DNA of 64,000 nt from Elusimicrobiota bacterium (GCA_016212885.1 JACRDO010000121.1:1-64000); one strand, 5' to 3'. Counted from the stretch's first letter, positions 1 to 64,000 are shown. A program made the numbers and translations. Notes: a model not told the origin generated them from the sequence alone.

Positions 1-360
1 CGACTCGGTGACCACGGTCAAGATAGCCGACCTGAACGTGACGACGGGGAAGATCAATGACGGGGCGATCGTGACGGCGAAGCTGGGAGCGGACTCGGTA
101 ATCGGCGCCAAGATTCTCAACAACACGATCACCGGGGTCAAGTTCCAGGACGGCTCTATCGTTACGGCCAAGCTGGGGTCCGACTCGGTGACCACGGTCA
201 AGATAGCCGACCTGAACGTGACGACGGGGAAGATCAATGACGGGGCGATCGTGACGGCGAAGCTGGGAGCGGACTCGGTGACCGGAGCGAAGATTCTCGA
301 CGGCGCGATCACCGGGGTCAAGTTCCAGGACGGCTCTATCGTTACGGCCAAGCTGGGGTC
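1..360 (+). repeat. Tandem 180-bp direct repeat (1-180 and 181-360) with a further degenerate partial copy after 361
   Basis: Direct comparison: 1-60 equals 181-240 exactly; about 8 mismatches over the 180 bp. Confidence 0.9.
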
Positions 361-1003
361 CGACTCGGTGACCGGAGCGAAGATTCTCGATGGCGCGATC
401 ACCGGCGCCAAGCTCCAGGACGGCTCAATCGTGACCGCCAAGCTGGCCAGCGACGCGGTAACCGGCGTGAAGATAGCAGACGGCGCGGTGGCGACGGCCA
501 AGCTGGGGTCCGACTCGGTGACCACGGTCAAGATAGCCGACTTGAACGTGACCACGGCAAAGCTCGCGAACCTGAGCGTCACGGCCGCCAAGATCGCAGC
601 CCTCACGATCGACTCCAGCAAGCTCGCAGCCAACTCAGTGGACAACGAGAAGATCGCCGCCAACGTCGTGGATACCGGCAAGCTCAGGGATGACTCGGTC
701 ATTACCAGCAAGCTCCTCAACCTCAACGTGACCGGCGCCAAGCTGGCGGACTTGAGCGTCACGGCCGCCAAAGTCGCCGCCAATATCATCGACTCCACGA
801 AATTGGCTGCCGTATTCTTCGACATCAAGACAAAGACGCAGTTCGATGGATCAATACCATCCATTGGGCAAGCGGCTCTATGTTCGGATTGCTCTCAGCC
901 CTACACGCTCTGCATCGGGACGGCTGCGGTCGTTTGCGGTTATGCGCGCGTCCAGTCCGGGGTGGTAGACACAACGAAGCGAGGATGCGGGACGAACGAA
1001 TAA
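2..1003 (+). CDS. Decapeptide-repeat surface/fibre-like protein, 5' truncated by window edge
   Basis: Open frame from window start; ~10-residue repeats of the form D-x-[SAN]-[VI]-T-x-x-K-[IL]-x; stop at 1003. Confidence 0.75.
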   Translation, partial: DSVTTVKIADLNVTTGKINDGAIVTAKLGADSVIGAKILNNTITGVKFQDGSIVTAKLGSDSVTTVKIADLNVTTGKINDGAIVTAKLGADSVTGAKILDGAITGVKFQDGSIVTAKLGSDSVTGAKILDGAITGAKLQDGSIVTAKLASDAVTGVKIADGAVATAKLGSDSVTTVKIADLNVTTAKLANLSVTAAKIAALTIDSSKLAANSVDNEKIAANVVDTGKLRDDSVITSKLLNLNVTGAKLADLSVTAAKVAANIIDSTKLAAVFFDIKTKTQFDGSIPSIGQAALCSDCSQPYTLCIGTAAVVCGYARVQSGVVDTTKRGCGTNE

Positions 1004-1039
1004 AATATTGATTGTAAGGAGAAGCTGGTTGAAGTTCAA

Positions 1040-4000
1040 ATGAGTCGAAGAAGAGCCAAAGTCGCTGGGGTCCTTAGCGCCGCCCTTTTGGCTGCCGCAG
1101 CCTTGGAAGTCCAGGCAGCGGTGCCCAAGAGCGGAGCGGCTGCGGACATCACGATGGACCTCTTGACCGGACAGGCTGGCAGCGTGGGCTTGAGCGGCGG
1201 CGCAATCACGGTCTCCGGCGCCTTGGGCCAAGCGGCTCATATTGAGTCCGCATCCGGCGGCACCCGGATCCGAAGCGGATATTTTGCGCAGGTGATCGGC
1301 GGGAGCGGACCGGTAACCGGGGTCACAACTCCGGTCATCGATTCCTACATCAATAATTTGTCCGCAATCCAGGGGACCGCGGCGGCCTTCGGCGGGCTCG
1401 CGGTAAGCACCGTTTCTGTGGCTGTCCAGCGCCTGTCCGACAATCTGTATTGGGACGGATCGGGGTTCACTCAAAGCGCCGCCCAGTTCTTCGAGGCGGC
1501 GTTTGCCGGGGCATCGTCGGGCACGTGGAGCTACTCTGCCGGTCCGCTTGCCTCGGCTCTCACGAACGGCGCCAGCTACCAGATTCAGAGCCAGGTGCGG
1601 GATTCCCTTGGGAAAACGCAGTGGCCGGTTTACCCATCGACGTTCACCTTTGACAACATCGCTCCGGTCTCCGGGTCATCGGCTCCGGCCCCGGGCCGGG
1701 CGTATCCATCGCTGACGGCTCTCGCCGGCACGGCGAGCGACGCGGCAAGCCCTATCCAGTCGGCGGTGGTGTCCATCCGGAGAGAGGAGGACGGCAAGTT
1801 CTTCAACGGCGTAGATTTCCTCAATGCCGGCGGGACCTGGCTTGCCGTCACTCAGCTCTTCACCTCCTCTTGGGTCTACACGAACGGGAGCCTGGTCTTC
1901 GCCGATCAAAAGCATTACGTCGTCACATCCAGCGCCACGGACGCGGCGGGCAATGTCCAGAGTTCCTCCGCCCCGGCGCGGATGCTCTTTGATACGACCC
2001 CGCCGGTCTCCGGTGCGGCGGTGCCGGCAAACGGCCTGACTTATGCCGAAAACACGGCCATCGCCGGCACGTCCTCGGACCCGGGCTTCACCACAGCCAT
2101 CGACGGGACAGGGTCCGGGGTATACCCCACGCTGGGTTGGCACGCGGGCAAGGCGGAGCTGCTGGTCTTCCGCGACACCGAGCCTTTCATTTCCAACCCT
2201 GGCCCCATCGCCTACGCAGGGTGGGACGCAACGGGCTATTTCTGGAACGGCTCCACCTGGACCCCGGCTTCCGGAGGCCCGGTCTGGGTGCAGGCTCCTT
2301 TCATGGATGCCTTGGGGAATTGGCAGTACACAGGCCTGGCCTGCCCGGTTCCGAATCCGACCAACCTGCCCTGCTGGATGCGGGGCCAGCCGCACGTGGT
2401 CTGGTCCAGAGCCGTGGATAACGCCGGGAACATCCAGTCGGTGGTCTCCGCCGGCGCCAAGCACAACATCGCGGCCCCGGCCGTGAGCTTCGGCTTGAGC
2501 GTGAGCGCGGATCCGGCGCAGGCCGGGACAACCGTGGACCTCACCGTGGAGGCCAAGGACGACATCGGCGCGCGCGCCATGGGCTACAACGGGACCGTCA
2601 GGTTTTACGCGGACCCGGGAGCCGGGCCGGAGAGCATGGGGGACGGACTCCCGTCCGAATACACCTTCCTCCAGGCGGACAACGGCATCAAGACAATCAC
2701 CTCCCAGATGCAATTGCGCAAGGCGGGCGTTCGCGCCTTGCGTGTGGAAGACAAGACCAATGCGGCCATTTTTGGGACACTCAACGCCAATGTGAACCCC
2801 GCTCCGGCCGCCAAGCTGAGGGTCCTCATGCCCGGCGAGACGCGCGCGGCCGGCTCCGCAATCAGCCGCACCGGAACGCCTTTGACGCAGACCGCGGGCA
2901 GCGTGCTGGCGGTGACGGTGGACCTGGCCGACGCTTATTGGAACCTGACCTTGGGGACTTCCCAACAGGTGCGCTTGTTCGCGGACGACCCCTACGCGGT
3001 CCTGCCCCCGGATCAGGTCATCGTGGGTTCCGCGGCCCTGAACGCAACCCTCAAGCGCGCCGGCTCCACGCTCATACGTGCGGAGATGGTCAGCGACCCG
3101 CCTGCCTGGGGCCCGACCCTCTCCAAGGACACGGGCACGGCTCTCAGCGTCTTCTCCGGCATGCCTTCAAAGCTCCTGCTGAAGCTCCCCGGAGAGAGTT
3201 TCAAGCCCGGCTCCCCTACCGGCAAGTCCGGGACACCTGCCCCTGCCGCGGCAGGACAGAGTTATTCCGTGGTCGCTGGAGTGACGGACGACTACTACAA
3301 TCTGGTCGTGGGGCGGGTGGCGGAGGTCCAGATCCTCACACCCAACGACCCCTTCTCCCCGTCGGTCTCGACGGCCGCGATGAACACGGGTACGGGCTAC
3401 ACTTCAGCGATCCTCGTGGACCTTCGCAACGCGGCCACGGGCCATTATCTGACGGCCACGGACTATGACGGCTCGGGACTTCTGGATTCGATCTCATCGA
3501 CGTTCACGGTCAATGCCGCCCCTCCGATGGGCCTGCAGGTCCTGCTGCCCGGCCAGAGCGCGGCGCCCGGGTCCGGGAATTACCCCTTGGGTGGGGTCAC
3601 GGGCTCCGTCTCCACCCGGACAGCGGGGGCGCCGTTCAACGTCGTGGTCAATCTTGTGGACCGGTACATGAACAGATGTCCCGGAAGCCTGCCGCAGTTC
3701 TACGTCGCGACTTCTGATGATTTCGACATCGACTCTTCCACCCTGCCGCTGGTGAATGGTTCGCAGACGGTCCAGGTGAACCTGGTGAGCAAAACCGCGA
3801 ACGCGGCGGTCGGCGCTTATCCCGAGGACCAGGTCTCCAACCGCGTCTGCACCGGGAACGCCTCTCCTTTCATCTGCCGCGCAGACTCGCCCGCGGCGAT
3901 CCCGCAGCCGTTCAAAGTGTACGCTTCGGCGGCTTCCAAGCTCCAGGTGCTCCTGCCGGGCGAGACGGCTGTCCAGGGAAAATGCGACGTGTCCCCGGGT

Positions 4001-7000
4001 GTGGTATGCAAATTCAACGTTTCAGTGGACACGGCCGGCAAATCTGGCGCACCCGTCTCCAGGTTGATTCAGACGGCGTTCCAAGCCACCGTGAACCTGG
4101 TGGACGACTATTTCAACCTCGCGACCGAGAGGGTCGGCGCGGCTCAGGACACCAACCCGCCGGCAGTGATGCCGGAAGTCCAGGTGTCCCTGCTGGATGA
4201 CTCCCTTGCTTCCGCGCCTGCGGCGCAAGCCCTCTCGCTGGGCAGCCGCGCGTTCACCCTCGCTCCCTTGACCGCGCTTTCGACCTACACCGTTTCGGCA
4301 GCCACCACCGTAGCCTCTGCGGCGACCTACCTGTCCGGAAACTCGGCGGACATGCGCGTCTATCCCGGCCCGGCGCATCACCTGCACTTCGGCGGCCTGC
4401 CGGGGTCCCCGACAGCGGGGGTCACGTTCTCCTACGCCCTGTCGGCGCACGATCAATTCCACAACCTGCTTTCGACGGGCCCGAACGTCTACGTCGGCGC
4501 GGTCGCGCTGTCGGCCGAGGCCTTCGGTCCGCCGCAGGGCCCCGTCTTCATCCCGCCCAGCTTCAGCTTCACGACGCTGGATGCGGGCGTGAAGGCCATG
4601 ACGGACTCCGTGATTCTGAAGAAGGCCGGCAGCCGGTGGCTCAAGGCCGAGCAGGCGGACAACCCATCGATCAACACCGAGGTCACCGGCTATTCGACGC
4701 GGCCGAGCATCGAAGTCGTGCCTGCGGTCCCCGTCAGCGCCGCGGTCTTGCCCGGGCCTGCGGGCCAGACCGTCACTGTCCGCGCGGGCTCTTTGCTGGC
4801 GCCGGGCTTCCAGGAGTTCTCCGGGCAGGTCTCGGACGCGTTCGGCAATACCGTCATCGTCGGAGCCACGGTCTACGTCCAGGTCGCGGGGGTTTCCGGC
4901 TCGACCGGGTCCTTGGCTTACAACCCGGGCTCAGGCTGGGTGCAACTCGGCGCCTCCACCCAGATGGTGACGGACGCCAAGGGCCGGATCGGCTACAACG
5001 GGGACGCGGACAATACGAATCCGCCCTTGGCCTACTTCATTTCAGTAAAGTCCGGGGACTTCGCCCGAGTCTGGATCGGCACCATGGCCGCGCCGGCGGA
5101 CATCGCGCCGTTCATCAGCGTTGATCGGAACCTCTCCGCTGTTCTGGTCTCCACCGGCGGGACACCGAGCCAAGTGGTGGTCGTTTCGAGCACGCCTCAG
5201 GCCGCGGTAAGCAGCGGCCTTGGCGGAGGCGGGGCCTTCGTGGTCGAGCGCAGGGACGATTTCAGCAATCCGACGGACTTGGGGGCGACGACCATCAACC
5301 TCAGCCTGCCCCCCGGGGAGCTCGCGGCGCACGCTGCTGCAGGATACGTTTCGGGAACCGACTTCGGGTTCGTTGACCCCTCGGCCGCCTATCCTATCAC
5401 CTCAATCAACATCCTTGACGGGCTGACGCAGGCGGGCTTGCGCTATCGCGACAAGATGTCCTCCTATGCCGGAACAAGCCCAGCGCAGAACCGCGGCGAC
5501 GGCGGCAGGCCCGGGCGATGGACCTTGCAGATCATCCCTGGGGCCCCAAGCGTCAGCTCCGCGACCGCCCTGATGCAGCTCGATCCGGAAGCTCCGGCCA
5601 AGCTGGGCTTCGGGAATGCGCTCAGCACTCAGGCGGCTGGGAAAGTCCAGGACCTTGCCGGGACACTGAGGCCGTTCCGGGCCCAGCAGCAGGATCTCTT
5701 CGGCAATCCGGCCCTGTCCGCTTCGCCGGTCAATGTCGGCCTGGCCTCGGTCTCCCGCCGGCCCTCGGCCTTAAACGACTCCTTCTCGTTCTCGGTCTCC
5801 AGCGAGATCGCCGCCGGCCAGGTTCCGGTCTTCGTCAACCCTGTTTCGGTTGTGGCGATTCCGCCACTCATGTCCGAAACCACGTTCTATTATCTCGACA
5901 CAATGGCTTCCTCGTCCTATCCGCCTGTGGAGCCGAACCGTCCGGTCATCGGCATCTCGGACCTGGCCAGCGTGCTGACCTCCAGGGCCCAGGCCGTGAA
6001 CATCCTGCCGGACTACATCGAGCGCATCGTGGTCCTGCCTCTAGCGGACTCGGCCCTGCAAGCGGGCGCGGCCAGCCAACCCGAGACGCTCCAGCTCCAT
6101 GACCGGTTCGGCAACGCCTCAGCGGTCCTGCCCGGGCAGGAGGATCCGGGGAAGAATTACGCCGAATTCAACCTGACCTCGAACTCCCCGGGGAACCGGC
6201 GATTCTCCAGCCCAGGCCCCGACGCCTTTGTCCTATCGACCGGCGCGGCGCGCATCGGGACAGGCGCGAGCTCCGCGACCTTCCATGTGATGGACGACAT
6301 CCTTTCGAGCGCAACGTGGACCCTGATGGGAAACAGCGTCATTGACAGGGGATGGGCAGTTGTGACGGCGACCTACAGCGTGCGTTCGGTGAGCTCCGGG
6401 ATCACCTTCCCCAACATCCTGAAGGTGCCATCGCTCCCCGCCATCTCCGGCACCGCGCAGGCTTTCGGAGCGGAAGTCAGCTCTGTCCGCCTCTATATCC
6501 GCAGGCTCGCGGACGGCCAATATTGGAATGGGTCATCCTGGCAGGCTTCTGCCGTATTCAATGCAGCGGCCTTCTCTGGCTTTTCCTCGGGAACGTGGAG
6601 CTACTCGGGCCTCTCAGCCGGGGCTCTCACGAACGGCGCTTCGTACCAGATCGAGAGCGAGGCTCGGGATACAGGGTCCCGCACACAGTTGACGCCAAGC
6701 GCCTATGCCTTTGTCTACGACACCCGCCTGCCCGCGGCCGCGATCCTCCTGCCCGTCAACGGCGCCTTCTACGGCAGCCTGCCGATGATCTCAGGGACCG
6801 GCGCGGACGCCGTGAACGTGTCCACGGTATCGCTGAGCGTGCAGGATACCAGCGCCGGCGGGTCCGACAACTGCTACAGCCCGGCCGCGAACAGCTTCAT
6901 CGCGGCCTGCCCGGGCTGGTTCGCCGCTCAGGGCTCGACCGCCGCGTGGAGCTACGGCTTTTCGGCCCCGCCGTGGACCAACGGGCGCCGGTACGCGGCG

Positions 7001-10000
7001 TTCGCGCGGGCAACGGACGTGATCGGCCAGGTCTCGCTCGTTTCGACCAGGGCCTTCGGCTTCGACACCTCCGCGCCCGTCCTCTACGTCGCGGCGCCGG
7101 CCGGCGGGACCATTGTCGCCGGCCTGCCCTGGATCAGCGGCACGGCCTGGGACTTCTCGGGCATGAATCCGATCGAGATGCGCTTCACCCGGCTGCCGGA
7201 TGGAAGGCACTGGGACTTCGTTTCCTCCACCTGGACACCCTCAACGACCCTGGCGCCGTCGGCGATCGCGGTCTTCCCAGCGGCATCCACTTGGACCTAC
7301 GTCTTGAGCGCGGCTCTGCGGGAAGCCTTGGTGTCAGGCAACGACTACGTCGCCGCCGCGCGGGGCCAGGACGTCTCGATCCCGGCGAATCCAGGGTCAC
7401 TCTATGCGAATCCTTCCACTTTCACCTACGTGGACGCCGTCGCGCCGGCCGCGGTGACTGACCTCTCCGCCGCATTCGGCGGCGCGCCCGGGCAACTGGA
7501 GCTGGCTTGGACCGCGCCTGGTGACGACGGGACCGAACTGCGCCTGTCTTCGGGCTCGATGTTTAAGATTGAATATGCCACAGCGGCGTCGGCGGCTTGG
7601 GGCACGGCGTTCGCTCAGCTCACCCTGTCCGCCGCGGGCGCGCAGGCGGGTCAGCGTCAAGACGCGAGCGTGCCGTCTCTGGCCGGCGACGCGACCTATT
7701 TCCTCAGGGTCTGGACCGTGGACGAATCCAGCAACGCTTCTTCCGCCTCCACCGCCGCATCGGCGTACATGCCGCCGATCGCGACGCGGCTCGTGCTGGC
7801 CGCTCCAGGAGAGACTTTCGTGAGCCGGACCGGGATCGCGGGGGCCCCGAGCCTGCAGGCGGTCTTCACGCCCTTCTCGGTGAGCGTCTACGCGGTCGAC
7901 CCCTCGACCACGCTGGTGCCGGGAGCCGTTGGCGCGGTCAGCTTGTCCGCGGCCAATGATCCAGGCGCGATCATCAGCCCGGCTTCGGCGCCGCTCGTCA
8001 ACGGTTCGGCAGCTTTCAGCGTAAGCTTGAGCCTGGCGCAATTGGCCATGCTGAACGCGTCGATCTCCCCGGCGGGGCTTGCGGGCGCCTCCAAGCAGGT
8101 AACGGCATTGAGCGGCGTGAGCCTTCTCGTGGATTCCGCGCAGGACATCGCCCCCGCCTCCATCCAGCAGGGCGCCGGCAATGTCGGGATGCTGAAGCTC
8201 CGTGTGCGCGCGAACGCGGGGACCGTCTCCTGGAGCGCCCTGCGCCTGAGCCTTGCCGGCTCCGGCGCCATGGCGGATGTTCGTGGTGTCTCCTTGTTCA
8301 AGGATTTCAACGGCAACGGCTCGCTGGACTCCAACGCCGATATCCTCATAGCCAGCCGCACCTCCGGAGTCGCCGGGGTCTATGACCTGCCGTTCGCCGC
8401 TCGCGCGATCTCCGTGAGCACGGAGACCTACTTCGTCGCCTTATCGCTGGCCGGGACCGCGGTCGTGGGCTCCTCCTACGGCCTGGCTGTCTCAGCCACG
8501 GGCTTTTTCACAGTCTCCGGCGGCGGCGTCGCGGCGCAGGCTCTTTACCCGATCCTCTCATCCTTGAGCTCTGTGACGTCCCCCAACAGCAGCTCCGGCG
8601 ACGCCGCGCCGCCCGTCTCGGCCGTGACCTTCCCGATGAACGGCTCCAGCCCGGACACGCTGGCCTTCCTCTCGGGAACGGCCGCGGACAACGTGGCTGT
8701 CAGCCGGGTGGATGTGGCGGTCCGGCGGAAATCGGATGGGAAATGGTGGGACGGGGCCGCATGGTCATACAGTTCGACGCCGCTCGCAAGCACGGCTTCG
8801 TACATCGTTCCGGGGTGGACGTATTTTAGCGGCCCCTCCAGCCCGAGCCTGGCTTTGGGCGGCCTCTACGAGATCCTGGCTTGGGCGAAAGATGCGGCCG
8901 GGAACTCCCAGAGCAGCGCGGCCGTTGCCTTGGTGACGATCTCCTCCTCGGCCGCGCAGGGCGATCACACCCCGCCTGTCTCCGTCATCCTCTATCCGGC
9001 CGACGCATCGGTCCTGAATTCGCTGGGAGCCTTGTCCGGGACAGCGGCCGACAACGCCGCGGTCTCCAAGGTGGAAGCGGCCCTCTTCGAGCACGGCGCC
9101 GGGCGCTGGTGGAACGGCGCGGGCTGGAGCGCCGGGGGGATGCTGCTCAACGCCGTGCCGCTGAGCAACGGGTTCTGGAGCTACGCGGGCCCCGATGCTT
9201 CCTACTTGGCCAGCGGCTCCAGCTATACCGTCTATGCCCGCGCGATGGACTCTTCTGGAAACCTCCAGAATCCGCCGGTCTGCTCCAGCTTCACCTATCA
9301 GACCGCGGCCCCCTCTGTTTCAAGCCCGACCGCGGTCGTCACCCTGCCCGCGGCGGGAGCTCTGGTGGCGACGCTTTCGCAGATTTCCGGCACGGTATCG
9401 GGCGACGCGGGCGAGATCCGCGTCCGCATCCTGAGCCTTTCGGACGGCCGCTATTGGAAAGGCTCGACGCGCGAGTGGCTGAGCGTGTTCACGGACAACT
9501 TCGCATCCTTCGGCGCAGGCTATTGGAGCTACGGGCAGGGGCCGGATGCCGCATCCCTGCTCGCGAACTCCTCCTACACAGCTTCGGTGTGGGCCAAGAA
9601 CCCGGCCGGCACTTTGATCCAGACGCCGCCGCAGACCTTGGCCGTGTTCACGTCCACCTCGGGTGTCGGCCCGCAGGACGCGACTCCGCCCTCGGCGGCC
9701 ATCCTGTCGCCGGCGGCCGGGGCCCAGACCCTCGTGAGCCTGGGGGCGATTTCCGGCACGGCTGTGGACAACGACCGGGTCAGCCAGATTTTCGTGGCGG
9801 TCAAGCGCCTTGCGGACGGCTTGTGGTGGGGGGAGGGCGCCTGGCTGGGGTCGAAGACGAGCAACCAGGGCAACGCGGCGAGCCCCGGCTCCGCGATGAC
9901 TTTGTGGAGCTACTCGGCCCTGCCGGACAGCTACCTGAGCGTCAACAGCTCCTACACGATCCTGGTCTGGGCGAGGGACGCCTCGAACAACATCTCGGCC

Positions 10001-13000
10001 ACGCCGGCGCAGCGCACCTTCGCCTTCGGCGCCGCGGTTTCGGTGGACACGGTCGCTCCGGCCGCGGTGACGGACCTGGTCGCCCGCTCTACCGAGGCGG
10101 GCATCGTGGAGCTGACCTGGAAGGCGCCGGGCGACGACGTGTCCGTCGGGACCGCGGCGCGCTACCACGTCCACTACTCGACGCTGGGGCCGCTGACGCC
10201 GTCGAACTTCTTCGGCGACGCGGCGCGGAAGGCCGACGACCAGTACGCGATGGCCCGGGCCGGCGTCTACGATGCGGCCCTGCCTCCCTTGAAAACCGCG
10301 GTCCCGGCGCCCCAGGCGCCTTCGAGCACGGAAACCCTGATTCTCTACGGCTTGGAGCCGGGCAAGGTGTACTTCTTCGCGGTGCGCGCCCAAGACAAGG
10401 CCGACAACCTCTCCCCCTATTTCAACTCGGCCTGGGCGCAGGTGCCCCTGAGCGTGGCGCCGGGAGACGGCAGCGGAACAGCCTCATGGTCTCCTTCCAG
10501 CGTGCCGGTTTGCGGGCTGGTCACCGCGACGGTGACGTTCACGATGAGCACCCATACCTTCAAGGCCGGCGGGCTCGTGGCGGCGCAGCTGCCGGATGGC
10601 TGGCCCTCTGCGCAGGTCGTCTGCTCCACCTGCCCCGCCTACCTCCGCGTGGAGAGCACGAGCGCGGCGTCTCTTCAGCCCGTGCTCCTTCCGGAGCTGG
10701 GCGAGCGCTGGGCCGGCGCGGTCGTTTCGGCCGGGCAGCTCATGGGAAGCGAAGAGGTGAAGCTCGCCTTCGACCGGCTCTCCGTGCCGCGGACCGTGCA
10801 GTCGAACATCTCGGTCTTAGTCCGCTCGCGGGCGTCCTGGAGCGGAGAGGCGAAGCTGACCGCCTCGCCTGCGCGGGTGCATCAGATCGTAGGCCCGGCC
10901 CAGGCGGTCCGCTTCTCGGACCAGAGCCTGCTGGTCCTGGGGCCCTACCAGGCCTCCGCCGCGCAGGCCCTGGTCGGCATCGACGCGTGCGGAAACCCCT
11001 CCGCGCCGGCTTTGGAGAAGAGCGTCACGCTCGAGGCGCAGGCCGGGGCGCAGTTCGCGCTGGAGCCGAACTTCGCGACTCCCTTAGCCAGCCTGGTTGT
11101 GCCTCTCTCTGCCGCGTCGAGCTCCGCGTTCTACTACCGCAACTCCACGGCGGGCGATCAGACGATGTCCGCGGCCTACTTCGACTTCGCGGATCTCTCG
11201 TCTACGCGGCGCGCGCTGCGTCCTGTCCGCGTCGTCGGCAGCGCGGTAGGGTTCGTCCCCGGAAGCCTGAAAGTGAGCACGGCCTCCTTCGTGCCGCCGC
11301 GGACCACGGCCGCGATCACGCCGGACGGCGACGGCACGGCGGACCGGGCGTATTTCTCCTTCATCCCGCTGGATCTCTCCGCGCAGTGGAGGCTCACGCT
11401 CTCGACCACGAACGACTTCAGCACGCTCTGGCGCCAGTTCACCGGCACTGGAGAGCCGGGACGGACCCTCGTCTGGGATGGGACGGACATCAACGGCCGG
11501 ATCCGTCCGGGAACATACCACGCCAAACTGGAGGCCTCGGGCGGAGCGTGGGTCGACACGACGACGCTGTCGGTGGAGGTAGCGGCTGTAGGCATCTCGG
11601 GCAAGGTCAAGCTGGCGGAAGTCCTGCTCTCCTCGGGCGCGAAGATCTCCCTCAGCGGACCGCTCTATTCCAGGCGGGAGATCTCGGATTCCTCCGGAAA
11701 CTTCGCGTTCTACGGTCTGCGCGCGGGCGCCACCTATTATGTGAGCGGGGAGTACTACGACCCTTCGAGCGGACGGATGGCCTACTCCACGATGACTCTG
11801 AGCGCACCGGCGGAGGCCGACCTCGCGCTCTCCCTCTCGCCGCGCATCCGGGTCGCCGCCCGTCTGCCCATGCCCGCGGCCTCGGAGCTCTGGGGATCCT
11901 TGCGCCTGAAGAACCTGGCCTTCACCAGGCAGTCGCAGGGCCGCCTGCATTTCGCGGCGGGCTCGCTCGGCTCCGACGACGGCGCCGCGGCCTACGGCGG
12001 GACCCCGAGCTCCTGGACGGTCTTGGATGTCCAGCCGGACACCTATGTGGTCACCATGGAGCTGACCGGGTACGAGAGCCTGGTTTCCACGCGCATCCTC
12101 TCCGCCGGGACCTTGCTGGATCTGACCCCTGTTTTCGCGCGGAAGGCGAACGTCTACGGCATAGTCCAGCTGCCCGAGGTCCAAGACCAAGGCGTCGCGG
12201 TCTCGATCGAGGCGCGGCGCTCGGGGGCGGAGGCGGCGGCGGCCTCGGCGAGCCTGTATCTGCCCGGGAAGAGCGACGCGGGCAAAATTCCCGCCTCCGA
12301 CGGCGTCTTCACCCTGGCCGGCTTAGACCCCGGAACCTACACCGTGACGGGGCGAGCGATCGGGTTCGAGGACTCAGCCTACGGCCCGATCGAGGTCTTG
12401 GGCGAGGACGTGGGCTCTCTGCAGTGGCCGGCCTTCTCCTTGCCCGTCTTCACCTACGGCGGGATCATCACCGGGACGGTCACGGTGCAGGGCGACACGC
12501 TCGCGCGCGGGCCCTACAGCCTCGTGGTCAACGCGTGGAACCAGCGCACCTTCGCCAGCAGCTTCATCCGGGTCGCCTTCTCTCCGTCGAACGCCTTCTC
12601 GAGCGCGCCATACCGCTTGTCCGGACTCGCCAACGGCGAATACCGCCTCATGACCTCCCTAACCGGCTTCGAGCAGGTCTATGAGGCGGGCGGCGTCGGC
12701 GTTTCCACCGTTTCCGTGAGCGGGAGCGGCGGCGCGGCCTCGAAGGACCTTCTGCTGAGGCAGTCCTCCGGCCGGGTCAAGTTCACCTTCAAGCTGCCGG
12801 CCGGCTATGCGGATTATGATGCGGTTTCCTTCACCCTGCAAGGGGAAGGGGTTTCCATCTCCACAAGCCCCTCCGCAGCGTCCTGGACGAGCGCGGCGAC
12901 TCTCGGGACCGGCATCTACCGGCTCAGCGCCATCTATCGCCGGGCCGGAGCCACTGCGGATGCGACGCTGCCGATGGTGAGCGGACAGACGAGCGAAGCG

Positions 13001-16000
13001 AGCCTCGACCTGACCGGCTCGACTAAGCGTGTATCGGGCAGCGCCACCCTTTCAGGCAGCGTGAGCCTGAACCTGGGCAGCTATACCTTCACCGCGGGGA
13101 CCCTCGCGGACCTGGCCGCGGCCGCGGCCATGAGCCCCTTCTGCGGCCGGGCCTACGCGGGCTGCGTATCCACGACGAGCCTCCGCCTGGAGCTCTATCC
13201 TCCTTCCGCCTCCGGCAGCTCGGACGGCTACTTCGCGCCCATACGTCCCGACGGCGTCTTCGCCTTCGAGAACGTCCCCTCGGGATACTATACCCTCGTC
13301 AACCGCGCGGAGCTCGATGGGGACTCGGCCGACGGCGTGGAGACCGGCGTCGCGGCTCAGACGGTGATCGTGGGCACCGCGCCGGTCCTCGGCCTGCAGG
13401 TCAGCCTGCTGGGGGGCCGCGAGGTGCGCGGCCGCTTCCGCCTGCCGGACGGGCGCACCGATACCCGCTCCTTCGCCGTGGGCCTGCGGGACCGGGACGG
13501 CGTGGAGACGCAGTCCCAGAGCGTGCGCTTGAACGCGGACGGCGCGACGGGCGAATTCCGCCTGACTCACGTAAGCGACGGCGGCTACCTCCTCTCGGTC
13601 CGGGACGCGGGGACCCCGCTGCGCTACATCGCGGTCCCCGTCCCCGTGCGCGTGCAGGGCGCGGACGTGGACCTGCCGGACATGGCCCTCTACCTGGCCG
13701 CGGGCATCCGCGGCGCCATCCGCCTCCGGCAGGTCTCCGTGGAAGGCAGCAGCACGGTCGTGCGCGTGACGCCGATCACGGCGTCGAACCTCTCGCTCCT
13801 GCCGGAGACCCTGCAGGTGAGCGCGACGGCCGAGCCCTGGGTCGAAGGAGGGACGGGTTCCGCCGAGCGCAGCGGCGCGCGCCTGGCCCTGGACGCCTAC
13901 GACCGGTTCGCCATCCCGGGCTTGGTGCCGGGCGTGTACAAGGTCAGCTTCATCCAAGGACAGGGCGGAGGCGATTGGCTGGGGAGGGGAAGCTTCAACC
14001 TGGCGCCGAAGGAGATCACAGGCATCAGGCTGGAAGAGGGCCAATCCCAGGATATCGGCGCGGTCGAGCTCACGCCCGCTCAGAGCGTATCCGGCGCCGT
14101 GCAGGATGCCGCCGGGAACCCCTTGCCGAACATCCAGGTCATGGCCGAGGCGGTGAGCAGGGACCACCGGGTGGAGACTCAGACCGACGCCAACGGGCGC
14201 TTCATCCTGAGCGGGCTCGACCCGGCGCGGCGCTACTACGACATCATCGCCGCCGTGCGGGAGGGGGAAGAGGAGCAGAATACGAGCCGGCTCCCGTACG
14301 GCGAGACGGTGCTGGCCGGGGTGGACATCCTGACCCGCTACTCGGGCCTGTCCCTCACGCTGGAGAGGGCGGACGCGAAGCTGCAGTGCCGGCTTTCCGC
14401 CAAATACGGCGGGAGCCTGGTCAATCCTGATCCGAGGCATAAGGACCGGCCCGGCGGGAAGGTCTGGGTGCAGCGCAGCGACCGGCTGCCGAGGACCAAC
14501 CCTCTCGGGGACATCGAGATCCTGACCCTGCCGGACGGCTCCTTCACGGTGCAGAGTCTGGCGCCCGCGGCCTACAGGCTGACCGGCTCGGCCTTGAACT
14601 ACAGGCATGTCTCGAAGTCCATCGCTTTGAGGTCCGGAACGAACTCGAACTGCTCCTTGAGCCTGGATTCGGGCGGGACCCTGACCGGGACCATCACGCA
14701 TGCCGACGGCTCGTATCCGAGCCGCTCGGAGGTCGAGCGGCTCATGGCGGTCCCTTCGGACGGCACCGAGGCGCTCATCGGCGACATGGAGTCGCCCGGG
14801 AACTCCGCGGTGGTGGACAAGTACCGCATCTCGGGCTTCAAAGCCGGGCTCACCTATCAGATTCTCCTGATGGACGTGGACGGAGACGTGTTCGGCCCGC
14901 CCGAGGCCGAGGCGGTGCGCTTCGATGGCGCGGAGGACCAGGCCCTGGACATCCGCTTCAAGCCTTCTCGGCCGAGCGTCTCGTTCTCATCGAATCAGCG
15001 AGGGCAGACCCGGGTCTTCGACTTGACCTTCAAGACGAGCAAGCCCCTGCGCAGCCGCACGGATGAGGACGACGTCGCCTCCCTGCGCGTGAGCGTCTCG
15101 ACCGGGACCCTGTCCCAGGCTCAGATCAAGTCCGACCGAAGGAGCCTGAGCGCGGCCCTGGACGCTTCCGGCATATCGGCGGCCTCCATCACGGTGCACT
15201 TCTCCGCTTTCAGCAACCTGCTGGACCCGGATTCCACGGACCAGGTGAATCCCGAGCTGGCCATGGAGACGACGGGGGTCGTATACGTCGGCGTGACGGC
15301 GGTGAACGAGAATCGGGTCACGGCTCAGCAGGGGGGCAGGGCGGGTGTGGGCGGCGAGGACCCCTCCCATGTGGTCCTGCCCGCGGGCGCCCTGCAGGTG
15401 GCCGCATCCTCCGTGGTGGTGGTCGGCATGCAGAGCGCGACCGTGAGCCGGCCTGGGCAGGGCCGCGGCCAGGGAGCCCGGCGCCTCCTGTCCGCCTCGG
15501 CGTATCCGCAGGCCTTCTACAAGGCCCTTGCGGCCGCGCCGCCGGGCATCCGGCCCTTGAGCGCTTTCTACGACATTTTCCTGCCCTTGGGCCTGCGGAC
15601 CCAGCTGCGCAAGCCGGCCGAGCTCGTCATCAAGTACGACACGGCGACGGTCTCCGATCCGGCGAAGCTCAATCTCTACTGGTACAACGAGGCCGCGGGC
15701 GCCTACATCCTGCAGCAGGACCTGCTGGGCTACGCGCCGGAGGTGGATCCCGTCAACCATACGATCAAGGTGCGCGTCAACCACTTCTCCACCTTCGTGC
15801 TCATCAACAGCCAGGCGGTCGTCATCACGGATACGGGGACCTTCTCAGGCGGCGAGCTGGAGGCTTTCAACTATCCGAACCCCTTCGACCTCTCGGACAA
15901 GGAGGTGGATTTGACCCAGGCCGGACGGAAGGAATTCGTCCGCGGCACCATGATCCGCGTGGGCTTGCCGTCGGGCATGTCCGGGGCCGGCAAGATCCTG

Positions 16001-16186
16001 ATCTTCAACGTGGCGGGCGAGCGGGTGCGGAGCCTGGAGTTCGCCGCGACCGTCGGAGGGCGCTATAACTACGTGGAGTGGGACGGCCGCAACGATTCGG
16101 GCAAGGACGCGGCGAGCGGGGTCTACATCGCGGAGGTGAAAGTCGGCGGGGAGAAGAAATTCTTCAAGATGGCGCTGATTAAATGA
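1040..16186 (+). CDS. Giant (5048 aa) secreted multi-domain repeat protein: Ig-like and Fn3-like repeats, carboxypeptidase-regulatory-like repeats, C-terminal FlgD-Ig/T9SS-type sorting-like domain
   Basis: Single uninterrupted frame; N-terminal signal-like segment (LSAALLAAAALEVQA); C-terminus NYPNPFDLSDKEV...IFNVAGERVRSLEF...WDGRNDSGKDAASGVYIAEVKVGGEKKFFKMALIK. Confidence 0.9.
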   Translation: MSRRRAKVAGVLSAALLAAAALEVQAAVPKSGAAADITMDLLTGQAGSVGLSGGAITVSGALGQAAHIESASGGTRIRSGYFAQVIGGSGPVTGVTTPVIDSYINNLSAIQGTAAAFGGLAVSTVSVAVQRLSDNLYWDGSGFTQSAAQFFEAAFAGASSGTWSYSAGPLASALTNGASYQIQSQVRDSLGKTQWPVYPSTFTFDNIAPVSGSSAPAPGRAYPSLTALAGTASDAASPIQSAVVSIRREEDGKFFNGVDFLNAGGTWLAVTQLFTSSWVYTNGSLVFADQKHYVVTSSATDAAGNVQSSSAPARMLFDTTPPVSGAAVPANGLTYAENTAIAGTSSDPGFTTAIDGTGSGVYPTLGWHAGKAELLVFRDTEPFISNPGPIAYAGWDATGYFWNGSTWTPASGGPVWVQAPFMDALGNWQYTGLACPVPNPTNLPCWMRGQPHVVWSRAVDNAGNIQSVVSAGAKHNIAAPAVSFGLSVSADPAQAGTTVDLTVEAKDDIGARAMGYNGTVRFYADPGAGPESMGDGLPSEYTFLQADNGIKTITSQMQLRKAGVRALRVEDKTNAAIFGTLNANVNPAPAAKLRVLMPGETRAAGSAISRTGTPLTQTAGSVLAVTVDLADAYWNLTLGTSQQVRLFADDPYAVLPPDQVIVGSAALNATLKRAGSTLIRAEMVSDPPAWGPTLSKDTGTALSVFSGMPSKLLLKLPGESFKPGSPTGKSGTPAPAAAGQSYSVVAGVTDDYYNLVVGRVAEVQILTPNDPFSPSVSTAAMNTGTGYTSAILVDLRNAATGHYLTATDYDGSGLLDSISSTFTVNAAPPMGLQVLLPGQSAAPGSGNYPLGGVTGSVSTRTAGAPFNVVVNLVDRYMNRCPGSLPQFYVATSDDFDIDSSTLPLVNGSQTVQVNLVSKTANAAVGAYPEDQVSNRVCTGNASPFICRADSPAAIPQPFKVYASAASKLQVLLPGETAVQGKCDVSPGVVCKFNVSVDTAGKSGAPVSRLIQTAFQATVNLVDDYFNLATERVGAAQDTNPPAVMPEVQVSLLDDSLASAPAAQALSLGSRAFTLAPLTALSTYTVSAATTVASAATYLSGNSADMRVYPGPAHHLHFGGLPGSPTAGVTFSYALSAHDQFHNLLSTGPNVYVGAVALSAEAFGPPQGPVFIPPSFSFTTLDAGVKAMTDSVILKKAGSRWLKAEQADNPSINTEVTGYSTRPSIEVVPAVPVSAAVLPGPAGQTVTVRAGSLLAPGFQEFSGQVSDAFGNTVIVGATVYVQVAGVSGSTGSLAYNPGSGWVQLGASTQMVTDAKGRIGYNGDADNTNPPLAYFISVKSGDFARVWIGTMAAPADIAPFISVDRNLSAVLVSTGGTPSQVVVVSSTPQAAVSSGLGGGGAFVVERRDDFSNPTDLGATTINLSLPPGELAAHAAAGYVSGTDFGFVDPSAAYPITSINILDGLTQAGLRYRDKMSSYAGTSPAQNRGDGGRPGRWTLQIIPGAPSVSSATALMQLDPEAPAKLGFGNALSTQAAGKVQDLAGTLRPFRAQQQDLFGNPALSASPVNVGLASVSRRPSALNDSFSFSVSSEIAAGQVPVFVNPVSVVAIPPLMSETTFYYLDTMASSSYPPVEPNRPVIGISDLASVLTSRAQAVNILPDYIERIVVLPLADSALQAGAASQPETLQLHDRFGNASAVLPGQEDPGKNYAEFNLTSNSPGNRRFSSPGPDAFVLSTGAARIGTGASSATFHVMDDILSSATWTLMGNSVIDRGWAVVTATYSVRSVSSGITFPNILKVPSLPAISGTAQAFGAEVSSVRLYIRRLADGQYWNGSSWQASAVFNAAAFSGFSSGTWSYSGLSAGALTNGASYQIESEARDTGSRTQLTPSAYAFVYDTRLPAAAILLPVNGAFYGSLPMISGTGADAVNVSTVSLSVQDTSAGGSDNCYSPAANSFIAACPGWFAAQGSTAAWSYGFSAPPWTNGRRYAAFARATDVIGQVSLVSTRAFGFDTSAPVLYVAAPAGGTIVAGLPWISGTAWDFSGMNPIEMRFTRLPDGRHWDFVSSTWTPSTTLAPSAIAVFPAASTWTYVLSAALREALVSGNDYVAAARGQDVSIPANPGSLYANPSTFTYVDAVAPAAVTDLSAAFGGAPGQLELAWTAPGDDGTELRLSSGSMFKIEYATAASAAWGTAFAQLTLSAAGAQAGQRQDASVPSLAGDATYFLRVWTVDESSNASSASTAASAYMPPIATRLVLAAPGETFVSRTGIAGAPSLQAVFTPFSVSVYAVDPSTTLVPGAVGAVSLSAANDPGAIISPASAPLVNGSAAFSVSLSLAQLAMLNASISPAGLAGASKQVTALSGVSLLVDSAQDIAPASIQQGAGNVGMLKLRVRANAGTVSWSALRLSLAGSGAMADVRGVSLFKDFNGNGSLDSNADILIASRTSGVAGVYDLPFAARAISVSTETYFVALSLAGTAVVGSSYGLAVSATGFFTVSGGGVAAQALYPILSSLSSVTSPNSSSGDAAPPVSAVTFPMNGSSPDTLAFLSGTAADNVAVSRVDVAVRRKSDGKWWDGAAWSYSSTPLASTASYIVPGWTYFSGPSSPSLALGGLYEILAWAKDAAGNSQSSAAVALVTISSSAAQGDHTPPVSVILYPADASVLNSLGALSGTAADNAAVSKVEAALFEHGAGRWWNGAGWSAGGMLLNAVPLSNGFWSYAGPDASYLASGSSYTVYARAMDSSGNLQNPPVCSSFTYQTAAPSVSSPTAVVTLPAAGALVATLSQISGTVSGDAGEIRVRILSLSDGRYWKGSTREWLSVFTDNFASFGAGYWSYGQGPDAASLLANSSYTASVWAKNPAGTLIQTPPQTLAVFTSTSGVGPQDATPPSAAILSPAAGAQTLVSLGAISGTAVDNDRVSQIFVAVKRLADGLWWGEGAWLGSKTSNQGNAASPGSAMTLWSYSALPDSYLSVNSSYTILVWARDASNNISATPAQRTFAFGAAVSVDTVAPAAVTDLVARSTEAGIVELTWKAPGDDVSVGTAARYHVHYSTLGPLTPSNFFGDAARKADDQYAMARAGVYDAALPPLKTAVPAPQAPSSTETLILYGLEPGKVYFFAVRAQDKADNLSPYFNSAWAQVPLSVAPGDGSGTASWSPSSVPVCGLVTATVTFTMSTHTFKAGGLVAAQLPDGWPSAQVVCSTCPAYLRVESTSAASLQPVLLPELGERWAGAVVSAGQLMGSEEVKLAFDRLSVPRTVQSNISVLVRSRASWSGEAKLTASPARVHQIVGPAQAVRFSDQSLLVLGPYQASAAQALVGIDACGNPSAPALEKSVTLEAQAGAQFALEPNFATPLASLVVPLSAASSSAFYYRNSTAGDQTMSAAYFDFADLSSTRRALRPVRVVGSAVGFVPGSLKVSTASFVPPRTTAAITPDGDGTADRAYFSFIPLDLSAQWRLTLSTTNDFSTLWRQFTGTGEPGRTLVWDGTDINGRIRPGTYHAKLEASGGAWVDTTTLSVEVAAVGISGKVKLAEVLLSSGAKISLSGPLYSRREISDSSGNFAFYGLRAGATYYVSGEYYDPSSGRMAYSTMTLSAPAEADLALSLSPRIRVAARLPMPAASELWGSLRLKNLAFTRQSQGRLHFAAGSLGSDDGAAAYGGTPSSWTVLDVQPDTYVVTMELTGYESLVSTRILSAGTLLDLTPVFARKANVYGIVQLPEVQDQGVAVSIEARRSGAEAAAASASLYLPGKSDAGKIPASDGVFTLAGLDPGTYTVTGRAIGFEDSAYGPIEVLGEDVGSLQWPAFSLPVFTYGGIITGTVTVQGDTLARGPYSLVVNAWNQRTFASSFIRVAFSPSNAFSSAPYRLSGLANGEYRLMTSLTGFEQVYEAGGVGVSTVSVSGSGGAASKDLLLRQSSGRVKFTFKLPAGYADYDAVSFTLQGEGVSISTSPSAASWTSAATLGTGIYRLSAIYRRAGATADATLPMVSGQTSEASLDLTGSTKRVSGSATLSGSVSLNLGSYTFTAGTLADLAAAAAMSPFCGRAYAGCVSTTSLRLELYPPSASGSSDGYFAPIRPDGVFAFENVPSGYYTLVNRAELDGDSADGVETGVAAQTVIVGTAPVLGLQVSLLGGREVRGRFRLPDGRTDTRSFAVGLRDRDGVETQSQSVRLNADGATGEFRLTHVSDGGYLLSVRDAGTPLRYIAVPVPVRVQGADVDLPDMALYLAAGIRGAIRLRQVSVEGSSTVVRVTPITASNLSLLPETLQVSATAEPWVEGGTGSAERSGARLALDAYDRFAIPGLVPGVYKVSFIQGQGGGDWLGRGSFNLAPKEITGIRLEEGQSQDIGAVELTPAQSVSGAVQDAAGNPLPNIQVMAEAVSRDHRVETQTDANGRFILSGLDPARRYYDIIAAVREGEEEQNTSRLPYGETVLAGVDILTRYSGLSLTLERADAKLQCRLSAKYGGSLVNPDPRHKDRPGGKVWVQRSDRLPRTNPLGDIEILTLPDGSFTVQSLAPAAYRLTGSALNYRHVSKSIALRSGTNSNCSLSLDSGGTLTGTITHADGSYPSRSEVERLMAVPSDGTEALIGDMESPGNSAVVDKYRISGFKAGLTYQILLMDVDGDVFGPPEAEAVRFDGAEDQALDIRFKPSRPSVSFSSNQRGQTRVFDLTFKTSKPLRSRTDEDDVASLRVSVSTGTLSQAQIKSDRRSLSAALDASGISAASITVHFSAFSNLLDPDSTDQVNPELAMETTGVVYVGVTAVNENRVTAQQGGRAGVGGEDPSHVVLPAGALQVAASSVVVVGMQSATVSRPGQGRGQGARRLLSASAYPQAFYKALAAAPPGIRPLSAFYDIFLPLGLRTQLRKPAELVIKYDTATVSDPAKLNLYWYNEAAGAYILQQDLLGYAPEVDPVNHTIKVRVNHFSTFVLINSQAVVITDTGTFSGGELEAFNYPNPFDLSDKEVDLTQAGRKEFVRGTMIRVGLPSGMSGAGKILIFNVAGERVRSLEFAATVGGRYNYVEWDGRNDSGKDAASGVYIAEVKVGGEKKFFKMALIK

Positions 16187-17151
16187 CCGGGAAACGCCGG
16201 ATCGCCGCAGCTTGGGCTCTCGCCGCCCTTCTGGGCTGGCAGGCTCCGGCTTTTGCCCTCGGCTCGAGATCCAAGGGCACGAGCGGCGCCGCTTTCCTGA
16301 AGATCGGCCCCGGCGCGCGGCCCGCGGCCATGGGCGAGGCTTTCTCGGCGGTGGAGGGGGACGCGCACGCGGTCTACTACAACCCGGCGGGCCTCGCGGG
16401 CGTCTTGGGCTGGGACATCAACGGGATGCACGACCAGTATTTCCAGGGCATCGACTACGACTTCCTCGCGGCTGCTGTCCCTCTGGCGCGCCTCATCGGC
16501 GCTCCCGCCGGCGCGGCCGACAAGGGGGTCCTGGGCCTGGGAGTCTACAGCCTCTCGGTCGGGGACATCGAGCGCCGGGGCAGCTCCGACGCGGGCTTGC
16601 CGGCGGGGACCTTCGGGGCCAACGACATGGCTTTGGCCGTATCCTACGGGCGCCGCTGCGACAAGAAGCTGTCGCTCGGAGGGACCCTGAAGTACATCCA
16701 GCAGAGCTTGGACGACCGCCACGCGAACGCGGCCGCCGCGGACCTCGGCGCGCTCTACCGCGCCGGCGAGCGCTGGAGCCTGAGCGGGGGCCTGCGCCAC
16801 CTGGGATCGAGCCCGAAGCTGGGCTCCGTCGCGGACCCCCTGCCGGTGACCGGCTTCCTGGGAGCGGCCTACCGGCCGAAGGCCGACGCTCTCCTGACCT
16901 TGGATGTGGGCTTCCCCCGGGACAGGGCCTTCACCTACGGCGTTGGCGCGGAGCTCTCGCACACCCTGAGCGGGACGGCTCGCGGCGCCTTGCGGCTGGG
17001 CTACACCGAGCGGAACACGGACGTCGAGGGCTTGGGCGGCCTCAGCATGGGCGTGGGCCTGGGGCTGAGGACCTTTGAGTTCGATTTCGCCTGGATCCCT
17101 CTGGGGGAGCTCGGCAACACTTTCCGCTACTCCCTGCGCGTGCGCTATTAA
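16183..17151 (+). CDS. PorV/PorQ-like outer-membrane protein (UPF0164-like)
   Basis: ATGA overlap with upstream gene; signal peptide; motif GTSGAAFLKIGPGARPAAMGEAFSAVEGDAHAVYYNPAGLAG. Confidence 0.8.
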   Translation: MTGKRRIAAAWALAALLGWQAPAFALGSRSKGTSGAAFLKIGPGARPAAMGEAFSAVEGDAHAVYYNPAGLAGVLGWDINGMHDQYFQGIDYDFLAAAVPLARLIGAPAGAADKGVLGLGVYSLSVGDIERRGSSDAGLPAGTFGANDMALAVSYGRRCDKKLSLGGTLKYIQQSLDDRHANAAAADLGALYRAGERWSLSGGLRHLGSSPKLGSVADPLPVTGFLGAAYRPKADALLTLDVGFPRDRAFTYGVGAELSHTLSGTARGALRLGYTERNTDVEGLGGLSMGVGLGLRTFEFDFAWIPLGELGNTFRYSLRVRY

Positions 17152-17302
17152 AACCTCCGCCTCTTCCTCGCCGCATCGACCTTGGCCGGCTGCACCAGGG
17201 TCTACTTCCAGCCGGACACCTGGTCTACGGCCCGAAGCTGGGAGGCGATGGGGGACTGAAGGACACTTGACAGGATGCGGAATCGTCTTTTTACTAATCT
17301 TG

Positions 17303-17329
17303 CGGGAGGATTTCCTCCCGTTCGGGAGG
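17303..17329 (+). promoter_or_regulatory. Candidate RNA switch: CGGGAGGA / TCCTCCCG / CGGGAGG with the third element being the Shine-Dalgarno of the kinase gene
   Basis: Read directly: the central element can pair with either flanking element; SD 17324-17329, ATG 17335. Confidence 0.5.
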
Positions 17330-17334
17330 CCACT

Positions 17335-19494
17335 ATGGGAGAGATTCCGAGGCAGTTTTGCCGTCGGAATGGGATTTCGGCTGTGCTGATATGCGCCTTG
17401 CTTCTGGGCGCGACCGGCGTTCCAGCGTCCGCCGAATCGCAATGGTCCGCGAATTTCAACGTCGGACAGCAGGCCATGAAGAACGGGCCCTTCGGTGGCT
17501 TCTTCGCCGGGCTGGGGAATGCGATCACCGGCGGGGCGCTCTTCGGCAAGGGCCGTCCGGGTCAGGACGCGCCGTCGGGAGGCCAATCCTCGGGAGGCGG
17601 CAATCAGGGAGGGCAAGGCCGGGAGGGCGAGCAGGGAAAGAACTCCATCTTCCCGCCTCAGCCGGATGTCACCCCTGAACAGGCGCAGGCCCTGCTGGCC
17701 AGGAAGGTGACTTCCGGCTCGGGCGCGGCGGACTCGCCGCTGGGCAGTCTGGCGATGGTCCAGCAGGAGGGGCTCAACAGCCCGGGGGTCGCGTATGGAC
17801 GCCCCCAGCCGCGGCAAGAAGAGGACGGCGGAGCCTTTGCCCCGTCTGTTCCGCGGTTCACGGAGCATCAGATGAGCGCCGACGAAGTGGCGGCTGAGCT
17901 GGCCCGCGGCCGCGGCATCCGCCGGCCCCGCGGCCAGGCCGCGGCTCCAAGCCAGGCGGAGCGCCAATCCTCCTCGAGGCCCAGCTTCTACGACAAGCGG
18001 GTCGAGATCCAGGGCGTGCCCAGGACTGCGGGCCTGGCTGAGCCCGGCAAGAGCCCCTACGACTTGGGCATCCGAAAGATCAACATGGGCGATTTTAAGG
18101 CCGCCATCAGCGACCTCCTAAAGGCTGTCGAGCGGGATCCGAAGAACGCTGACAATCATGAGGCCTTGGCCTGGGCCCAGCTTCGAGCCGGCAGCTACAA
18201 GGACGCCCTCGAAAGCGCGAATCGGGCTCTCGAGCTGAATCCGAAAAGCGCGCAGGCGCTTTACCTGAAGGCCTGCGCCTTGGAGAAGCTCAAACGCAGA
18301 GAGGAGAGTCTGGCGGCGATCGAGGCCGCGGCGCAGATCGATCCGGACAGGTACGCTGAGGCGCTGGAACGGGCCAAGGCGGGCAAGAGCATCGTCGACA
18401 TGAACGACAGCTGGCAGCTGATGGAGTCCATCGTGAAGCGGAGGGTGAGGGTCTGGATGGCCATGGAGTGGATCTTCTTTGGCCTCCTCGTCCTCGCCCT
18501 GCTGGCGGGAGGCGCGGCCCTGCTTCGCCGGCGGCTCCTGGGCGCCGCGCCTGAAGGACGGTGGGCCCAGACGGAAATCCGCGTCGCTCCTTTGGAGGCC
18601 GCAGGCGGTGAATCCCTGGGCGCCCGGCTCGCCGGCAAGTACGAGCTGACGCGCGTCATCGGCAAGGGCGGCATGGGACAGGTCTGGGAAGCCGAAGACT
18701 CTGTCCTCGGCCGGACGGTCGCGGTCAAGAAGCTGAATTTTGAAGAGGGGGAGATCGGCGCGAAGGCGCGCGAGCTCTGCGTCAAGGAGGCCCGCACCCT
18801 CGCCGCGCTCCACCATCCGAACATCGTGGATATCTTCGAGATCATCGACGACCCCGGCGGGCTCTACCTCGTCTTCGAGTTCCTTTCCGGCAAGACCGTC
18901 CAGCAGATGCTCGCGGAGCGGCAGCGTCTGCCCTTCAAGCAAGCCCGGGAGATCCTCCGGCCGGTCTGCGAGGCGCTTGAGTTCGCGCACGGCCGCTCCA
19001 TCGTGCACCGGGATATGAAGCCGGCGAACATCATGGTCGCAGAGCAGGGCTTCATCAAGGTAATGGATTTCGGCATCGCCAGGAGCCTTGACGCTGCCGC
19101 CCCCAAGAAGGCGCCCCAGGTGAAAGCGCCGGGGGGCAACGGCGGGCCCGCGAGCCCGATCCCGGTGGCGCGAACGCAGACCGTGGCTGGGACCCCGGCC
19201 TACATGGCGCCCGAGGCTGAGAGAGGGATCGTCTCCCCGGCGTTGGACGTCTATTCGATGGGAGTCTGCCTCTATGAGATGCTGACGGGCCGCCTGCCTT
19301 TCGGGGTAGGGGGAGGCCTCGACCGGAAGATGCGCATGACCTTTGCCAAGGTCTCGGCCGCGGTCCCAGGAGCGCCGCCCCAAGCGGACCGGCTCATCGA
19401 GAGGGCGCTCGATCCCGTCCTTGAGACGCGGATAAAAACAGTGCGGAAGTTTCGGGACGCGCTTGATGCCATCAGCTTTGAGACCGCGGCGTAG
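17335..19494 (+). CDS. Membrane Ser/Thr protein kinase with N-terminal secreted TPR-containing region, one TM and C-terminal kinase domain
   Basis: Signal-like N-terminus from ATG 17335 with SD GGGAGG; TPR-like NMGDFKAAISDLLKAVERDPKNADNHEALAWAQLRAG; TM WIFFGLLVLALLAGGAALL; kinase motifs GKGGMGQVWEAE, AVKKL, HRDMKPANI, DFGIAR, GTPAYMAPE. Confidence 0.85.
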   Translation: MGEIPRQFCRRNGISAVLICALLLGATGVPASAESQWSANFNVGQQAMKNGPFGGFFAGLGNAITGGALFGKGRPGQDAPSGGQSSGGGNQGGQGREGEQGKNSIFPPQPDVTPEQAQALLARKVTSGSGAADSPLGSLAMVQQEGLNSPGVAYGRPQPRQEEDGGAFAPSVPRFTEHQMSADEVAAELARGRGIRRPRGQAAAPSQAERQSSSRPSFYDKRVEIQGVPRTAGLAEPGKSPYDLGIRKINMGDFKAAISDLLKAVERDPKNADNHEALAWAQLRAGSYKDALESANRALELNPKSAQALYLKACALEKLKRREESLAAIEAAAQIDPDRYAEALERAKAGKSIVDMNDSWQLMESIVKRRVRVWMAMEWIFFGLLVLALLAGGAALLRRRLLGAAPEGRWAQTEIRVAPLEAAGGESLGARLAGKYELTRVIGKGGMGQVWEAEDSVLGRTVAVKKLNFEEGEIGAKARELCVKEARTLAALHHPNIVDIFEIIDDPGGLYLVFEFLSGKTVQQMLAERQRLPFKQAREILRPVCEALEFAHGRSIVHRDMKPANIMVAEQGFIKVMDFGIARSLDAAAPKKAPQVKAPGGNGGPASPIPVARTQTVAGTPAYMAPEAERGIVSPALDVYSMGVCLYEMLTGRLPFGVGGGLDRKMRMTFAKVSAAVPGAPPQADRLIERALDPVLETRIKTVRKFRDALDAISFETAA

Positions 19495-19565
19495 CCGGCG
19501 AGTGCGCCGCGTCCGAGACGCGGTTTCCTTCCTGCGTTCCGCCCAAAGACGGGGGCGCCCTCCCC

Positions 19566-19872
19566 ATGTTCGCCGAAGTCGTCGCATGCCAGCGCGAAGC
19601 GCGCGCGCTTCGCCGCGGACTACGAGAAGGCGCACGGGAAGCTGCCTCCCCCCAAGCTGATGGACCGCTTCGACGATGCCCAGCGCCGTGAGGCCCGCGA
19701 GTTCGCTCTGCTGCACCCGGACCGCGCGACTGTGAGCGGGGTCGAGGAATCGAACCTGGAGCCCAAGGCGCAGGAGAGCCTCATCAGCCGGATCAAGGCG
19801 CATCGCGATCAGGAGCTCAAGCAGGAAATGGACCCTGGAATGAAGGAATACCTTGGAGGACCCGGAAAATGA
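19566..19872 (+). pseudogene. Short hypothetical protein, apparently split by a one-base frameshift near 19587
   Basis: Frame MFAEVVA- (from 19566) joins -ASAKRARFAADYEKAHGKLPPPKLMDRFDD... if one base is removed near 19587. Confidence 0.4.
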
Positions 19873-19975
19873 GGATAGGCTGCGCTCAAGCAAAGAGGGG
19901 CGTTGACAGGCCCAGCAATGGAATATGGGGCCGGCGAATCTCGTTGGTGTTGCGGGCAGGTAAATATCGGGTAAA

Positions 19976-22573
19976 TCAGCGCGCGTCCACGACGCGGCGC
20001 AGCTTCCCGGTGCGCGCGATGCGCTCGATGGCGCCCGGGGGCAGGACCTCGATCTCGGGCTCCTCCAGCCAGCCGCGAGCGAGCGAGGCCGCGAGGTCCT
20101 CGCAGCGCCTGCGCAGGCCGGCGCGGAAGAGGTCCGCGAGCTTCGCGCGCTCGGCCTGAGGGACATCAGCCGCGGCTTCGATCCTGATCTTGAGTTGGTC
20201 ATTGGGGCCCTTCTTGGCTACGATCACTTGGAAGTCGAGGCTCAGGCCCCTCACCCCGCTCGCCGCGTCGTGAATGTCCGAAACGAACACGTGGGCCCCG
20301 CCCGCGTGGATGCGGTCGTCGCAGCGCCCGAGCAGCTCGAAGAGCGGCTCCTCCCGCCCGCAGGGGCAGCGGGAGCCGAGCCAGCGCCCGAGGTCCCCCA
20401 GGCGCAAGCGGAGCAGGGGCATGTGCCGCTTGTTGAGCGGAGTCGTGACGATCTCCCCGACGTCCCCGGGCTTGGCCAAGATCTCCAGGAACTGGTCATC
20501 GGCGCAGAGGTGATGGACCCCCGGGGCGCTGCGCTCGCATTGGAAGCCCACCACCCCGGCGTCCACCGTGGCGTACGCCGCGGACCGGAGCAGGACGCCC
20601 GGGAAAGCTTTTGCGAAGCATCTCGCCATCGCCGGCGTCACGGATTCGCCGCCGAAGAATATCCGTCGGACCGGCAGCCGCACCGTCCCTTTGAGGGCCG
20701 CCTCGGCGATCTTGAGCAGGAAGGAGGGCAGGCCGATGAGGGCCGAGGCCTTGAACTCCTCGAGATATCCGAGGATCGTTCCCACTTCCATGGAACTGCC
20801 GAGCGGGACCGAGACCGCGCGGGTGTGCGAGAGGGCCTTCTCCACGGACAGGAAGCTGGACCATAGATTCCCCGGGACGAAGAGGTTCGCGGCGACGTCT
20901 CCCGGTCCGAGGCCTCCGGCCTCCATGGCTCTGCCAAGGCTGCGGCAGACGGCCTCGTACTCGGCCGAGTCGTAGAAGATGTATTTCGGCTCTCCCGTTG
21001 ATCCGCCGCTCGCGAAATAGACGCCCGACTCGATGGGGCCGGTGAACATGGCGCGGCTCCCGGGCGGGCTGTGCCGAAGCAGGTCGTCTTTGGCGAGCAG
21101 GGGAAGCCTCTCGAAATCCTCGAGGGCGCCGACCTCGCCGAAAGCCTTCAAGCGCCTGCGGTAATAGGCGCTGCGCTCTTGCGCGAAGCGGACCAGCGCG
21201 CAGAGCCGGTCTTCCCGCGAAGGCCCGCCTTCGACCGCGACCCAGCTCACGAGCTCCCTCATAGGGAATGTGCCGTCGTGCGGCGAGCCGGTCTCGGAGG
21301 AGAGCATCTTCCCGAGCTCCGTCACGCGGCCCACGCCCAGCGGGGCCAGGAGCGAGGCCACGGCCTGGCGCTCCTTCAGGGGGCCGGCGAACCCGACGGT
21401 CTGGATGAGGCCCTTGTAGGGCCTTAGGACGCCATCGAGCGCCTCAGCGGAGTCCAGGCTCTTGAGGTAGAGCACCCGATTGAGCGGGGAGATGCGCAAC
21501 GCCGGGCTCTTCTCCACGATGACGGTCCAATAAGGCGCGGGGAAGGAGCTTCGCACGGACGCCATCCCTATCGCGGCGTCCACCTTGGCGAGCTCCCGCG
21601 CCTTCGTGATCTCCACCTTCTCGTCGTCGCTCAAGTCCCCCTGAGGGCTCGTTCGCTGGAGCTTGGCGAAGGCCGAGGCAAGAAGCTCCGCGAACCTCTC
21701 GACCTGCTTGAACCTGGCCCCGAGGAGATACGCGGTGTGGGGCGAAGAGCAGGCGCTCTGGTCCCAGCGCGCCGCGTCGAAGGCCGTCCTCTGCGCGAGC
21801 GCTTCGAGCGGCTCGGCCCGCAGCGAGCTCTTGGACACCACGGCCAGGCTCACCTTGGCGCCGAATCCCACGACATGGACCTTGGGAGGAGCGAGCCTTT
21901 TGTAGCTCGCCACGGCCTCATCGCCGCCCCAGATGAAGGCCGCATCGCAGGCCTTGAGCGCCGCCTCTTCCAATTCCGTCCGGCCGCCCTTCCACGATAG
22001 GATCGCGACCGCCTTGCAGAGGAGGCCCTTGCGGTCGCAGCTGGAGAGCGCATGCGCGAACAACACGGGGAAGCGCGAGCCCGAGCTCGCGACTTTGACG
22101 ATGTTCACGTTCTTCGTGAGGAGACCCAGGATGAGCGAGTCTACGATCCCCAGGAAGATGTTGCCGGCGCCGACGTGCAGGACGACCCCTCGCGGCACGG
22201 CTTTGACCGTCCCTGCGTAGGCTTCCCGTCGCACGAAGCCCTCCAGGGCCTGCGGAAGGAAAAGCTCCAGCGACATCCGCTTCTGCAGCTCCGCCTTGTC
22301 CAGCAGGAGGGGAAGCATGTCTAAAGTTGATTCGATCACCGGCCTCGAGAAGGGAATGGTCTCTCTCAGGTGGGTGAGGGCCTGACGCCTGAGGGGGGAG
22401 CCGCGGCTGAAGAGCCTGCCCGCATCCGTGAGGACGTTCAGGGCGTACTCCACGGGGACCGAAGCCGCAAGTTGGGCGTTGGTCCGGGCTTGGCGGAGGA
22501 CCCTCTCGAGCTCCGGCACGGTCCATTCTCCGCGCATCCGGCAGGCTCTGCCGAAGAGGAACGAGTTCGTCAT
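19976..22573 (-). CDS. Fusion protein: LuxC-type acyl-CoA reductase domain plus PaaK/LuxE-type adenylate-forming domain
   Basis: LuxC-like VLHVGAGNIFLGIVDSLILGLLTKNVNIVKVAS and QSACSSPH; C-terminal half YYRRRLKAFGEVGALEDFERLPLLAKDDL and YFASGGSTGEPKYIFYD. Confidence 0.8.
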   Translation of the reverse strand: MTNSFLFGRACRMRGEWTVPELERVLRQARTNAQLAASVPVEYALNVLTDAGRLFSRGSPLRRQALTHLRETIPFSRPVIESTLDMLPLLLDKAELQKRMSLELFLPQALEGFVRREAYAGTVKAVPRGVVLHVGAGNIFLGIVDSLILGLLTKNVNIVKVASSGSRFPVLFAHALSSCDRKGLLCKAVAILSWKGGRTELEEAALKACDAAFIWGGDEAVASYKRLAPPKVHVVGFGAKVSLAVVSKSSLRAEPLEALAQRTAFDAARWDQSACSSPHTAYLLGARFKQVERFAELLASAFAKLQRTSPQGDLSDDEKVEITKARELAKVDAAIGMASVRSSFPAPYWTVIVEKSPALRISPLNRVLYLKSLDSAEALDGVLRPYKGLIQTVGFAGPLKERQAVASLLAPLGVGRVTELGKMLSSETGSPHDGTFPMRELVSWVAVEGGPSREDRLCALVRFAQERSAYYRRRLKAFGEVGALEDFERLPLLAKDDLLRHSPPGSRAMFTGPIESGVYFASGGSTGEPKYIFYDSAEYEAVCRSLGRAMEAGGLGPGDVAANLFVPGNLWSSFLSVEKALSHTRAVSVPLGSSMEVGTILGYLEEFKASALIGLPSFLLKIAEAALKGTVRLPVRRIFFGGESVTPAMARCFAKAFPGVLLRSAAYATVDAGVVGFQCERSAPGVHHLCADDQFLEILAKPGDVGEIVTTPLNKRHMPLLRLRLGDLGRWLGSRCPCGREEPLFELLGRCDDRIHAGGAHVFVSDIHDAASGVRGLSLDFQVIVAKKGPNDQLKIRIEAAADVPQAERAKLADLFRAGLRRRCEDLAASLARGWLEEPEIEVLPPGAIERIARTGKLRRVVDAR

Positions 22574-23490
22574 CAGCGGACGTCGATGTAGGGCTGATTC
22601 AAGCGCCGGATATCCTCGCCGCCGGGGACGATGTCGTAGACGGTCTTTTCGGCGGCTTGGATGAGGTCGTGGATCGGGCGGTAGGCGTCTTCCTGGACCG
22701 GGCCGAAGCCCGTGATGTTGGCCACGGCCTTGAGCGCCTTCTTCCCTTCGGCTGTGCCGGCGAGGTCTTTGAAGGCCGACGCGACGGCATCGCGTTTCGC
22801 CGGCAGGAGACCGCGGCGGAAGATCAAGGGCTCGTTGGGCGCGGTCCCGGTGCGCGCCAGAACGGCCGCGTCCAACCTCCCCGCGAGGACATCGCCGTAA
22901 GTCGCGGCCGCGGCGACCTCTCCCTTAAGCAGCGCCTGGAGAGCCTTGTCATGGCTCCCAGCGAACACGGGCTCGACCTGGACGCCCGCCTCGCGAAGGC
23001 GCTGCGCGCTGAGGAGGAAGCCGCTGACCGAGTAGGGGTCAACGAACGCGACCGTCAGACCGTTGAGCGCCTGGAGGTCCTTAGGGGCGTTCATGGCGCG
23101 GACCAGGATGACCCCGTCGTAAGAGGTCTCGCCGTTGCCGCGCAGGATCTGGAGGCCTTCGCGGACCTCGTACTCCTCCCGCGCCAGGAGGAACTCATCC
23201 AAGGTCAGGATGCCCGCGTCCGCCGCTCGTCTTCCGAACTGGTCGATCGCGTCCACGGGCGAAGAGGCAACCTTGACGACGACCGCCATCCCCGTACGGG
23301 AGCTCAAGCCGCGCTCGATGAAGCGCAGAGGCTCTTGGGAGCCGGCCGGGGCGTGCGACGGCGAAAAAAGGATCACCAGAGGATCCTTGGGGGCGCCGAC
23401 CTCGGACTCTCTGCGGCCGAAGCAGCCGGCCAGCGCCGCGGCGAGCGGGAGCAAAGCCGCAGCGCGCGAAAGCTTCCGATGCATTCTCAT
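22573..23490 (-). CDS. PhnD-like periplasmic substrate-binding lipoprotein
   Basis: Lipobox LAGCFGRR; PhnD-like VKVASSPVDAIDQFGRRAADAGILT...; stop overlaps start of next gene. Confidence 0.75.
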   Translation of the reverse strand: MRMHRKLSRAAALLPLAAALAGCFGRRESEVGAPKDPLVILFSPSHAPAGSQEPLRFIERGLSSRTGMAVVVKVASSPVDAIDQFGRRAADAGILTLDEFLLAREEYEVREGLQILRGNGETSYDGVILVRAMNAPKDLQALNGLTVAFVDPYSVSGFLLSAQRLREAGVQVEPVFAGSHDKALQALLKGEVAAAATYGDVLAGRLDAAVLARTGTAPNEPLIFRRGLLPAKRDAVASAFKDLAGTAEGKKALKAVANITGFGPVQEDAYRPIHDLIQAAEKTVYDIVPGGEDIRRLNQPYIDVR

Positions 23491-23516
23491 AAGCTGTCTT
23501 CCAATATTACCTTTTT

Positions 23517-24590
23517 TCAGACCCGCAGCAGGTCGTACCCGCGCCAACCCAGGCCCAGGGACTCCGCGTGGGCCAGCTGGCGGGAGCCGTCCCGCCCGGG
23601 GTGCGCGGCTTGAAACACGTCCGAGCCCGCGGCCTTCAACGCAAGATCGAGGCAGGCCTGGTCAGCTGCCACGGGATCCTCTGACCCCAGAATGCCCACG
23701 TCCGGGGCGATGCGCGCTTCGTCATTGGCCAGGCAGTCGCACTCAGCCGTGATCTTCACGCAGAAATTCAGGAAGGCGCAGCGTCCCTTCTGAAGGTCGA
23801 GCGCCGCCTTGGCGTACTCCGCCATCTTCTCCTGCAGGGTCCGGCCGCCCGAGGCCCAATCGACATCCAGGGCCCCGAAGGGGCACGCCGCCAGGCAGCT
23901 CGCGCAGCCGGAGCATCGGCCTCGATCGAGGAGCGCGGCTTCTCCCTCAAGGCGGATCGCCCCTGCTGGGCAGGCCTCCACGCACGCTCCGCACGCGGTG
24001 CAGGCTTTCGGGTCCACGATAGGAGAGGCGGTCGAATGCTGGGCCAGCTTCCCCTCCCGCGACGCGCAGCCCATGCCCAGGTTCTTGAGCGCGCCCCCGA
24101 AGCCGGTCACCAGGTGGCCCTTGAAATGGGCGATCCCCAGGAGCCCTTGGGCCTGCGCGAAGACCCTGGCGAGCTTCGCTGTCTGGATCCAGCGGCCTCC
24201 AGGGCGGACCTCGATGACGTTCTCCGGCTTGGAGTCGTCCGGGACCACGGGCTCGGCCCCGGCCCGCTCGAGAGTGAAGCCGTGCTCGCGCGCCAAGACC
24301 AGGTGCTCCTCGCAGCGGGTGCGCCGTCCTTTATAGAGGGTATTGGTGTCGCATAGAAACGGCTCAGCCCCACGCGCGGCCAGGCGGTCCGCTGCCAGCC
24401 GGACCAGATCGGGCCGCACGAAGCCCGCATTGCCCTCTTCGCCGAAATGCATCTTGACCGCGATCCGTCCCGATGATGGCAGGCGGTCCAAGAGCCTGCT
24501 TTTGTCCAGCAGGCGGGCCAGGGCCTCGCAAAGCTCCTCCAAGGGCGCCTGGGGGGTCACGGGCGCGAAGAAGACGGGGCTTTTCGTCAT
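23517..24590 (-). CDS. DUF362 domain protein with two [4Fe-4S] ferredoxin-type clusters
   Basis: RIAVKMHFGEEGNAGFVRPD; CTACGACVEACPAGAI and CSGCASCLAACPFGAL; ATG at 24590 overlaps upstream stop. Confidence 0.85.
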   Translation of the reverse strand: MTKSPVFFAPVTPQAPLEELCEALARLLDKSRLLDRLPSSGRIAVKMHFGEEGNAGFVRPDLVRLAADRLAARGAEPFLCDTNTLYKGRRTRCEEHLVLAREHGFTLERAGAEPVVPDDSKPENVIEVRPGGRWIQTAKLARVFAQAQGLLGIAHFKGHLVTGFGGALKNLGMGCASREGKLAQHSTASPIVDPKACTACGACVEACPAGAIRLEGEAALLDRGRCSGCASCLAACPFGALDVDWASGGRTLQEKMAEYAKAALDLQKGRCAFLNFCVKITAECDCLANDEARIAPDVGILGSEDPVAADQACLDLALKAAGSDVFQAAHPGRDGSRQLAHAESLGLGWRGYDLLRV

Positions 24591-25744
24591 TTCAGCATGG
24601 AGGACGCCGCGACTGCGCAGCCCTTGGGCTTGGCCACCCCTGCGCGGCCCTTGACCCGCAGGATGGGGCCTTTCAGCCCGCAAGGGCAGCTCTTCTCCAC
24701 TGAGCCGAAATCGCTCGACAGCAGGGAAATGGACGGGTAGCTCCGGAGGTATGGGGTGATGAACTGAAGCAGGCCCCTTTGGCCCCGCGGCAGGACCTTC
24801 AGCGAGGCCGGGTCGCGCGCCAAGACGCGGGCATAGTTCGGGATATGGAAGTTCCCCAGGCCGCAGTCCACGTAGGGGACCCCGTGCTCCACCATGCCGA
24901 AGAGGTCCCGGACGCTGGAGACCGGGATGCCCAAGGAATCCGCCAGGACCTTGCGCAGGACGCTTTTGTCCACGGCCCGCTCATGCTGGTCCTTCCAGCC
25001 GCCGCCGGTGATGACCTTGCTCTCCGGCCGCAGCCGGACAAAGCGGCCGTGCCTCCTCTTGAACTCCTCGCAGAGCTTGAGCGCGAACGCCGGAAAGCCG
25101 ATGAGCCTGGCCTGCCGGCCGCTTCTCTCGAATCTCTCCAGCGCGCGGAGCGCTCCCTCCAGGTCGAAGCGGAAGGAGCGCTGGGCGGGGTCCCACTTGA
25201 AGGCGTAGAACACCTCGCCGCCGCGGGTGAAGCCGGTCAGCAGCTTGTCGGTCCACGCGGTGCCCACGCCCGCGGCGAAGCGCGGGTCATAGGTGAAGCA
25301 GAGATAATCGGCGCAAACGCCTTCATCCGCCAAGCCCAGGGCGCTGAAGACCTGCCATGCGATCCGGCGCACCCGCAGGAGCGAGGTCTTGTCCAGGAGG
25401 ATGCGGCTCTTCTGCCCCATGGTGCCGCTGGAGGTCAGCTCCAGGACGATGGCGCTCCTCGGGACGCTGAGGAGCGCCCGCTCCTTGAAGACGGAGACAA
25501 AGATGAACGGCAGGCGCTCGACGTCCTTCTGAGATCGCAGGGAATCCGGGGCGAAGCCCTGGTCCCGGCAGAGGCCGCGGAAAACGGGGCAGGCACGGAT
25601 ATGATGCGCGGAGGCCTCGCGGAGCGCGTCCAGGAAGAGCCGGCATGAGCCTGGGCAATAATTGAAAGGAGGGCTTTCAATGAGCCGGTCCACGGCGGTC
25701 CGAGACTTCAGGGGCCGGCGCTCAGGGGAGGCTGAGTCAGGCAT
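24587..25744 (-). CDS. LuxE-like acyl-protein synthetase / adenylate-forming enzyme
   Basis: IESPPFNYCPGSCRLFLDALREASAHHIRACPVFRGLCRDQGF, FIFVSVFKERALLS, LTSSGTMGQKSRILLD. Confidence 0.8.
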   Translation of the reverse strand: MPDSASPERRPLKSRTAVDRLIESPPFNYCPGSCRLFLDALREASAHHIRACPVFRGLCRDQGFAPDSLRSQKDVERLPFIFVSVFKERALLSVPRSAIVLELTSSGTMGQKSRILLDKTSLLRVRRIAWQVFSALGLADEGVCADYLCFTYDPRFAAGVGTAWTDKLLTGFTRGGEVFYAFKWDPAQRSFRFDLEGALRALERFERSGRQARLIGFPAFALKLCEEFKRRHGRFVRLRPESKVITGGGWKDQHERAVDKSVLRKVLADSLGIPVSSVRDLFGMVEHGVPYVDCGLGNFHIPNYARVLARDPASLKVLPRGQRGLLQFITPYLRSYPSISLLSSDFGSVEKSCPCGLKGPILRVKGRAGVAKPKGCAVAASSMLK

Positions 25745-26939
25745 TCTTGAACGCCATGTCGATGAATAGGGCCTGCCAGATCCTCAAGTACTCTTTGAGG
25801 AAGCCGCGATAGGCGGAGATGACCCGCACGTTGCGGAAGTCCAGCATCTCGAAGGAGCGGGAGAAGATGATGTAGTCCCACCGCCTGTTGCCGACCTTCC
25901 GGAACGCTGGGTAATACGCGCTCGGCAGGAAGCGCGCTTCCAGGGCCTGCCGCTGGAGCCGAGGGGAATAGGCGTCCACGATCAGCTCGATGTAGCTGAC
26001 CCCCATGTCGTTGAGCGCTTTGGTCACGCTCTTGAGGATAAGGGCGAAGTCCTTGAGCTTGGTCCGGCCGCCCAGGATGACGCTGTAGCGGTCCATTGCG
26101 CCGTAGTGGATGAAGACTTCGGTCTTCTGGTCCGGGGTGATCAGCAGGAGGTTGGGTTCGTGGAACGGGACGAAGCTCGTTGAGAAGACGCCGGGGGCCC
26201 GCACGCGCTTGAAGCGGCGCTTGACGAAGCTCGGGGCCGGGATGCTCTCGAAGGACAGCAGGGGCTGCTCGCCGTAGGGCTTGCGCGCCGGGGGAGGCTC
26301 CTGATAGACCGCCCTCCCGATGGCCAGTTCCCGGCAGACCAGCTTGTAGAGCGGGGCGATCTCCTTGATAAGGAGCGGCGGCGTTTTGCGCATGCGCAAG
26401 GCCGAGGGCTGGAAGTACGCAGCCAGGCAGTGGGTCTCGTGCTCGAAGACCTTGTGCGCGTTCGGGAAGATGCCGAGGTGGGCGAAGCCCAGGGTGTCGG
26501 TCAGGCGCTGGGGGGCCGTGGTCACTGTCCGGGTCGTGGCGTAGACCGTATCCGCCGCGCCCGGGCCCCGGGTGATCTCCTTGAGCACCGCGGCCATCAT
26601 GGTCTGGGCGAGGTTCTGCTTGCGGAATTCCTTCGAGACCACCGCGCCCAAGGCCTTCGAGATCCTCTGCGCCTGGTCCAGCTCATAGATGAGGCTGGCC
26701 ACGATGCGGCCGCGGCGGTCCTGGCCGCGGCTTTCGGCGATGAGCCAGTAGTAGCGGTCGCTCTCGATGGCCCGCCGCATCTTCTGCTTGTCGGTGATCA
26801 GGGACATCGGATAGCTCGCCCCGTACACCTCCGCGTACAGGACCTGGATGCGGCGCATATCCTCGGGGCGGGCGCCGCGCAGGAGGATGCTCTGTCCGTC
26901 GTCGGTCTTCAGCACGGTCTCGATCCTTCGTCTGGGCAT
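25737..26939 (-). CDS. GNAT-type N-acetyltransferase-like protein
   Basis: ILLRGARPEDMRRIQVLYAEVYGASYP and LGAVVSKEFRKQNLAQTMMAAVLKEI; overlaps next gene by 8 bp. Confidence 0.7.
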   Translation of the reverse strand: MPRRRIETVLKTDDGQSILLRGARPEDMRRIQVLYAEVYGASYPMSLITDKQKMRRAIESDRYYWLIAESRGQDRRGRIVASLIYELDQAQRISKALGAVVSKEFRKQNLAQTMMAAVLKEITRGPGAADTVYATTRTVTTAPQRLTDTLGFAHLGIFPNAHKVFEHETHCLAAYFQPSALRMRKTPPLLIKEIAPLYKLVCRELAIGRAVYQEPPPARKPYGEQPLLSFESIPAPSFVKRRFKRVRAPGVFSTSFVPFHEPNLLLITPDQKTEVFIHYGAMDRYSVILGGRTKLKDFALILKSVTKALNDMGVSYIELIVDAYSPRLQRQALEARFLPSAYYPAFRKVGNRRWDYIIFSRSFEMLDFRNVRVISAYRGFLKEYLRIWQALFIDMAFKNA

Positions 26940-26988
26940 GTGATTATTTTAGCGTATTTAAGGTATGATTTAGATCTTGGAGGATTTC

Positions 26989-27432
26989 ATGAAACACACC
27001 CTCGCCCTGGCCCTGCTCATTTCGCTCTCAACGGCCAAAGTCTGCCCCGCTGAGGAGGCGAAGCCGGCCGCGCGCGCGAAGGCGGCGCCGGTCTTCGAGA
27101 CCACGCCGATCCGCAATCTCCTCATCGAGTTCCATCTGGAATATCAGGGCCAGACCGTGACCCACAAGCTCCTGGCGCAGGAGGGGACGCAGAACAACTA
27201 CGTCCTCAAGGAATCCTCCGGCACGAGCCTTCTCGTCAACTCCCTTCCCACGGCGTACCCCAACACCCCCGGCTTCTATTCGATCCAGTTCCAGTTCGAA
27301 TACCGCGGCGAGAAGGGGTCCAGCGTCCAGCTGCAGAACGAGATCATCGTTCGGGAAGGCCGCGAAACGGTCCTGCTCGACGACCCGGGGGTCCGGCTGA
27401 CTCTGAAGGTCGCTCCCAAAGAAATCGAATAG
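26989..27432 (+). CDS. Small secreted hypothetical protein
   Basis: ATG 26989 preceded by GGAGG; signal peptide MKHTLALALLISLSTAKVCPAEEA. Confidence 0.65.
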   Translation: MKHTLALALLISLSTAKVCPAEEAKPAARAKAAPVFETTPIRNLLIEFHLEYQGQTVTHKLLAQEGTQNNYVLKESSGTSLLVNSLPTAYPNTPGFYSIQFQFEYRGEKGSSVQLQNEIIVREGRETVLLDDPGVRLTLKVAPKEIE

Positions 27433-27629
27433 CTAGCCGCGCATGGGCGGACTCCTCGTGGCGCTTCTCATCGCATCCGCCCTGGGCCTCCCTTGCGCGG
27501 GGTCCGCGCATGAGGGCCGCAGGCGCGGCGGCCGCCCTCCTCTCGCTCGGCCTTCATCTATGGGCGGGGGCCGCGGTCGTCTTCAAGCGCAGGCGCCGCG
27601 GCGCCGCGGCTCGTTAGCTTGGTCCCGCG

Positions 27630-27662
27630 TTGTGGACCCTTTCATTAGGGTATAATAGGGTC
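27630..27662 (+). promoter_or_regulatory. Promoter with -10 TATAAT (27651-27656) flanked by ACCCT/AGGGT repeats
   Basis: TATAAT 7 nt before ATG 27664; GACCCT 27635-27640, AGGGT 27647-27651, AGGGTC 27657-27662. Confidence 0.55.
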
Positions 27663-27663
27663 A

Positions 27664-28794
27664 ATGACAGGCAACGATTTGAAGGCCCGCATCCGCCTGG
27701 GAGAGGACGCGCGCGCGGAGTTCAAGGATGCGCGCGTCCACCCTGACGACCTTGCGGCCGCCATCGTGTCGTTCGCCAACACGGCCGGCGGGGAGATCAT
27801 CGTGGGAGTCGCCGACGACCGGACTCTGCGCGGCGTTGCGGATCCGGATCAGGCGGTCCTGCGCATCGACAACATCTGCCGCCAGAACGTCGAGCCGCCG
27901 TTGACGAACGTGACCATTGAGAAGCACGATCTGGACGGCGTTACCATTCTTGTGGTCCAGGCGCCGCGCGGCCCCCAGCGCCCCTATAGGACGAACAAGG
28001 GAGTCTACTATGTGCGGGGCGCGGCCGGCCGCCGCATCGCGACCCGGCAGGAGCTGCTGGAAATATACCAATCCGCGGGTGCGCTCTATCCCGACGAGAT
28101 GGCTGTCGAAGACGGGAGTTTTGCCGACGTGGACAAGGAATATCTCTTGAGCGTCAGTCCCGAACTTCGGGAGCTGAAGGGACCCGATTTGATTCGCAGC
28201 TTGATCAACATGAAGGTCATGTTTGACGCCGGACATCCCACGCTGGCCGGGCTTCTCTGCTTTGGGAGAGATCCGCAGGCTCTGCGGCCTTACGCCAGGA
28301 TCACCGCGATCAGGCATAAAGGAACCACGATTACCGAGGACTTTCTGGACCGCCGTGAGATAGGGGGCTCTCTCGAACGTCAGATACGCGAGGCCCAGGA
28401 CTTCGTCCGGCAGAATCTGCCGGGAAGTCTTGCGGGCCAGGCGCTGCCCATCCATCCGTTCCCCGCTGAAGCGGTGGATGAAGCGATCATCAACGCGGCC
28501 GCGCACCGCGACTATTTCGCTTCGGCCCAGGCCAGACTTTTTGTTTTTGACGACCGCGTCGAGGTGGCCAGTCCTGGGAAGCTTCTCAACAGCGTCACCA
28601 TCGAGTTGATGCGCCACGGCTGCCACATGGTCCGCAACCCGGTGGTTTTCAGCCATCTGGCGAAATTGAGGCTGGCTACGGACGCCGGACGCGGAATCCC
28701 CACCATGATGACTCTCATGCGCGCCAAGGGCCTGCCCGAGCCGGAGATTGAGGCGACCGGGATCGATTTGCGCGTTCTTTTCCGGCTCAGGTGA
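27664..28794 (+). CDS. Schlafen AlbA_2-type putative DNA-binding / ATP-binding protein
   Basis: EFKDARVHPDDLAAAIVSFANTAGGEIIVGVADD and C-terminal VDEAIINAAAHRDY...DAGRGIPTMMTLM (RecG-like/HATPase_c_4-like). Confidence 0.85.
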   Translation: MTGNDLKARIRLGEDARAEFKDARVHPDDLAAAIVSFANTAGGEIIVGVADDRTLRGVADPDQAVLRIDNICRQNVEPPLTNVTIEKHDLDGVTILVVQAPRGPQRPYRTNKGVYYVRGAAGRRIATRQELLEIYQSAGALYPDEMAVEDGSFADVDKEYLLSVSPELRELKGPDLIRSLINMKVMFDAGHPTLAGLLCFGRDPQALRPYARITAIRHKGTTITEDFLDRREIGGSLERQIREAQDFVRQNLPGSLAGQALPIHPFPAEAVDEAIINAAAHRDYFASAQARLFVFDDRVEVASPGKLLNSVTIELMRHGCHMVRNPVVFSHLAKLRLATDAGRGIPTMMTLMRAKGLPEPEIEATGIDLRVLFRLR

Positions 28795-28801
28795 GGGATC
28801 T

Positions 28802-31156
28802 GTGGGCGACGACCTGACAGCGGCCCTTCTTAAGTGCGACGTGGCGGATTCGACCCGCTTGTCCGGGGAATGCCTGCCCTTGGTGCGCGACGCGGTGGAA
28901 GCGGCGGTTACGGGATACGGCGTCGAAGTCGGGTTCCCCAGGTGGGAGGGAGACGGGGCGTCCGCCTTTTTCCTGGGCCAGGACGCGGCGGCGCGGGCGG
29001 TGCGCGCAGGTCTCGACGCGGTAGAGCGCGTGCGCCTCATCCCCGGATACGAAGTCCGCCTGAGGGTCGCGATCGGCGTTGGCGGGGTTCAAAAGGGCTC
29101 GGACCTGACCAAGGTTTCGCCGCAGGACTTCAACATCGCGGGACATCTGGCCGCAGGCGACGTGTGTCCGCCGTCCGCCGTCTGCGTGAGCGAAGACGTC
29201 TATTTTTCCCTTCTAGCCGACTCGCCGGGCCTCGCCGGGCGGTTCGCCTATCTTGGAACGACTGAGCGCGGCGGAGCCGCGGCGTTCGTGTCGCCGCCGG
29301 GCAAACGGCCGGCCAAACCCGGCGGCCTTCGAAGCGGGGCTTGCGACGTTTACTCGGCCGCGCTGGAACTCCGCCGCCATTACACGCGCCCCCCTTTCTC
29401 TCTTCTGAGGTTCTACGCCTTGCCACAATTCAATTTCATCGGTTCGCTCGATCTCATAAGCGTCTTCACCCCTTTGAACGTCCGCCGGGGCCGCGCCGAC
29501 ATCAGGCCTCAGACTGCGCCTTCAGGCAGGGAAAAGGGATTCTTCCCGGACAAGCCGGAGCAGGCGCCTGCCGAGCCTTTCAGCGAGGCTTTCAAAAGGC
29601 ACCGGGTCCTCGTGCTCCTGGGCGAGCCGGGCTCGGGCAAGACGACTCTGCTGAGATATCTGGCCATCGCCTCATCCGGGGGCCGCAGTATCCTCCGAAG
29701 GAAAATCGGAGCCGCGGAGAGGCTTCTGCCGGTTCATGCCTGTGCCGCAGACTTGCTCAAGGCGAAGAGACAACACCATGAAGACGGCCCGTGCCGAACC
29801 TTCGCCCGCCTGCTAGCGCCTAAAACCGGCCAGGAAGTGGGGATGCTGGCCAATGCCATAGAAGAAAGAGCCAAAGCAGGCGAAGCGCTTTTTCTTATTG
29901 ACGGGCTCGACGAGTTGGCCGAGGCTTCGGACCGGCTTGATGCCGCGCAGATGGTCGAAGATCTCGCCGGCCTCTTTGGGAAGTCCAGGATTGTCGCTGC
30001 TTGCCGCCCTAGAGGCTATCCAGGCTTGAAGCTTCCTGCCGGCGAGGAGTATGTCCTCGATCCATTAAGCCGGGAGCAGGCGCGGGACCTCACCCGCGCG
30101 TTTTATACCGAGTTCTATCTTTCGCAGAAATACGATGAATCCGCGGCCAAACGGGAAGGCGCGGAAAAAGGCGGGAAGCTGGCCGAGGCCCTTAAGGAGC
30201 GCCGGACACTCGCCCCTTTCACCCAAAACCCGCTTCTACTGTCTTTGGCCGCGCTCGTCCACGTGCAGCTCGGGGAACTGCCGAAATACAGGGTGAGGCT
30301 CTACGACGTGGCTGTCCAGACCTTGGTGGAGGCATGGGCGAAAGCGCGCCGCCAAGCCGGCGAGGCCGGCCCGGTGCGCAGCGTGGACTACGATACCGAA
30401 GGCCGGGCGGTCCTCTCCGCGCTGGCTCTGCACATGCACCAAGACCGGCCTGGCGGAGTCATGGCTGAAGCGGACCTGCGCAAGTTTGTGGCGGAGCACC
30501 TTCCCGGCAAGAAGCGCGGCAAAGACCCGCTCGGGGATCAAAGCCGCGCCAAGGATTTTCTTGCCAGGCTGGGGGAGGCCGGCTCGATACTCGTTGAACG
30601 CAGCGCCGGCCAATGGGCCTTCATGCACCAGACTTTCCAGGAGTACCTGGCTGCGAAATGCCTGGTCGCGAAAGATGCGCAAGATAGTCTTCTTGAGTGT
30701 CTCTATGAGCCCAGGTGGGAGGAGGTCGTCAAGTTCACGGCAGGAGAATTGGGCGTGGTCCAGGGACGGGCCGAAGAGGCGGCGAGGTTCATAGGCAAAA
30801 TCCTGGAAGGGAAAAAGGATCATCCGGCAAAGGAGCTAGGAATACACGTGCTGTTGGCGGCGCAATGCATGGCTGACACGGTCATTGAGGACCCTGACTT
30901 GGAAGACAAGATCATTTCTTCTCTACGAGATTTGCTTTCCCATGGCCGGGCGCCATGGTCCGAAGTTGAAAAGACTTTGCGCCACCTAAGAGGTACTCAG
31001 CCAGGAGACTCCCTCGCTGAATGGATCAGCAAAGCCGAGCTCTTCTACGGCCAGAATCAGGCTCTTAGAGCTCTAGGGAGGCAAGACCTAATCATTCCGG
31101 ATATTCTCAAAACTCTTCGGGAAGACGAAGACGGCACTGCACGCGGCGATGCTTAA
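28802..31156 (+). CDS. NACHT NTPase with N-terminal divergent class III nucleotidyl-cyclase-like domain
   Basis: LLKCDVADSTRLSG, RWEGDGASAFF, RVAIGVGGV, DFNIAGHLAA; NACHT Walker A GEPGSGKTTLLRYLA, Walker B ALFLIDGLDELAEAS; GTG 28802 seven bases after upstream stop. Confidence 0.8.
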   Translation: MGDDLTAALLKCDVADSTRLSGECLPLVRDAVEAAVTGYGVEVGFPRWEGDGASAFFLGQDAAARAVRAGLDAVERVRLIPGYEVRLRVAIGVGGVQKGSDLTKVSPQDFNIAGHLAAGDVCPPSAVCVSEDVYFSLLADSPGLAGRFAYLGTTERGGAAAFVSPPGKRPAKPGGLRSGACDVYSAALELRRHYTRPPFSLLRFYALPQFNFIGSLDLISVFTPLNVRRGRADIRPQTAPSGREKGFFPDKPEQAPAEPFSEAFKRHRVLVLLGEPGSGKTTLLRYLAIASSGGRSILRRKIGAAERLLPVHACAADLLKAKRQHHEDGPCRTFARLLAPKTGQEVGMLANAIEERAKAGEALFLIDGLDELAEASDRLDAAQMVEDLAGLFGKSRIVAACRPRGYPGLKLPAGEEYVLDPLSREQARDLTRAFYTEFYLSQKYDESAAKREGAEKGGKLAEALKERRTLAPFTQNPLLLSLAALVHVQLGELPKYRVRLYDVAVQTLVEAWAKARRQAGEAGPVRSVDYDTEGRAVLSALALHMHQDRPGGVMAEADLRKFVAEHLPGKKRGKDPLGDQSRAKDFLARLGEAGSILVERSAGQWAFMHQTFQEYLAAKCLVAKDAQDSLLECLYEPRWEEVVKFTAGELGVVQGRAEEAARFIGKILEGKKDHPAKELGIHVLLAAQCMADTVIEDPDLEDKIISSLRDLLSHGRAPWSEVEKTLRHLRGTQPGDSLAEWISKAELFYGQNQALRALGRQDLIIPDILKTLREDEDGTARGDA

Positions 31157-31159
31157 GCT

Positions 31160-32995
<1,836 letters not shown>

Positions 32996-33032
32996 GGCAA
33001 GGGGGAGATCGCTGTCCGTGCGGCGGACGGGG

Positions 33033-33743
33033 CTATCTCTTCCGCGACCGCCGGGCCGGCTTGGGAGGAGTGAGAAGAGGGATGAGCGGGGAAAGGTCCG
33101 CGAACACGTGGTTCGGCCTGGCGCCGGCGAAAGGCTTGCTGCCGTTGCGGTTGATCCACGCGCAGGCGAGCCCCAGGGTCTTGGCCGGGATGATGTCGTG
33201 CATCAGGCTCGCGGCGACGTGCAGGACCCGGCCCTTGGGGACGCGGGTGGCGGCGAGGATGCGCTCCCAGTGCCTGGTGCGGGGCTTGTAGGAGCGGACC
33301 TGCTCGGAGGTCACGAGCCGGTCGAAGCGGACCCCGATGCGAGAGATGGATCTCTTCAGAAGCAGGTCATCGACGTTCGAGAGCACGGCCAGCCGGTAGC
33401 CCGAGCGCCTTAGGGCCTTCAGAACCCGGGCGGTCTCGGGGAAGGGCTTCCACCGCGGGAGCGAGCGGCTCAGGATGGACGCCTGCTTGGAGTTCAGGCG
33501 CTCCCCCTGCTCCTCGAAGAGAAGCTTCATGGCGAGCGCCTGCACCTCGCGGTACTTCTTGAAGCCGCCCTGCTCGACGGCCATCTCGACCTGGATGTAG
33601 CGGTCCGCGAGCTTCGCGGGGTCCAGGCGCAGGCCGCACGCGGCGCCCGTCTTCTCGATGGCGGAGCGGATGCCCGCGCTCCAGTCGATGAGGGTGCCGT
33701 AGCAGTCGAAGGTGATGAGGTCGTAAGGCAGGTGGTTGGTCAT
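33033..33743 (-). CDS. HAD-superfamily hydrolase (haloacid dehalogenase type II-like)
   Basis: YDLITFDCYGTLIDWSAGIRSAI; LAVLSNVDD; KPRTRHWERIL. Confidence 0.85.
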   Translation of the reverse strand: MTNHLPYDLITFDCYGTLIDWSAGIRSAIEKTGAACGLRLDPAKLADRYIQVEMAVEQGGFKKYREVQALAMKLLFEEQGERLNSKQASILSRSLPRWKPFPETARVLKALRRSGYRLAVLSNVDDLLLKRSISRIGVRFDRLVTSEQVRSYKPRTRHWERILAATRVPKGRVLHVAASLMHDIIPAKTLGLACAWINRNGSKPFAGARPNHVFADLSPLIPLLTPPKPARRSRKR

Positions 33744-33864
33744 GCTCGGCGCGAAAAGAACAGTATACAAAAAACCGGCGGTTGCGACTTGATTCGCGGG
33801 GCGTTGGAGGAATACGAAGAGGCCTTCCTGGTCCGAGTGGCGGATGGACGCGCCAAGTCCTTAG

Positions 33865-34887
33865 TTATTTATCCGGCACGAGCGGGAAAAGGACGATGTC
33901 CCGCTTCAGGGCGGAATTCCACGGCAGGTTCTTCGGGGTGGTCGCGCGCATGCCCGCGCGCTTCTTCAAGGACTGCTTCCGATATGACCCCTCGATGTCG
34001 TCGAAATAATCTTCGACGTAGTCCGGATGGTCCGTGATCAGGCGGTAGACCCCGGTCTTCAACCCAGGCACGCGGAGCTTGAAGCGGCCATCGTTGCCGC
34101 TCTTGGTCTGATGGTTCCCCTCTTCCGAGTAGAAGGTCATCTCCACTCCGGGGACCGGCTTCAGGGTCAGCATGTCGTAGATTTGCCCCTCGAAATCCCA
34201 CGGGGCGATCGGCGCATCGGCCGGCGCAGGGGTCTTGGGCTTGACCGGTTCGGAGGGCTTCGTCACCTCGCCCTCGTCGACTTTGGGCTCTTGGGCAACG
34301 AGCTTGGCCGGGGCCTGCGGCTGGGCCGGAGGCGGCGCCGGCCTCATCCGAATGTAGGCGTACACGCCGCCGCCGATGACGGCAGCCGCGACGAGCCAGA
34401 GCAGCACTCCGGATTTCCCGGGGGCCTGGATCGGCTCGATCTCCGTCGGCAAAAAGTCGGGTTGAGTCTTCGCGTCGCCCGAGGCTGAGGGCGGCTCCGG
34501 GGTCGGCGGCTGCCAGGGAGTGGCCTGTACGCCGGCTTGCGCGGGCTTGGGTTCGGCGGATGCGCTCGCCGCCGCGGCCGGGCTTGCAGGCGCGGGGGCC
34601 GGGGCGGCTGGAAGGGGATTGTCGGGAGAGAATGGAGGGGGCGCGCTTTCAGGGGGCGGCTCGACCCAGCCCGTGGGCTGGCCCGCGGCTCGGGCTTCCT
34701 GCGCAGGCGCCCGGGCCGCGAGCTTCTCGCCCTCGGAAAGAAGGGACATCCCGACCATGCTTGGGGCATCGGGCGGCTTGCTCGGGGCCTTGGCTTCAAG
34801 GACCCCTTTGCCCTTCAAGACGCACATGCAGAACGGGCAGATTCCGCTGTCGTCAGCGATCGAGAATTGGCAGTTTGGGCAGTCCAC
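33865..34887 (-). CDS. Zinc-ribbon, Pro/Ala-rich single-TM protein with C-terminal carboxypeptidase-regulatory-like domain
   Basis: MDCPNCQFSIADDSGICPFCMCVL; TM VLLWLVAAAVIGGGVYAYI; EGQIYDMLTLKPVPGVEMTFYSEEGNHQTKSGNDGRFKLRVPGL. Confidence 0.7.
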   Translation of the reverse strand: MDCPNCQFSIADDSGICPFCMCVLKGKGVLEAKAPSKPPDAPSMVGMSLLSEGEKLAARAPAQEARAAGQPTGWVEPPPESAPPPFSPDNPLPAAPAPAPASPAAAASASAEPKPAQAGVQATPWQPPTPEPPSASGDAKTQPDFLPTEIEPIQAPGKSGVLLWLVAAAVIGGGVYAYIRMRPAPPPAQPQAPAKLVAQEPKVDEGEVTKPSEPVKPKTPAPADAPIAPWDFEGQIYDMLTLKPVPGVEMTFYSEEGNHQTKSGNDGRFKLRVPGLKTGVYRLITDHPDYVEDYFDDIEGSYRKQSLKKRAGMRATTPKNLPWNSALKRDIVLFPLVPDK

Positions 34888-34889
34888 CG

Positions 34890-35792
34890 CTATACGGCTA
34901 AGGCGGCCAGCCGTTCCTCGAGGCGGATATGGGCGTCGTCCCCCTCGTTATCGAGCAGAAAGTACTTGCTGGCCTTGGTGGAGATGAGGACGAGGCAGTT
35001 GGCGGCGAGACCTGCGCGCTGGTACGCCGCCAGCTTGTGGTGGCCGTCGAGAACGAAGCCCGCGAAGAACGAATGCATCGTCTTGGACCGCCGCGTGGTG
35101 ATGGATTCGGGGATCGGCCGCTGGATGAGACCGAGCAGGAAGACCCGCGGCCTGTCCCCGTTCTGGATCATCTGCTGGTAGAGCCGGATGTTCTCCTGCT
35201 TGAGCCGGTTCGCCGGCACGAGCGGGATGACGAACTCGTGCAGCTTCTCGAGGGTGTCGTCGTGGCGGAAAATCCGGGGCGACTTGCCCTCGTAATGCTC
35301 CCAATCGGACAGGAGGTCCTCCGCGGCGGGATCCTCGATGTCCCAGATTTCCTGGAACTCGCTGTTGTGAAAGTAGGAGGATTCATCGTCGGCCTGGTAG
35401 GGGCCGGTCAGAGTGACCGTCGTGTTCATCAGGTAGTATTCGCCCTTCTCCATGATGTCGAGCATCGGGAGAAGCTCGCGCACCATCTCGGCGTCGATCG
35501 GGCGGGGAAGCGCGATCGTCTTGGGCAGGTTGAAGAGCTTCTTATGCGGGGCGGGCCTGGGATCGCGCAGGCATTTGAACCAGAAGTGGCAGGTGTCGCA
35601 GTCGTTGCCGATCTCGAAGCGGCGGGCCCCGTTGATCTCGAGGTAGAGCGAGTTGGCCTGGGCGTGCTTCTTGACCACGCCGATGCGCACGGCGCCCTTG
35701 GATTGGCTGAGCTTGATCTTCCAAAGGCGGTCGCGGACCTCCGCCGGCTCGAGAACGGTCTGCAGCGGTTCGGATTTCACCGTGTTCTCCAA
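34890..35792 (-). CDS. ParB-like/sulfiredoxin-like fold hypothetical protein with Cys motif CDTCHFWFKC
   Basis: DGHHKLAAYQRAGLAANCLVLIS; CDTCHFWFKC; coupled to downstream gene. Confidence 0.5.
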   Translation of the reverse strand: MENTVKSEPLQTVLEPAEVRDRLWKIKLSQSKGAVRIGVVKKHAQANSLYLEINGARRFEIGNDCDTCHFWFKCLRDPRPAPHKKLFNLPKTIALPRPIDAEMVRELLPMLDIMEKGEYYLMNTTVTLTGPYQADDESSYFHNSEFQEIWDIEDPAAEDLLSDWEHYEGKSPRIFRHDDTLEKLHEFVIPLVPANRLKQENIRLYQQMIQNGDRPRVFLLGLIQRPIPESITTRRSKTMHSFFAGFVLDGHHKLAAYQRAGLAANCLVLISTKASKYFLLDNEGDDAHIRLEERLAALAV

Positions 35793-35867
35793 GGGAATTG
35801 TAGTCCATTAATCCAGTGGCCGCAAGTGTGTTAACACTTTCGCCATCGGTCCGTAACAGAGCGGTTA

Positions 35868-35907
35868 TTGAATATTGTACGATTAGAATGTATAAACATT
35901 AATCGTA
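35868..35907 (+). promoter_or_regulatory. Promoter TTGAAT-N17-TATAAA overlapped by inverted repeat TACGATTA...TAATCGTA
   Basis: -35 at 35868-35873, -10 at 35891-35896; arms 35878-35885 and 35900-35907. Confidence 0.6.
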
Positions 35908-36956
35908 TGAGGGCCTCGACCCTTTCCCTGGCTCTGCGCCCCTCGGCCGCCTCGCGCCTGCTCCCCATGCCGGCTCTGCGCTTGGCGCGCCTGCTCAAGA
36001 CGCCGGAACCGGAATATGGGCGGCTGATCCGCGCCATCGAGGATGACCCCTTGTTCGTCCGGCTCAGCCGCTCCCCCCAAGGGATCTTCAGCCGCAGCGC
36101 GCGCCCGGAGCGCTTCTGCTGGAGCCTCTTGGAGGCTGGAAGGCTCCCGCAGTCCTCTGCCGCGCTCGAGGGCCTGCTCCCGGACGGGGACCCCGCCTTC
36201 TTCGAGCGCCTGCGCGCTCTCGGCAGGGAAAGGTTCTCGCGCTATTTCCTCGGAGAGCGGGACTTCGACCCGGACGCCGCGGCCCGCGCGCTCGGCCTAT
36301 GCGCGGAGGAAGTCCTGAGGATCCGCGCCTACGTGGACAGCTTCCTCGCCCGGGCGCAGGCCGCGCCGCCCTGCGGCCCGGCCCCGGCCCCTGCGCCGCG
36401 CCCGGCCGTCGTGGCCTTTATCGAAAGGGACGGGGACAAGATCGAGGCCCGCTATCTGAGCGCCCACTACGCCCGCGGCCGCTACCGCATCGACTATGAG
36501 AAGCTCTCGGCGTCGAAGCGTTCGGGCGTCTTCTCCCATGCGGAGTCCCGGCGGCTCATGGAGCTCGTGCGCGCGATGGAGGCGGTCAACGGAAAGATCA
36601 CGGCCCTCGACGCGGCGCTCGCGGCCGCGGTATCGGGGCAGAGGGAGTTCCTCCTCTCCGGGGACCGCCGCGACTTGAGGCCACTCTCCCAGAGGGAAGC
36701 CGCGGCGCAGGCCCGGACATCCGCCAGCGCCTTCTGCCGGGCCCTGTCCGCAAGGAGCGTCCTCGCGCCGTGGGGCGCCGAGCTGGCCCTCGCCGCCTTC
36801 TTCCCTTCGCGCCGCGAATGGCTGGGCCGCCTCGTGGCCGAGATCGCGGGCCAGGGAGACTTCAGCGACGAGGACATCCGGGGCCGCCTGGCGCAGCGCG
36901 GCCTGCGCGTCTCGCGCCGCCTCGTCAACCTCCGCCGCAGGGAATTCGCCCCATGA
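35907..36956 (+). CDS. Divergent sigma-54 (RpoN)-like factor
   Basis: Region I-like LSLALRPSAASRLLPMPALRLARLLKTPEPEYGRLIRAIEDDPLFVRL; core/HTH-like YRIDYEKLSASK...QREFLLSGDRRDLRPLSQREAAAQARTSASAFCRALSARSVLAPWGAELALAAFF; RpoN-box position SRRLVNLRRREFAP. Confidence 0.75.
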   Translation: MRASTLSLALRPSAASRLLPMPALRLARLLKTPEPEYGRLIRAIEDDPLFVRLSRSPQGIFSRSARPERFCWSLLEAGRLPQSSAALEGLLPDGDPAFFERLRALGRERFSRYFLGERDFDPDAAARALGLCAEEVLRIRAYVDSFLARAQAAPPCGPAPAPAPRPAVVAFIERDGDKIEARYLSAHYARGRYRIDYEKLSASKRSGVFSHAESRRLMELVRAMEAVNGKITALDAALAAAVSGQREFLLSGDRRDLRPLSQREAAAQARTSASAFCRALSARSVLAPWGAELALAAFFPSRREWLGRLVAEIAGQGDFSDEDIRGRLAQRGLRVSRRLVNLRRREFAP

Positions 36957-38017
36957 GCGGCGCGCTCGACGAGAAGCTTTTCGCTTGGGCCTTCGAGCAG
37001 TCGGACGCCGCGCTCGTGGGGATCGACGAGAGCCGCGCGGTCCGCACCTGGACGCGCGGGGCCTCGGCCCTGCTGGGGTTCCCGCGGGAGGAGGCGCTCG
37101 GGCGCGCTTTCTCCGAGTTCTTCGCCCATCCGAAGGACTGCGGGCGCCTCCTGGAGGCGGCCTCCGGCGCGCCGGTGCTCAGGAACGTCGAGACCGTCCT
37201 CATGGCCAAGGGGGGCGCGCAGATGCGGGCCTACTTGACGCTGCGCGCGTTCCCAGGGAAGGTCTTCCTCGCGGAGTTCAGTCCGATCGTCGTGGATTTT
37301 GAGGTGGCTCCTGAGCACAAGGCGGTCCGGGAGGCCCTGGTGCGCATGGAGCGCTTCTGCTCCGTGGGCCGCATGACCGCGGCCTTCACCCACCAGATGC
37401 GCACCCCCCTGCACGTCGTCTCGAGCACCGCTGAGTTCGCGCTCGAGTTCCTCTCCCCGAGCGGGAAGCTGAGGGAGTGCCTGGAGATGATTCTGCGCAA
37501 CGCCCATCACGCCACCGAGTCGGTGAAGTCCCTCCTGGATTTCGCGAAAGCCGGCCGGCCCCGCCTCGTGGAGGCCTCTCTCAACGACGCCGTGCGCGCG
37601 GCCGCCCAGCTCATCGAGAAGCTGTGCGCCTCCCGCAGGGTCGAGCTGAAGCTCGAGCTCGGCGAGCCCGCCCCGGCGCTCTTCGACCCGCCGCAGATCC
37701 GCGCCGTGGTGCAGAACGTGCTCGTCAATGCCGCCGACGCCTCGGCCCAGGGCGGCCTCATCGAGGCCCGCACCTCCTCCTCCGCGGAGGGCGGGGCCCA
37801 GCTCGTGGTTCGGGACACCGGGCCGGGGATGACCCCGGAAGTCCTCGCCCGCGCCAGCACGCCCTTCTTCACCACGAAGGAGGACGGAACGGGCCTGGGG
37901 CTCTATCTCTCCAAGCGGGTGCTGGCCGAGCACGGAGCGTCCTTCCACATCGACAGCCTGCCAGGCCGCGGCACGACCGTGACCATCCGCTTCCCTCCGT
38001 CGGCGCGTTCCGCCTGA
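36953..38017 (+). CDS. PAS-containing soluble histidine kinase (NtrB-like)
   Basis: ATGA overlap; H-box GRMTAAFTHQMRTPLHVVSS; N-box LVNAADASAQ; DTGPGM; GTGLGLYLSKRVL. Confidence 0.85.
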   Translation: MSGALDEKLFAWAFEQSDAALVGIDESRAVRTWTRGASALLGFPREEALGRAFSEFFAHPKDCGRLLEAASGAPVLRNVETVLMAKGGAQMRAYLTLRAFPGKVFLAEFSPIVVDFEVAPEHKAVREALVRMERFCSVGRMTAAFTHQMRTPLHVVSSTAEFALEFLSPSGKLRECLEMILRNAHHATESVKSLLDFAKAGRPRLVEASLNDAVRAAAQLIEKLCASRRVELKLELGEPAPALFDPPQIRAVVQNVLVNAADASAQGGLIEARTSSSAEGGAQLVVRDTGPGMTPEVLARASTPFFTTKEDGTGLGLYLSKRVLAEHGASFHIDSLPGRGTTVTIRFPPSARSA

Positions 38018-38024
38018 GGCTAGA

Positions 38025-39413
38025 ATGGCCTTCCTCCTCATCGTAGACGACGACGCGGACCTGCGGACGTCGCTTTCCCGCTACCTCGCGGCCAAGGGCC
38101 ATTCCGTCTCGCAGGCCCCGGACGCGGCCGCGGCGCTGGCCTCGGTCGAGACCCAGCCGGTCGAGCTCGTATTCCTGGACCTGAGCCTGCCGGACGCGGA
38201 CGGCCTGAAGGTCCTCGAAGACATCCGGCGGGCCGAGCCGGGGATCCCGGTCCTGATATTGACCGGGAACACGGAGGTCTCGACCGCTGTCAAAGCCATG
38301 AAGCTCGGGGCGAGCGACTACTTGCTCAAGCCCTTCAGCAACGAGGATCTGTCCGTCCATCTGGAGCGGGCGCTCCGGGAGCGGCAGCTGGAGCGCGAGG
38401 TGGTCCGCCTGCGCGAACGCCTGACGCACCAAGCGGGCGCGGCCCTGCTCTGCGGGAGCCCGGCGATGCGCGCGGTCTATGAAGCCGTGGACCGGGTCGC
38501 GCCCACGGACCTCACCGTCGTGCTGCAGGGAGAATCCGGGTGCGGCAAGGAGGTCGTCGCGCGGCTGCTCCATGAGAAGAGCCCGCGGCGGGAGGGGCCC
38601 TTCCTTGCCGTGGACTCGGGCGCCCTGCCGGAGGCGCTCGTGGAGAGCGAACTGTTCGGCTACGAGAAGGGCGCCTTCACCGGGGCGGACCGCCCGAAGC
38701 TCGGGCAGTTTGAGCTCGCCGCGGGGGGGACGATATTCCTGGACGAGGTGGCGAACCTGCCGCTGGAGGCGCAGGGGAAGCTGCTGCGCGTCCTGCAGGA
38801 GCGGCGCATCCGCCGCCTGGGGGGCAAGAAGGACGTGCCGGTGGACGTGCGCGTCGTCGCGGCCACGAACCGGGACCTGGGCGCCGAGGTGCGGGCCAAG
38901 CGCTTCCGCGAGGACCTCTTCCACCGTTTGGACCAATTCACGCTGAACCTGCCCTCCATGCGTGAGCGCCGTGAGGACATCGAGCCTCTCGCGCGCCATT
39001 TCCTGCGCGAGGCCAACCGCCAGCTGGGCCGCCGGGTGGCGGGCTTCAGCGCGCAGGCCCTCGCCTGCCTGCGCCGCCGCGGCTGGCCCGGCAACGTGCG
39101 GGAGATCCAGAACGTCGTGACGCGCGCCGCTCTTCTCGCCTCTGAGCGCATCGGCGTCGAGCACCTCGCCGCGGAAGGGGGGGGAACTGAAGCTCCCAGG
39201 CGGGAGCCTGTCCGCCGCGTCCCTCCCGCAAGCCTTTCGCTGAAGAAAGCTTCCCGGCGGGCCGCGGGCGAGGCTGAGAAGAAGGTCATCCTTGAAGCCC
39301 TCGCTCTCACCGCGAGCAACAAGGCCCGCGCCGCGCGCCTGCTTGGTATCGACCGCAAATCCCTCTACGCGAAGCTCCGAAAGTACAGGCTCAAGCCTCC
39401 GACAAAACTGTAG
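38025..39413 (+). CDS. Sigma-54-dependent NtrC-family response regulator
   Basis: Receiver LLIVDDDADLR...LDLSLPDADG; AAA+ GESGCGKEVVARLLHEKS; GAFTGA motif; Fis-type HTH ALTASNKARAARLLGIDRKSLYAKLRKY. Confidence 0.95.
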   Translation: MAFLLIVDDDADLRTSLSRYLAAKGHSVSQAPDAAAALASVETQPVELVFLDLSLPDADGLKVLEDIRRAEPGIPVLILTGNTEVSTAVKAMKLGASDYLLKPFSNEDLSVHLERALRERQLEREVVRLRERLTHQAGAALLCGSPAMRAVYEAVDRVAPTDLTVVLQGESGCGKEVVARLLHEKSPRREGPFLAVDSGALPEALVESELFGYEKGAFTGADRPKLGQFELAAGGTIFLDEVANLPLEAQGKLLRVLQERRIRRLGGKKDVPVDVRVVAATNRDLGAEVRAKRFREDLFHRLDQFTLNLPSMRERREDIEPLARHFLREANRQLGRRVAGFSAQALACLRRRGWPGNVREIQNVVTRAALLASERIGVEHLAAEGGGTEAPRREPVRRVPPASLSLKKASRRAAGEAEKKVILEALALTASNKARAARLLGIDRKSLYAKLRKYRLKPPTKL

Positions 39414-39436
39414 AAAACAGTCTACATAAGTGTAGA
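39409..39436 (+). promoter_or_regulatory. Putative enhancer-binding site: TGTAGA-N6-TCTACA-N4-TGTAGA
   Basis: TGTAGA 39409-39414, TCTACA 39421-39426, TGTAGA 39431-39436; ~63-90 bp upstream of the -24 element. Confidence 0.6.
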
Positions 39437-39496
39437 CATTATTCAACACACACGTCTGTATTATTTGATAGATTATTATATTTGCATGTTATTTTG

Positions 39497-39513
39497 TTGG
39501 CAACATAATTGCA
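39497..39513 (+). promoter_or_regulatory. Sigma-54 -24/-12 promoter TTGGCAACATAATTGCA
   Basis: GG(39499-39500)-N10-GC(39511-39512) spacing; close to TTGGCACG-N4-TTGCA. Confidence 0.8.
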
Positions 39514-39592
39514 GTAATGATAAGTAGAATGGTTCATGTTCTTGACATCAAATTTGGCGGAATTGCCGTTATGCTAATGGCTCTAGGATGGG

Positions 39593-39613
39593 CGGCGGGA
39601 CTCCCTCCCGCCG
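39593..39613 (+). other. 5'-leader hairpin CGGCGGGA-CTCCC-TCCCGCCG
   Basis: Perfect 8-bp stem, 5-nt loop, between sigma-54 promoter and ATG 39648. Confidence 0.6.
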
Positions 39614-39647
39614 GTACGTGGAAAGAAACGACGGCGGAGGCCGCGAT

Positions 39648-42600
39648 ATGAACCCATGGGATGAAGAAGCTTTCAAAGAAGTGACCGATGTGGAGGCGGC
39701 ACGGCTCGCGCTGCGCGGAGCCGTGGCCACCATCCGCGACCTCCAGGGACTCAACGTCAATCTCAAGGGCAGCCTGCAGGAAGCCGCCAACAGGGAGAAG
39801 GCGGCGAAGGCTGAGATTGCGGAGTTCAGCAAGCAGATCGAGACGTGGGAGGAAGAGGGGAAGCGCTGGGAGGCCGAGCGCAGGGATGTCCTGCTCAACG
39901 AGGCTAAGATCCGCGAGCGCATCCGGCTGGAGGTGCTCGAGGAGGAGCGCGGCAATTTCGCGCGCGAACGCGAGCGGCAGAACGTGGAGATTTCCCGCCT
40001 GGCCGCGCAGGTCGAGGAGTGGCGGAAGGTCCACAAGAGCAAGGAGGCCCAATGGACCGGGCTGGAGCGCATCCTCGAGCAGCGCGAAGCCGAGTTGATC
40101 GCAGCCCAGCGGGAGAAGGTCGAGCTCGTCAACCGGTTCCACCGCGACGCCGAGATGGTCGGCCGCCTGCGCCAGCAGCGGGACAAGGAGATCGTCGACA
40201 CGGTCCACACCCGCGAGAAGGAGACCGAGGCGAAGGAGCGCGAGATCGCGGAGCTGCGGAGCAAGAACGAGGATCTCGCCCGCACCCTCGCGGCTTCGGC
40301 CCAGGATTTCGAGCTGCGCCTCAAGGCGGGAGAGGAGAGGCTCGCCAAGGCCTACGCCGACAAGGAGCTGGCCCTCCAGGAGAAGTACTCCAAGCGGGAG
40401 GCCGAGCTGCAGGGGGCCTGGTCCGAGCTCGAGAACGGGCTCTGGCAGAGGGCGAAGGAGGCGCGGGAGAGGCTCGACGCGACGTCGCAGAAGCAGTTCG
40501 AGGAGCGCGCGCGGGCGCTCGCGGACCGCTCGAAGGAGATCGAAGGCATCCTGGAGCGCCGCAAGGCCGAAGTCGAAGAGGATTTCCAGAAGCGCGTCGG
40601 CGAAGCGGAGAGGCGCTGCGCGGCCCTGGAGCGCAGGCTCCTGGAGGAGCACGCCCGCAAGGAGGCGGAGCAGATCAAGCGCGCCGAAGATATGATCGCG
40701 AGGGAGAAGGCCGCCCTCGGCGAGCAAGCCAAGATTCGCTCAGAGGCCGCCTCGGCGGAGCTTGGCGCGCGGACCGAGGAGCTGCGGCTCAAGGAGGAGG
40801 CGCTCGGGCAGGAGATGGCGCGCTTGCGCTCGGAAACCGAAGCAGAGTTCTCCGTGCGGGAGGCGCGCCTGCGTACCGAGCTCAGGGAGAAGGAGACGGC
40901 GCTCGAAGAGGCCTTCCAAAAGCGGCACGTCGAGCTGCAGGAGGGCTTCCTCGCCAAGGAGAACGGGCTGCGCGACGAGTGGACCCGCCGCAAGGTCGGT
41001 CTGCTCGAGGAGCAGGAGAAGGCCGCCGCAGCCGAGCGCGCCTCGCTCTCGGCCCAGCTCGAGCAGAAGAGCCGCTCGCTGGAAGAGGCCTACGCGGCCA
41101 GGGTCGCGGAGCTGGAAGCCACGGAGAAGGCCGCGCAGGAGCAGTACCGCGTCTGGAAGGCCGCGGCCCAAGACGAGATGCTGCAGAAGGAGAGGAACCT
41201 CGATAAGCAGTGGTACCACCGGGAGCAGGAGCTCGTGCGCCGCTATGAGACGGCTCTGGAGCAGGAGCGGCGCGCGTCCGCGCTCGAGCTCGAGAAAACC
41301 CGGTCACAGTACGAGGCTCAGCTCAAGACCGCGGAGGTTGAGTTCTTCGGCCGCTCCGAAACCCAGCGCCTCGGCTACGAGCGCCTCGAGGGTGAGCTGG
41401 TCGAGGCGGGCGAGCGCCGCGAGGCGGGGCTCAGGGAGAAGGCCCAAGCCGAAGCCGCGGAGCTTCGCGAGCGGCAGAAAACCGCGCTCTGCGAACAGGA
41501 ACGGCATTTTGAAGGGGAGATGCTCCGCCGGGAGGCCGAGCGCGGCCTTGAAATGAAGGCGGTCCGGGAGCAGCATCAGTCGCAATTGCTCGCCCTCGAG
41601 GCTGCGCTCGGGGAGAAGGACATGGAGCTCCGCCGCCTGCGCGAGCTCGCGGAGGGCGCGGAGAAGGAGAAAGCCGCGGCCTGGGACCGGCTGAGGACGG
41701 CCGAGAGCCGCTGGGAGTCGGAGCGCCTGGCTTGGCAGGAAGGCGAGCGGGAGCGCGAGGCCCGGCGCGAGGAGAAGTACCTGTCCTTGGAGGGCAGGCT
41801 GCAGCAGCTCTGGGCGGAGAAGGAGTGGGAGTACCTCGCGCGCCACGAAGACGACCTGGCGGCCCAGGCCAAGCGCTACGCGGACGAGCTCCAGGCCATG
41901 GAGGCCGGCCGCCAGAAGGAGCGGGAGCGGCACGTCCAGGACCTCAACGCGGTCGAGGAAGGCCTGGCCGCCCGATTCGAGGAGTGGAAGAAGGTTGCGC
42001 TCGAGGCCGTCGATCGCGAGAAGCAGGAGTGGATGGAGCGCCAGCGCCGCGCCCTAATCCGCGAGCGCGAAACGCTCCAGGAACAGGCGAAAGCCCATCT
42101 GGACCAGCTCAACGCCGAGGCCTCGAGCCGCGAAGCCGAGCTGGCCAAGCGGCGGGAAGCCCTCGAGCTGCGCTTCCGGCGCTCGGAGGAGGAGGCGGCC
42201 GGCGCCTGGCGCGAGCGCGAGAAGGCGCTCGTCGCAGAGATGCAGGAGCGCCTCGCCAAAGAGCGGGAGGCCTTGGACGCCCTCTACGCGGGACGGGAGG
42301 AGACGCTCAACGCAAACTACCTCGCGCTGGAGCGGGAGCTCAAGAACGCCGCGGCCCAGAGGGCGCAGCTCATCGAGGAGGAGGCCGGCCGGAGGCTGGC
42401 GGAGGCGGCCGCTGAGCAGCAGGAGGCCTTCCGGGAGAAGGCCGCCCGCATGGAGCGGGAGTCGGAGCAGAAGCGGGCCGCGGAGCTGGACGCTCTGCGC
42501 GCCTCCCTGCAGGAGGAATACGGCCGCAGGCGGCTCGAGCTCGAGAAGCGGCAGGCGCAGCTCGAGAGGGAGATGCGGGAGAAGGAGGCCCGGCTCGACC

Positions 42601-45600
42601 ACGCGCATCTGGAGCACGATCAGGCGCTCGAGACGCAGTGGAAGCTGCGCGAGGCGGAGCTGATGGGCAAGGTCGCCGAAGAGCGCGAGGCCTACCGCGC
42701 CAGGATCAAGATGGAGACCGAGCGGCTCGAGGCCGAGGCCCGGGAGGAGACCGGGAAGGCCGTCGAGCGGGCCCGGCAGGAGATAGACCGGGCGAACGCC
42801 GAGTGGGTCGAGCGCAAGCGCCAGGACCTGGCCGAGGAGCAGGAGCGGCTCCAGGGGGAGCACCGCAACGCCATGGCTTCGGCCGAGGCCGAGAAGCTGG
42901 CTCGGGAGAAGGACATCGAGGCCCGCCGGTCCCAACTGGAGGAATACTATAAGTCCCGCGAGGAGGCTCTCCTGGCCGAACTGCGCGAGCGGGAGCGCCG
43001 CTATGTCGAGCAGGCGCAGGGCGAGCAGACCCAGTCGCGCGCGGCCTTAGACCGGCTTTACCGGGAGCGCGAGGAGACCCTGCAAAAGAACTACCTGCAG
43101 CTGGAGGCCGAGCTGAAGGCCAACTGGGCCCAGAAGGAAGAGCTGTCGAAGCGCGAGGTCGAAGCGCGCCTCGCTCAGGAGCTGAAATCATTCTCCGAGA
43201 GGATGGCCCAGAGGGAGCAGCAGTGGAACCAGGAGGCGCGCCTGAAGCTGCAGGCCGTCATGGAGAAGGAGCGCGCCGGACTGCAGGTGGAATTCAGCCG
43301 GCGCCAGATGGAGCTAGAGCAGACCCGCCTGGCGCTCGAAGCCGAGCGCAAGGAAGTGGAGGCCGGGCTGGAGAAGACCCTTCAGAGCCGCCGCGCGGTG
43401 CTGGAGGCGGAGTTCCGCGGCCGGGAGACCGCGGCCGAGACGCACAGGGCCGAGGAGGACGAGAAGCTCGAGCACCGGCGCCAGCAGGTGGAGCGCGAGC
43501 GCGCCGAAGCCGAGCGCCTGATGGAGAGCCGCCGGCGCGAGATTGAGGCCCTGGCGCGCCAGCAGGAGCATGCCCTCTCGGAGGAGCAGGCCCGGCTGGA
43601 GGAGGAGTTCGAGGCCCGGCGCCGCGCCGCGGAGGCCGAGCGCGCCCAGATGGAGAAGGTCTATATCGAACGAAACGCCTACTTGGCGCAAGCGTACGGC
43701 GAGAAGGAGAAGGAGCTCAAGGCCGCCTACGCGCGCAAGGAGGCCGAGCTGGCCGCGGCCGTCGAGCGCGAGCGCAAATCCTCGGAGAACCGCCGGCACC
43801 AGGCGGAGCAGGCCGAGGCCGCCCGGCAGGCCGAGCATGTGCGGAAGATGCAGGAGCTGGAAGCGGCCGCGGCCGCGGCCGTGGAGCAGGAGAAGGCGCG
43901 GCTCGCGTCGGAGCGGAAGGCTTTGGACGGCGAGTGGATGAAGGTGCGCCAGGCTCTCGGCCGCGAACGGGCTGGCCTCGAGAAGGATATCCGCTCGATG
44001 GAGGAGAATTTGAAGGACGCCTATGTCCGGCGCCAGCGCGAGCTCGAGGAGGAGGCCGCGCGCCAGGACGCGGCGAAAGAGAGGAATTTCAAGGAGCTCG
44101 AGGCCGGGCTTGAGAGCGAGAAGGCGGACATCGGGCGCGAACGCAAGGCGCTCGAGGAGCGCCGCGGGGAGCTGGAGCGCGCGTTCCGGGACAAAGAATC
44201 GGAGTTCCAGAGGCGGTTCGTGCGCCAGCAGCAGGATCTGGAGGAAGCCTGGAAGGCCCGGGAGCTGGAGCTGCTCGCCTTGGTCGGGGAGACGCGCGAG
44301 AAGAGCCGCCTGGAGCTGCAGAGCGACTCCGAGCAGCTGCACCGCGCTATGCGCGAGCAGGTCGCGCGCCAGGAGGCCCGCCTGGCCGAGGAGAAGAAAG
44401 CCCTTGAGGAGCAATTCCGCCGCCGCGAGGATGACCTCAAGGCGGAGATCCACCGCGAGGAAGCCGACCGGTTCGCGCGCGAGTTGAGGGCGCGGGAGGC
44501 CGATATCGAGCGCAGGACGCGGGAGCGGATGCGCGGGCTAGAACGGGCGGCGGAAAAGGGCCTGGAGGAGCGCCGGGCCGAGCTCGATCGCCGGGCCGAG
44601 GCCGAGCTGGCCGGCGAGCGGGCGGCGGTGCGCGAGAGCGAGACGGCGCGCCTGCGCGTCCAGTTGGAGGAGGAGTACGAGCGGCGCCGCGCGGAAATGG
44701 AGCGGCAGGCCCAGTCGCGGCTGGAGCAGTCCGTGCGCGCCCAGAGCGAGGCCATGCAGTCGCAGCAGCAGGCCCGCTCGACGCTCTTAGACCGGCGCGA
44801 GGAGGAGCTCAAGGGCCGGCTGAAGGAGCTTTCGGAGCGCGAGTCGGAGATCGCCAGGCGCCGGGCCGAGATCGAGGAGCTCCTGAAAGGGGGCGACGAG
44901 CAGCTCATGGCCCGCTTGACCCGGGAGACGGATTCGCTGGCCAAGCTGAAGGCCCAGCTCGAGGAGGAGTTCGGCAGGAAGCAGGCCGAGCTCGAACAGT
45001 CGCACGCGGAGCGCGAGAAGGCCCTGGAAGAGGGCCGGCGGACCCTCTCCGGCGCCCGCGAGGAGGTCCTGCGCAAGGAGGGCGAGGTCCGCGAGCTCAG
45101 GGACCGGCTGCTGGCGTCCTTCGCGCAGGAGCCGGAGACCGGGCGGCTGCCGCAGGTGGCCTTCGAGGCCGAGCTCAACGACCTGGTCTTCGGCATCGCC
45201 CACCAGATCCGCAACCCGCTCGGGATCATCCGGAGCCTCGCGGAGGACAGGATCGAGAGGCTCTGGGTCGCGCCCGCGGAGCGGCGGGCCATGGAAGCGA
45301 TCCTGCGCTCGATCGGGAACCTCAAGGAGCGCATCGAGCAGCTCGTGGACTTCACCCAGCCGCTGCGGCTGAAGACGACGAAGCTCGACCCCAGGCTCTT
45401 CGTGGAGCGCTCTCTCGCGGAGATCGAGCCGCAGTGCCGCCAGAAGGGCATCCAGGTGGTCCATCGCATCGGAACGCGCATGCCGGTGCTGAAGGCCGAC
45501 GCGACGCGCCTGCGGGAGGCCATGCTCAACCTGCTCATCAACGCCGTCGAGGCGATGCCGCAGGGCGGCACGCTGACGCTCACGGCCCGCTTGGACGAAA

Positions 45601-45824
45601 TCGAGAAGGCCGTGCGCATAGAAGTCGAGGATACGGGCGGCGGCATCGCTCCGGAGCACCTCAAGGACGTGGGCCGGCCGTTCTTCACGATGAGGCCGGG
45701 CGGGATCGGGCTTGGGTTCGCGATCTCCAAGCGCATCCTGAGCGCCCACGGCGGGACTCTGGAATTCGACAGCCGCCTCGGGGCCGGGAGCCGCGTGGTC
45801 GTAAAGCTCCCGGCCCGCGAGTAG
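39648..45824 (+). CDS. Giant coiled-coil histidine kinase (about 1800 residues of predicted coiled coil plus HisKA/HATPase module)
   Basis: Continuous Glu/Arg/Ala/Leu-rich charged helix; C-terminal DLVFGIAHQIRNPLGIIRSLAE, LLINAVEAMPQGG, DTGGGIAPEH, GGIGLGFAISKRIL. Confidence 0.9.
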   Translation: MNPWDEEAFKEVTDVEAARLALRGAVATIRDLQGLNVNLKGSLQEAANREKAAKAEIAEFSKQIETWEEEGKRWEAERRDVLLNEAKIRERIRLEVLEEERGNFARERERQNVEISRLAAQVEEWRKVHKSKEAQWTGLERILEQREAELIAAQREKVELVNRFHRDAEMVGRLRQQRDKEIVDTVHTREKETEAKEREIAELRSKNEDLARTLAASAQDFELRLKAGEERLAKAYADKELALQEKYSKREAELQGAWSELENGLWQRAKEARERLDATSQKQFEERARALADRSKEIEGILERRKAEVEEDFQKRVGEAERRCAALERRLLEEHARKEAEQIKRAEDMIAREKAALGEQAKIRSEAASAELGARTEELRLKEEALGQEMARLRSETEAEFSVREARLRTELREKETALEEAFQKRHVELQEGFLAKENGLRDEWTRRKVGLLEEQEKAAAAERASLSAQLEQKSRSLEEAYAARVAELEATEKAAQEQYRVWKAAAQDEMLQKERNLDKQWYHREQELVRRYETALEQERRASALELEKTRSQYEAQLKTAEVEFFGRSETQRLGYERLEGELVEAGERREAGLREKAQAEAAELRERQKTALCEQERHFEGEMLRREAERGLEMKAVREQHQSQLLALEAALGEKDMELRRLRELAEGAEKEKAAAWDRLRTAESRWESERLAWQEGEREREARREEKYLSLEGRLQQLWAEKEWEYLARHEDDLAAQAKRYADELQAMEAGRQKERERHVQDLNAVEEGLAARFEEWKKVALEAVDREKQEWMERQRRALIRERETLQEQAKAHLDQLNAEASSREAELAKRREALELRFRRSEEEAAGAWREREKALVAEMQERLAKEREALDALYAGREETLNANYLALERELKNAAAQRAQLIEEEAGRRLAEAAAEQQEAFREKAARMERESEQKRAAELDALRASLQEEYGRRRLELEKRQAQLEREMREKEARLDHAHLEHDQALETQWKLREAELMGKVAEEREAYRARIKMETERLEAEAREETGKAVERARQEIDRANAEWVERKRQDLAEEQERLQGEHRNAMASAEAEKLAREKDIEARRSQLEEYYKSREEALLAELRERERRYVEQAQGEQTQSRAALDRLYREREETLQKNYLQLEAELKANWAQKEELSKREVEARLAQELKSFSERMAQREQQWNQEARLKLQAVMEKERAGLQVEFSRRQMELEQTRLALEAERKEVEAGLEKTLQSRRAVLEAEFRGRETAAETHRAEEDEKLEHRRQQVERERAEAERLMESRRREIEALARQQEHALSEEQARLEEEFEARRRAAEAERAQMEKVYIERNAYLAQAYGEKEKELKAAYARKEAELAAAVERERKSSENRRHQAEQAEAARQAEHVRKMQELEAAAAAAVEQEKARLASERKALDGEWMKVRQALGRERAGLEKDIRSMEENLKDAYVRRQRELEEEAARQDAAKERNFKELEAGLESEKADIGRERKALEERRGELERAFRDKESEFQRRFVRQQQDLEEAWKARELELLALVGETREKSRLELQSDSEQLHRAMREQVARQEARLAEEKKALEEQFRRREDDLKAEIHREEADRFARELRAREADIERRTRERMRGLERAAEKGLEERRAELDRRAEAELAGERAAVRESETARLRVQLEEEYERRRAEMERQAQSRLEQSVRAQSEAMQSQQQARSTLLDRREEELKGRLKELSERESEIARRRAEIEELLKGGDEQLMARLTRETDSLAKLKAQLEEEFGRKQAELEQSHAEREKALEEGRRTLSGAREEVLRKEGEVRELRDRLLASFAQEPETGRLPQVAFEAELNDLVFGIAHQIRNPLGIIRSLAEDRIERLWVAPAERRAMEAILRSIGNLKERIEQLVDFTQPLRLKTTKLDPRLFVERSLAEIEPQCRQKGIQVVHRIGTRMPVLKADATRLREAMLNLLINAVEAMPQGGTLTLTARLDEIEKAVRIEVEDTGGGIAPEHLKDVGRPFFTMRPGGIGLGFAISKRILSAHGGTLEFDSRLGAGSRVVVKLPARE

Positions 45825-45840
45825 GGGAAAGGAGCGGGTT

Positions 45841-47076
45841 ATGGGACGAGTGCTGATCGTTGATGATGAGAGCGACATGCGGATGGCTCTCGCGAACGTG
45901 CTCGCGCGCCTCGGGCACGAGGTCGTCGAGGCGGGGGACGGGCCGGCTGCCTTGAAGGTCCTCGCGGAGCAAGGCGCGGACTTAGTCCTGCTGGACCTGC
46001 GTCTGCCGGGCATGGACGGGATCCAGATCCTGCGGCGCATCCGCGAGCGGGACGCCGAGACCCCGGTCATCATGGTGACCGGGTACGGCAGCGTCGAGTC
46101 GGCCATGCAGGTCCTGCAGCTCGGAGCGAGCCATTATCTGGCCAAGCCGTTCAGCAACAAGGAGCTGGCCGAGACCGTGGAGCGGGTGCTCAGCGCCCAG
46201 AAGGCCGCGGCGAGCGCCGGGGTGCTCGGGCGGCGGCTGGCGGAGAAGATCCACCCTACGGCGGCCGAAGGGGCGGCCCTGGTCCCGGTCCAAGCCCAGG
46301 CTCCTCTGCGGCCGGGCCCCTGGATGGGCCGGCTGTCAAAGTGGCTGCTCCTGCTGGGGGTCCTGGCCGCGGGAACTTTCCTCTGGCCCGACCTCCGCCA
46401 GGGCCTTCGCCGCGATTACGGGACCGCCTATTCGCATCCGGCGGCGCTCGTATGGCAGGGAGAGCGGCTCTGGGCAGCTGACTGGCTGACGCAGACCGTC
46501 TACCAGCAGGAATTGCGCGCCGGCCGGCTGAGCACGGTGCGCTCGACCCTCCTGGCTCGGACCCACATCACGGGCTTGGCGGTCTCTGCGGAGCACGTCT
46601 ACATCAGCGATTCCTGGGCGCGGGCGATCCAGAAGCGGAAGCTCGACGGCCGCCTGACCCTGGTGAAGTCGATCCCGAGCCCGGGGCCCCGGCCCGCGGG
46701 CTTGTTCTTCGACGGCCGCTATCTGTGGTCGAGCGACACGCTGTCCGGCCGCATCTACCAGCATGAGCTCGACGAGCAGCTGAGCGTGCTGGCGTCCTTC
46801 CCGGCCGCGGGGAAGGCGCCCATCGCCGTTTTCAAGGATGAAGGCTATCTGTGGTCGGCTGACGCGGATACGCGCGTGCTCTATCAGCACCGGCTCGACA
46901 ACCAGCTCCGGGTCATCGCCGTGTACTCCCTGCCGGAGCTCGACCGCGGCCTGCAGCAGCTCTCCTGCTTCGCTTTCCGCAATGGGGAGGTCTGGCTCGG
47001 GCGCGACGGAGTCGACTCCATGCTCCGCCGCCGGCTCGACGCCTTCCGCAAGCGTGAAACTCAGGTCTGGAGGTAA
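45841..47076 (+). CDS. Receiver domain - TM helix - beta-propeller-like extracytoplasmic domain protein
   Basis: LIVDDESDMRMALANVL...LLDLRLPGMDG...KPFSNKEL; TM WLLLLGVLAAGTFLW; repeats LWAADWLTQTVYQQEL / LWSSDTLSGRIYQHELDEQL / LWSADADTRVLYQHRLDNQL. Confidence 0.85.
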   Translation: MGRVLIVDDESDMRMALANVLARLGHEVVEAGDGPAALKVLAEQGADLVLLDLRLPGMDGIQILRRIRERDAETPVIMVTGYGSVESAMQVLQLGASHYLAKPFSNKELAETVERVLSAQKAAASAGVLGRRLAEKIHPTAAEGAALVPVQAQAPLRPGPWMGRLSKWLLLLGVLAAGTFLWPDLRQGLRRDYGTAYSHPAALVWQGERLWAADWLTQTVYQQELRAGRLSTVRSTLLARTHITGLAVSAEHVYISDSWARAIQKRKLDGRLTLVKSIPSPGPRPAGLFFDGRYLWSSDTLSGRIYQHELDEQLSVLASFPAAGKAPIAVFKDEGYLWSADADTRVLYQHRLDNQLRVIAVYSLPELDRGLQQLSCFAFRNGEVWLGRDGVDSMLRRRLDAFRKRETQVWR

Positions 47077-47080
47077 TGCG

Positions 47081-47827
47081 ATGATCCACATGCTCCCGGT
47101 TCTGCTGCAGGTTCTCTTGGCCTGCGCCCCAGGCGCAGGAGCCGTTGGCCCGCTCATGCATTTCGAGGGGCGCCTGCTGGATGTCCAAGGCCGGCCCTTG
47201 AGCGGGACCTACCTTCTGGACTTCCGGGTCTACGACAAGCTGGCCGGAAACGCGGTGATCTGGCTGGAATCCCAGTACGTTTCAGTCAAAGGGGGCTCTT
47301 TCATGGCGGAGCTCGGGCGGACGAATCCGCTGCCGGAGAAGGTTTTGAGCGCCGCGCACCGCGTGGCGGTCTCGGCGCCGCCCGGCCTGCCCTGGAAGCC
47401 GCTCCTGGCCATCGCGCGTCTGGCTCAGGGTTCCGCGGCGGCGCAGAAGGCCGCCAAGAAGCTCAAAACCGAAGGCCGCAAGGAAGGAGCCCCGGTCCCG
47501 CTCCAAGGGGAGGACAAGATCCGCCGGCTCGAGGAGGAGCTGGGCGAGTTCAAGAGGGCTGCTGAGCGCTCCAAGAAAGAGGCGGAGGAGTCCCGCGGGC
47601 GGCTGGAAGCTTTGGAGAAGACCGTGCGTGGGTCCGGCCTGGAGCCGGGGGAGGGCGGCGTGCGGATCTATGAGGTGCTCCCGGGCGATACCCTGCGGAG
47701 CATCGCGATCAAGCTCTACGGAGACGCGGACCGCTGGGCCGACCTCTACGATGCGAATCACGACCGGCTTCAGAGGGGCGGAGATCCCATGGCGGGCCAG
47801 CGGCTCGTGGCGCCGAAGGCCAGATAG
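47081..47827 (+). CDS. Secreted coiled-coil LysM-domain protein
   Basis: N-terminal signal; YEVLPGDTLRSIAIKLYGDADRWADLYDANHDRL...GQRLVAP. Confidence 0.85.
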   Translation: MIHMLPVLLQVLLACAPGAGAVGPLMHFEGRLLDVQGRPLSGTYLLDFRVYDKLAGNAVIWLESQYVSVKGGSFMAELGRTNPLPEKVLSAAHRVAVSAPPGLPWKPLLAIARLAQGSAAAQKAAKKLKTEGRKEGAPVPLQGEDKIRRLEEELGEFKRAAERSKKEAEESRGRLEALEKTVRGSGLEPGEGGVRIYEVLPGDTLRSIAIKLYGDADRWADLYDANHDRLQRGGDPMAGQRLVAPKAR

Positions 47828-47836
47828 GGGGGCGCC

Positions 47837-49570
47837 ATGAACGCTGAAATAGAAAACCAAATGGCCCTCATCAAGCGAAGCCTTCGCGTCCTCTCGCTGG
47901 CCGTCCCGCTGGCAGGGCTTCTTGCGGCCCCCTCCCGCGGCCAGGAAACGGTCGGCGCCCGCATCGTCGGCTTCCAAGACGCCCTGACCCTGCGCGTCGC
48001 AGACGAGGTGATTCAGTTGGGCCCCGGCTCCATGGGCTACGTGATCCCGGCCGGAGCCAAGACGGCCGTGCTGGCAGGCGAGGCCATGATGCTCGTCGGG
48101 AGCGCCTTGGTGAAGGCGGGCCCCGGCGCGGGCTTCATTGTCGTGGACGTCGCCGGGCAGGCGGGGTTGGCCGTTTCGAACGGGGTCGTCGAGGCGACGC
48201 TCTCGGACGGCACCCGCGTCGAATACGCGGCGGGGCAATTTCTTTCGCCGGCCGCGGCCGGGGCTCCGTCGCCCGCGGCCAAACCCCCGGCCGCGGTCTT
48301 CCAGCCGCCGGAGGCCGTCTCGCCTGCGGCGCCTGCGCCTGCGGCGCAGGAAGCGCCGCCCTTCGACCCGCTGACATCGCTCGCCAACGCCATGTCCAAG
48401 CTGGCGCGGCTGGGCAAGCCGGAGTTCAAGGTCGTCGTCGATATCCACCCGTACTACCGTTTCGACGGGACCTACGACTCGAACATCTATATGGTCCCCA
48501 AGGACCGTTCGAACGGCACGCCTACCGGGGGCGGAGTGGTCGGCTCTTGGATCACGAGCAACAACGTCGGCCTGCGCTTCAGCGCGCCGATCAACCGCAG
48601 GCATGCGCTGGAGGGCGGCTATGACCTGAAGGCCCTCTCGTACGCCAAGCAGTCCAAGACGAACGACACCTTCATGCAAGCCGTGACGGCCGTCTACGCC
48701 TACAGCGGCCTGCAGGGCGTCAAGGGAAAACTGACGGAAGGCTATCTCAGCACCACGGACCCGGCCTTCAGCGAGCTCGTCGGGCGCGAGCAGAGGTTCC
48801 AGAACAACCTGGGCGCTCAGATCGACGTGGCCCGCAGCCGGCTGTTCGTGTACACGCTCGAGGGGGATCATGCCTTCCATAAGTACCTGAATCCGTCGCT
48901 CGCGGCCCTGCTCAACCGCTGGGAAGCCAGCGGAGGCATCAAGGCGGGCATTCTCCTCCAGCCGAAGACCAGGCTCTACGCCGCCTTCCGCCAGGGCGTC
49001 ATCCACTACTCCGCGGGCAGGCGCGCGAACTCCAGGTCCACTCAGGTCGGCCTGGGCCTGAGCGGACGCTTCAGCGCGAAGCTGAACGGGCTCGTGGAAA
49101 TGAACGTCAACTCAAGACGGTACGTTGAAGCGTCCGCGGCCGGGCCGCAGACCGTGACCTCCGTGCTCAGCGCCGTGCAGCTGAGCTATCAGCCCGGACA
49201 GCGCACGCAGCTCTCCATGCGCTTCAACCGGAACATCAGCGAGTCGACGTTCGGCAGCAACCGCTACTACGTGGCCACGGGGCTGCAGTTCCAGGCGAGC
49301 CATGCCTACCACCGCCTCACCTTCGGCGCGAACGCGCAGTACGAGGTGGACCGCTACCCGGAGGCCGGGTCCGTGCCGACTGCGAACGGGCCAATAATCC
49401 AAAGCCGGCGCGACGACCTCTACGCGGGAGGCGGCAGCATCGACTGGAAGCTGCGGCCCTGGATGACGCTCGGCATAGCCTATCAGCGGATGCAGAGGTT
49501 CTCCATCTACTCGGGGCAGTACAACTACGCGGACGACCGGTCATCGGTGAACGCGCGGCTGAGCTTTTAG
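47837..49570 (+). CDS. FecR-like N-domain plus outer-membrane beta-barrel protein
   Basis: Signal-like LSLAVPLAGLLAAPSRGQ; FecR-like VADEVIQLGPGSMGYVIPAGAKTAVLAGEAMM; alternating amphipathic strands ending in Phe (SVNARLSF). Confidence 0.65.
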   Translation: MNAEIENQMALIKRSLRVLSLAVPLAGLLAAPSRGQETVGARIVGFQDALTLRVADEVIQLGPGSMGYVIPAGAKTAVLAGEAMMLVGSALVKAGPGAGFIVVDVAGQAGLAVSNGVVEATLSDGTRVEYAAGQFLSPAAAGAPSPAAKPPAAVFQPPEAVSPAAPAPAAQEAPPFDPLTSLANAMSKLARLGKPEFKVVVDIHPYYRFDGTYDSNIYMVPKDRSNGTPTGGGVVGSWITSNNVGLRFSAPINRRHALEGGYDLKALSYAKQSKTNDTFMQAVTAVYAYSGLQGVKGKLTEGYLSTTDPAFSELVGREQRFQNNLGAQIDVARSRLFVYTLEGDHAFHKYLNPSLAALLNRWEASGGIKAGILLQPKTRLYAAFRQGVIHYSAGRRANSRSTQVGLGLSGRFSAKLNGLVEMNVNSRRYVEASAAGPQTVTSVLSAVQLSYQPGQRTQLSMRFNRNISESTFGSNRYYVATGLQFQASHAYHRLTFGANAQYEVDRYPEAGSVPTANGPIIQSRRDDLYAGGGSIDWKLRPWMTLGIAYQRMQRFSIYSGQYNYADDRSSVNARLSF

Positions 49571-50040
49571 TGAAGGTCGTTTCCGGGGGCCAGACGGGCG
49601 TGGACCGGGCGGCCCTGGATGCGGCCTTGGATTCGGGCATCCCCTGCGGGGGCTTCGCGCCGAAAGGGCGGCTGGCGGAAGACGGGTGGATTCCGGAGCG
49701 CTACCCTTTGGCGGAGTGCGCCAGCGCGGACTATTCCGAGAGGACCAAGCAGAACATCCTGCATTCGGATGCCACGCTGATCCTGTACGAAGGCGAGCTC
49801 GACGGCGGGACCCTGCTCACCCGGGACATCTGCCTCAAGAACCGCAGACCCTTCGCCGCGGTGGCGCTCGATCGCCGGACCCCCGGGGAATCCGCGTCGC
49901 TGTGCCTGGAGTTCATGCGCACAGCGAAGCCCAGGGTCTTGAACGTGGCCGGGCCGCGCGAGTCGGGCCGGCCGGGCATCCAGGCCCGCGCTTTTGCCGT
50001 CCTGCGCGTGGTCTTCTCATCCTGCGCCAGTCCTTCTTGA
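49570..50040 (+). CDS. YpsA-like SLOG-family protein (putative molybdenum-carrier annotation)
   Basis: GTG at 49570 overlaps upstream stop; VVSGGQTGVDRAALDAALDSGIPCGGFAPKGRLAEDG...YPL. Confidence 0.8.
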   Translation: MKVVSGGQTGVDRAALDAALDSGIPCGGFAPKGRLAEDGWIPERYPLAECASADYSERTKQNILHSDATLILYEGELDGGTLLTRDICLKNRRPFAAVALDRRTPGESASLCLEFMRTAKPRVLNVAGPRESGRPGIQARAFAVLRVVFSSCASPS

Positions 50041-50065
50041 CAGGCCTTCGGCCCCGTGGTAGGAT
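50037..50065 (+). promoter_or_regulatory. Sigma-70-type promoter TTGACA-N17-TAGGAT
   Basis: -35 50037-50042, -10 50060-50065; -35 overlaps stop codon of preceding gene. Confidence 0.7.
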
Positions 50066-50086
50066 GATTCCGGTAGGGAGGATATG

Positions 50087-50347
50087 ATGAGCGAGAACAA
50101 GTGGCTGCCGTACTTCGTGGCGGGCCTCGGCGCGGGCGCCCTCTTCGGCGTCCTGTTCGCCCCGCGGCCGGGCAAGGAGACGCGCGAGAAGATCGGCGAC
50201 TGGCTCAAGCAGAAGCGCCATGAGACCGAAGAGACTCTGCACGAACTGCGGGAGAAGGCCGGCATCCAGAGGGACAAGCTCGCCGCGGCCGTGAAAGCCG
50301 GGCGCGAAGCCTACAAGCAGAACGATCCGAACCTGGTGAAGTCCTAG
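50087..50347 (+). CDS. YtxH-domain protein
   Basis: LPYFVAGLGAGALFGVLFAPRPGKETREKIGDWLKQK; SD AGGGAGG. Confidence 0.85.
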   Translation: MSENKWLPYFVAGLGAGALFGVLFAPRPGKETREKIGDWLKQKRHETEETLHELREKAGIQRDKLAAAVKAGREAYKQNDPNLVKS

Positions 50348-50350
50348 GTC

Positions 50351-51001
50351 CTAGGCTTCCTCCGAGTCCGAGGCTTTGGACTCGGAGGAAGATTTCTGGA
50401 TCGGAAGGCTCGGGGGCAGGGCGGTTCCCACCGAGAAGACGGACTGTATCCCCTGCTGAAGTGTCATGTTCGTCTCGTAGGTCTTATCCTTCGGGACCAG
50501 GATGATGTCGCCGATGTAGAGGTTGTTCGTCGGCACGTAGACGCTCACGAGCTCCTCGGAGCCCTCTCCCTTGCTAAGCCTGACCTGGCTGGTCGCGAAG
50601 CCGAGGCTGTAGACCCCGGGCCGCGGATACTCCACGAGCACGACGCTGCGGAAGTGGGAGGATGCGCCCGGGGCCAGGACCTTGGCCATCTGCCGGATGG
50701 TCCGGTAGAGCCCGCCGAAGACCGGGATCCGCTGAAGGAGCGCCTCCAGGAGGTCGATCAGGCGCCGCCCGGCCGGGGTCGATGCCAGCAATCCTATCCC
50801 CAGCAGCAGGAGCAAGGCCGACAGCAGGCCCAGGCCCGGCACCCGGTGTCCGAAAAAGATGATGGCGATCGGGGAGAGCATGCCGTCGATGAGGATCACG
50901 ATCCAGTAGGCGAGGGCGATCGATATCCCGATCGGCCCGATGAACAGGAGACCCGCGATCAGATAGTGTCGAAGATTGCGCATGACGGTTCGGAATCCCA
51001 T
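50351..51001 (-). CDS. DUF502 membrane protein
   Basis: MRNLRHYLIAGLLFIGPIGISIALAYWIVILIDGML...YPRPGVYSLGFATSQ...SVYVPTNNLYIGDIILVPKD. Confidence 0.85.
   Translation of the reverse strand: MGFRTVMRNLRHYLIAGLLFIGPIGISIALAYWIVILIDGMLSPIAIIFFGHRVPGLGLLSALLLLLGIGLLASTPAGRRLIDLLEALLQRIPVFGGLYRTIRQMAKVLAPGASSHFRSVVLVEYPRPGVYSLGFATSQVRLSKGEGSEELVSVYVPTNNLYIGDIILVPKDKTYETNMTLQQGIQSVFSVGTALPPSLPIQKSSSESKASDSEEA
50356..50391. terminator. 14-bp perfect inverted repeat between convergent genes, encoded inside the 3' end of the DUF502 gene
   Basis: CTTCCTCCGAGTCC-8 nt-GGACTCGGAGGAAG. Confidence 0.6.
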
Positions 51002-52041
51002 TATTTCTTCCCCGTTTCGATCTTGAAGGTCTTGAGCAGGCGGTCGTAGACCGGGAGGTAGCGGTCGAACAGGTCGGAGGGCGCGCCGTAGGACAGGGCC
51101 AGGTAGCTGTCGCTCAGGCGGATGAAAACGGTCTTGGACTCCTTTTGGACGCCCAGGTGCGCGCTCGGACGGCCGTCCACGTCCGTCCGGGCCTCCTCCA
51201 TGGCGCCGTGCCAGTCCTTCTCCCGCCAGATCGCGGTCTTCATATCCACGTAGCCGCTCGCGCCCTGGCGCTGCCGGGTGATGCTCAGCGTCACCGGCCG
51301 TCCGTCCCTTAGGAGGTCGAGCTGCAGGTAGATCGACGGGGTCTCGTCGCGCCACGCGTCGCTCAGGTGCCAGTCCTTGGGGTAATCGAAGGAAAGCTCG
51401 CCGGGGAGGCGGTAGCGGCGGTAGTCGGCGTTCCCGGGGACCTTGGGGGCGGCTTTGGCCTTGTCCACGCACTCGACCGGCTCGAAGGGGTTCTCCGTCG
51501 CGCGGCGCTCCGCGCCCGGGGGGCAGCGCACGGGCTTGGGGATGCGCGGCTGCGTGCTCGCGCTCGCGCCGAAGTCTAGAGCGGCCGCGGGCTCCTCCGA
51601 TTGGGAGAGATCCCGCTCGCAGCGGAACGCCCTCATCTGGTTGGGCGTGGGGAGGGGGCGGTAGCCGCGCGGGCATTGCGGCCCGGCCGCGAAGCCGGGC
51701 TCGATCTTTTCGCAGTCGTATTCCCTGCTGGCCTCCGAGGCGGGGATGGGCCTATGGCCGGGAGGGCACGCGCCCCTGGGGGCCGAGAGCCGCACATCGG
51801 AGACCGCGCATTTGAACGGATCATAGGCGTCGGAGGTCGTGACGGGCTGGGATCCCGCGGGGCAGTCGATGCCTTTTCGGTAGCGCTCGTCGAGGAGGAT
51901 GCAGACCCAGGGGCTGCGGGGGTCCGGGGTCCGCGCCGGCCGCGAGCCTTGGGGACAGCGGGTGATGGCCCTGAGGGCGCGCGCGTCGAGCGGGAGGCAG
52001 CTCAGCAGCAGGCAGGCGATGATCGGGAACCCGGATCTCAT
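51001..52041 (-). CDS. Secreted protein with five 19-residue CPxG...C modules
   Basis: Signal MRSGFPIIACLLLSCLPLDARA; five C-P-x-G-x14-C units; C-terminal domain YRLPGELSFDYPKDWHLS... Confidence 0.75.
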   Translation of the reverse strand: MRSGFPIIACLLLSCLPLDARALRAITRCPQGSRPARTPDPRSPWVCILLDERYRKGIDCPAGSQPVTTSDAYDPFKCAVSDVRLSAPRGACPPGHRPIPASEASREYDCEKIEPGFAAGPQCPRGYRPLPTPNQMRAFRCERDLSQSEEPAAALDFGASASTQPRIPKPVRCPPGAERRATENPFEPVECVDKAKAAPKVPGNADYRRYRLPGELSFDYPKDWHLSDAWRDETPSIYLQLDLLRDGRPVTLSITRQRQGASGYVDMKTAIWREKDWHGAMEEARTDVDGRPSAHLGVQKESKTVFIRLSDSYLALSYGAPSDLFDRYLPVYDRLLKTFKIETGKK

Positions 52042-52067
52042 CAGGACGTCCGCGGCCGGCTCTCTGC

Positions 52068-53129
52068 TCAGCCCAAGAGCTGCGGGTTGCGCATCGTCAT
52101 CATGGCCGTCTCGCGGGTGATGATCTGCCGCTGGTAGAGAGCCTTGATGGAGGCGTCCTTCGAGATCATGCCCTGGCTGGTGCCGGTCTGCAGGACGTCG
52201 TAGATCTGGGCGAGCTTGCCTTCCTTGACGAGCTGGCGGACCGCCGGGGTCGCCAGCAGCACCTCGATGGCCAGCGCGAGCCCCGTCTTGTCGGCCCTGG
52301 GCAGGAGGTCCTGGGAGATGATAGCCTCGATCGTGTTGCAGAGCTGGTCGCGGATCGTCTCCTGCTCGTCGCCCGGGAAGGCGCTGACGATGCGCTGGGC
52401 CGTCTTGGCCGCGTCCGGGGTATGCAGCGTGGTCAGGACCAGGTGGCCGGTCTCGGCCGCGGTCAGGGCGGCCTTGATCGACTCGGGGGTGCGCATCTCG
52501 CCGATGCAGATCACGTCGGGGTCCTGGCGGAGGGCGTCCTGGATGCCGACCTCGAAGGACGGGACGTCGACGCCCACCTCGCGCTGGAGGAAGAAGCAGC
52601 GCACGGGGTTGAAGAGCGTCTCGATGGGGTCCTCGATGGTGACCACCTTCCCGGGCTGGCCCTGCTTGTTGATGTGGTCGAGCATCGCGGCCATCGTGGT
52701 GCTCTTGCCCGTCCCCGTCGCGCCGGTGATGAACACGATCCCCCGGGTCTTCTGGGTCAGGGACCCGACGATCGGCGGCAGGCCGAGGGCCGAGAGCGGG
52801 TAGATCTTTGTCGGGATGATGCGCAGCGAGGCCGCGATGGTCCCCTGCGCTTTGCAGAGGTTCATGCGGAAGCGCCCGAGCCCGGCGAGGGTGAAGGAGA
52901 TGTTGACGCGGCTCTCGTCCTGGAAGACCTTCTTGTGGTATTCGTTGAGGTAGGGCGAGGTCATCTGCCAGATGACCGAGGAATCGACCACCGGCCTTTG
53001 GGTGGGGGCGACGTCGTGGCAGATGCGGTAGATCGGCGGATGGCCGTGCAGCAGATGCAGGTCCGAGCCGCCCAGCGAGACGGCTTCGCGAAGGAGAGTC
53101 TCGAGTTGCGAATCTGTCCCAACCGCCAT
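52068..53129 (-). CDS. pilT: Type IV pilus retraction ATPase PilT
   Basis: GGSDLHLLHGHPPIYRI, FITGATGTGKSTTMAAMLDHIN, VTIEDPIE, IGEMRTPESIKAALTAAETGHLVLTTLHT. Confidence 0.9.
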   Translation of the reverse strand: MAVGTDSQLETLLREAVSLGGSDLHLLHGHPPIYRICHDVAPTQRPVVDSSVIWQMTSPYLNEYHKKVFQDESRVNISFTLAGLGRFRMNLCKAQGTIAASLRIIPTKIYPLSALGLPPIVGSLTQKTRGIVFITGATGTGKSTTMAAMLDHINKQGQPGKVVTIEDPIETLFNPVRCFFLQREVGVDVPSFEVGIQDALRQDPDVICIGEMRTPESIKAALTAAETGHLVLTTLHTPDAAKTAQRIVSAFPGDEQETIRDQLCNTIEAIISQDLLPRADKTGLALAIEVLLATPAVRQLVKEGKLAQIYDVLQTGTSQGMISKDASIKALYQRQIITRETAMMTMRNPQLLG

Positions 53130-53204
53130 AGTCCCCTCCCATGCCCGCCCTGGACGGGCGGCGCCATGAAAGCCTAGCGTTAATCCCGGGTTCGTTTCAA
53201 GCCC

Positions 53205-53237
53205 CCGGCGACGGGCGCAGCCCGTCGCCGGTCTTTT
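53205..53237 (+). terminator. Strong hairpin CCGGCGACGGGC-GCA-GCCCGTCGCCGG followed by TCTTTT
   Basis: Perfect 12-bp stem with 3-nt loop. Confidence 0.45.
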
Positions 53238-53295
53238 GGCAACATTCCCTCAAGAAGGCTTGCATGTCCCGCCTTAGCTTCTGCCTCAAGTTCCC

Positions 53296-53326
53296 AAAAT
53301 ACCTCGGCGGGCAAAGCCCGCCTCGG
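53296..53326 (-). terminator. Hairpin GGCGGGC-TTT-GCCCGCC then TATTTT, downstream of the DUF922-like gene
   Basis: Read on minus strand immediately after stop at 53330. Confidence 0.5.
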
Positions 53327-53329
53327 GCG

Positions 53330-54355
53330 CTAGATCTGCGGGTGGCACTCCGGCCTTTGATATACGATTTTGTCGAAGTCGTACTGCTTCTGCTCCAACG
53401 CGGAATAATGGGTGTGCAGCATGTCCTTGAGCGAGGCCTCGAAGTCATCGCAGGGCCCGGCGCCGAAGCGCTCCAGGGCCCTGTGGATCTCGTTGGCCGA
53501 TTGGATCGCGATGGCCTTATGGCTCTCCTCATGGGCCTGCACCGTGCGCAGGGCTTTGTCCCACTGGGCCCGGAGTTCAGCCGGACCTCGGCGGTCCCAG
53601 CGCGGCAGGGTGATGACCACGTTCAAGTTCACGCTGAAGGAGGTCAGCCGGCATTGGCCGTCCGGGCCCGGCGCGAATACGTAAGGGGACCGGATGTCGC
53701 TGTCCGTCTTCCCCATGCTGTTGCGCCCGAGCGCGGGGTTGTATGGGCCGAGCTTCTCGATCTGCTCTGCAAGCTGCTGCCGGTCTGAGCCATGGATGGC
53801 GTAGTACTTGTAGGAGGTCGAGACGTTCACGCCGGAGAGCCGGCCGGCGTGAACGTGGCAGGAGGCTTGGTTGAAGACGGCCCGGGCCGGGCTCGGCCGG
53901 CGCGCGGCGGGCGCCGCCTGCCGCCGGTTCGGAAGGCTTCCAGAGGCGGAGACATCGGGGGGCTTGCGGACGGACGCCTGCGTCCTTTGGCTGCTCTTCG
54001 GCCGCGGGGGGAGCCATGTCCTGACCGGCGTGGGGCCGGTTCCCGCCTTGGAAATGCCCGGCTTGAGTTGGGGCTTCGGCGCGCCGGCTTCCAGCGCGGA
54101 CCGGGCGTAATCCTCCAAAGTGAGCGCCTTGGCCGAAGCGCCGGGCTGGGCTTTCGACGGCATGGCGAGCTCGTCCGAAGACAAAGACATCTCATTCTCC
54201 GCGGGTGAGAGGCCCAGGGATGAAAGGACGGGCTCCTTGAGCAGAGTGCCGGCCGCGATCAGAAGCCCCGCCGCGGCCGCGGCGCCGCATCCGAAAAACA
54301 GCGCGCGCAAGGAAGCCTGGGCTGCGGGTTTCTCCTGCTGAGGTTCGCCGGGCAT
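53330..54355 (-). CDS. DUF922-like secreted Zn-protease-like protein with N-terminal TM anchor
   Basis: TM AAAAGLLIAAGTLL; VQAHEESHKAIAIQSANEIHRAL (HExxH). Confidence 0.7.
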   Translation of the reverse strand: MPGEPQQEKPAAQASLRALFFGCGAAAAAGLLIAAGTLLKEPVLSSLGLSPAENEMSLSSDELAMPSKAQPGASAKALTLEDYARSALEAGAPKPQLKPGISKAGTGPTPVRTWLPPRPKSSQRTQASVRKPPDVSASGSLPNRRQAAPAARRPSPARAVFNQASCHVHAGRLSGVNVSTSYKYYAIHGSDRQQLAEQIEKLGPYNPALGRNSMGKTDSDIRSPYVFAPGPDGQCRLTSFSVNLNVVITLPRWDRRGPAELRAQWDKALRTVQAHEESHKAIAIQSANEIHRALERFGAGPCDDFEASLKDMLHTHYSALEQKQYDFDKIVYQRPECHPQI

Positions 54356-54405
54356 GGCGGAGGCTCGATTGAGGAGATTCTACGTCTTTTTGCTACCCTA
54401 TACGT

Positions 54406-55374
54406 ATGCTCCGGATAGGCTCCCTCGTCATCGAAAGCGGGGTCCTGCAGTCGCCCATGGCGGACTGCACGGACCTCGCCTTCCGGCTGATCGGCCGCGA
54501 GATGGGCCTTGAGTTCGCTTTCCTGGAGATGGTTTCAGCGCGTTCGCTCCTGCGGCGAAACGCCAAGACCTTGGACATGATGAAGACCGCGCCCCAAGAC
54601 CGGCCGCTGGGCGTCCAGCTTTTCGGCGCGGACCCCGGCCTGCTCGCCGAGGCCGCGGCCGCGGTGGAAGGGATGGGCTTCGACCTTCTCGACATCAACT
54701 GCGGATGCCCCGTGCCCAAAGTCATCGCCGGCGGGGCGGGCGCCGCGATGCTCAAGACTCCGGGGAAAGCCGAGGCAATCTTCAAAAGCGTGGTCCGCGC
54801 AATCAAGCGCATCCCGGTCACGGTCAAGACCCGCACGGGCTTCGACGATGCGAGCGGCTGGGAAGCCGTGGAGCTGGCCCGGAGGGCGCAGGGGGCCGGG
54901 ATCGCGGCCCTCACGGTGCATGGACGCACCCGGAGCCAGCGCTACGCAGGGAAGGCCGACTGGGCCGCCATCGGCAGGGTGAAGGCCGCGGTCTCGATCC
55001 CGGTCATCGGCAATGGAAGCGTGATGAGCGGAGCCGACGCCCTCGCCCTCAGGGAAGCCAGCTCCTGCGACGGCGTGATGATCGGGCGCGGAGCCTTGGG
55101 CAACCCCTGGCTCTACCGGGAGGCCCGCGCCGCTCTCAAGGGCGAAGCTCCGCGGACCGAGAAACCTTCGCTCGATGACCGGCGCTCCGTTGCGCTCGAG
55201 CACTTGGAGCTCGAGGTCCGCTTCGAGGGTGAGCGGCGCGCGGCCTTGAACATGCGAAGGATCGCAGCCTGGTACTTCCCCGGCTTCCCGGGCGCGGCGG
55301 CCTTCCGCGCAGGGGTCTGCGCGTCGAAGAGCTCCCTGCGGATTCGCGAGCTGATCGAAGGCTTCGGCCGCTAG
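54406..55374 (+). CDS. tRNA-dihydrouridine synthase (Dus family)
   Basis: LQSPMADCTDLAFRLIGRE, DINCGCPVPKVIAGGAGAAML, TVKTRTGFD, HGRTRSQRYAGKADW, GRGALGNPWLY. Confidence 0.92.
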   Translation: MLRIGSLVIESGVLQSPMADCTDLAFRLIGREMGLEFAFLEMVSARSLLRRNAKTLDMMKTAPQDRPLGVQLFGADPGLLAEAAAAVEGMGFDLLDINCGCPVPKVIAGGAGAAMLKTPGKAEAIFKSVVRAIKRIPVTVKTRTGFDDASGWEAVELARRAQGAGIAALTVHGRTRSQRYAGKADWAAIGRVKAAVSIPVIGNGSVMSGADALALREASSCDGVMIGRGALGNPWLYREARAALKGEAPRTEKPSLDDRRSVALEHLELEVRFEGERRAALNMRRIAAWYFPGFPGAAAFRAGVCASKSSLRIRELIEGFGR

Positions 55375-56855
55375 CGGCCGGAGCGGCTGTGCGTGGGCGC
55401 GCCGATGACGTGCAGCTTCATGAGGTTCGTCGTGCCCTTGAGGCCGAGCGGGGTCCCGGCCACGATGGCCACGACGTCGCCCTTGGCCGCGAGGCGTTCC
55501 TCCAGCAGGCGCTTCTCCGCCGTTTCCGTGAGGTCGTCGATGTCGCGGACCTCGTGGATCCTCCTCGGGCGCACGCCCCAGACCAGGGCCAGGCAATGCC
55601 TCGTGGTCCTGGAGGGGGAGAAGCCGATGATGGGGCAGGGCGGGCGGCAGTGCGAGATGAGCCGGGCGCTGCGCCCGCTTTCCGTGAACACCGCGATGCA
55701 GCGCAGGTCCACCTCGCGGGCCGCGGCCAGGGCCGCGTTGGCGACCGCCTCGGCCGCGGTCGGGCGGCGCGCCCTTTGCCGCTCCTCACAAGCGGCAAAG
55801 GGCCAATCGAGCGGAGAAAGGCATCGCTTGGGGCTCGCCTCGGCCTCCCGGATGATGCGGTCCATCATACGGACCGTCTCGACGGGCCAGTCCCCGACAG
55901 CGGTCTCCTCGGAGAGCATGAGCGCGCTCGTGCCGTCGAATACCGCGTTCGCCACGTCGCTGGCTTCGGCGCGCGTGGGCCGCGGGTTGCGCGTCATGGA
56001 TTCGAGCATCTGGGTCGCGGTGATGACCGGGATCCGGGCCATGCGGCCGCGGCGGATGATCTCCTTCTGGATCACCGGGACCTTCTCGATGCTCATCTCC
56101 ACGCCGAGGTCGCCCCGCGCCGCCATGACCCCGTCGCTCTCGGCCAGGATGGCGTCGAGGTCTAAGACCGCCTCGGGCTTCTCGATCTTCGAGATGAAGG
56201 CGGCCTCGAAGCCGAGGCCCCGAGCCGCGCGCCGGGCCTCGCGGACATCCGCGGCCCTGCGCACGAAGCTGACCGCCACGTACTCGGCGCCCTGCTCCAG
56301 GGCGAAGGCGAGGTCCTCGCGGTCCTTGGCCGTGAGAGACGGCGCGCTCAGGCGCACCCCCGGGAGGTTGATGCCCTTGTGCTCGCCCAGCTCGCCGCCG
56401 TTGACGACCCTGCAGCGGACCTCCGAGCCGCGGACGGACTCGACTTTCAGCTCGATGAGTCCGTCCGAGAGCAGGATGCGGTCCCCCCTGCGGACCTCGC
56501 GGGGAAGCGGCGCGTAAGTCGTCGAGACGCAGGCCGGGCCGCCTGCGACGCGCTTCGATGTGATGGCGAACTCCTGTCCGGCCGTGAGTTCGACGTTTTT
56601 CCCGCCCGCCAGGGGTCCGGTCCTGATCTTGGGTCCTTGGAGGTCCGCGATGATCGCGAGGGACTTCTCCAGCTTGCGCCCCACGGCCCGGACCGCGCGG
56701 ATCGTCCGCGCGTGCTCCTCATGCGTCCCGTGGGAGAAGTTCAGGCGGGCCGCGTCCATCCCGGCGCGGACCAGGGCTTCGATGGTTTCGGGCGAGCGGC
56801 TGGCCGGCCCGAGCGTGCAGACGATCTTGGCGAAGCGGAAGGATTGTCGCATCAT
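55371..56855 (-). CDS. pyk: Pyruvate kinase
   Basis: KIVCTLGPASRSPETIEALVRAGMDAARLNFSHGTHEEH; VMAARGDLGVEMSIEKVPVIQKEII; ITATQMLESM. Confidence 0.96.
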   Translation of the reverse strand: MMRQSFRFAKIVCTLGPASRSPETIEALVRAGMDAARLNFSHGTHEEHARTIRAVRAVGRKLEKSLAIIADLQGPKIRTGPLAGGKNVELTAGQEFAITSKRVAGGPACVSTTYAPLPREVRRGDRILLSDGLIELKVESVRGSEVRCRVVNGGELGEHKGINLPGVRLSAPSLTAKDREDLAFALEQGAEYVAVSFVRRAADVREARRAARGLGFEAAFISKIEKPEAVLDLDAILAESDGVMAARGDLGVEMSIEKVPVIQKEIIRRGRMARIPVITATQMLESMTRNPRPTRAEASDVANAVFDGTSALMLSEETAVGDWPVETVRMMDRIIREAEASPKRCLSPLDWPFAACEERQRARRPTAAEAVANAALAAAREVDLRCIAVFTESGRSARLISHCRPPCPIIGFSPSRTTRHCLALVWGVRPRRIHEVRDIDDLTETAEKRLLEERLAAKGDVVAIVAGTPLGLKGTTNLMKLHVIGAPTHSRSGR

Positions 56856-56885
56856 CGAAATGGGAGCATAACAATTCGGGCGATA

Positions 56886-56915
56886 GCGGGGATAGGCCTT
56901 TGGTCCTATCCCCGC
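56886..56915. other. 11-bp perfect inverted repeat in the pyk/amylase divergent region
   Basis: GCGGGGATAGG-8 nt-CCTATCCCCGC. Confidence 0.7.
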
Positions 56916-56970
56916 CTAGGCCGTTGGACGCTCGAAATATGGACATTTCCTGGTACAATAGTCCTAATAG

Positions 56971-58989
56971 ATGCTTAGGCACATCGTCCTCCTATCTTCT
57001 CTTCTGCTCCTTCCGTTCGCGTCCTACGCGCAGACCTCGTCTTCGCTCGCTTCCTCCAAAGAGCGCATCTCGCAGGTCCTCGGCCAGGTCCAAGATGTCC
57101 TAGACTCCGCGGCTCCGCTCGACGCCCTCTTCGACGGCGCCAATGCCTCCCGCGGCTCCGGCTCCGCCTCCTCCGCGGATCCGGATTACGCGCGCCTGCG
57201 CCAGATCAAGGACGTGCTGAGCAACGGCACCTCCCTGGACGGCCAGGCTATCGGGCCCTTCGTCTTCAATCTCCAGGGAGGGGACCGTGTCAGCGCCCAG
57301 GTCGCGGGCCTCGAAGGTTTCGTCTATGCCGAAGCCGAGATCGAGCGCACGCGCGGAAAGCAGGCCGCCATCGGGAACCTCAGCGACTATTTCAACTATC
57401 TCGACGCCCTGCTCAAGCCCGAGCCGTGGGCCGGCGAGGTCCGCGGGCAGATCTCGGCCCTAAAAGCCTCGAACCTGCCAGCCTCCGAGAAGTACGACCG
57501 CCTGATGGACATGGTCAAGGGCTACACCTCGGACCTCCAGAAGCAGGTCGCGTCGTCGGATAAGTCCGCCTGGATCAAGAAGGCCCGCATCTACGAGATC
57601 TTCCCAAGGGCCTACAACCTTGCCGGCAAGCGCGAGGCTTACGGCGCGCGCTCGGAGTCGCCGCGCTTCTTCGCGGACTTCAAGGCGAAGGACCTGCAGC
57701 AGATCAAGAGCCTCGGCTTCGACGCGGTTTGGACCATGGGCATCTTCCCCATCGGCAAGCGCAACGTCTCCGGCACGGGCGGCGGGTCCCCGTACTCCAT
57801 CCGGGACCACGAGGCCCTCAACCCGGACCTGGGCGCCGAGGAGGAGTTCCGCGCCTTCGTGGCCCGCGCCCATTCAGCGGGCCTGCGCGTCATCATCGAC
57901 TTCGTCCCGAACCACACCTCCATGGACTCCAAGCTGCTGCTGGAGCACCCGGACTGCTTCGTCAACATCCCGGCCAACCAGTCCAATCCGCACTCGCCGC
58001 CCTACGGCTACTTCGACCATTACGACTCGAACTCCGGGCGCTGGCTCTGGATCGCCCACGGCGGCTACGAGTCCTTCGGCCAGGTCTCGCCCTGGATCGA
58101 CACGGCCCAGATCGACTACTCCAATCCCGCCATGCGCCGCGAGATGTCGCGCATCGTCAAGAGCTGGGTCCTCCGCTTCGGCGTGGACGGCTTCCGCGTG
58201 GATATGGCCTATCTCGTGCTGAACTCGAACTTCTCCCGCGCCTGGCGCAAGGCCATGCCACCGGGCGAGTTCCTGGAGCAGATGATCGCCGGGGTCAAGT
58301 CGCAGTACCCGGAGACCGGCTTCATCGCCGAGGCCTACGACAACTGGGACGATCTCTCCCGCGTGGGCTTCGACATGGAGTACGGCAAGAACAACATGAA
58401 CCGGCCCGGCGGACACTGGGGCTGGTACGACGCCATGCAGAGCCGGGATCCCGGCTGGATCCGCGAGGCCCTGGGCCGCGCGGCCTTCCTGCGCTGGCAG
58501 AGCGGTGGGAGCGGCATGCTCGACTTCGTGGGCAACCACGACGAGGCCTCGCCCCAGCGCGCATTCGGAGATTGGATGTTCGGGGCCTCTTTCCTGACTT
58601 TGATGATGCCGGGCAACCTGCTCTTCTACGGGTCCCAGGAGATCGGGTTCGACAAGCCGAGCTCCAACGAGCCCAAGTCCATTCCCTTCAACGTGCCGGT
58701 CCAGGTGGATTGGGCGCATCCGGACCAGCAGATCAAGAGCTTCTACGAAGAGACCTTCGCGCAGGCGAAGCAGCTCAAGGCCGAGTTGGGCGACTGCGAC
58801 ATAGAGGCTCTCGACCCTGTGGGCGCGGGCTGGGCCGGCTACATCCTCATCGGCGAGAACGGGAAGAAGGCGGCCGTGGTGGCCAACCCGACGAACCGCA
58901 CCGTCAGCGTCCGCATCGACCGCCCGGAGCACGGCGTCTGGGCCAGCCGCACCCTCCAGCCTCTAGGCTACGCGCTGATCAAGCTCTGA
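56971..58989 (+). CDS. Secreted GH13 alpha-amylase-family protein
   Basis: Signal peptide; FVPNHTSMDSK, GFRVDMAYL, FIAEAYDNW, VGNHDEAS. Confidence 0.9.
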   Translation: MLRHIVLLSSLLLLPFASYAQTSSSLASSKERISQVLGQVQDVLDSAAPLDALFDGANASRGSGSASSADPDYARLRQIKDVLSNGTSLDGQAIGPFVFNLQGGDRVSAQVAGLEGFVYAEAEIERTRGKQAAIGNLSDYFNYLDALLKPEPWAGEVRGQISALKASNLPASEKYDRLMDMVKGYTSDLQKQVASSDKSAWIKKARIYEIFPRAYNLAGKREAYGARSESPRFFADFKAKDLQQIKSLGFDAVWTMGIFPIGKRNVSGTGGGSPYSIRDHEALNPDLGAEEEFRAFVARAHSAGLRVIIDFVPNHTSMDSKLLLEHPDCFVNIPANQSNPHSPPYGYFDHYDSNSGRWLWIAHGGYESFGQVSPWIDTAQIDYSNPAMRREMSRIVKSWVLRFGVDGFRVDMAYLVLNSNFSRAWRKAMPPGEFLEQMIAGVKSQYPETGFIAEAYDNWDDLSRVGFDMEYGKNNMNRPGGHWGWYDAMQSRDPGWIREALGRAAFLRWQSGGSGMLDFVGNHDEASPQRAFGDWMFGASFLTLMMPGNLLFYGSQEIGFDKPSSNEPKSIPFNVPVQVDWAHPDQQIKSFYEETFAQAKQLKAELGDCDIEALDPVGAGWAGYILIGENGKKAAVVANPTNRTVSVRIDRPEHGVWASRTLQPLGYALIKL

Positions 58990-59620
58990 GCTTCCGCCAT
59001 AGGACCACGGCCGCTCCTGCCGCCAGGACGAGCGCCGCGCAGAGGGCCCCCAGCTTGATCCTGCGGCGCTGCGCCCAGGAGCGCATCGCGGCCGCGAAGG
59101 CTTCGCTCTCCGCGTTATGGATGGGCTGCGCCTTCGCCTCGAAAGAGCTCGCCGTCCTCTCGAAGATCTTCCAGCGGTTGGAGAGGAGAAAGCGCGAGGC
59201 CGCGTCGATGGATGCGCCGGCGAAAGGCTTTCCGGTTCCGTGGATGACTTTCTTCCGGGTTGCGCCGCTGAGGCTGCGTCCGGCTTGGGCGATCATCAGC
59301 GCATTGTAGGTCTGGATCAAGTCTTCGAAGTCCTTGCGGGCCGAGCTGAATTCCTCGAGGCGCATCCGGACGTCGGCGCTCAGCCGCTCGTGCTCGGGCG
59401 CGAGGCTGCGCGGGTCGTCCGCTTTGAAGCAGGAGTCCTTCAGGATAGCGAGCCTCTGGAGCATGGGGGTCAACTCGTCCATCCGGCGGGCCAGCTCGGC
59501 CTGTGCTTCATCCAAGCGCGCGGCCATGCGTTTTTCACCGGCCGAGGAGGGGTCCTCTTGGGCCGGGCAGAAGGGCGCGGCCAGGCACAGCAGAATAAAG
59601 GGAATGGCGGTCCTAATCAC
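58979..59620 (-). CDS. Secreted hypothetical protein with C-terminal TM
   Basis: GTG start, signal IPFILLCLAAPFCPA; C-terminal LGALCAALVLAAGAAVVLWRKLRA; 3' end overlaps the amylase gene. Confidence 0.6.
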   Translation of the reverse strand: MIRTAIPFILLCLAAPFCPAQEDPSSAGEKRMAARLDEAQAELARRMDELTPMLQRLAILKDSCFKADDPRSLAPEHERLSADVRMRLEEFSSARKDFEDLIQTYNALMIAQAGRSLSGATRKKVIHGTGKPFAGASIDAASRFLLSNRWKIFERTASSFEAKAQPIHNAESEAFAAAMRSWAQRRRIKLGALCAALVLAAGAAVVLWRKLRA

Positions 59621-59689
59621 GCGTCCGGTATACTATCATACTGTACGCGCATGTGGCCTCGACAGGCATAGGCTATAATCTCCCCGGCC

Positions 59690-61081
59690 ATGCTCCTCTG
59701 CGGAACGTTTCTCTTTTGGCCCGCCTCCGCGCTGCTCTGCGCCGCGGCCGCGTGGGGGGCCGCGTATTTCTTCCGCATCGCGGCCATCGCGACCGCCTAC
59801 AAGGCCAAAGTGCTCTGTTCGGGCCTTTTCGTATCAGGGCGCCGGCCCGAGTCCCTCATCGACGACGTATCCGCGGACAGCTACCGCATCCTGCGCCTCT
59901 TCCGCGCGGACGTGGACCGCGAACGCCGCGCCGTCAGAGCCTCTTTCCTCGGCTTGCGCAGCCGGACAGCTGTCTTCCGCCCGGGCCTGGGCGCCACGCT
60001 TGCGATCGGCTCCATGCCTGAGGAGAGAACCCTCCCGGCGCCAGCTCCGGCGGACCCAAACCGGCCGTGGCCCGAGGGCGAACCCGCGGCCATGCCGAAG
60101 GATGAGGAGTCGCCGCTCTTCAGGGTGGTCCGGGCCGCTTTCACCGAGCCCGATCGGCGCAAGCTCAGGCGCGCCCGGGCCGTGGTGGTTGTCCGCGACG
60201 GCCGCATCATCGCGGAGCGCTACGCGCCGGGATTCGGCCCGGCCACGCCGCTCGCCGGCTGGTCCATGGCCAAGAGCGTCCTGGCCGCGCTTGCAGGCAT
60301 CCTGGTCCGGGAGGGCCGCCTGTCGATCGCGGGCAAGGGCCTCCTGCCGGAGTGGACAGGGCCCGGGGACCCCAGGGCCGCCATCGCCTTGGACGACCTC
60401 CTGCGCATGCGCAGCGGGCTCGAGTTCGCCGAGGTCTACACGGACCCGCTCTCGGATGTGACGCGGATGCTCTTCGCAAGCCGGAGCGCCGCGGCTTTCG
60501 CCTCCGCGAAGCGGCTATGCGCCGAGCCCGGGGCCGTCTGGGCCTATTCGAGCGGCGCCACCAACATCCTCTCGCGCATCCTGCGCCTGGCCCTCGAGCG
60601 GGACGGGGAAGACCACCTTTCTTTCCCGCGGCGGGCCCTCTTCGACCGCATCGGCATGCGCACAGCCGTGCTGGAGCCGGACCCTGCCGGGGATTTCGTA
60701 GGCTCCTCCTTCATGTTCGCCTCGGCCCGGGATTGGGCCCGCTTCGGCCTGCTCTTCGCGCAGGACGGGGTCTGGGCCGGGAACCGCATCCTGTCCGAAG
60801 GCTGGGTCTCCTACAGCGTCGAGCCGACGCCCCAGTGCTCAGGCCTGCGCTACGGCGCGCATTGGTGGCTCAAGCTGACCAAGGAGCTGGGGGGAGAAAG
60901 CCCGGCTGCTGCGAAGATCCCGGCCGACGCCTTCTTCGCTCTGGGGCATGAAGGCCAGACCCTCACCGTGATCCCGTCGCGGAAGCTGGTCGTTGTGAGG
61001 CTCGGCCTTTCCGTGCACGTGGACGCGTGGGACCACGCAGGCTTCCTAGCCGATGTCCTGGGAGCGCTGCCGAACTTATGA
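59690..61081 (+). CDS. Serine hydrolase, class C beta-lactamase-like
   Basis: GWSMAKSVLAALAGILVREGRLS (SxxK), LLRMRSGLEF, WAYSSGATNILSRIL, GHEGQTLTVIPSRKLVVVRLG. Confidence 0.88.
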   Translation: MLLCGTFLFWPASALLCAAAAWGAAYFFRIAAIATAYKAKVLCSGLFVSGRRPESLIDDVSADSYRILRLFRADVDRERRAVRASFLGLRSRTAVFRPGLGATLAIGSMPEERTLPAPAPADPNRPWPEGEPAAMPKDEESPLFRVVRAAFTEPDRRKLRRARAVVVVRDGRIIAERYAPGFGPATPLAGWSMAKSVLAALAGILVREGRLSIAGKGLLPEWTGPGDPRAAIALDDLLRMRSGLEFAEVYTDPLSDVTRMLFASRSAAAFASAKRLCAEPGAVWAYSSGATNILSRILRLALERDGEDHLSFPRRALFDRIGMRTAVLEPDPAGDFVGSSFMFASARDWARFGLLFAQDGVWAGNRILSEGWVSYSVEPTPQCSGLRYGAHWWLKLTKELGGESPAAAKIPADAFFALGHEGQTLTVIPSRKLVVVRLGLSVHVDAWDHAGFLADVLGALPNL

Positions 61082-62109
61082 CGCCGATCAAAAGCCTCTC
61101 CTTCGATGGATTGGCCGAAGCCGCGGCGGAGCTGGGCGAGCCCGCATACCGGGCCCGCCAGCTGTCCCGGTGGCTCTATCAGAAGCGGGCGGATTCCTTC
61201 GACGCGATGGGGGATCTCCCGAAGGTTTTCCGGGCCGGGCTCGCCAAGAGGTTCTCCGCGGCCAAGCTGGATGTCCGCCGCGTCCTGCGGTCCAAGAAAG
61301 GGGATGCGGTCAAGTTCGCTTTCCTGTGCGCGGACGGCCGGGGCCTCATCGAAAGCGTGGCGCTATTGGACGGCAAACGGCGGACCGCCTGCCTTTCCTC
61401 CCAGCTCGGCTGCGCTTTGGGCTGCCGGATCTGCGAGACCGGCCGCATGGGGTTCATCCGCAACCTCGCGCAGGAGGAGATCCTCGGCCAGCTCATCGGC
61501 ATGAACGACTATCTTTGGGCCCGGGAGCGCCGGCTGGTGAGCAACATCGTCTTCATGGGGATGGGCGAGGCGCTCTCGAACTTCGAGAATTTCAGATCCT
61601 CCCTGGCCATCATCATGGGCGAGCACGGCTTCAATCTCGGAGGCAGGAAGATCACCGTGTCCACCGCCGGGGTGGCGCCCTCGATTGAGCGCCTCATGGA
61701 AGAAGACCTCAACGTAGGCTTGGCCATCTCGCTCAACGCGTACTCCAACGAGACCAGGAACAGGCTCATGCCCATCAACCGGAAATACCCTATCGAGACC
61801 CTCATCGCCGCGGCGCGAAGGTATTTCGAGAGGACGGGCAGAAGGGTCACCTTCGAATACGCGCTCATCGAGGGGGAGAACGACACGCCCGAAGCGGCCG
61901 AAGCCCTTGAGAAGCTGCTCAAGGACCTCGTCTGCAAGATCAACCTCATCGCGCTGAGCCCTTGCTCCGCGCGGGTGAAGAGCCCTTCCCCGGCCCGGGT
62001 CAAGGCGTTCTCCGACGACCTGCACCGCAGAGGCCTCTGCGCAACCATCCGCCGGAGCAGGGGGAGGGACATCTTCGGGGCGTGCGGCCAGCTCGGGCGG
62101 CGCCCATAG
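61078..62109 (+). CDS. rlmN: RlmN-family radical SAM 23S rRNA/tRNA adenine methyltransferase
   Basis: ACLSSQLGCALGCRICETGRMGFIRNL, VFMGMGEALSNF, STAGVAPSIERL, C-terminal ACGQL; ATGA overlap. Confidence 0.88.
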   Translation: MTPIKSLSFDGLAEAAAELGEPAYRARQLSRWLYQKRADSFDAMGDLPKVFRAGLAKRFSAAKLDVRRVLRSKKGDAVKFAFLCADGRGLIESVALLDGKRRTACLSSQLGCALGCRICETGRMGFIRNLAQEEILGQLIGMNDYLWARERRLVSNIVFMGMGEALSNFENFRSSLAIIMGEHGFNLGGRKITVSTAGVAPSIERLMEEDLNVGLAISLNAYSNETRNRLMPINRKYPIETLIAAARRYFERTGRRVTFEYALIEGENDTPEAAEALEKLLKDLVCKINLIALSPCSARVKSPSPARVKAFSDDLHRRGLCATIRRSRGRDIFGACGQLGRRP

Positions 62110-62163
62110 GCAGTTGAGGATATCGCTCCCCGCCAGGAGGAAAGTATACAATAGCCTGCGATC

Positions 62164-64000
62164 ATGCCGGGGCTTGAGCGCGCTCCATCCGTCTCGCCAA
62201 GCAGATGGCTGGGCTGGGCCGCGGTCGCGTCGGCCGTGGCCCTCGCCGCGGTCCGCTCCGAGCTCAGCGGCCCCAGCCTCACCCTGCTCATCGCCAAGGC
62301 TCATCTGCATCCGGAGAGCTTGGGCGCTGACCCTCTGGTGCAGGCGGCCTTGGGCAGCCCCTACGGGCTGGGCCCGCGCATCGTCGCGGCCCTGCTGGCA
62401 TGGCTGAGCGCTCATCTGGGCGCAAGCCCGGAGACCCTGGCCTCTTTGCTCCAGCTCGCCTTGTGGGTCTGCCAGGCGGCCCTCATGTTCCGGCTCGCCG
62501 GCGCCGCGACGGGCGACGATGAGGCGGCTTTCTTCGCCACGCTGTTCTTCGGGCTCTGGATGCCTCTGGGGCCCACCGACGCTCCCTATGCCATGCCGCG
62601 CCTGGACCGCTCCCTAGGCCTGGTGCCTCTGCTGTGGGGCCTCTGGAATCTGATCCTCGGCCGGCGCTGGCGCGCTCTGGCCGGCATCGCCTCAGCCACG
62701 TACCTTCACGCGAACCCCGCTCTGCACCTCTGGCCCCTCATGCTGGCGGAGGACATCCTCAACGCCTGGCGCGATCCGCGCGAGCGCCGCGGCGCCGTAC
62801 TGAGGCTGGCCGCGGCAGCCGCGGCCGCGCTTCCTCTGGTGATGTCCGCTGGAGGCGAGCCGTTCGCAGAGGCGTCTCATGAGGCTGTGCGCATCAGCCT
62901 GCTCCAATTCGCCCCGTGGATCGGCGGCTTCGGGATATCCGCCGCGGACTTCGTTTTCTTCATTGAAGGCCTCGTCCTTCTGGCCTTGGCCGGCTGGCAG
63001 GTTCGCCGCCTGCCGGGCCTGCCCATCCTCCTGCGCGGCGCCGCGCTCTGCGTCCTGATGGCCTCTTTGGGGACCCTGGCGTACCGCTTCTATTCTCCTG
63101 GCGCCCGGTTCTGGGGCCTGATCGTCAAGCTTCAGCCCTGGGTCAGCCTCTATTGGCTGGAGCTGAGCTGGCAGTTGATCCTGGCCGCATGGACCGTCTC
63201 CTTGCTTCGCAAGGGCGACAAGCTCTGGCCAATCTTCCTGCTTCTGCTCGCGATCTCGTTCAGGCATGATTTCATCCTTCGAGCGGCCTTGATCGGCCTG
63301 TTCATTGTCCAGCTTGCGCAGATGCGAAGGACGGCCGCAGGGCTGGTCGCCGCGGCCGCGGCGCTGCCGTTCCTTTACTGGCTGGCCCCTCGGCTTTTCC
63401 ATCAGGCGGCCGCTTGGATCGGCCTGAGGGGGGGGCTGTTTCTGCTTCCTGCCTTCAAGCTTTCAATGGGGGCTGCTCTGCTGGCGTGCCTGGGCCTGGG
63501 GGCGCTCCTCGCGAAGGTTTCCGGAAAGAAGGCCGTTCTCCTGGCTTGCGCAGCCGTGATCCTGCTTGGGGTCGAGGCGCGCAACCGTCCGCAGAAGATG
63601 GACCCCGACCTTGCGCGCATGGCCGACTGGGTGCGCGAGAACACGGCCCGCGGCGCCCTGCTTCTGTTCTCGCCGGCGCCTCACTGCGCGCCCTTCGTCC
63701 TGCGCGCCGAGCGTCCGGTCTTCGCGTGCAGGGAATACGTGGGGATCACCCTGCTCTACTTCCACGCCGCCAAGCCGATGATCGAAAGGCTCGACGCGGC
63801 CGGGCTCAGCTTCGAGCATATCCGGACGCCCCGGGAGTTCATGGAGATGGGGCGCTTGGAGCCGGATACCCGGGCCGAAACGGTCATGAAGCTGGCGGAA
63901 TCAGGAGGGGTGGACTATCTGCTGGTGGAGGGGGAGCGGGCCTGGGCCGGCGCGGCCCTCCGCCGCGAGGGCGCATATTCGCTGTATCGGTTGGAAAAGC
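62164..64000 (+). CDS. Polytopic membrane protein, 3' truncated by window edge
   Basis: Open frame from ATG 62164 to window end without stop (absent from the ORF track); MPGLERAPSVSPSRWLGWAAVASAVALAAVRSELSGPSLTLLIAKAHLHPESLG... Confidence 0.75.
   Translation, partial: MPGLERAPSVSPSRWLGWAAVASAVALAAVRSELSGPSLTLLIAKAHLHPESLGADPLVQAALGSPYGLGPRIVAALLAWLSAHLGASPETLASLLQLALWVCQAALMFRLAGAATGDDEAAFFATLFFGLWMPLGPTDAPYAMPRLDRSLGLVPLLWGLWNLILGRRWRALAGIASATYLHANPALHLWPLMLAEDILNAWRDPRERRGAVLRLAAAAAAALPLVMSAGGEPFAEASHEAVRISLLQFAPWIGGFGISAADFVFFIEGLVLLALAGWQVRRLPGLPILLRGAALCVLMASLGTLAYRFYSPGARFWGLIVKLQPWVSLYWLELSWQLILAAWTVSLLRKGDKLWPIFLLLLAISFRHDFILRAALIGLFIVQLAQMRRTAAGLVAAAAALPFLYWLAPRLFHQAAAWIGLRGGLFLLPAFKLSMGAALLACLGLGALLAKVSGKKAVLLACAAVILLGVEARNRPQKMDPDLARMADWVRENTARGALLLFSPAPHCAPFVLRAERPVFACREYVGITLLYFHAAKPMIERLDAAGLSFEHIRTPREFMEMGRLEPDTRAETVMKLAESGGVDYLLVEGERAWAGAALRREGAYSLYRLEK

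Follow-up and report, generated by a model that had tools for sequence, protein, structure and literature searches.

A giant hendecad coiled-coil histidine kinase from Elusimicrobiota, apparently formed by fusion of a rod protein with a sensor-less kinase

The stretch of DNA analysed here (the window; 64,000 nucleotides of an Elusimicrobiota bacterium, GCA_016212885.1 JACRDO010000121.1:1-64000) encodes on its plus strand a giant hendecad coiled-coil histidine kinase of 2058 residues (39648-45824), delimited by ORF, Pfam, NCBIfam, composition and period analysis. This coil-kinase protein is real, unusual and lineage-restricted. Homology comparisons show an order-specific rod protein that has been lengthened by more coil and fused to the catalytic half of a kinase that has no sensor. 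Since both halves exist separately in relatives, the gene unites a conserved rod protein with the kinase of a conserved two-component pair. The mechanistic steps beyond the fusion itself we infer; our best reading, with a probability of about one half, is a histidine kinase/phosphatase tethered by a scaffold.

Structure and conservation of the coil

The initial annotation described about 1800 residues of nearly continuous charged helix ahead of the kinase, an observation that our analysis confirms as real and understated. Pro3 is the sole proline upstream of Pro1829, leaving 1825 residues (4-1828) without proline, a stretch with a chance of ~10^-60 at the proline frequency of the neighbours (7.4%). 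Every 100-residue block of the coil contains 40-52% charged residues, and the net charge of the coil is close to zero. The start of the feature had been placed correctly at 39648, whereas the end then given, 45435, falls within the catalytic module, ahead of the HATPase domain. The top 19-residue hydropathy within the coil is 0.65, so that it contains no transmembrane segment, and Pfam detected neither a PAS nor a receiver domain in the 2058-residue protein, HATPase_c being its sole match; the lack of transmembrane and PAS regions thus stands as first described. Assembly collapse of a repetitive gene is ruled out, as the coil gene contains no direct repeats of at least 40 bp and its orthologues are collinear.

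The coil belongs to the hendecad (11-residue) class of coiled coils rather than the heptad class, with an 11-residue hydrophobic period over many repeats. Hydrophobic power at 3.667 reaches 8.3-9.6 in 6/6 homologues (the window protein included) versus at most 1.9 in any shuffle, and at 3.5 it is near background in the same six proteins. We also trained cyclic hidden Markov models on the stand-alone coils plus further families; tested on the five f1 proteins, they performed best at 11 states, with gains for the window protein of +200 nats at 11 states, +48 at 7, +15 at 10 and +5 at 12. Leu occupies 51% of one main core position, the other is Leu/Tyr/Phe/Trp/His (68% hydrophobic), and a third is mixed (Arg/Glu/Leu). 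The very high Glu, Arg and Lys content might suggest a single charged alpha-helix or a disordered charged region instead of a coiled coil, but the 11/3 hydrophobic period far above shuffles and the Leu and Leu/Tyr/Phe/Trp core positions speak against both; the single charged helix is ruled out by this periodicity, and we consider the alternative as a whole scarcely credible.

Three segments can be distinguished on the plus strand. A conserved head at the N-terminus (residues 1-45) and heptad-like sequence reaching to about residue 198 (39648-40241; alignment, local period) are followed by the hendecad coil proper (residues ~199-1680, 40242-44687; period analysis, cyclic HMM) and by a C-terminal coil segment with a local period of ~3.59, which ends at residue 1826 (44697-45125; local period, AlphaFold). 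The aligned head has the consensus M-N-P-W-D-E-E-x-F-K-E-[IV]-x-D-x-[ED]-A-A-R-L-A-[IL]-R-G-A-V-A-T-I-R-D-L-Q. Over residues 1-200 the local best period is mostly 3.475-3.65, nearer to heptads, and this provides an internal control that the period method is able to see them. The coiled-coil prediction proposed as a check did return many breaks: a COILS-type heptad scan (our own script) placed 51% of residues above 0.5, with about 20 breaks. These breaks are false and arise because the period of the coil is 11/3 and not 7/2; period analysis and cyclic HMMs were therefore used instead.

Viterbi decoding gave 28 register changes over the 1825 residues, with a longest unbroken run of 252. The commonest shifts (4, 5 and 7 in the window protein; 4, 7 and 8 in most orthologues) are largely those expected from insertion of 4- or 7-residue coil units, although some, of 1 and 5, do not fit such insertions. 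In the search for internal repeats suggested earlier, a duplication of ~258/276 residues could be recognized clearly in L012 (63% identity), while elsewhere it has decayed; it may account for some growth in coil length. Scy has a 51-residue repeat unit; a strong repeat of this length was found in L018 only.

Five intact orthologues (2434, 2859, 2548, 2522 and 2262 residues) carry proline-free stretches of ~2,000-2,600 residues; within one order of uncultured Elusimicrobiota, helix without proline extends to as many as 2,600 residues. Further orthologues are cut by contig ends (L015-L017) or split by a frameshift (L018), and the relatives bearing names are Elusimicrobia MAGs. To our knowledge, the window coil would be among the longest hendecad coiled coils. 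If extended, it would span ~0.27 micrometre, and that of L012 0.39 micrometre (arithmetic, not measurement). Such an essentially continuous proline-free coil, strongly conserved, could suit the proposal of the initial annotation that a cell-scale rod or polymer acts as a ruler or as a sensor of tension or filament state, sending stretch, span or assembly through the helix into the kinase. A fixed ruler is contradicted, however, by coil lengths of 1825 versus 2198 residues in two species of one genus (a difference of 373) and by a range of ~800 residues within the family (to ~2,620). Moreover, long-range repeats of net charge, which staggered filaments typically show, did not rise above shuffles. 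These data and the linker described below weaken the idea, which we regard as unlikely. The earlier interpretation is nevertheless partly supported, since the confirmed combination of a very long, essentially continuous coiled coil and a kinase lacking a sensor leaves room for a tether or filament.

Coil identity is ~75% within the genus and roughly 40-65% over most of the family; it is lower mid-coil, and over most of the length it is similar to kinase identity. Between two congeners with diverged synonymous sites (dS 0.5-0.8), dN/dS is 0.28, 0.37, 0.23 and 0.27 over residues 1-1200, 0.63 at 1200-1500, where large indels (one of 287 residues) render the alignment uncertain, 0.50 at 1500-1825 and 0.32 in the catalytic module. 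The relaxed 1200-1500 segment, the large indels and the charged low-complexity composition would be expected of an ordinary two-component kinase whose coil is a passive, weakly constrained spacer or oligomeriser. This explanation appears quite improbable, as constraint on the N-terminal ~1200 residues is close to that on the kinase, and the part up to residue ~1000 occurs as a separate conserved protein. The same comparison (0.23-0.37 versus 0.32) counts in favour of a scaffold, as do the cross-validation of the hendecad period on independent families and the many register shifts that match inserted coil units.

Two halves that occur apart in relatives

The N-terminal 300 residues, which match no Pfam family, are present in 34 of 295 genomes of the phylum, all of one order and most without the kinase. 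The part homologous to stand-alone coil proteins of sister genera extends from residue 1 to ~1000 (39648-42650, plus strand), and blastp aligned the window protein with those of L176, L177 and L178 over ~950-1050 positions (35-39% identity). Most of the f2 genomes examined have such a protein with ~630-970 residues (one has 399); these proteins lack a kinase, and those tested gave no Pfam match. The stand-alone coils of L176-L185 and L188-L190 resemble the window protein in head, coil and, in most cases, locus, but differ from it in having neither kinase nor adjacent receiver gene. The window protein shares the conserved N-terminal 300 residues and the syntenic c1 gene that characterize this family. 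The order-specific protein c1 (34890-35780, minus strand; synteny, Pfam) is conserved next to the coil gene in divergent orientation, and a PilT-family type IV pilus ATPase (52068-53129, minus strand; TIGR01420, 355.8 bits > 319.1) is a conserved syntenic neighbour; both are common to fused loci and most stand-alone ones. That the N-terminal region mostly occurs without kinase, in loci sharing c1 and PilT, counts for the scaffold reading. In genus g5, c1 is located away from the stand-alone coil gene, and six genomes of the order have kept c1 with no coil gene beside it; the rod therefore seems dispensable. PilT lies ~6 kb from the coil-kinase gene, and type IV pili are linked to it by neighbourhood only.

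In other families, the catalytic module has close relatives that are sensor-less kinases of ~220-300 residues. Six short kinases of this kind, all of the HQ type, were examined in other Elusimicrobiota (L191-L196). Each is followed by a gene for a receiver, a transmembrane helix and a propeller, and in 4/6 a LysM-containing stretch lies just upstream. These pairs share the catalytic module, the HQ and the partner gene with the window locus, but have no long coil. A spread of the fused form beyond Elusimicrobiota was rejected, the best outside matches being kinases without long coil, mostly with ordinary upstream parts of ~250-430 residues. The tree of the N-terminal 300 residues clusters the fused forms (2 changes versus 5.8 in shuffles), which is compatible with a single fusion without establishing it over one fusion plus loss.

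Catalytic module, linker and presumed partner

The catalytic module (45153-45821, plus strand; Pfam, NCBIfam, AlphaFold model) consists of a DHp helical hairpin and HATPase_c. Pfam placed HATPase_c at residues 1951-2057 (E 2.7e-23) with no separate HisKA match, and in NCBIfam residues 1841-2057 align with the catalytic cores of AtoS/ZraS, in agreement with its earlier description as NtrB-like. The ATP-binding N, G1, F and G2 boxes are intact (1961-2026). A Pro/Gly linker (residues 1827-1835, 45126-45152, plus strand; alignment, AlphaFold) interrupts the helix ahead of DHp. In an AlphaFold monomer model of the coil end and catalytic module, with five sequences in the input, the coil helix stops at 1826, residues 1827-1835 are unstructured (largely pLDDT<50), and the DHp hairpin and ATPase domain follow. 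Pro or Gly is present in the linker of the aligned sequences. This conserved linker without structure makes rigid helical coupling of coil to DHp unlikely and undermines the notion of tension or rotation passed directly into the kinase.

In the H-box His1852-Gln1853-Ile-Arg-Asn1856 (45201-45215, plus strand; alignment, genome H-box survey), Gln replaces the usual Glu/Asp (PMC3510030). Gln directly follows the phospho-acceptor His in 10/10 fused orthologues, with the motif HQ[IV]RNPLGI without exception, whereas most other kinases of the genome with a readable H-box have HE or HD. Of the catalytic residues on which the initial annotation relied, those of the HATPase boxes are thus in place, but an active H-box is doubtful. 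The Asn at H+4, required for phosphatase activity, is invariant among the fused kinases. The E372Q mutant of CrdS loses kinase activity but retains phosphatase activity, and NtrB E140Q is kinase-negative and phosphatase-competent, judged by phenotype (PMC3510030). By analogy, HQxxN predicts specifically a phosphatase-dominant enzyme, although a natural HQ enzyme could compensate.

The gene beginning 16 bp downstream encodes a receiver domain, a transmembrane helix and a predicted periplasmic beta-propeller (45841-47076, plus strand; Pfam, AlphaFold), and directly follows the fused gene in every locus extending far enough. By adjacency, its product is the presumed partner of the kinase. AlphaFold yielded the receiver, a low-confidence linker and transmembrane helix, and a confident propeller that most resembles glutaminyl cyclotransferase folds (3mbr, TM 0.74 by target); the propeller would be periplasmic, given that a single transmembrane helix follows the cytoplasmic receiver. 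The propeller domain occurs in 72/295 genomes of the phylum, in some of them within other proteins. Co-located with the fused form are a secreted LysM protein (47081-47827, plus strand; Pfam, synteny) and, in family f1, an outer-membrane beta-barrel (BBP2_2 / EpsL-like; 47837-49570, plus strand; Pfam, NCBIfam, synteny). Upstream lie a PAS-HisKA-HATPase histidine kinase (36953-38017) and an NtrC-type sigma-54 response regulator (38025-39413), both on the plus strand and identified by Pfam and synteny; the regulator has full-length matches only here, in the congener and in L187.

The upstream kinase could be the kinase for the membrane receiver and the fused protein a dedicated kinase-negative phosphatase positioned by its rod, an arrangement compatible with the scaffold reading. 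The invariant HQxxN, the mutant phenotypes, the intact ATP-binding boxes and H+4 Asn, and HE/HD in the upstream kinase of L012, L013, L014 and L186 are all consistent with this. However, HQ is also found in the upstream kinase of the window genus, which weakens a simple division of labour between kinase and phosphatase, and the short HQ relatives, which adjoin a like receiver gene, would have no obvious kinase beside them. With possible compensation in natural HQ enzymes, this alternative is tentative.

On the scaffold reading, which the AlphaFold helix break, the model of the receiver-propeller partner and the adjacency of such a receiver gene to fused and short kinases alike also favour, the coil probably anchors the kinase at a cell structure in place of a sensor. 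The kinase modules would force a parallel dimeric coil, as we infer from the DHp, and the rod would bind or assemble into a cytoplasmic structure, standing in for a sensor by holding the catalytic module in one place. Through the flexible Pro/Gly linker the module could reach the membrane-anchored receiver and set its phosphorylation, possibly mainly by dephosphorylation because the H-box is HQxxN; this state might be read out via the propeller, LysM and outer-membrane partners. Site or assembly of the rod, rather than its length or tension, would be the input. It is a more doubtful suggestion that the protein is a cytoskeleton-like rod with a built-in two-component phosphatase, whose assembly or position sets receiver phosphorylation as a cytoplasm-to-envelope output and not as sensing.

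Relation to known systems

We found no literature on a coiled-coil kinase in Elusimicrobiota or on a kinase with a hendecad coil. In Caulobacter, the scaffolds of the pairs PodJ-PleC, PopZ-CckA and SpmX-DivJ fix the site of a kinase, and PodJ-PleC, where activity is also affected, is a precedent for a scaffold controlling a kinase (PMC8980812). These pairs are separate proteins, whereas the window encodes a single polypeptide, and PodJ binds PleC via a PAS domain, which the window protein lacks. A pairing known from separate proteins would here be fused, and the unfused halves persisting in relatives make both the partnership and the direction of signalling testable. The fusion also draws attention to a so far unstudied rod protein specific to the order and to a phylum-wide, apparently outward-facing regulator composed of receiver, transmembrane helix and propeller.

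The Streptomyces cytoskeletal proteins FilP and Scy are long hendecad coiled coils, as is the coil described here (PMC9858780). Their DivIVA-like motif RGYDxxEVD is absent from the window protein, which has no GY[DN] and no Pfam DivIVA match. FilP and Scy are not known to carry a kinase. AglZ and FrzS of Myxococcus have a two-component domain on a long coil, in a motility context. In FrzS this is a receiver domain (PMC1974792). Both proteins have an N-terminal pseudo-receiver followed by the coil, whereas the window protein has a C-terminal DHp-HATPase and no receiver match in Pfam. SMC, MukB, SbcC and Rad50 can be likened to the window protein by coil length, and differ from it in their ATPase heads and antiparallel arms. 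A survey of 22 genomes reported their coils as the longest among prokaryotes (PMC1322226).

Receiver-TM-propeller regulators and related kinases

A response regulator combining receiver, TM and propeller parts (window 45841-47076) adjoins the sensor-less kinase with an HQ-type H-box, in which Gln follows His, and the same arrangement recurs at L191-L196, loci of other Elusimicrobiota that lack the long coil. This pairing is found across the phylum and apparently represents an outward-directed two-component output. A related second kinase, of 618 aa, is encoded in G004 (L010 / L054); it carries a charged coil of 184 residues, and a receiver-propeller-type match lies about 0.6 kb away on the same contig.

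Variation of the coil-kinase gene in relatives

In the orthologue at L012, coil residues 731-1321 contain a tandem duplication of 258 residues, whose copies share 63% identity and which could be a recent step of coil growth. At L018 (G030; 4419-10914), a frameshift splits the gene into open frames of 633 and 1808 aa, reflecting either an assembly error or a pseudogene; the gene is unbroken (2262 aa) in the sister species G282.

Other genes of the window

The usual divergent neighbour of the coil gene is c1, an order-specific protein of about 300 aa (34890-35780, minus strand) present in 41 of the 295 phylum genomes. Searches for Pfam and NCBIfam matches to c1 returned none; its sequence carries a CDTCHFWF motif and a DGHHKxAAYxxAG stretch, which we take to be ParB-like. 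Two other ORFs lie on the plus strand: one of 5048 aa (1040-16186), with CarboxypepD_reg, fn3 and Big_13 matches, is predicted to encode a giant protein of surface type, and one of 802 aa (28748-31156), in which Pfam recognises a NACHT NTPase domain (E 2.3e-10), possibly encodes a STAND protein of defence.
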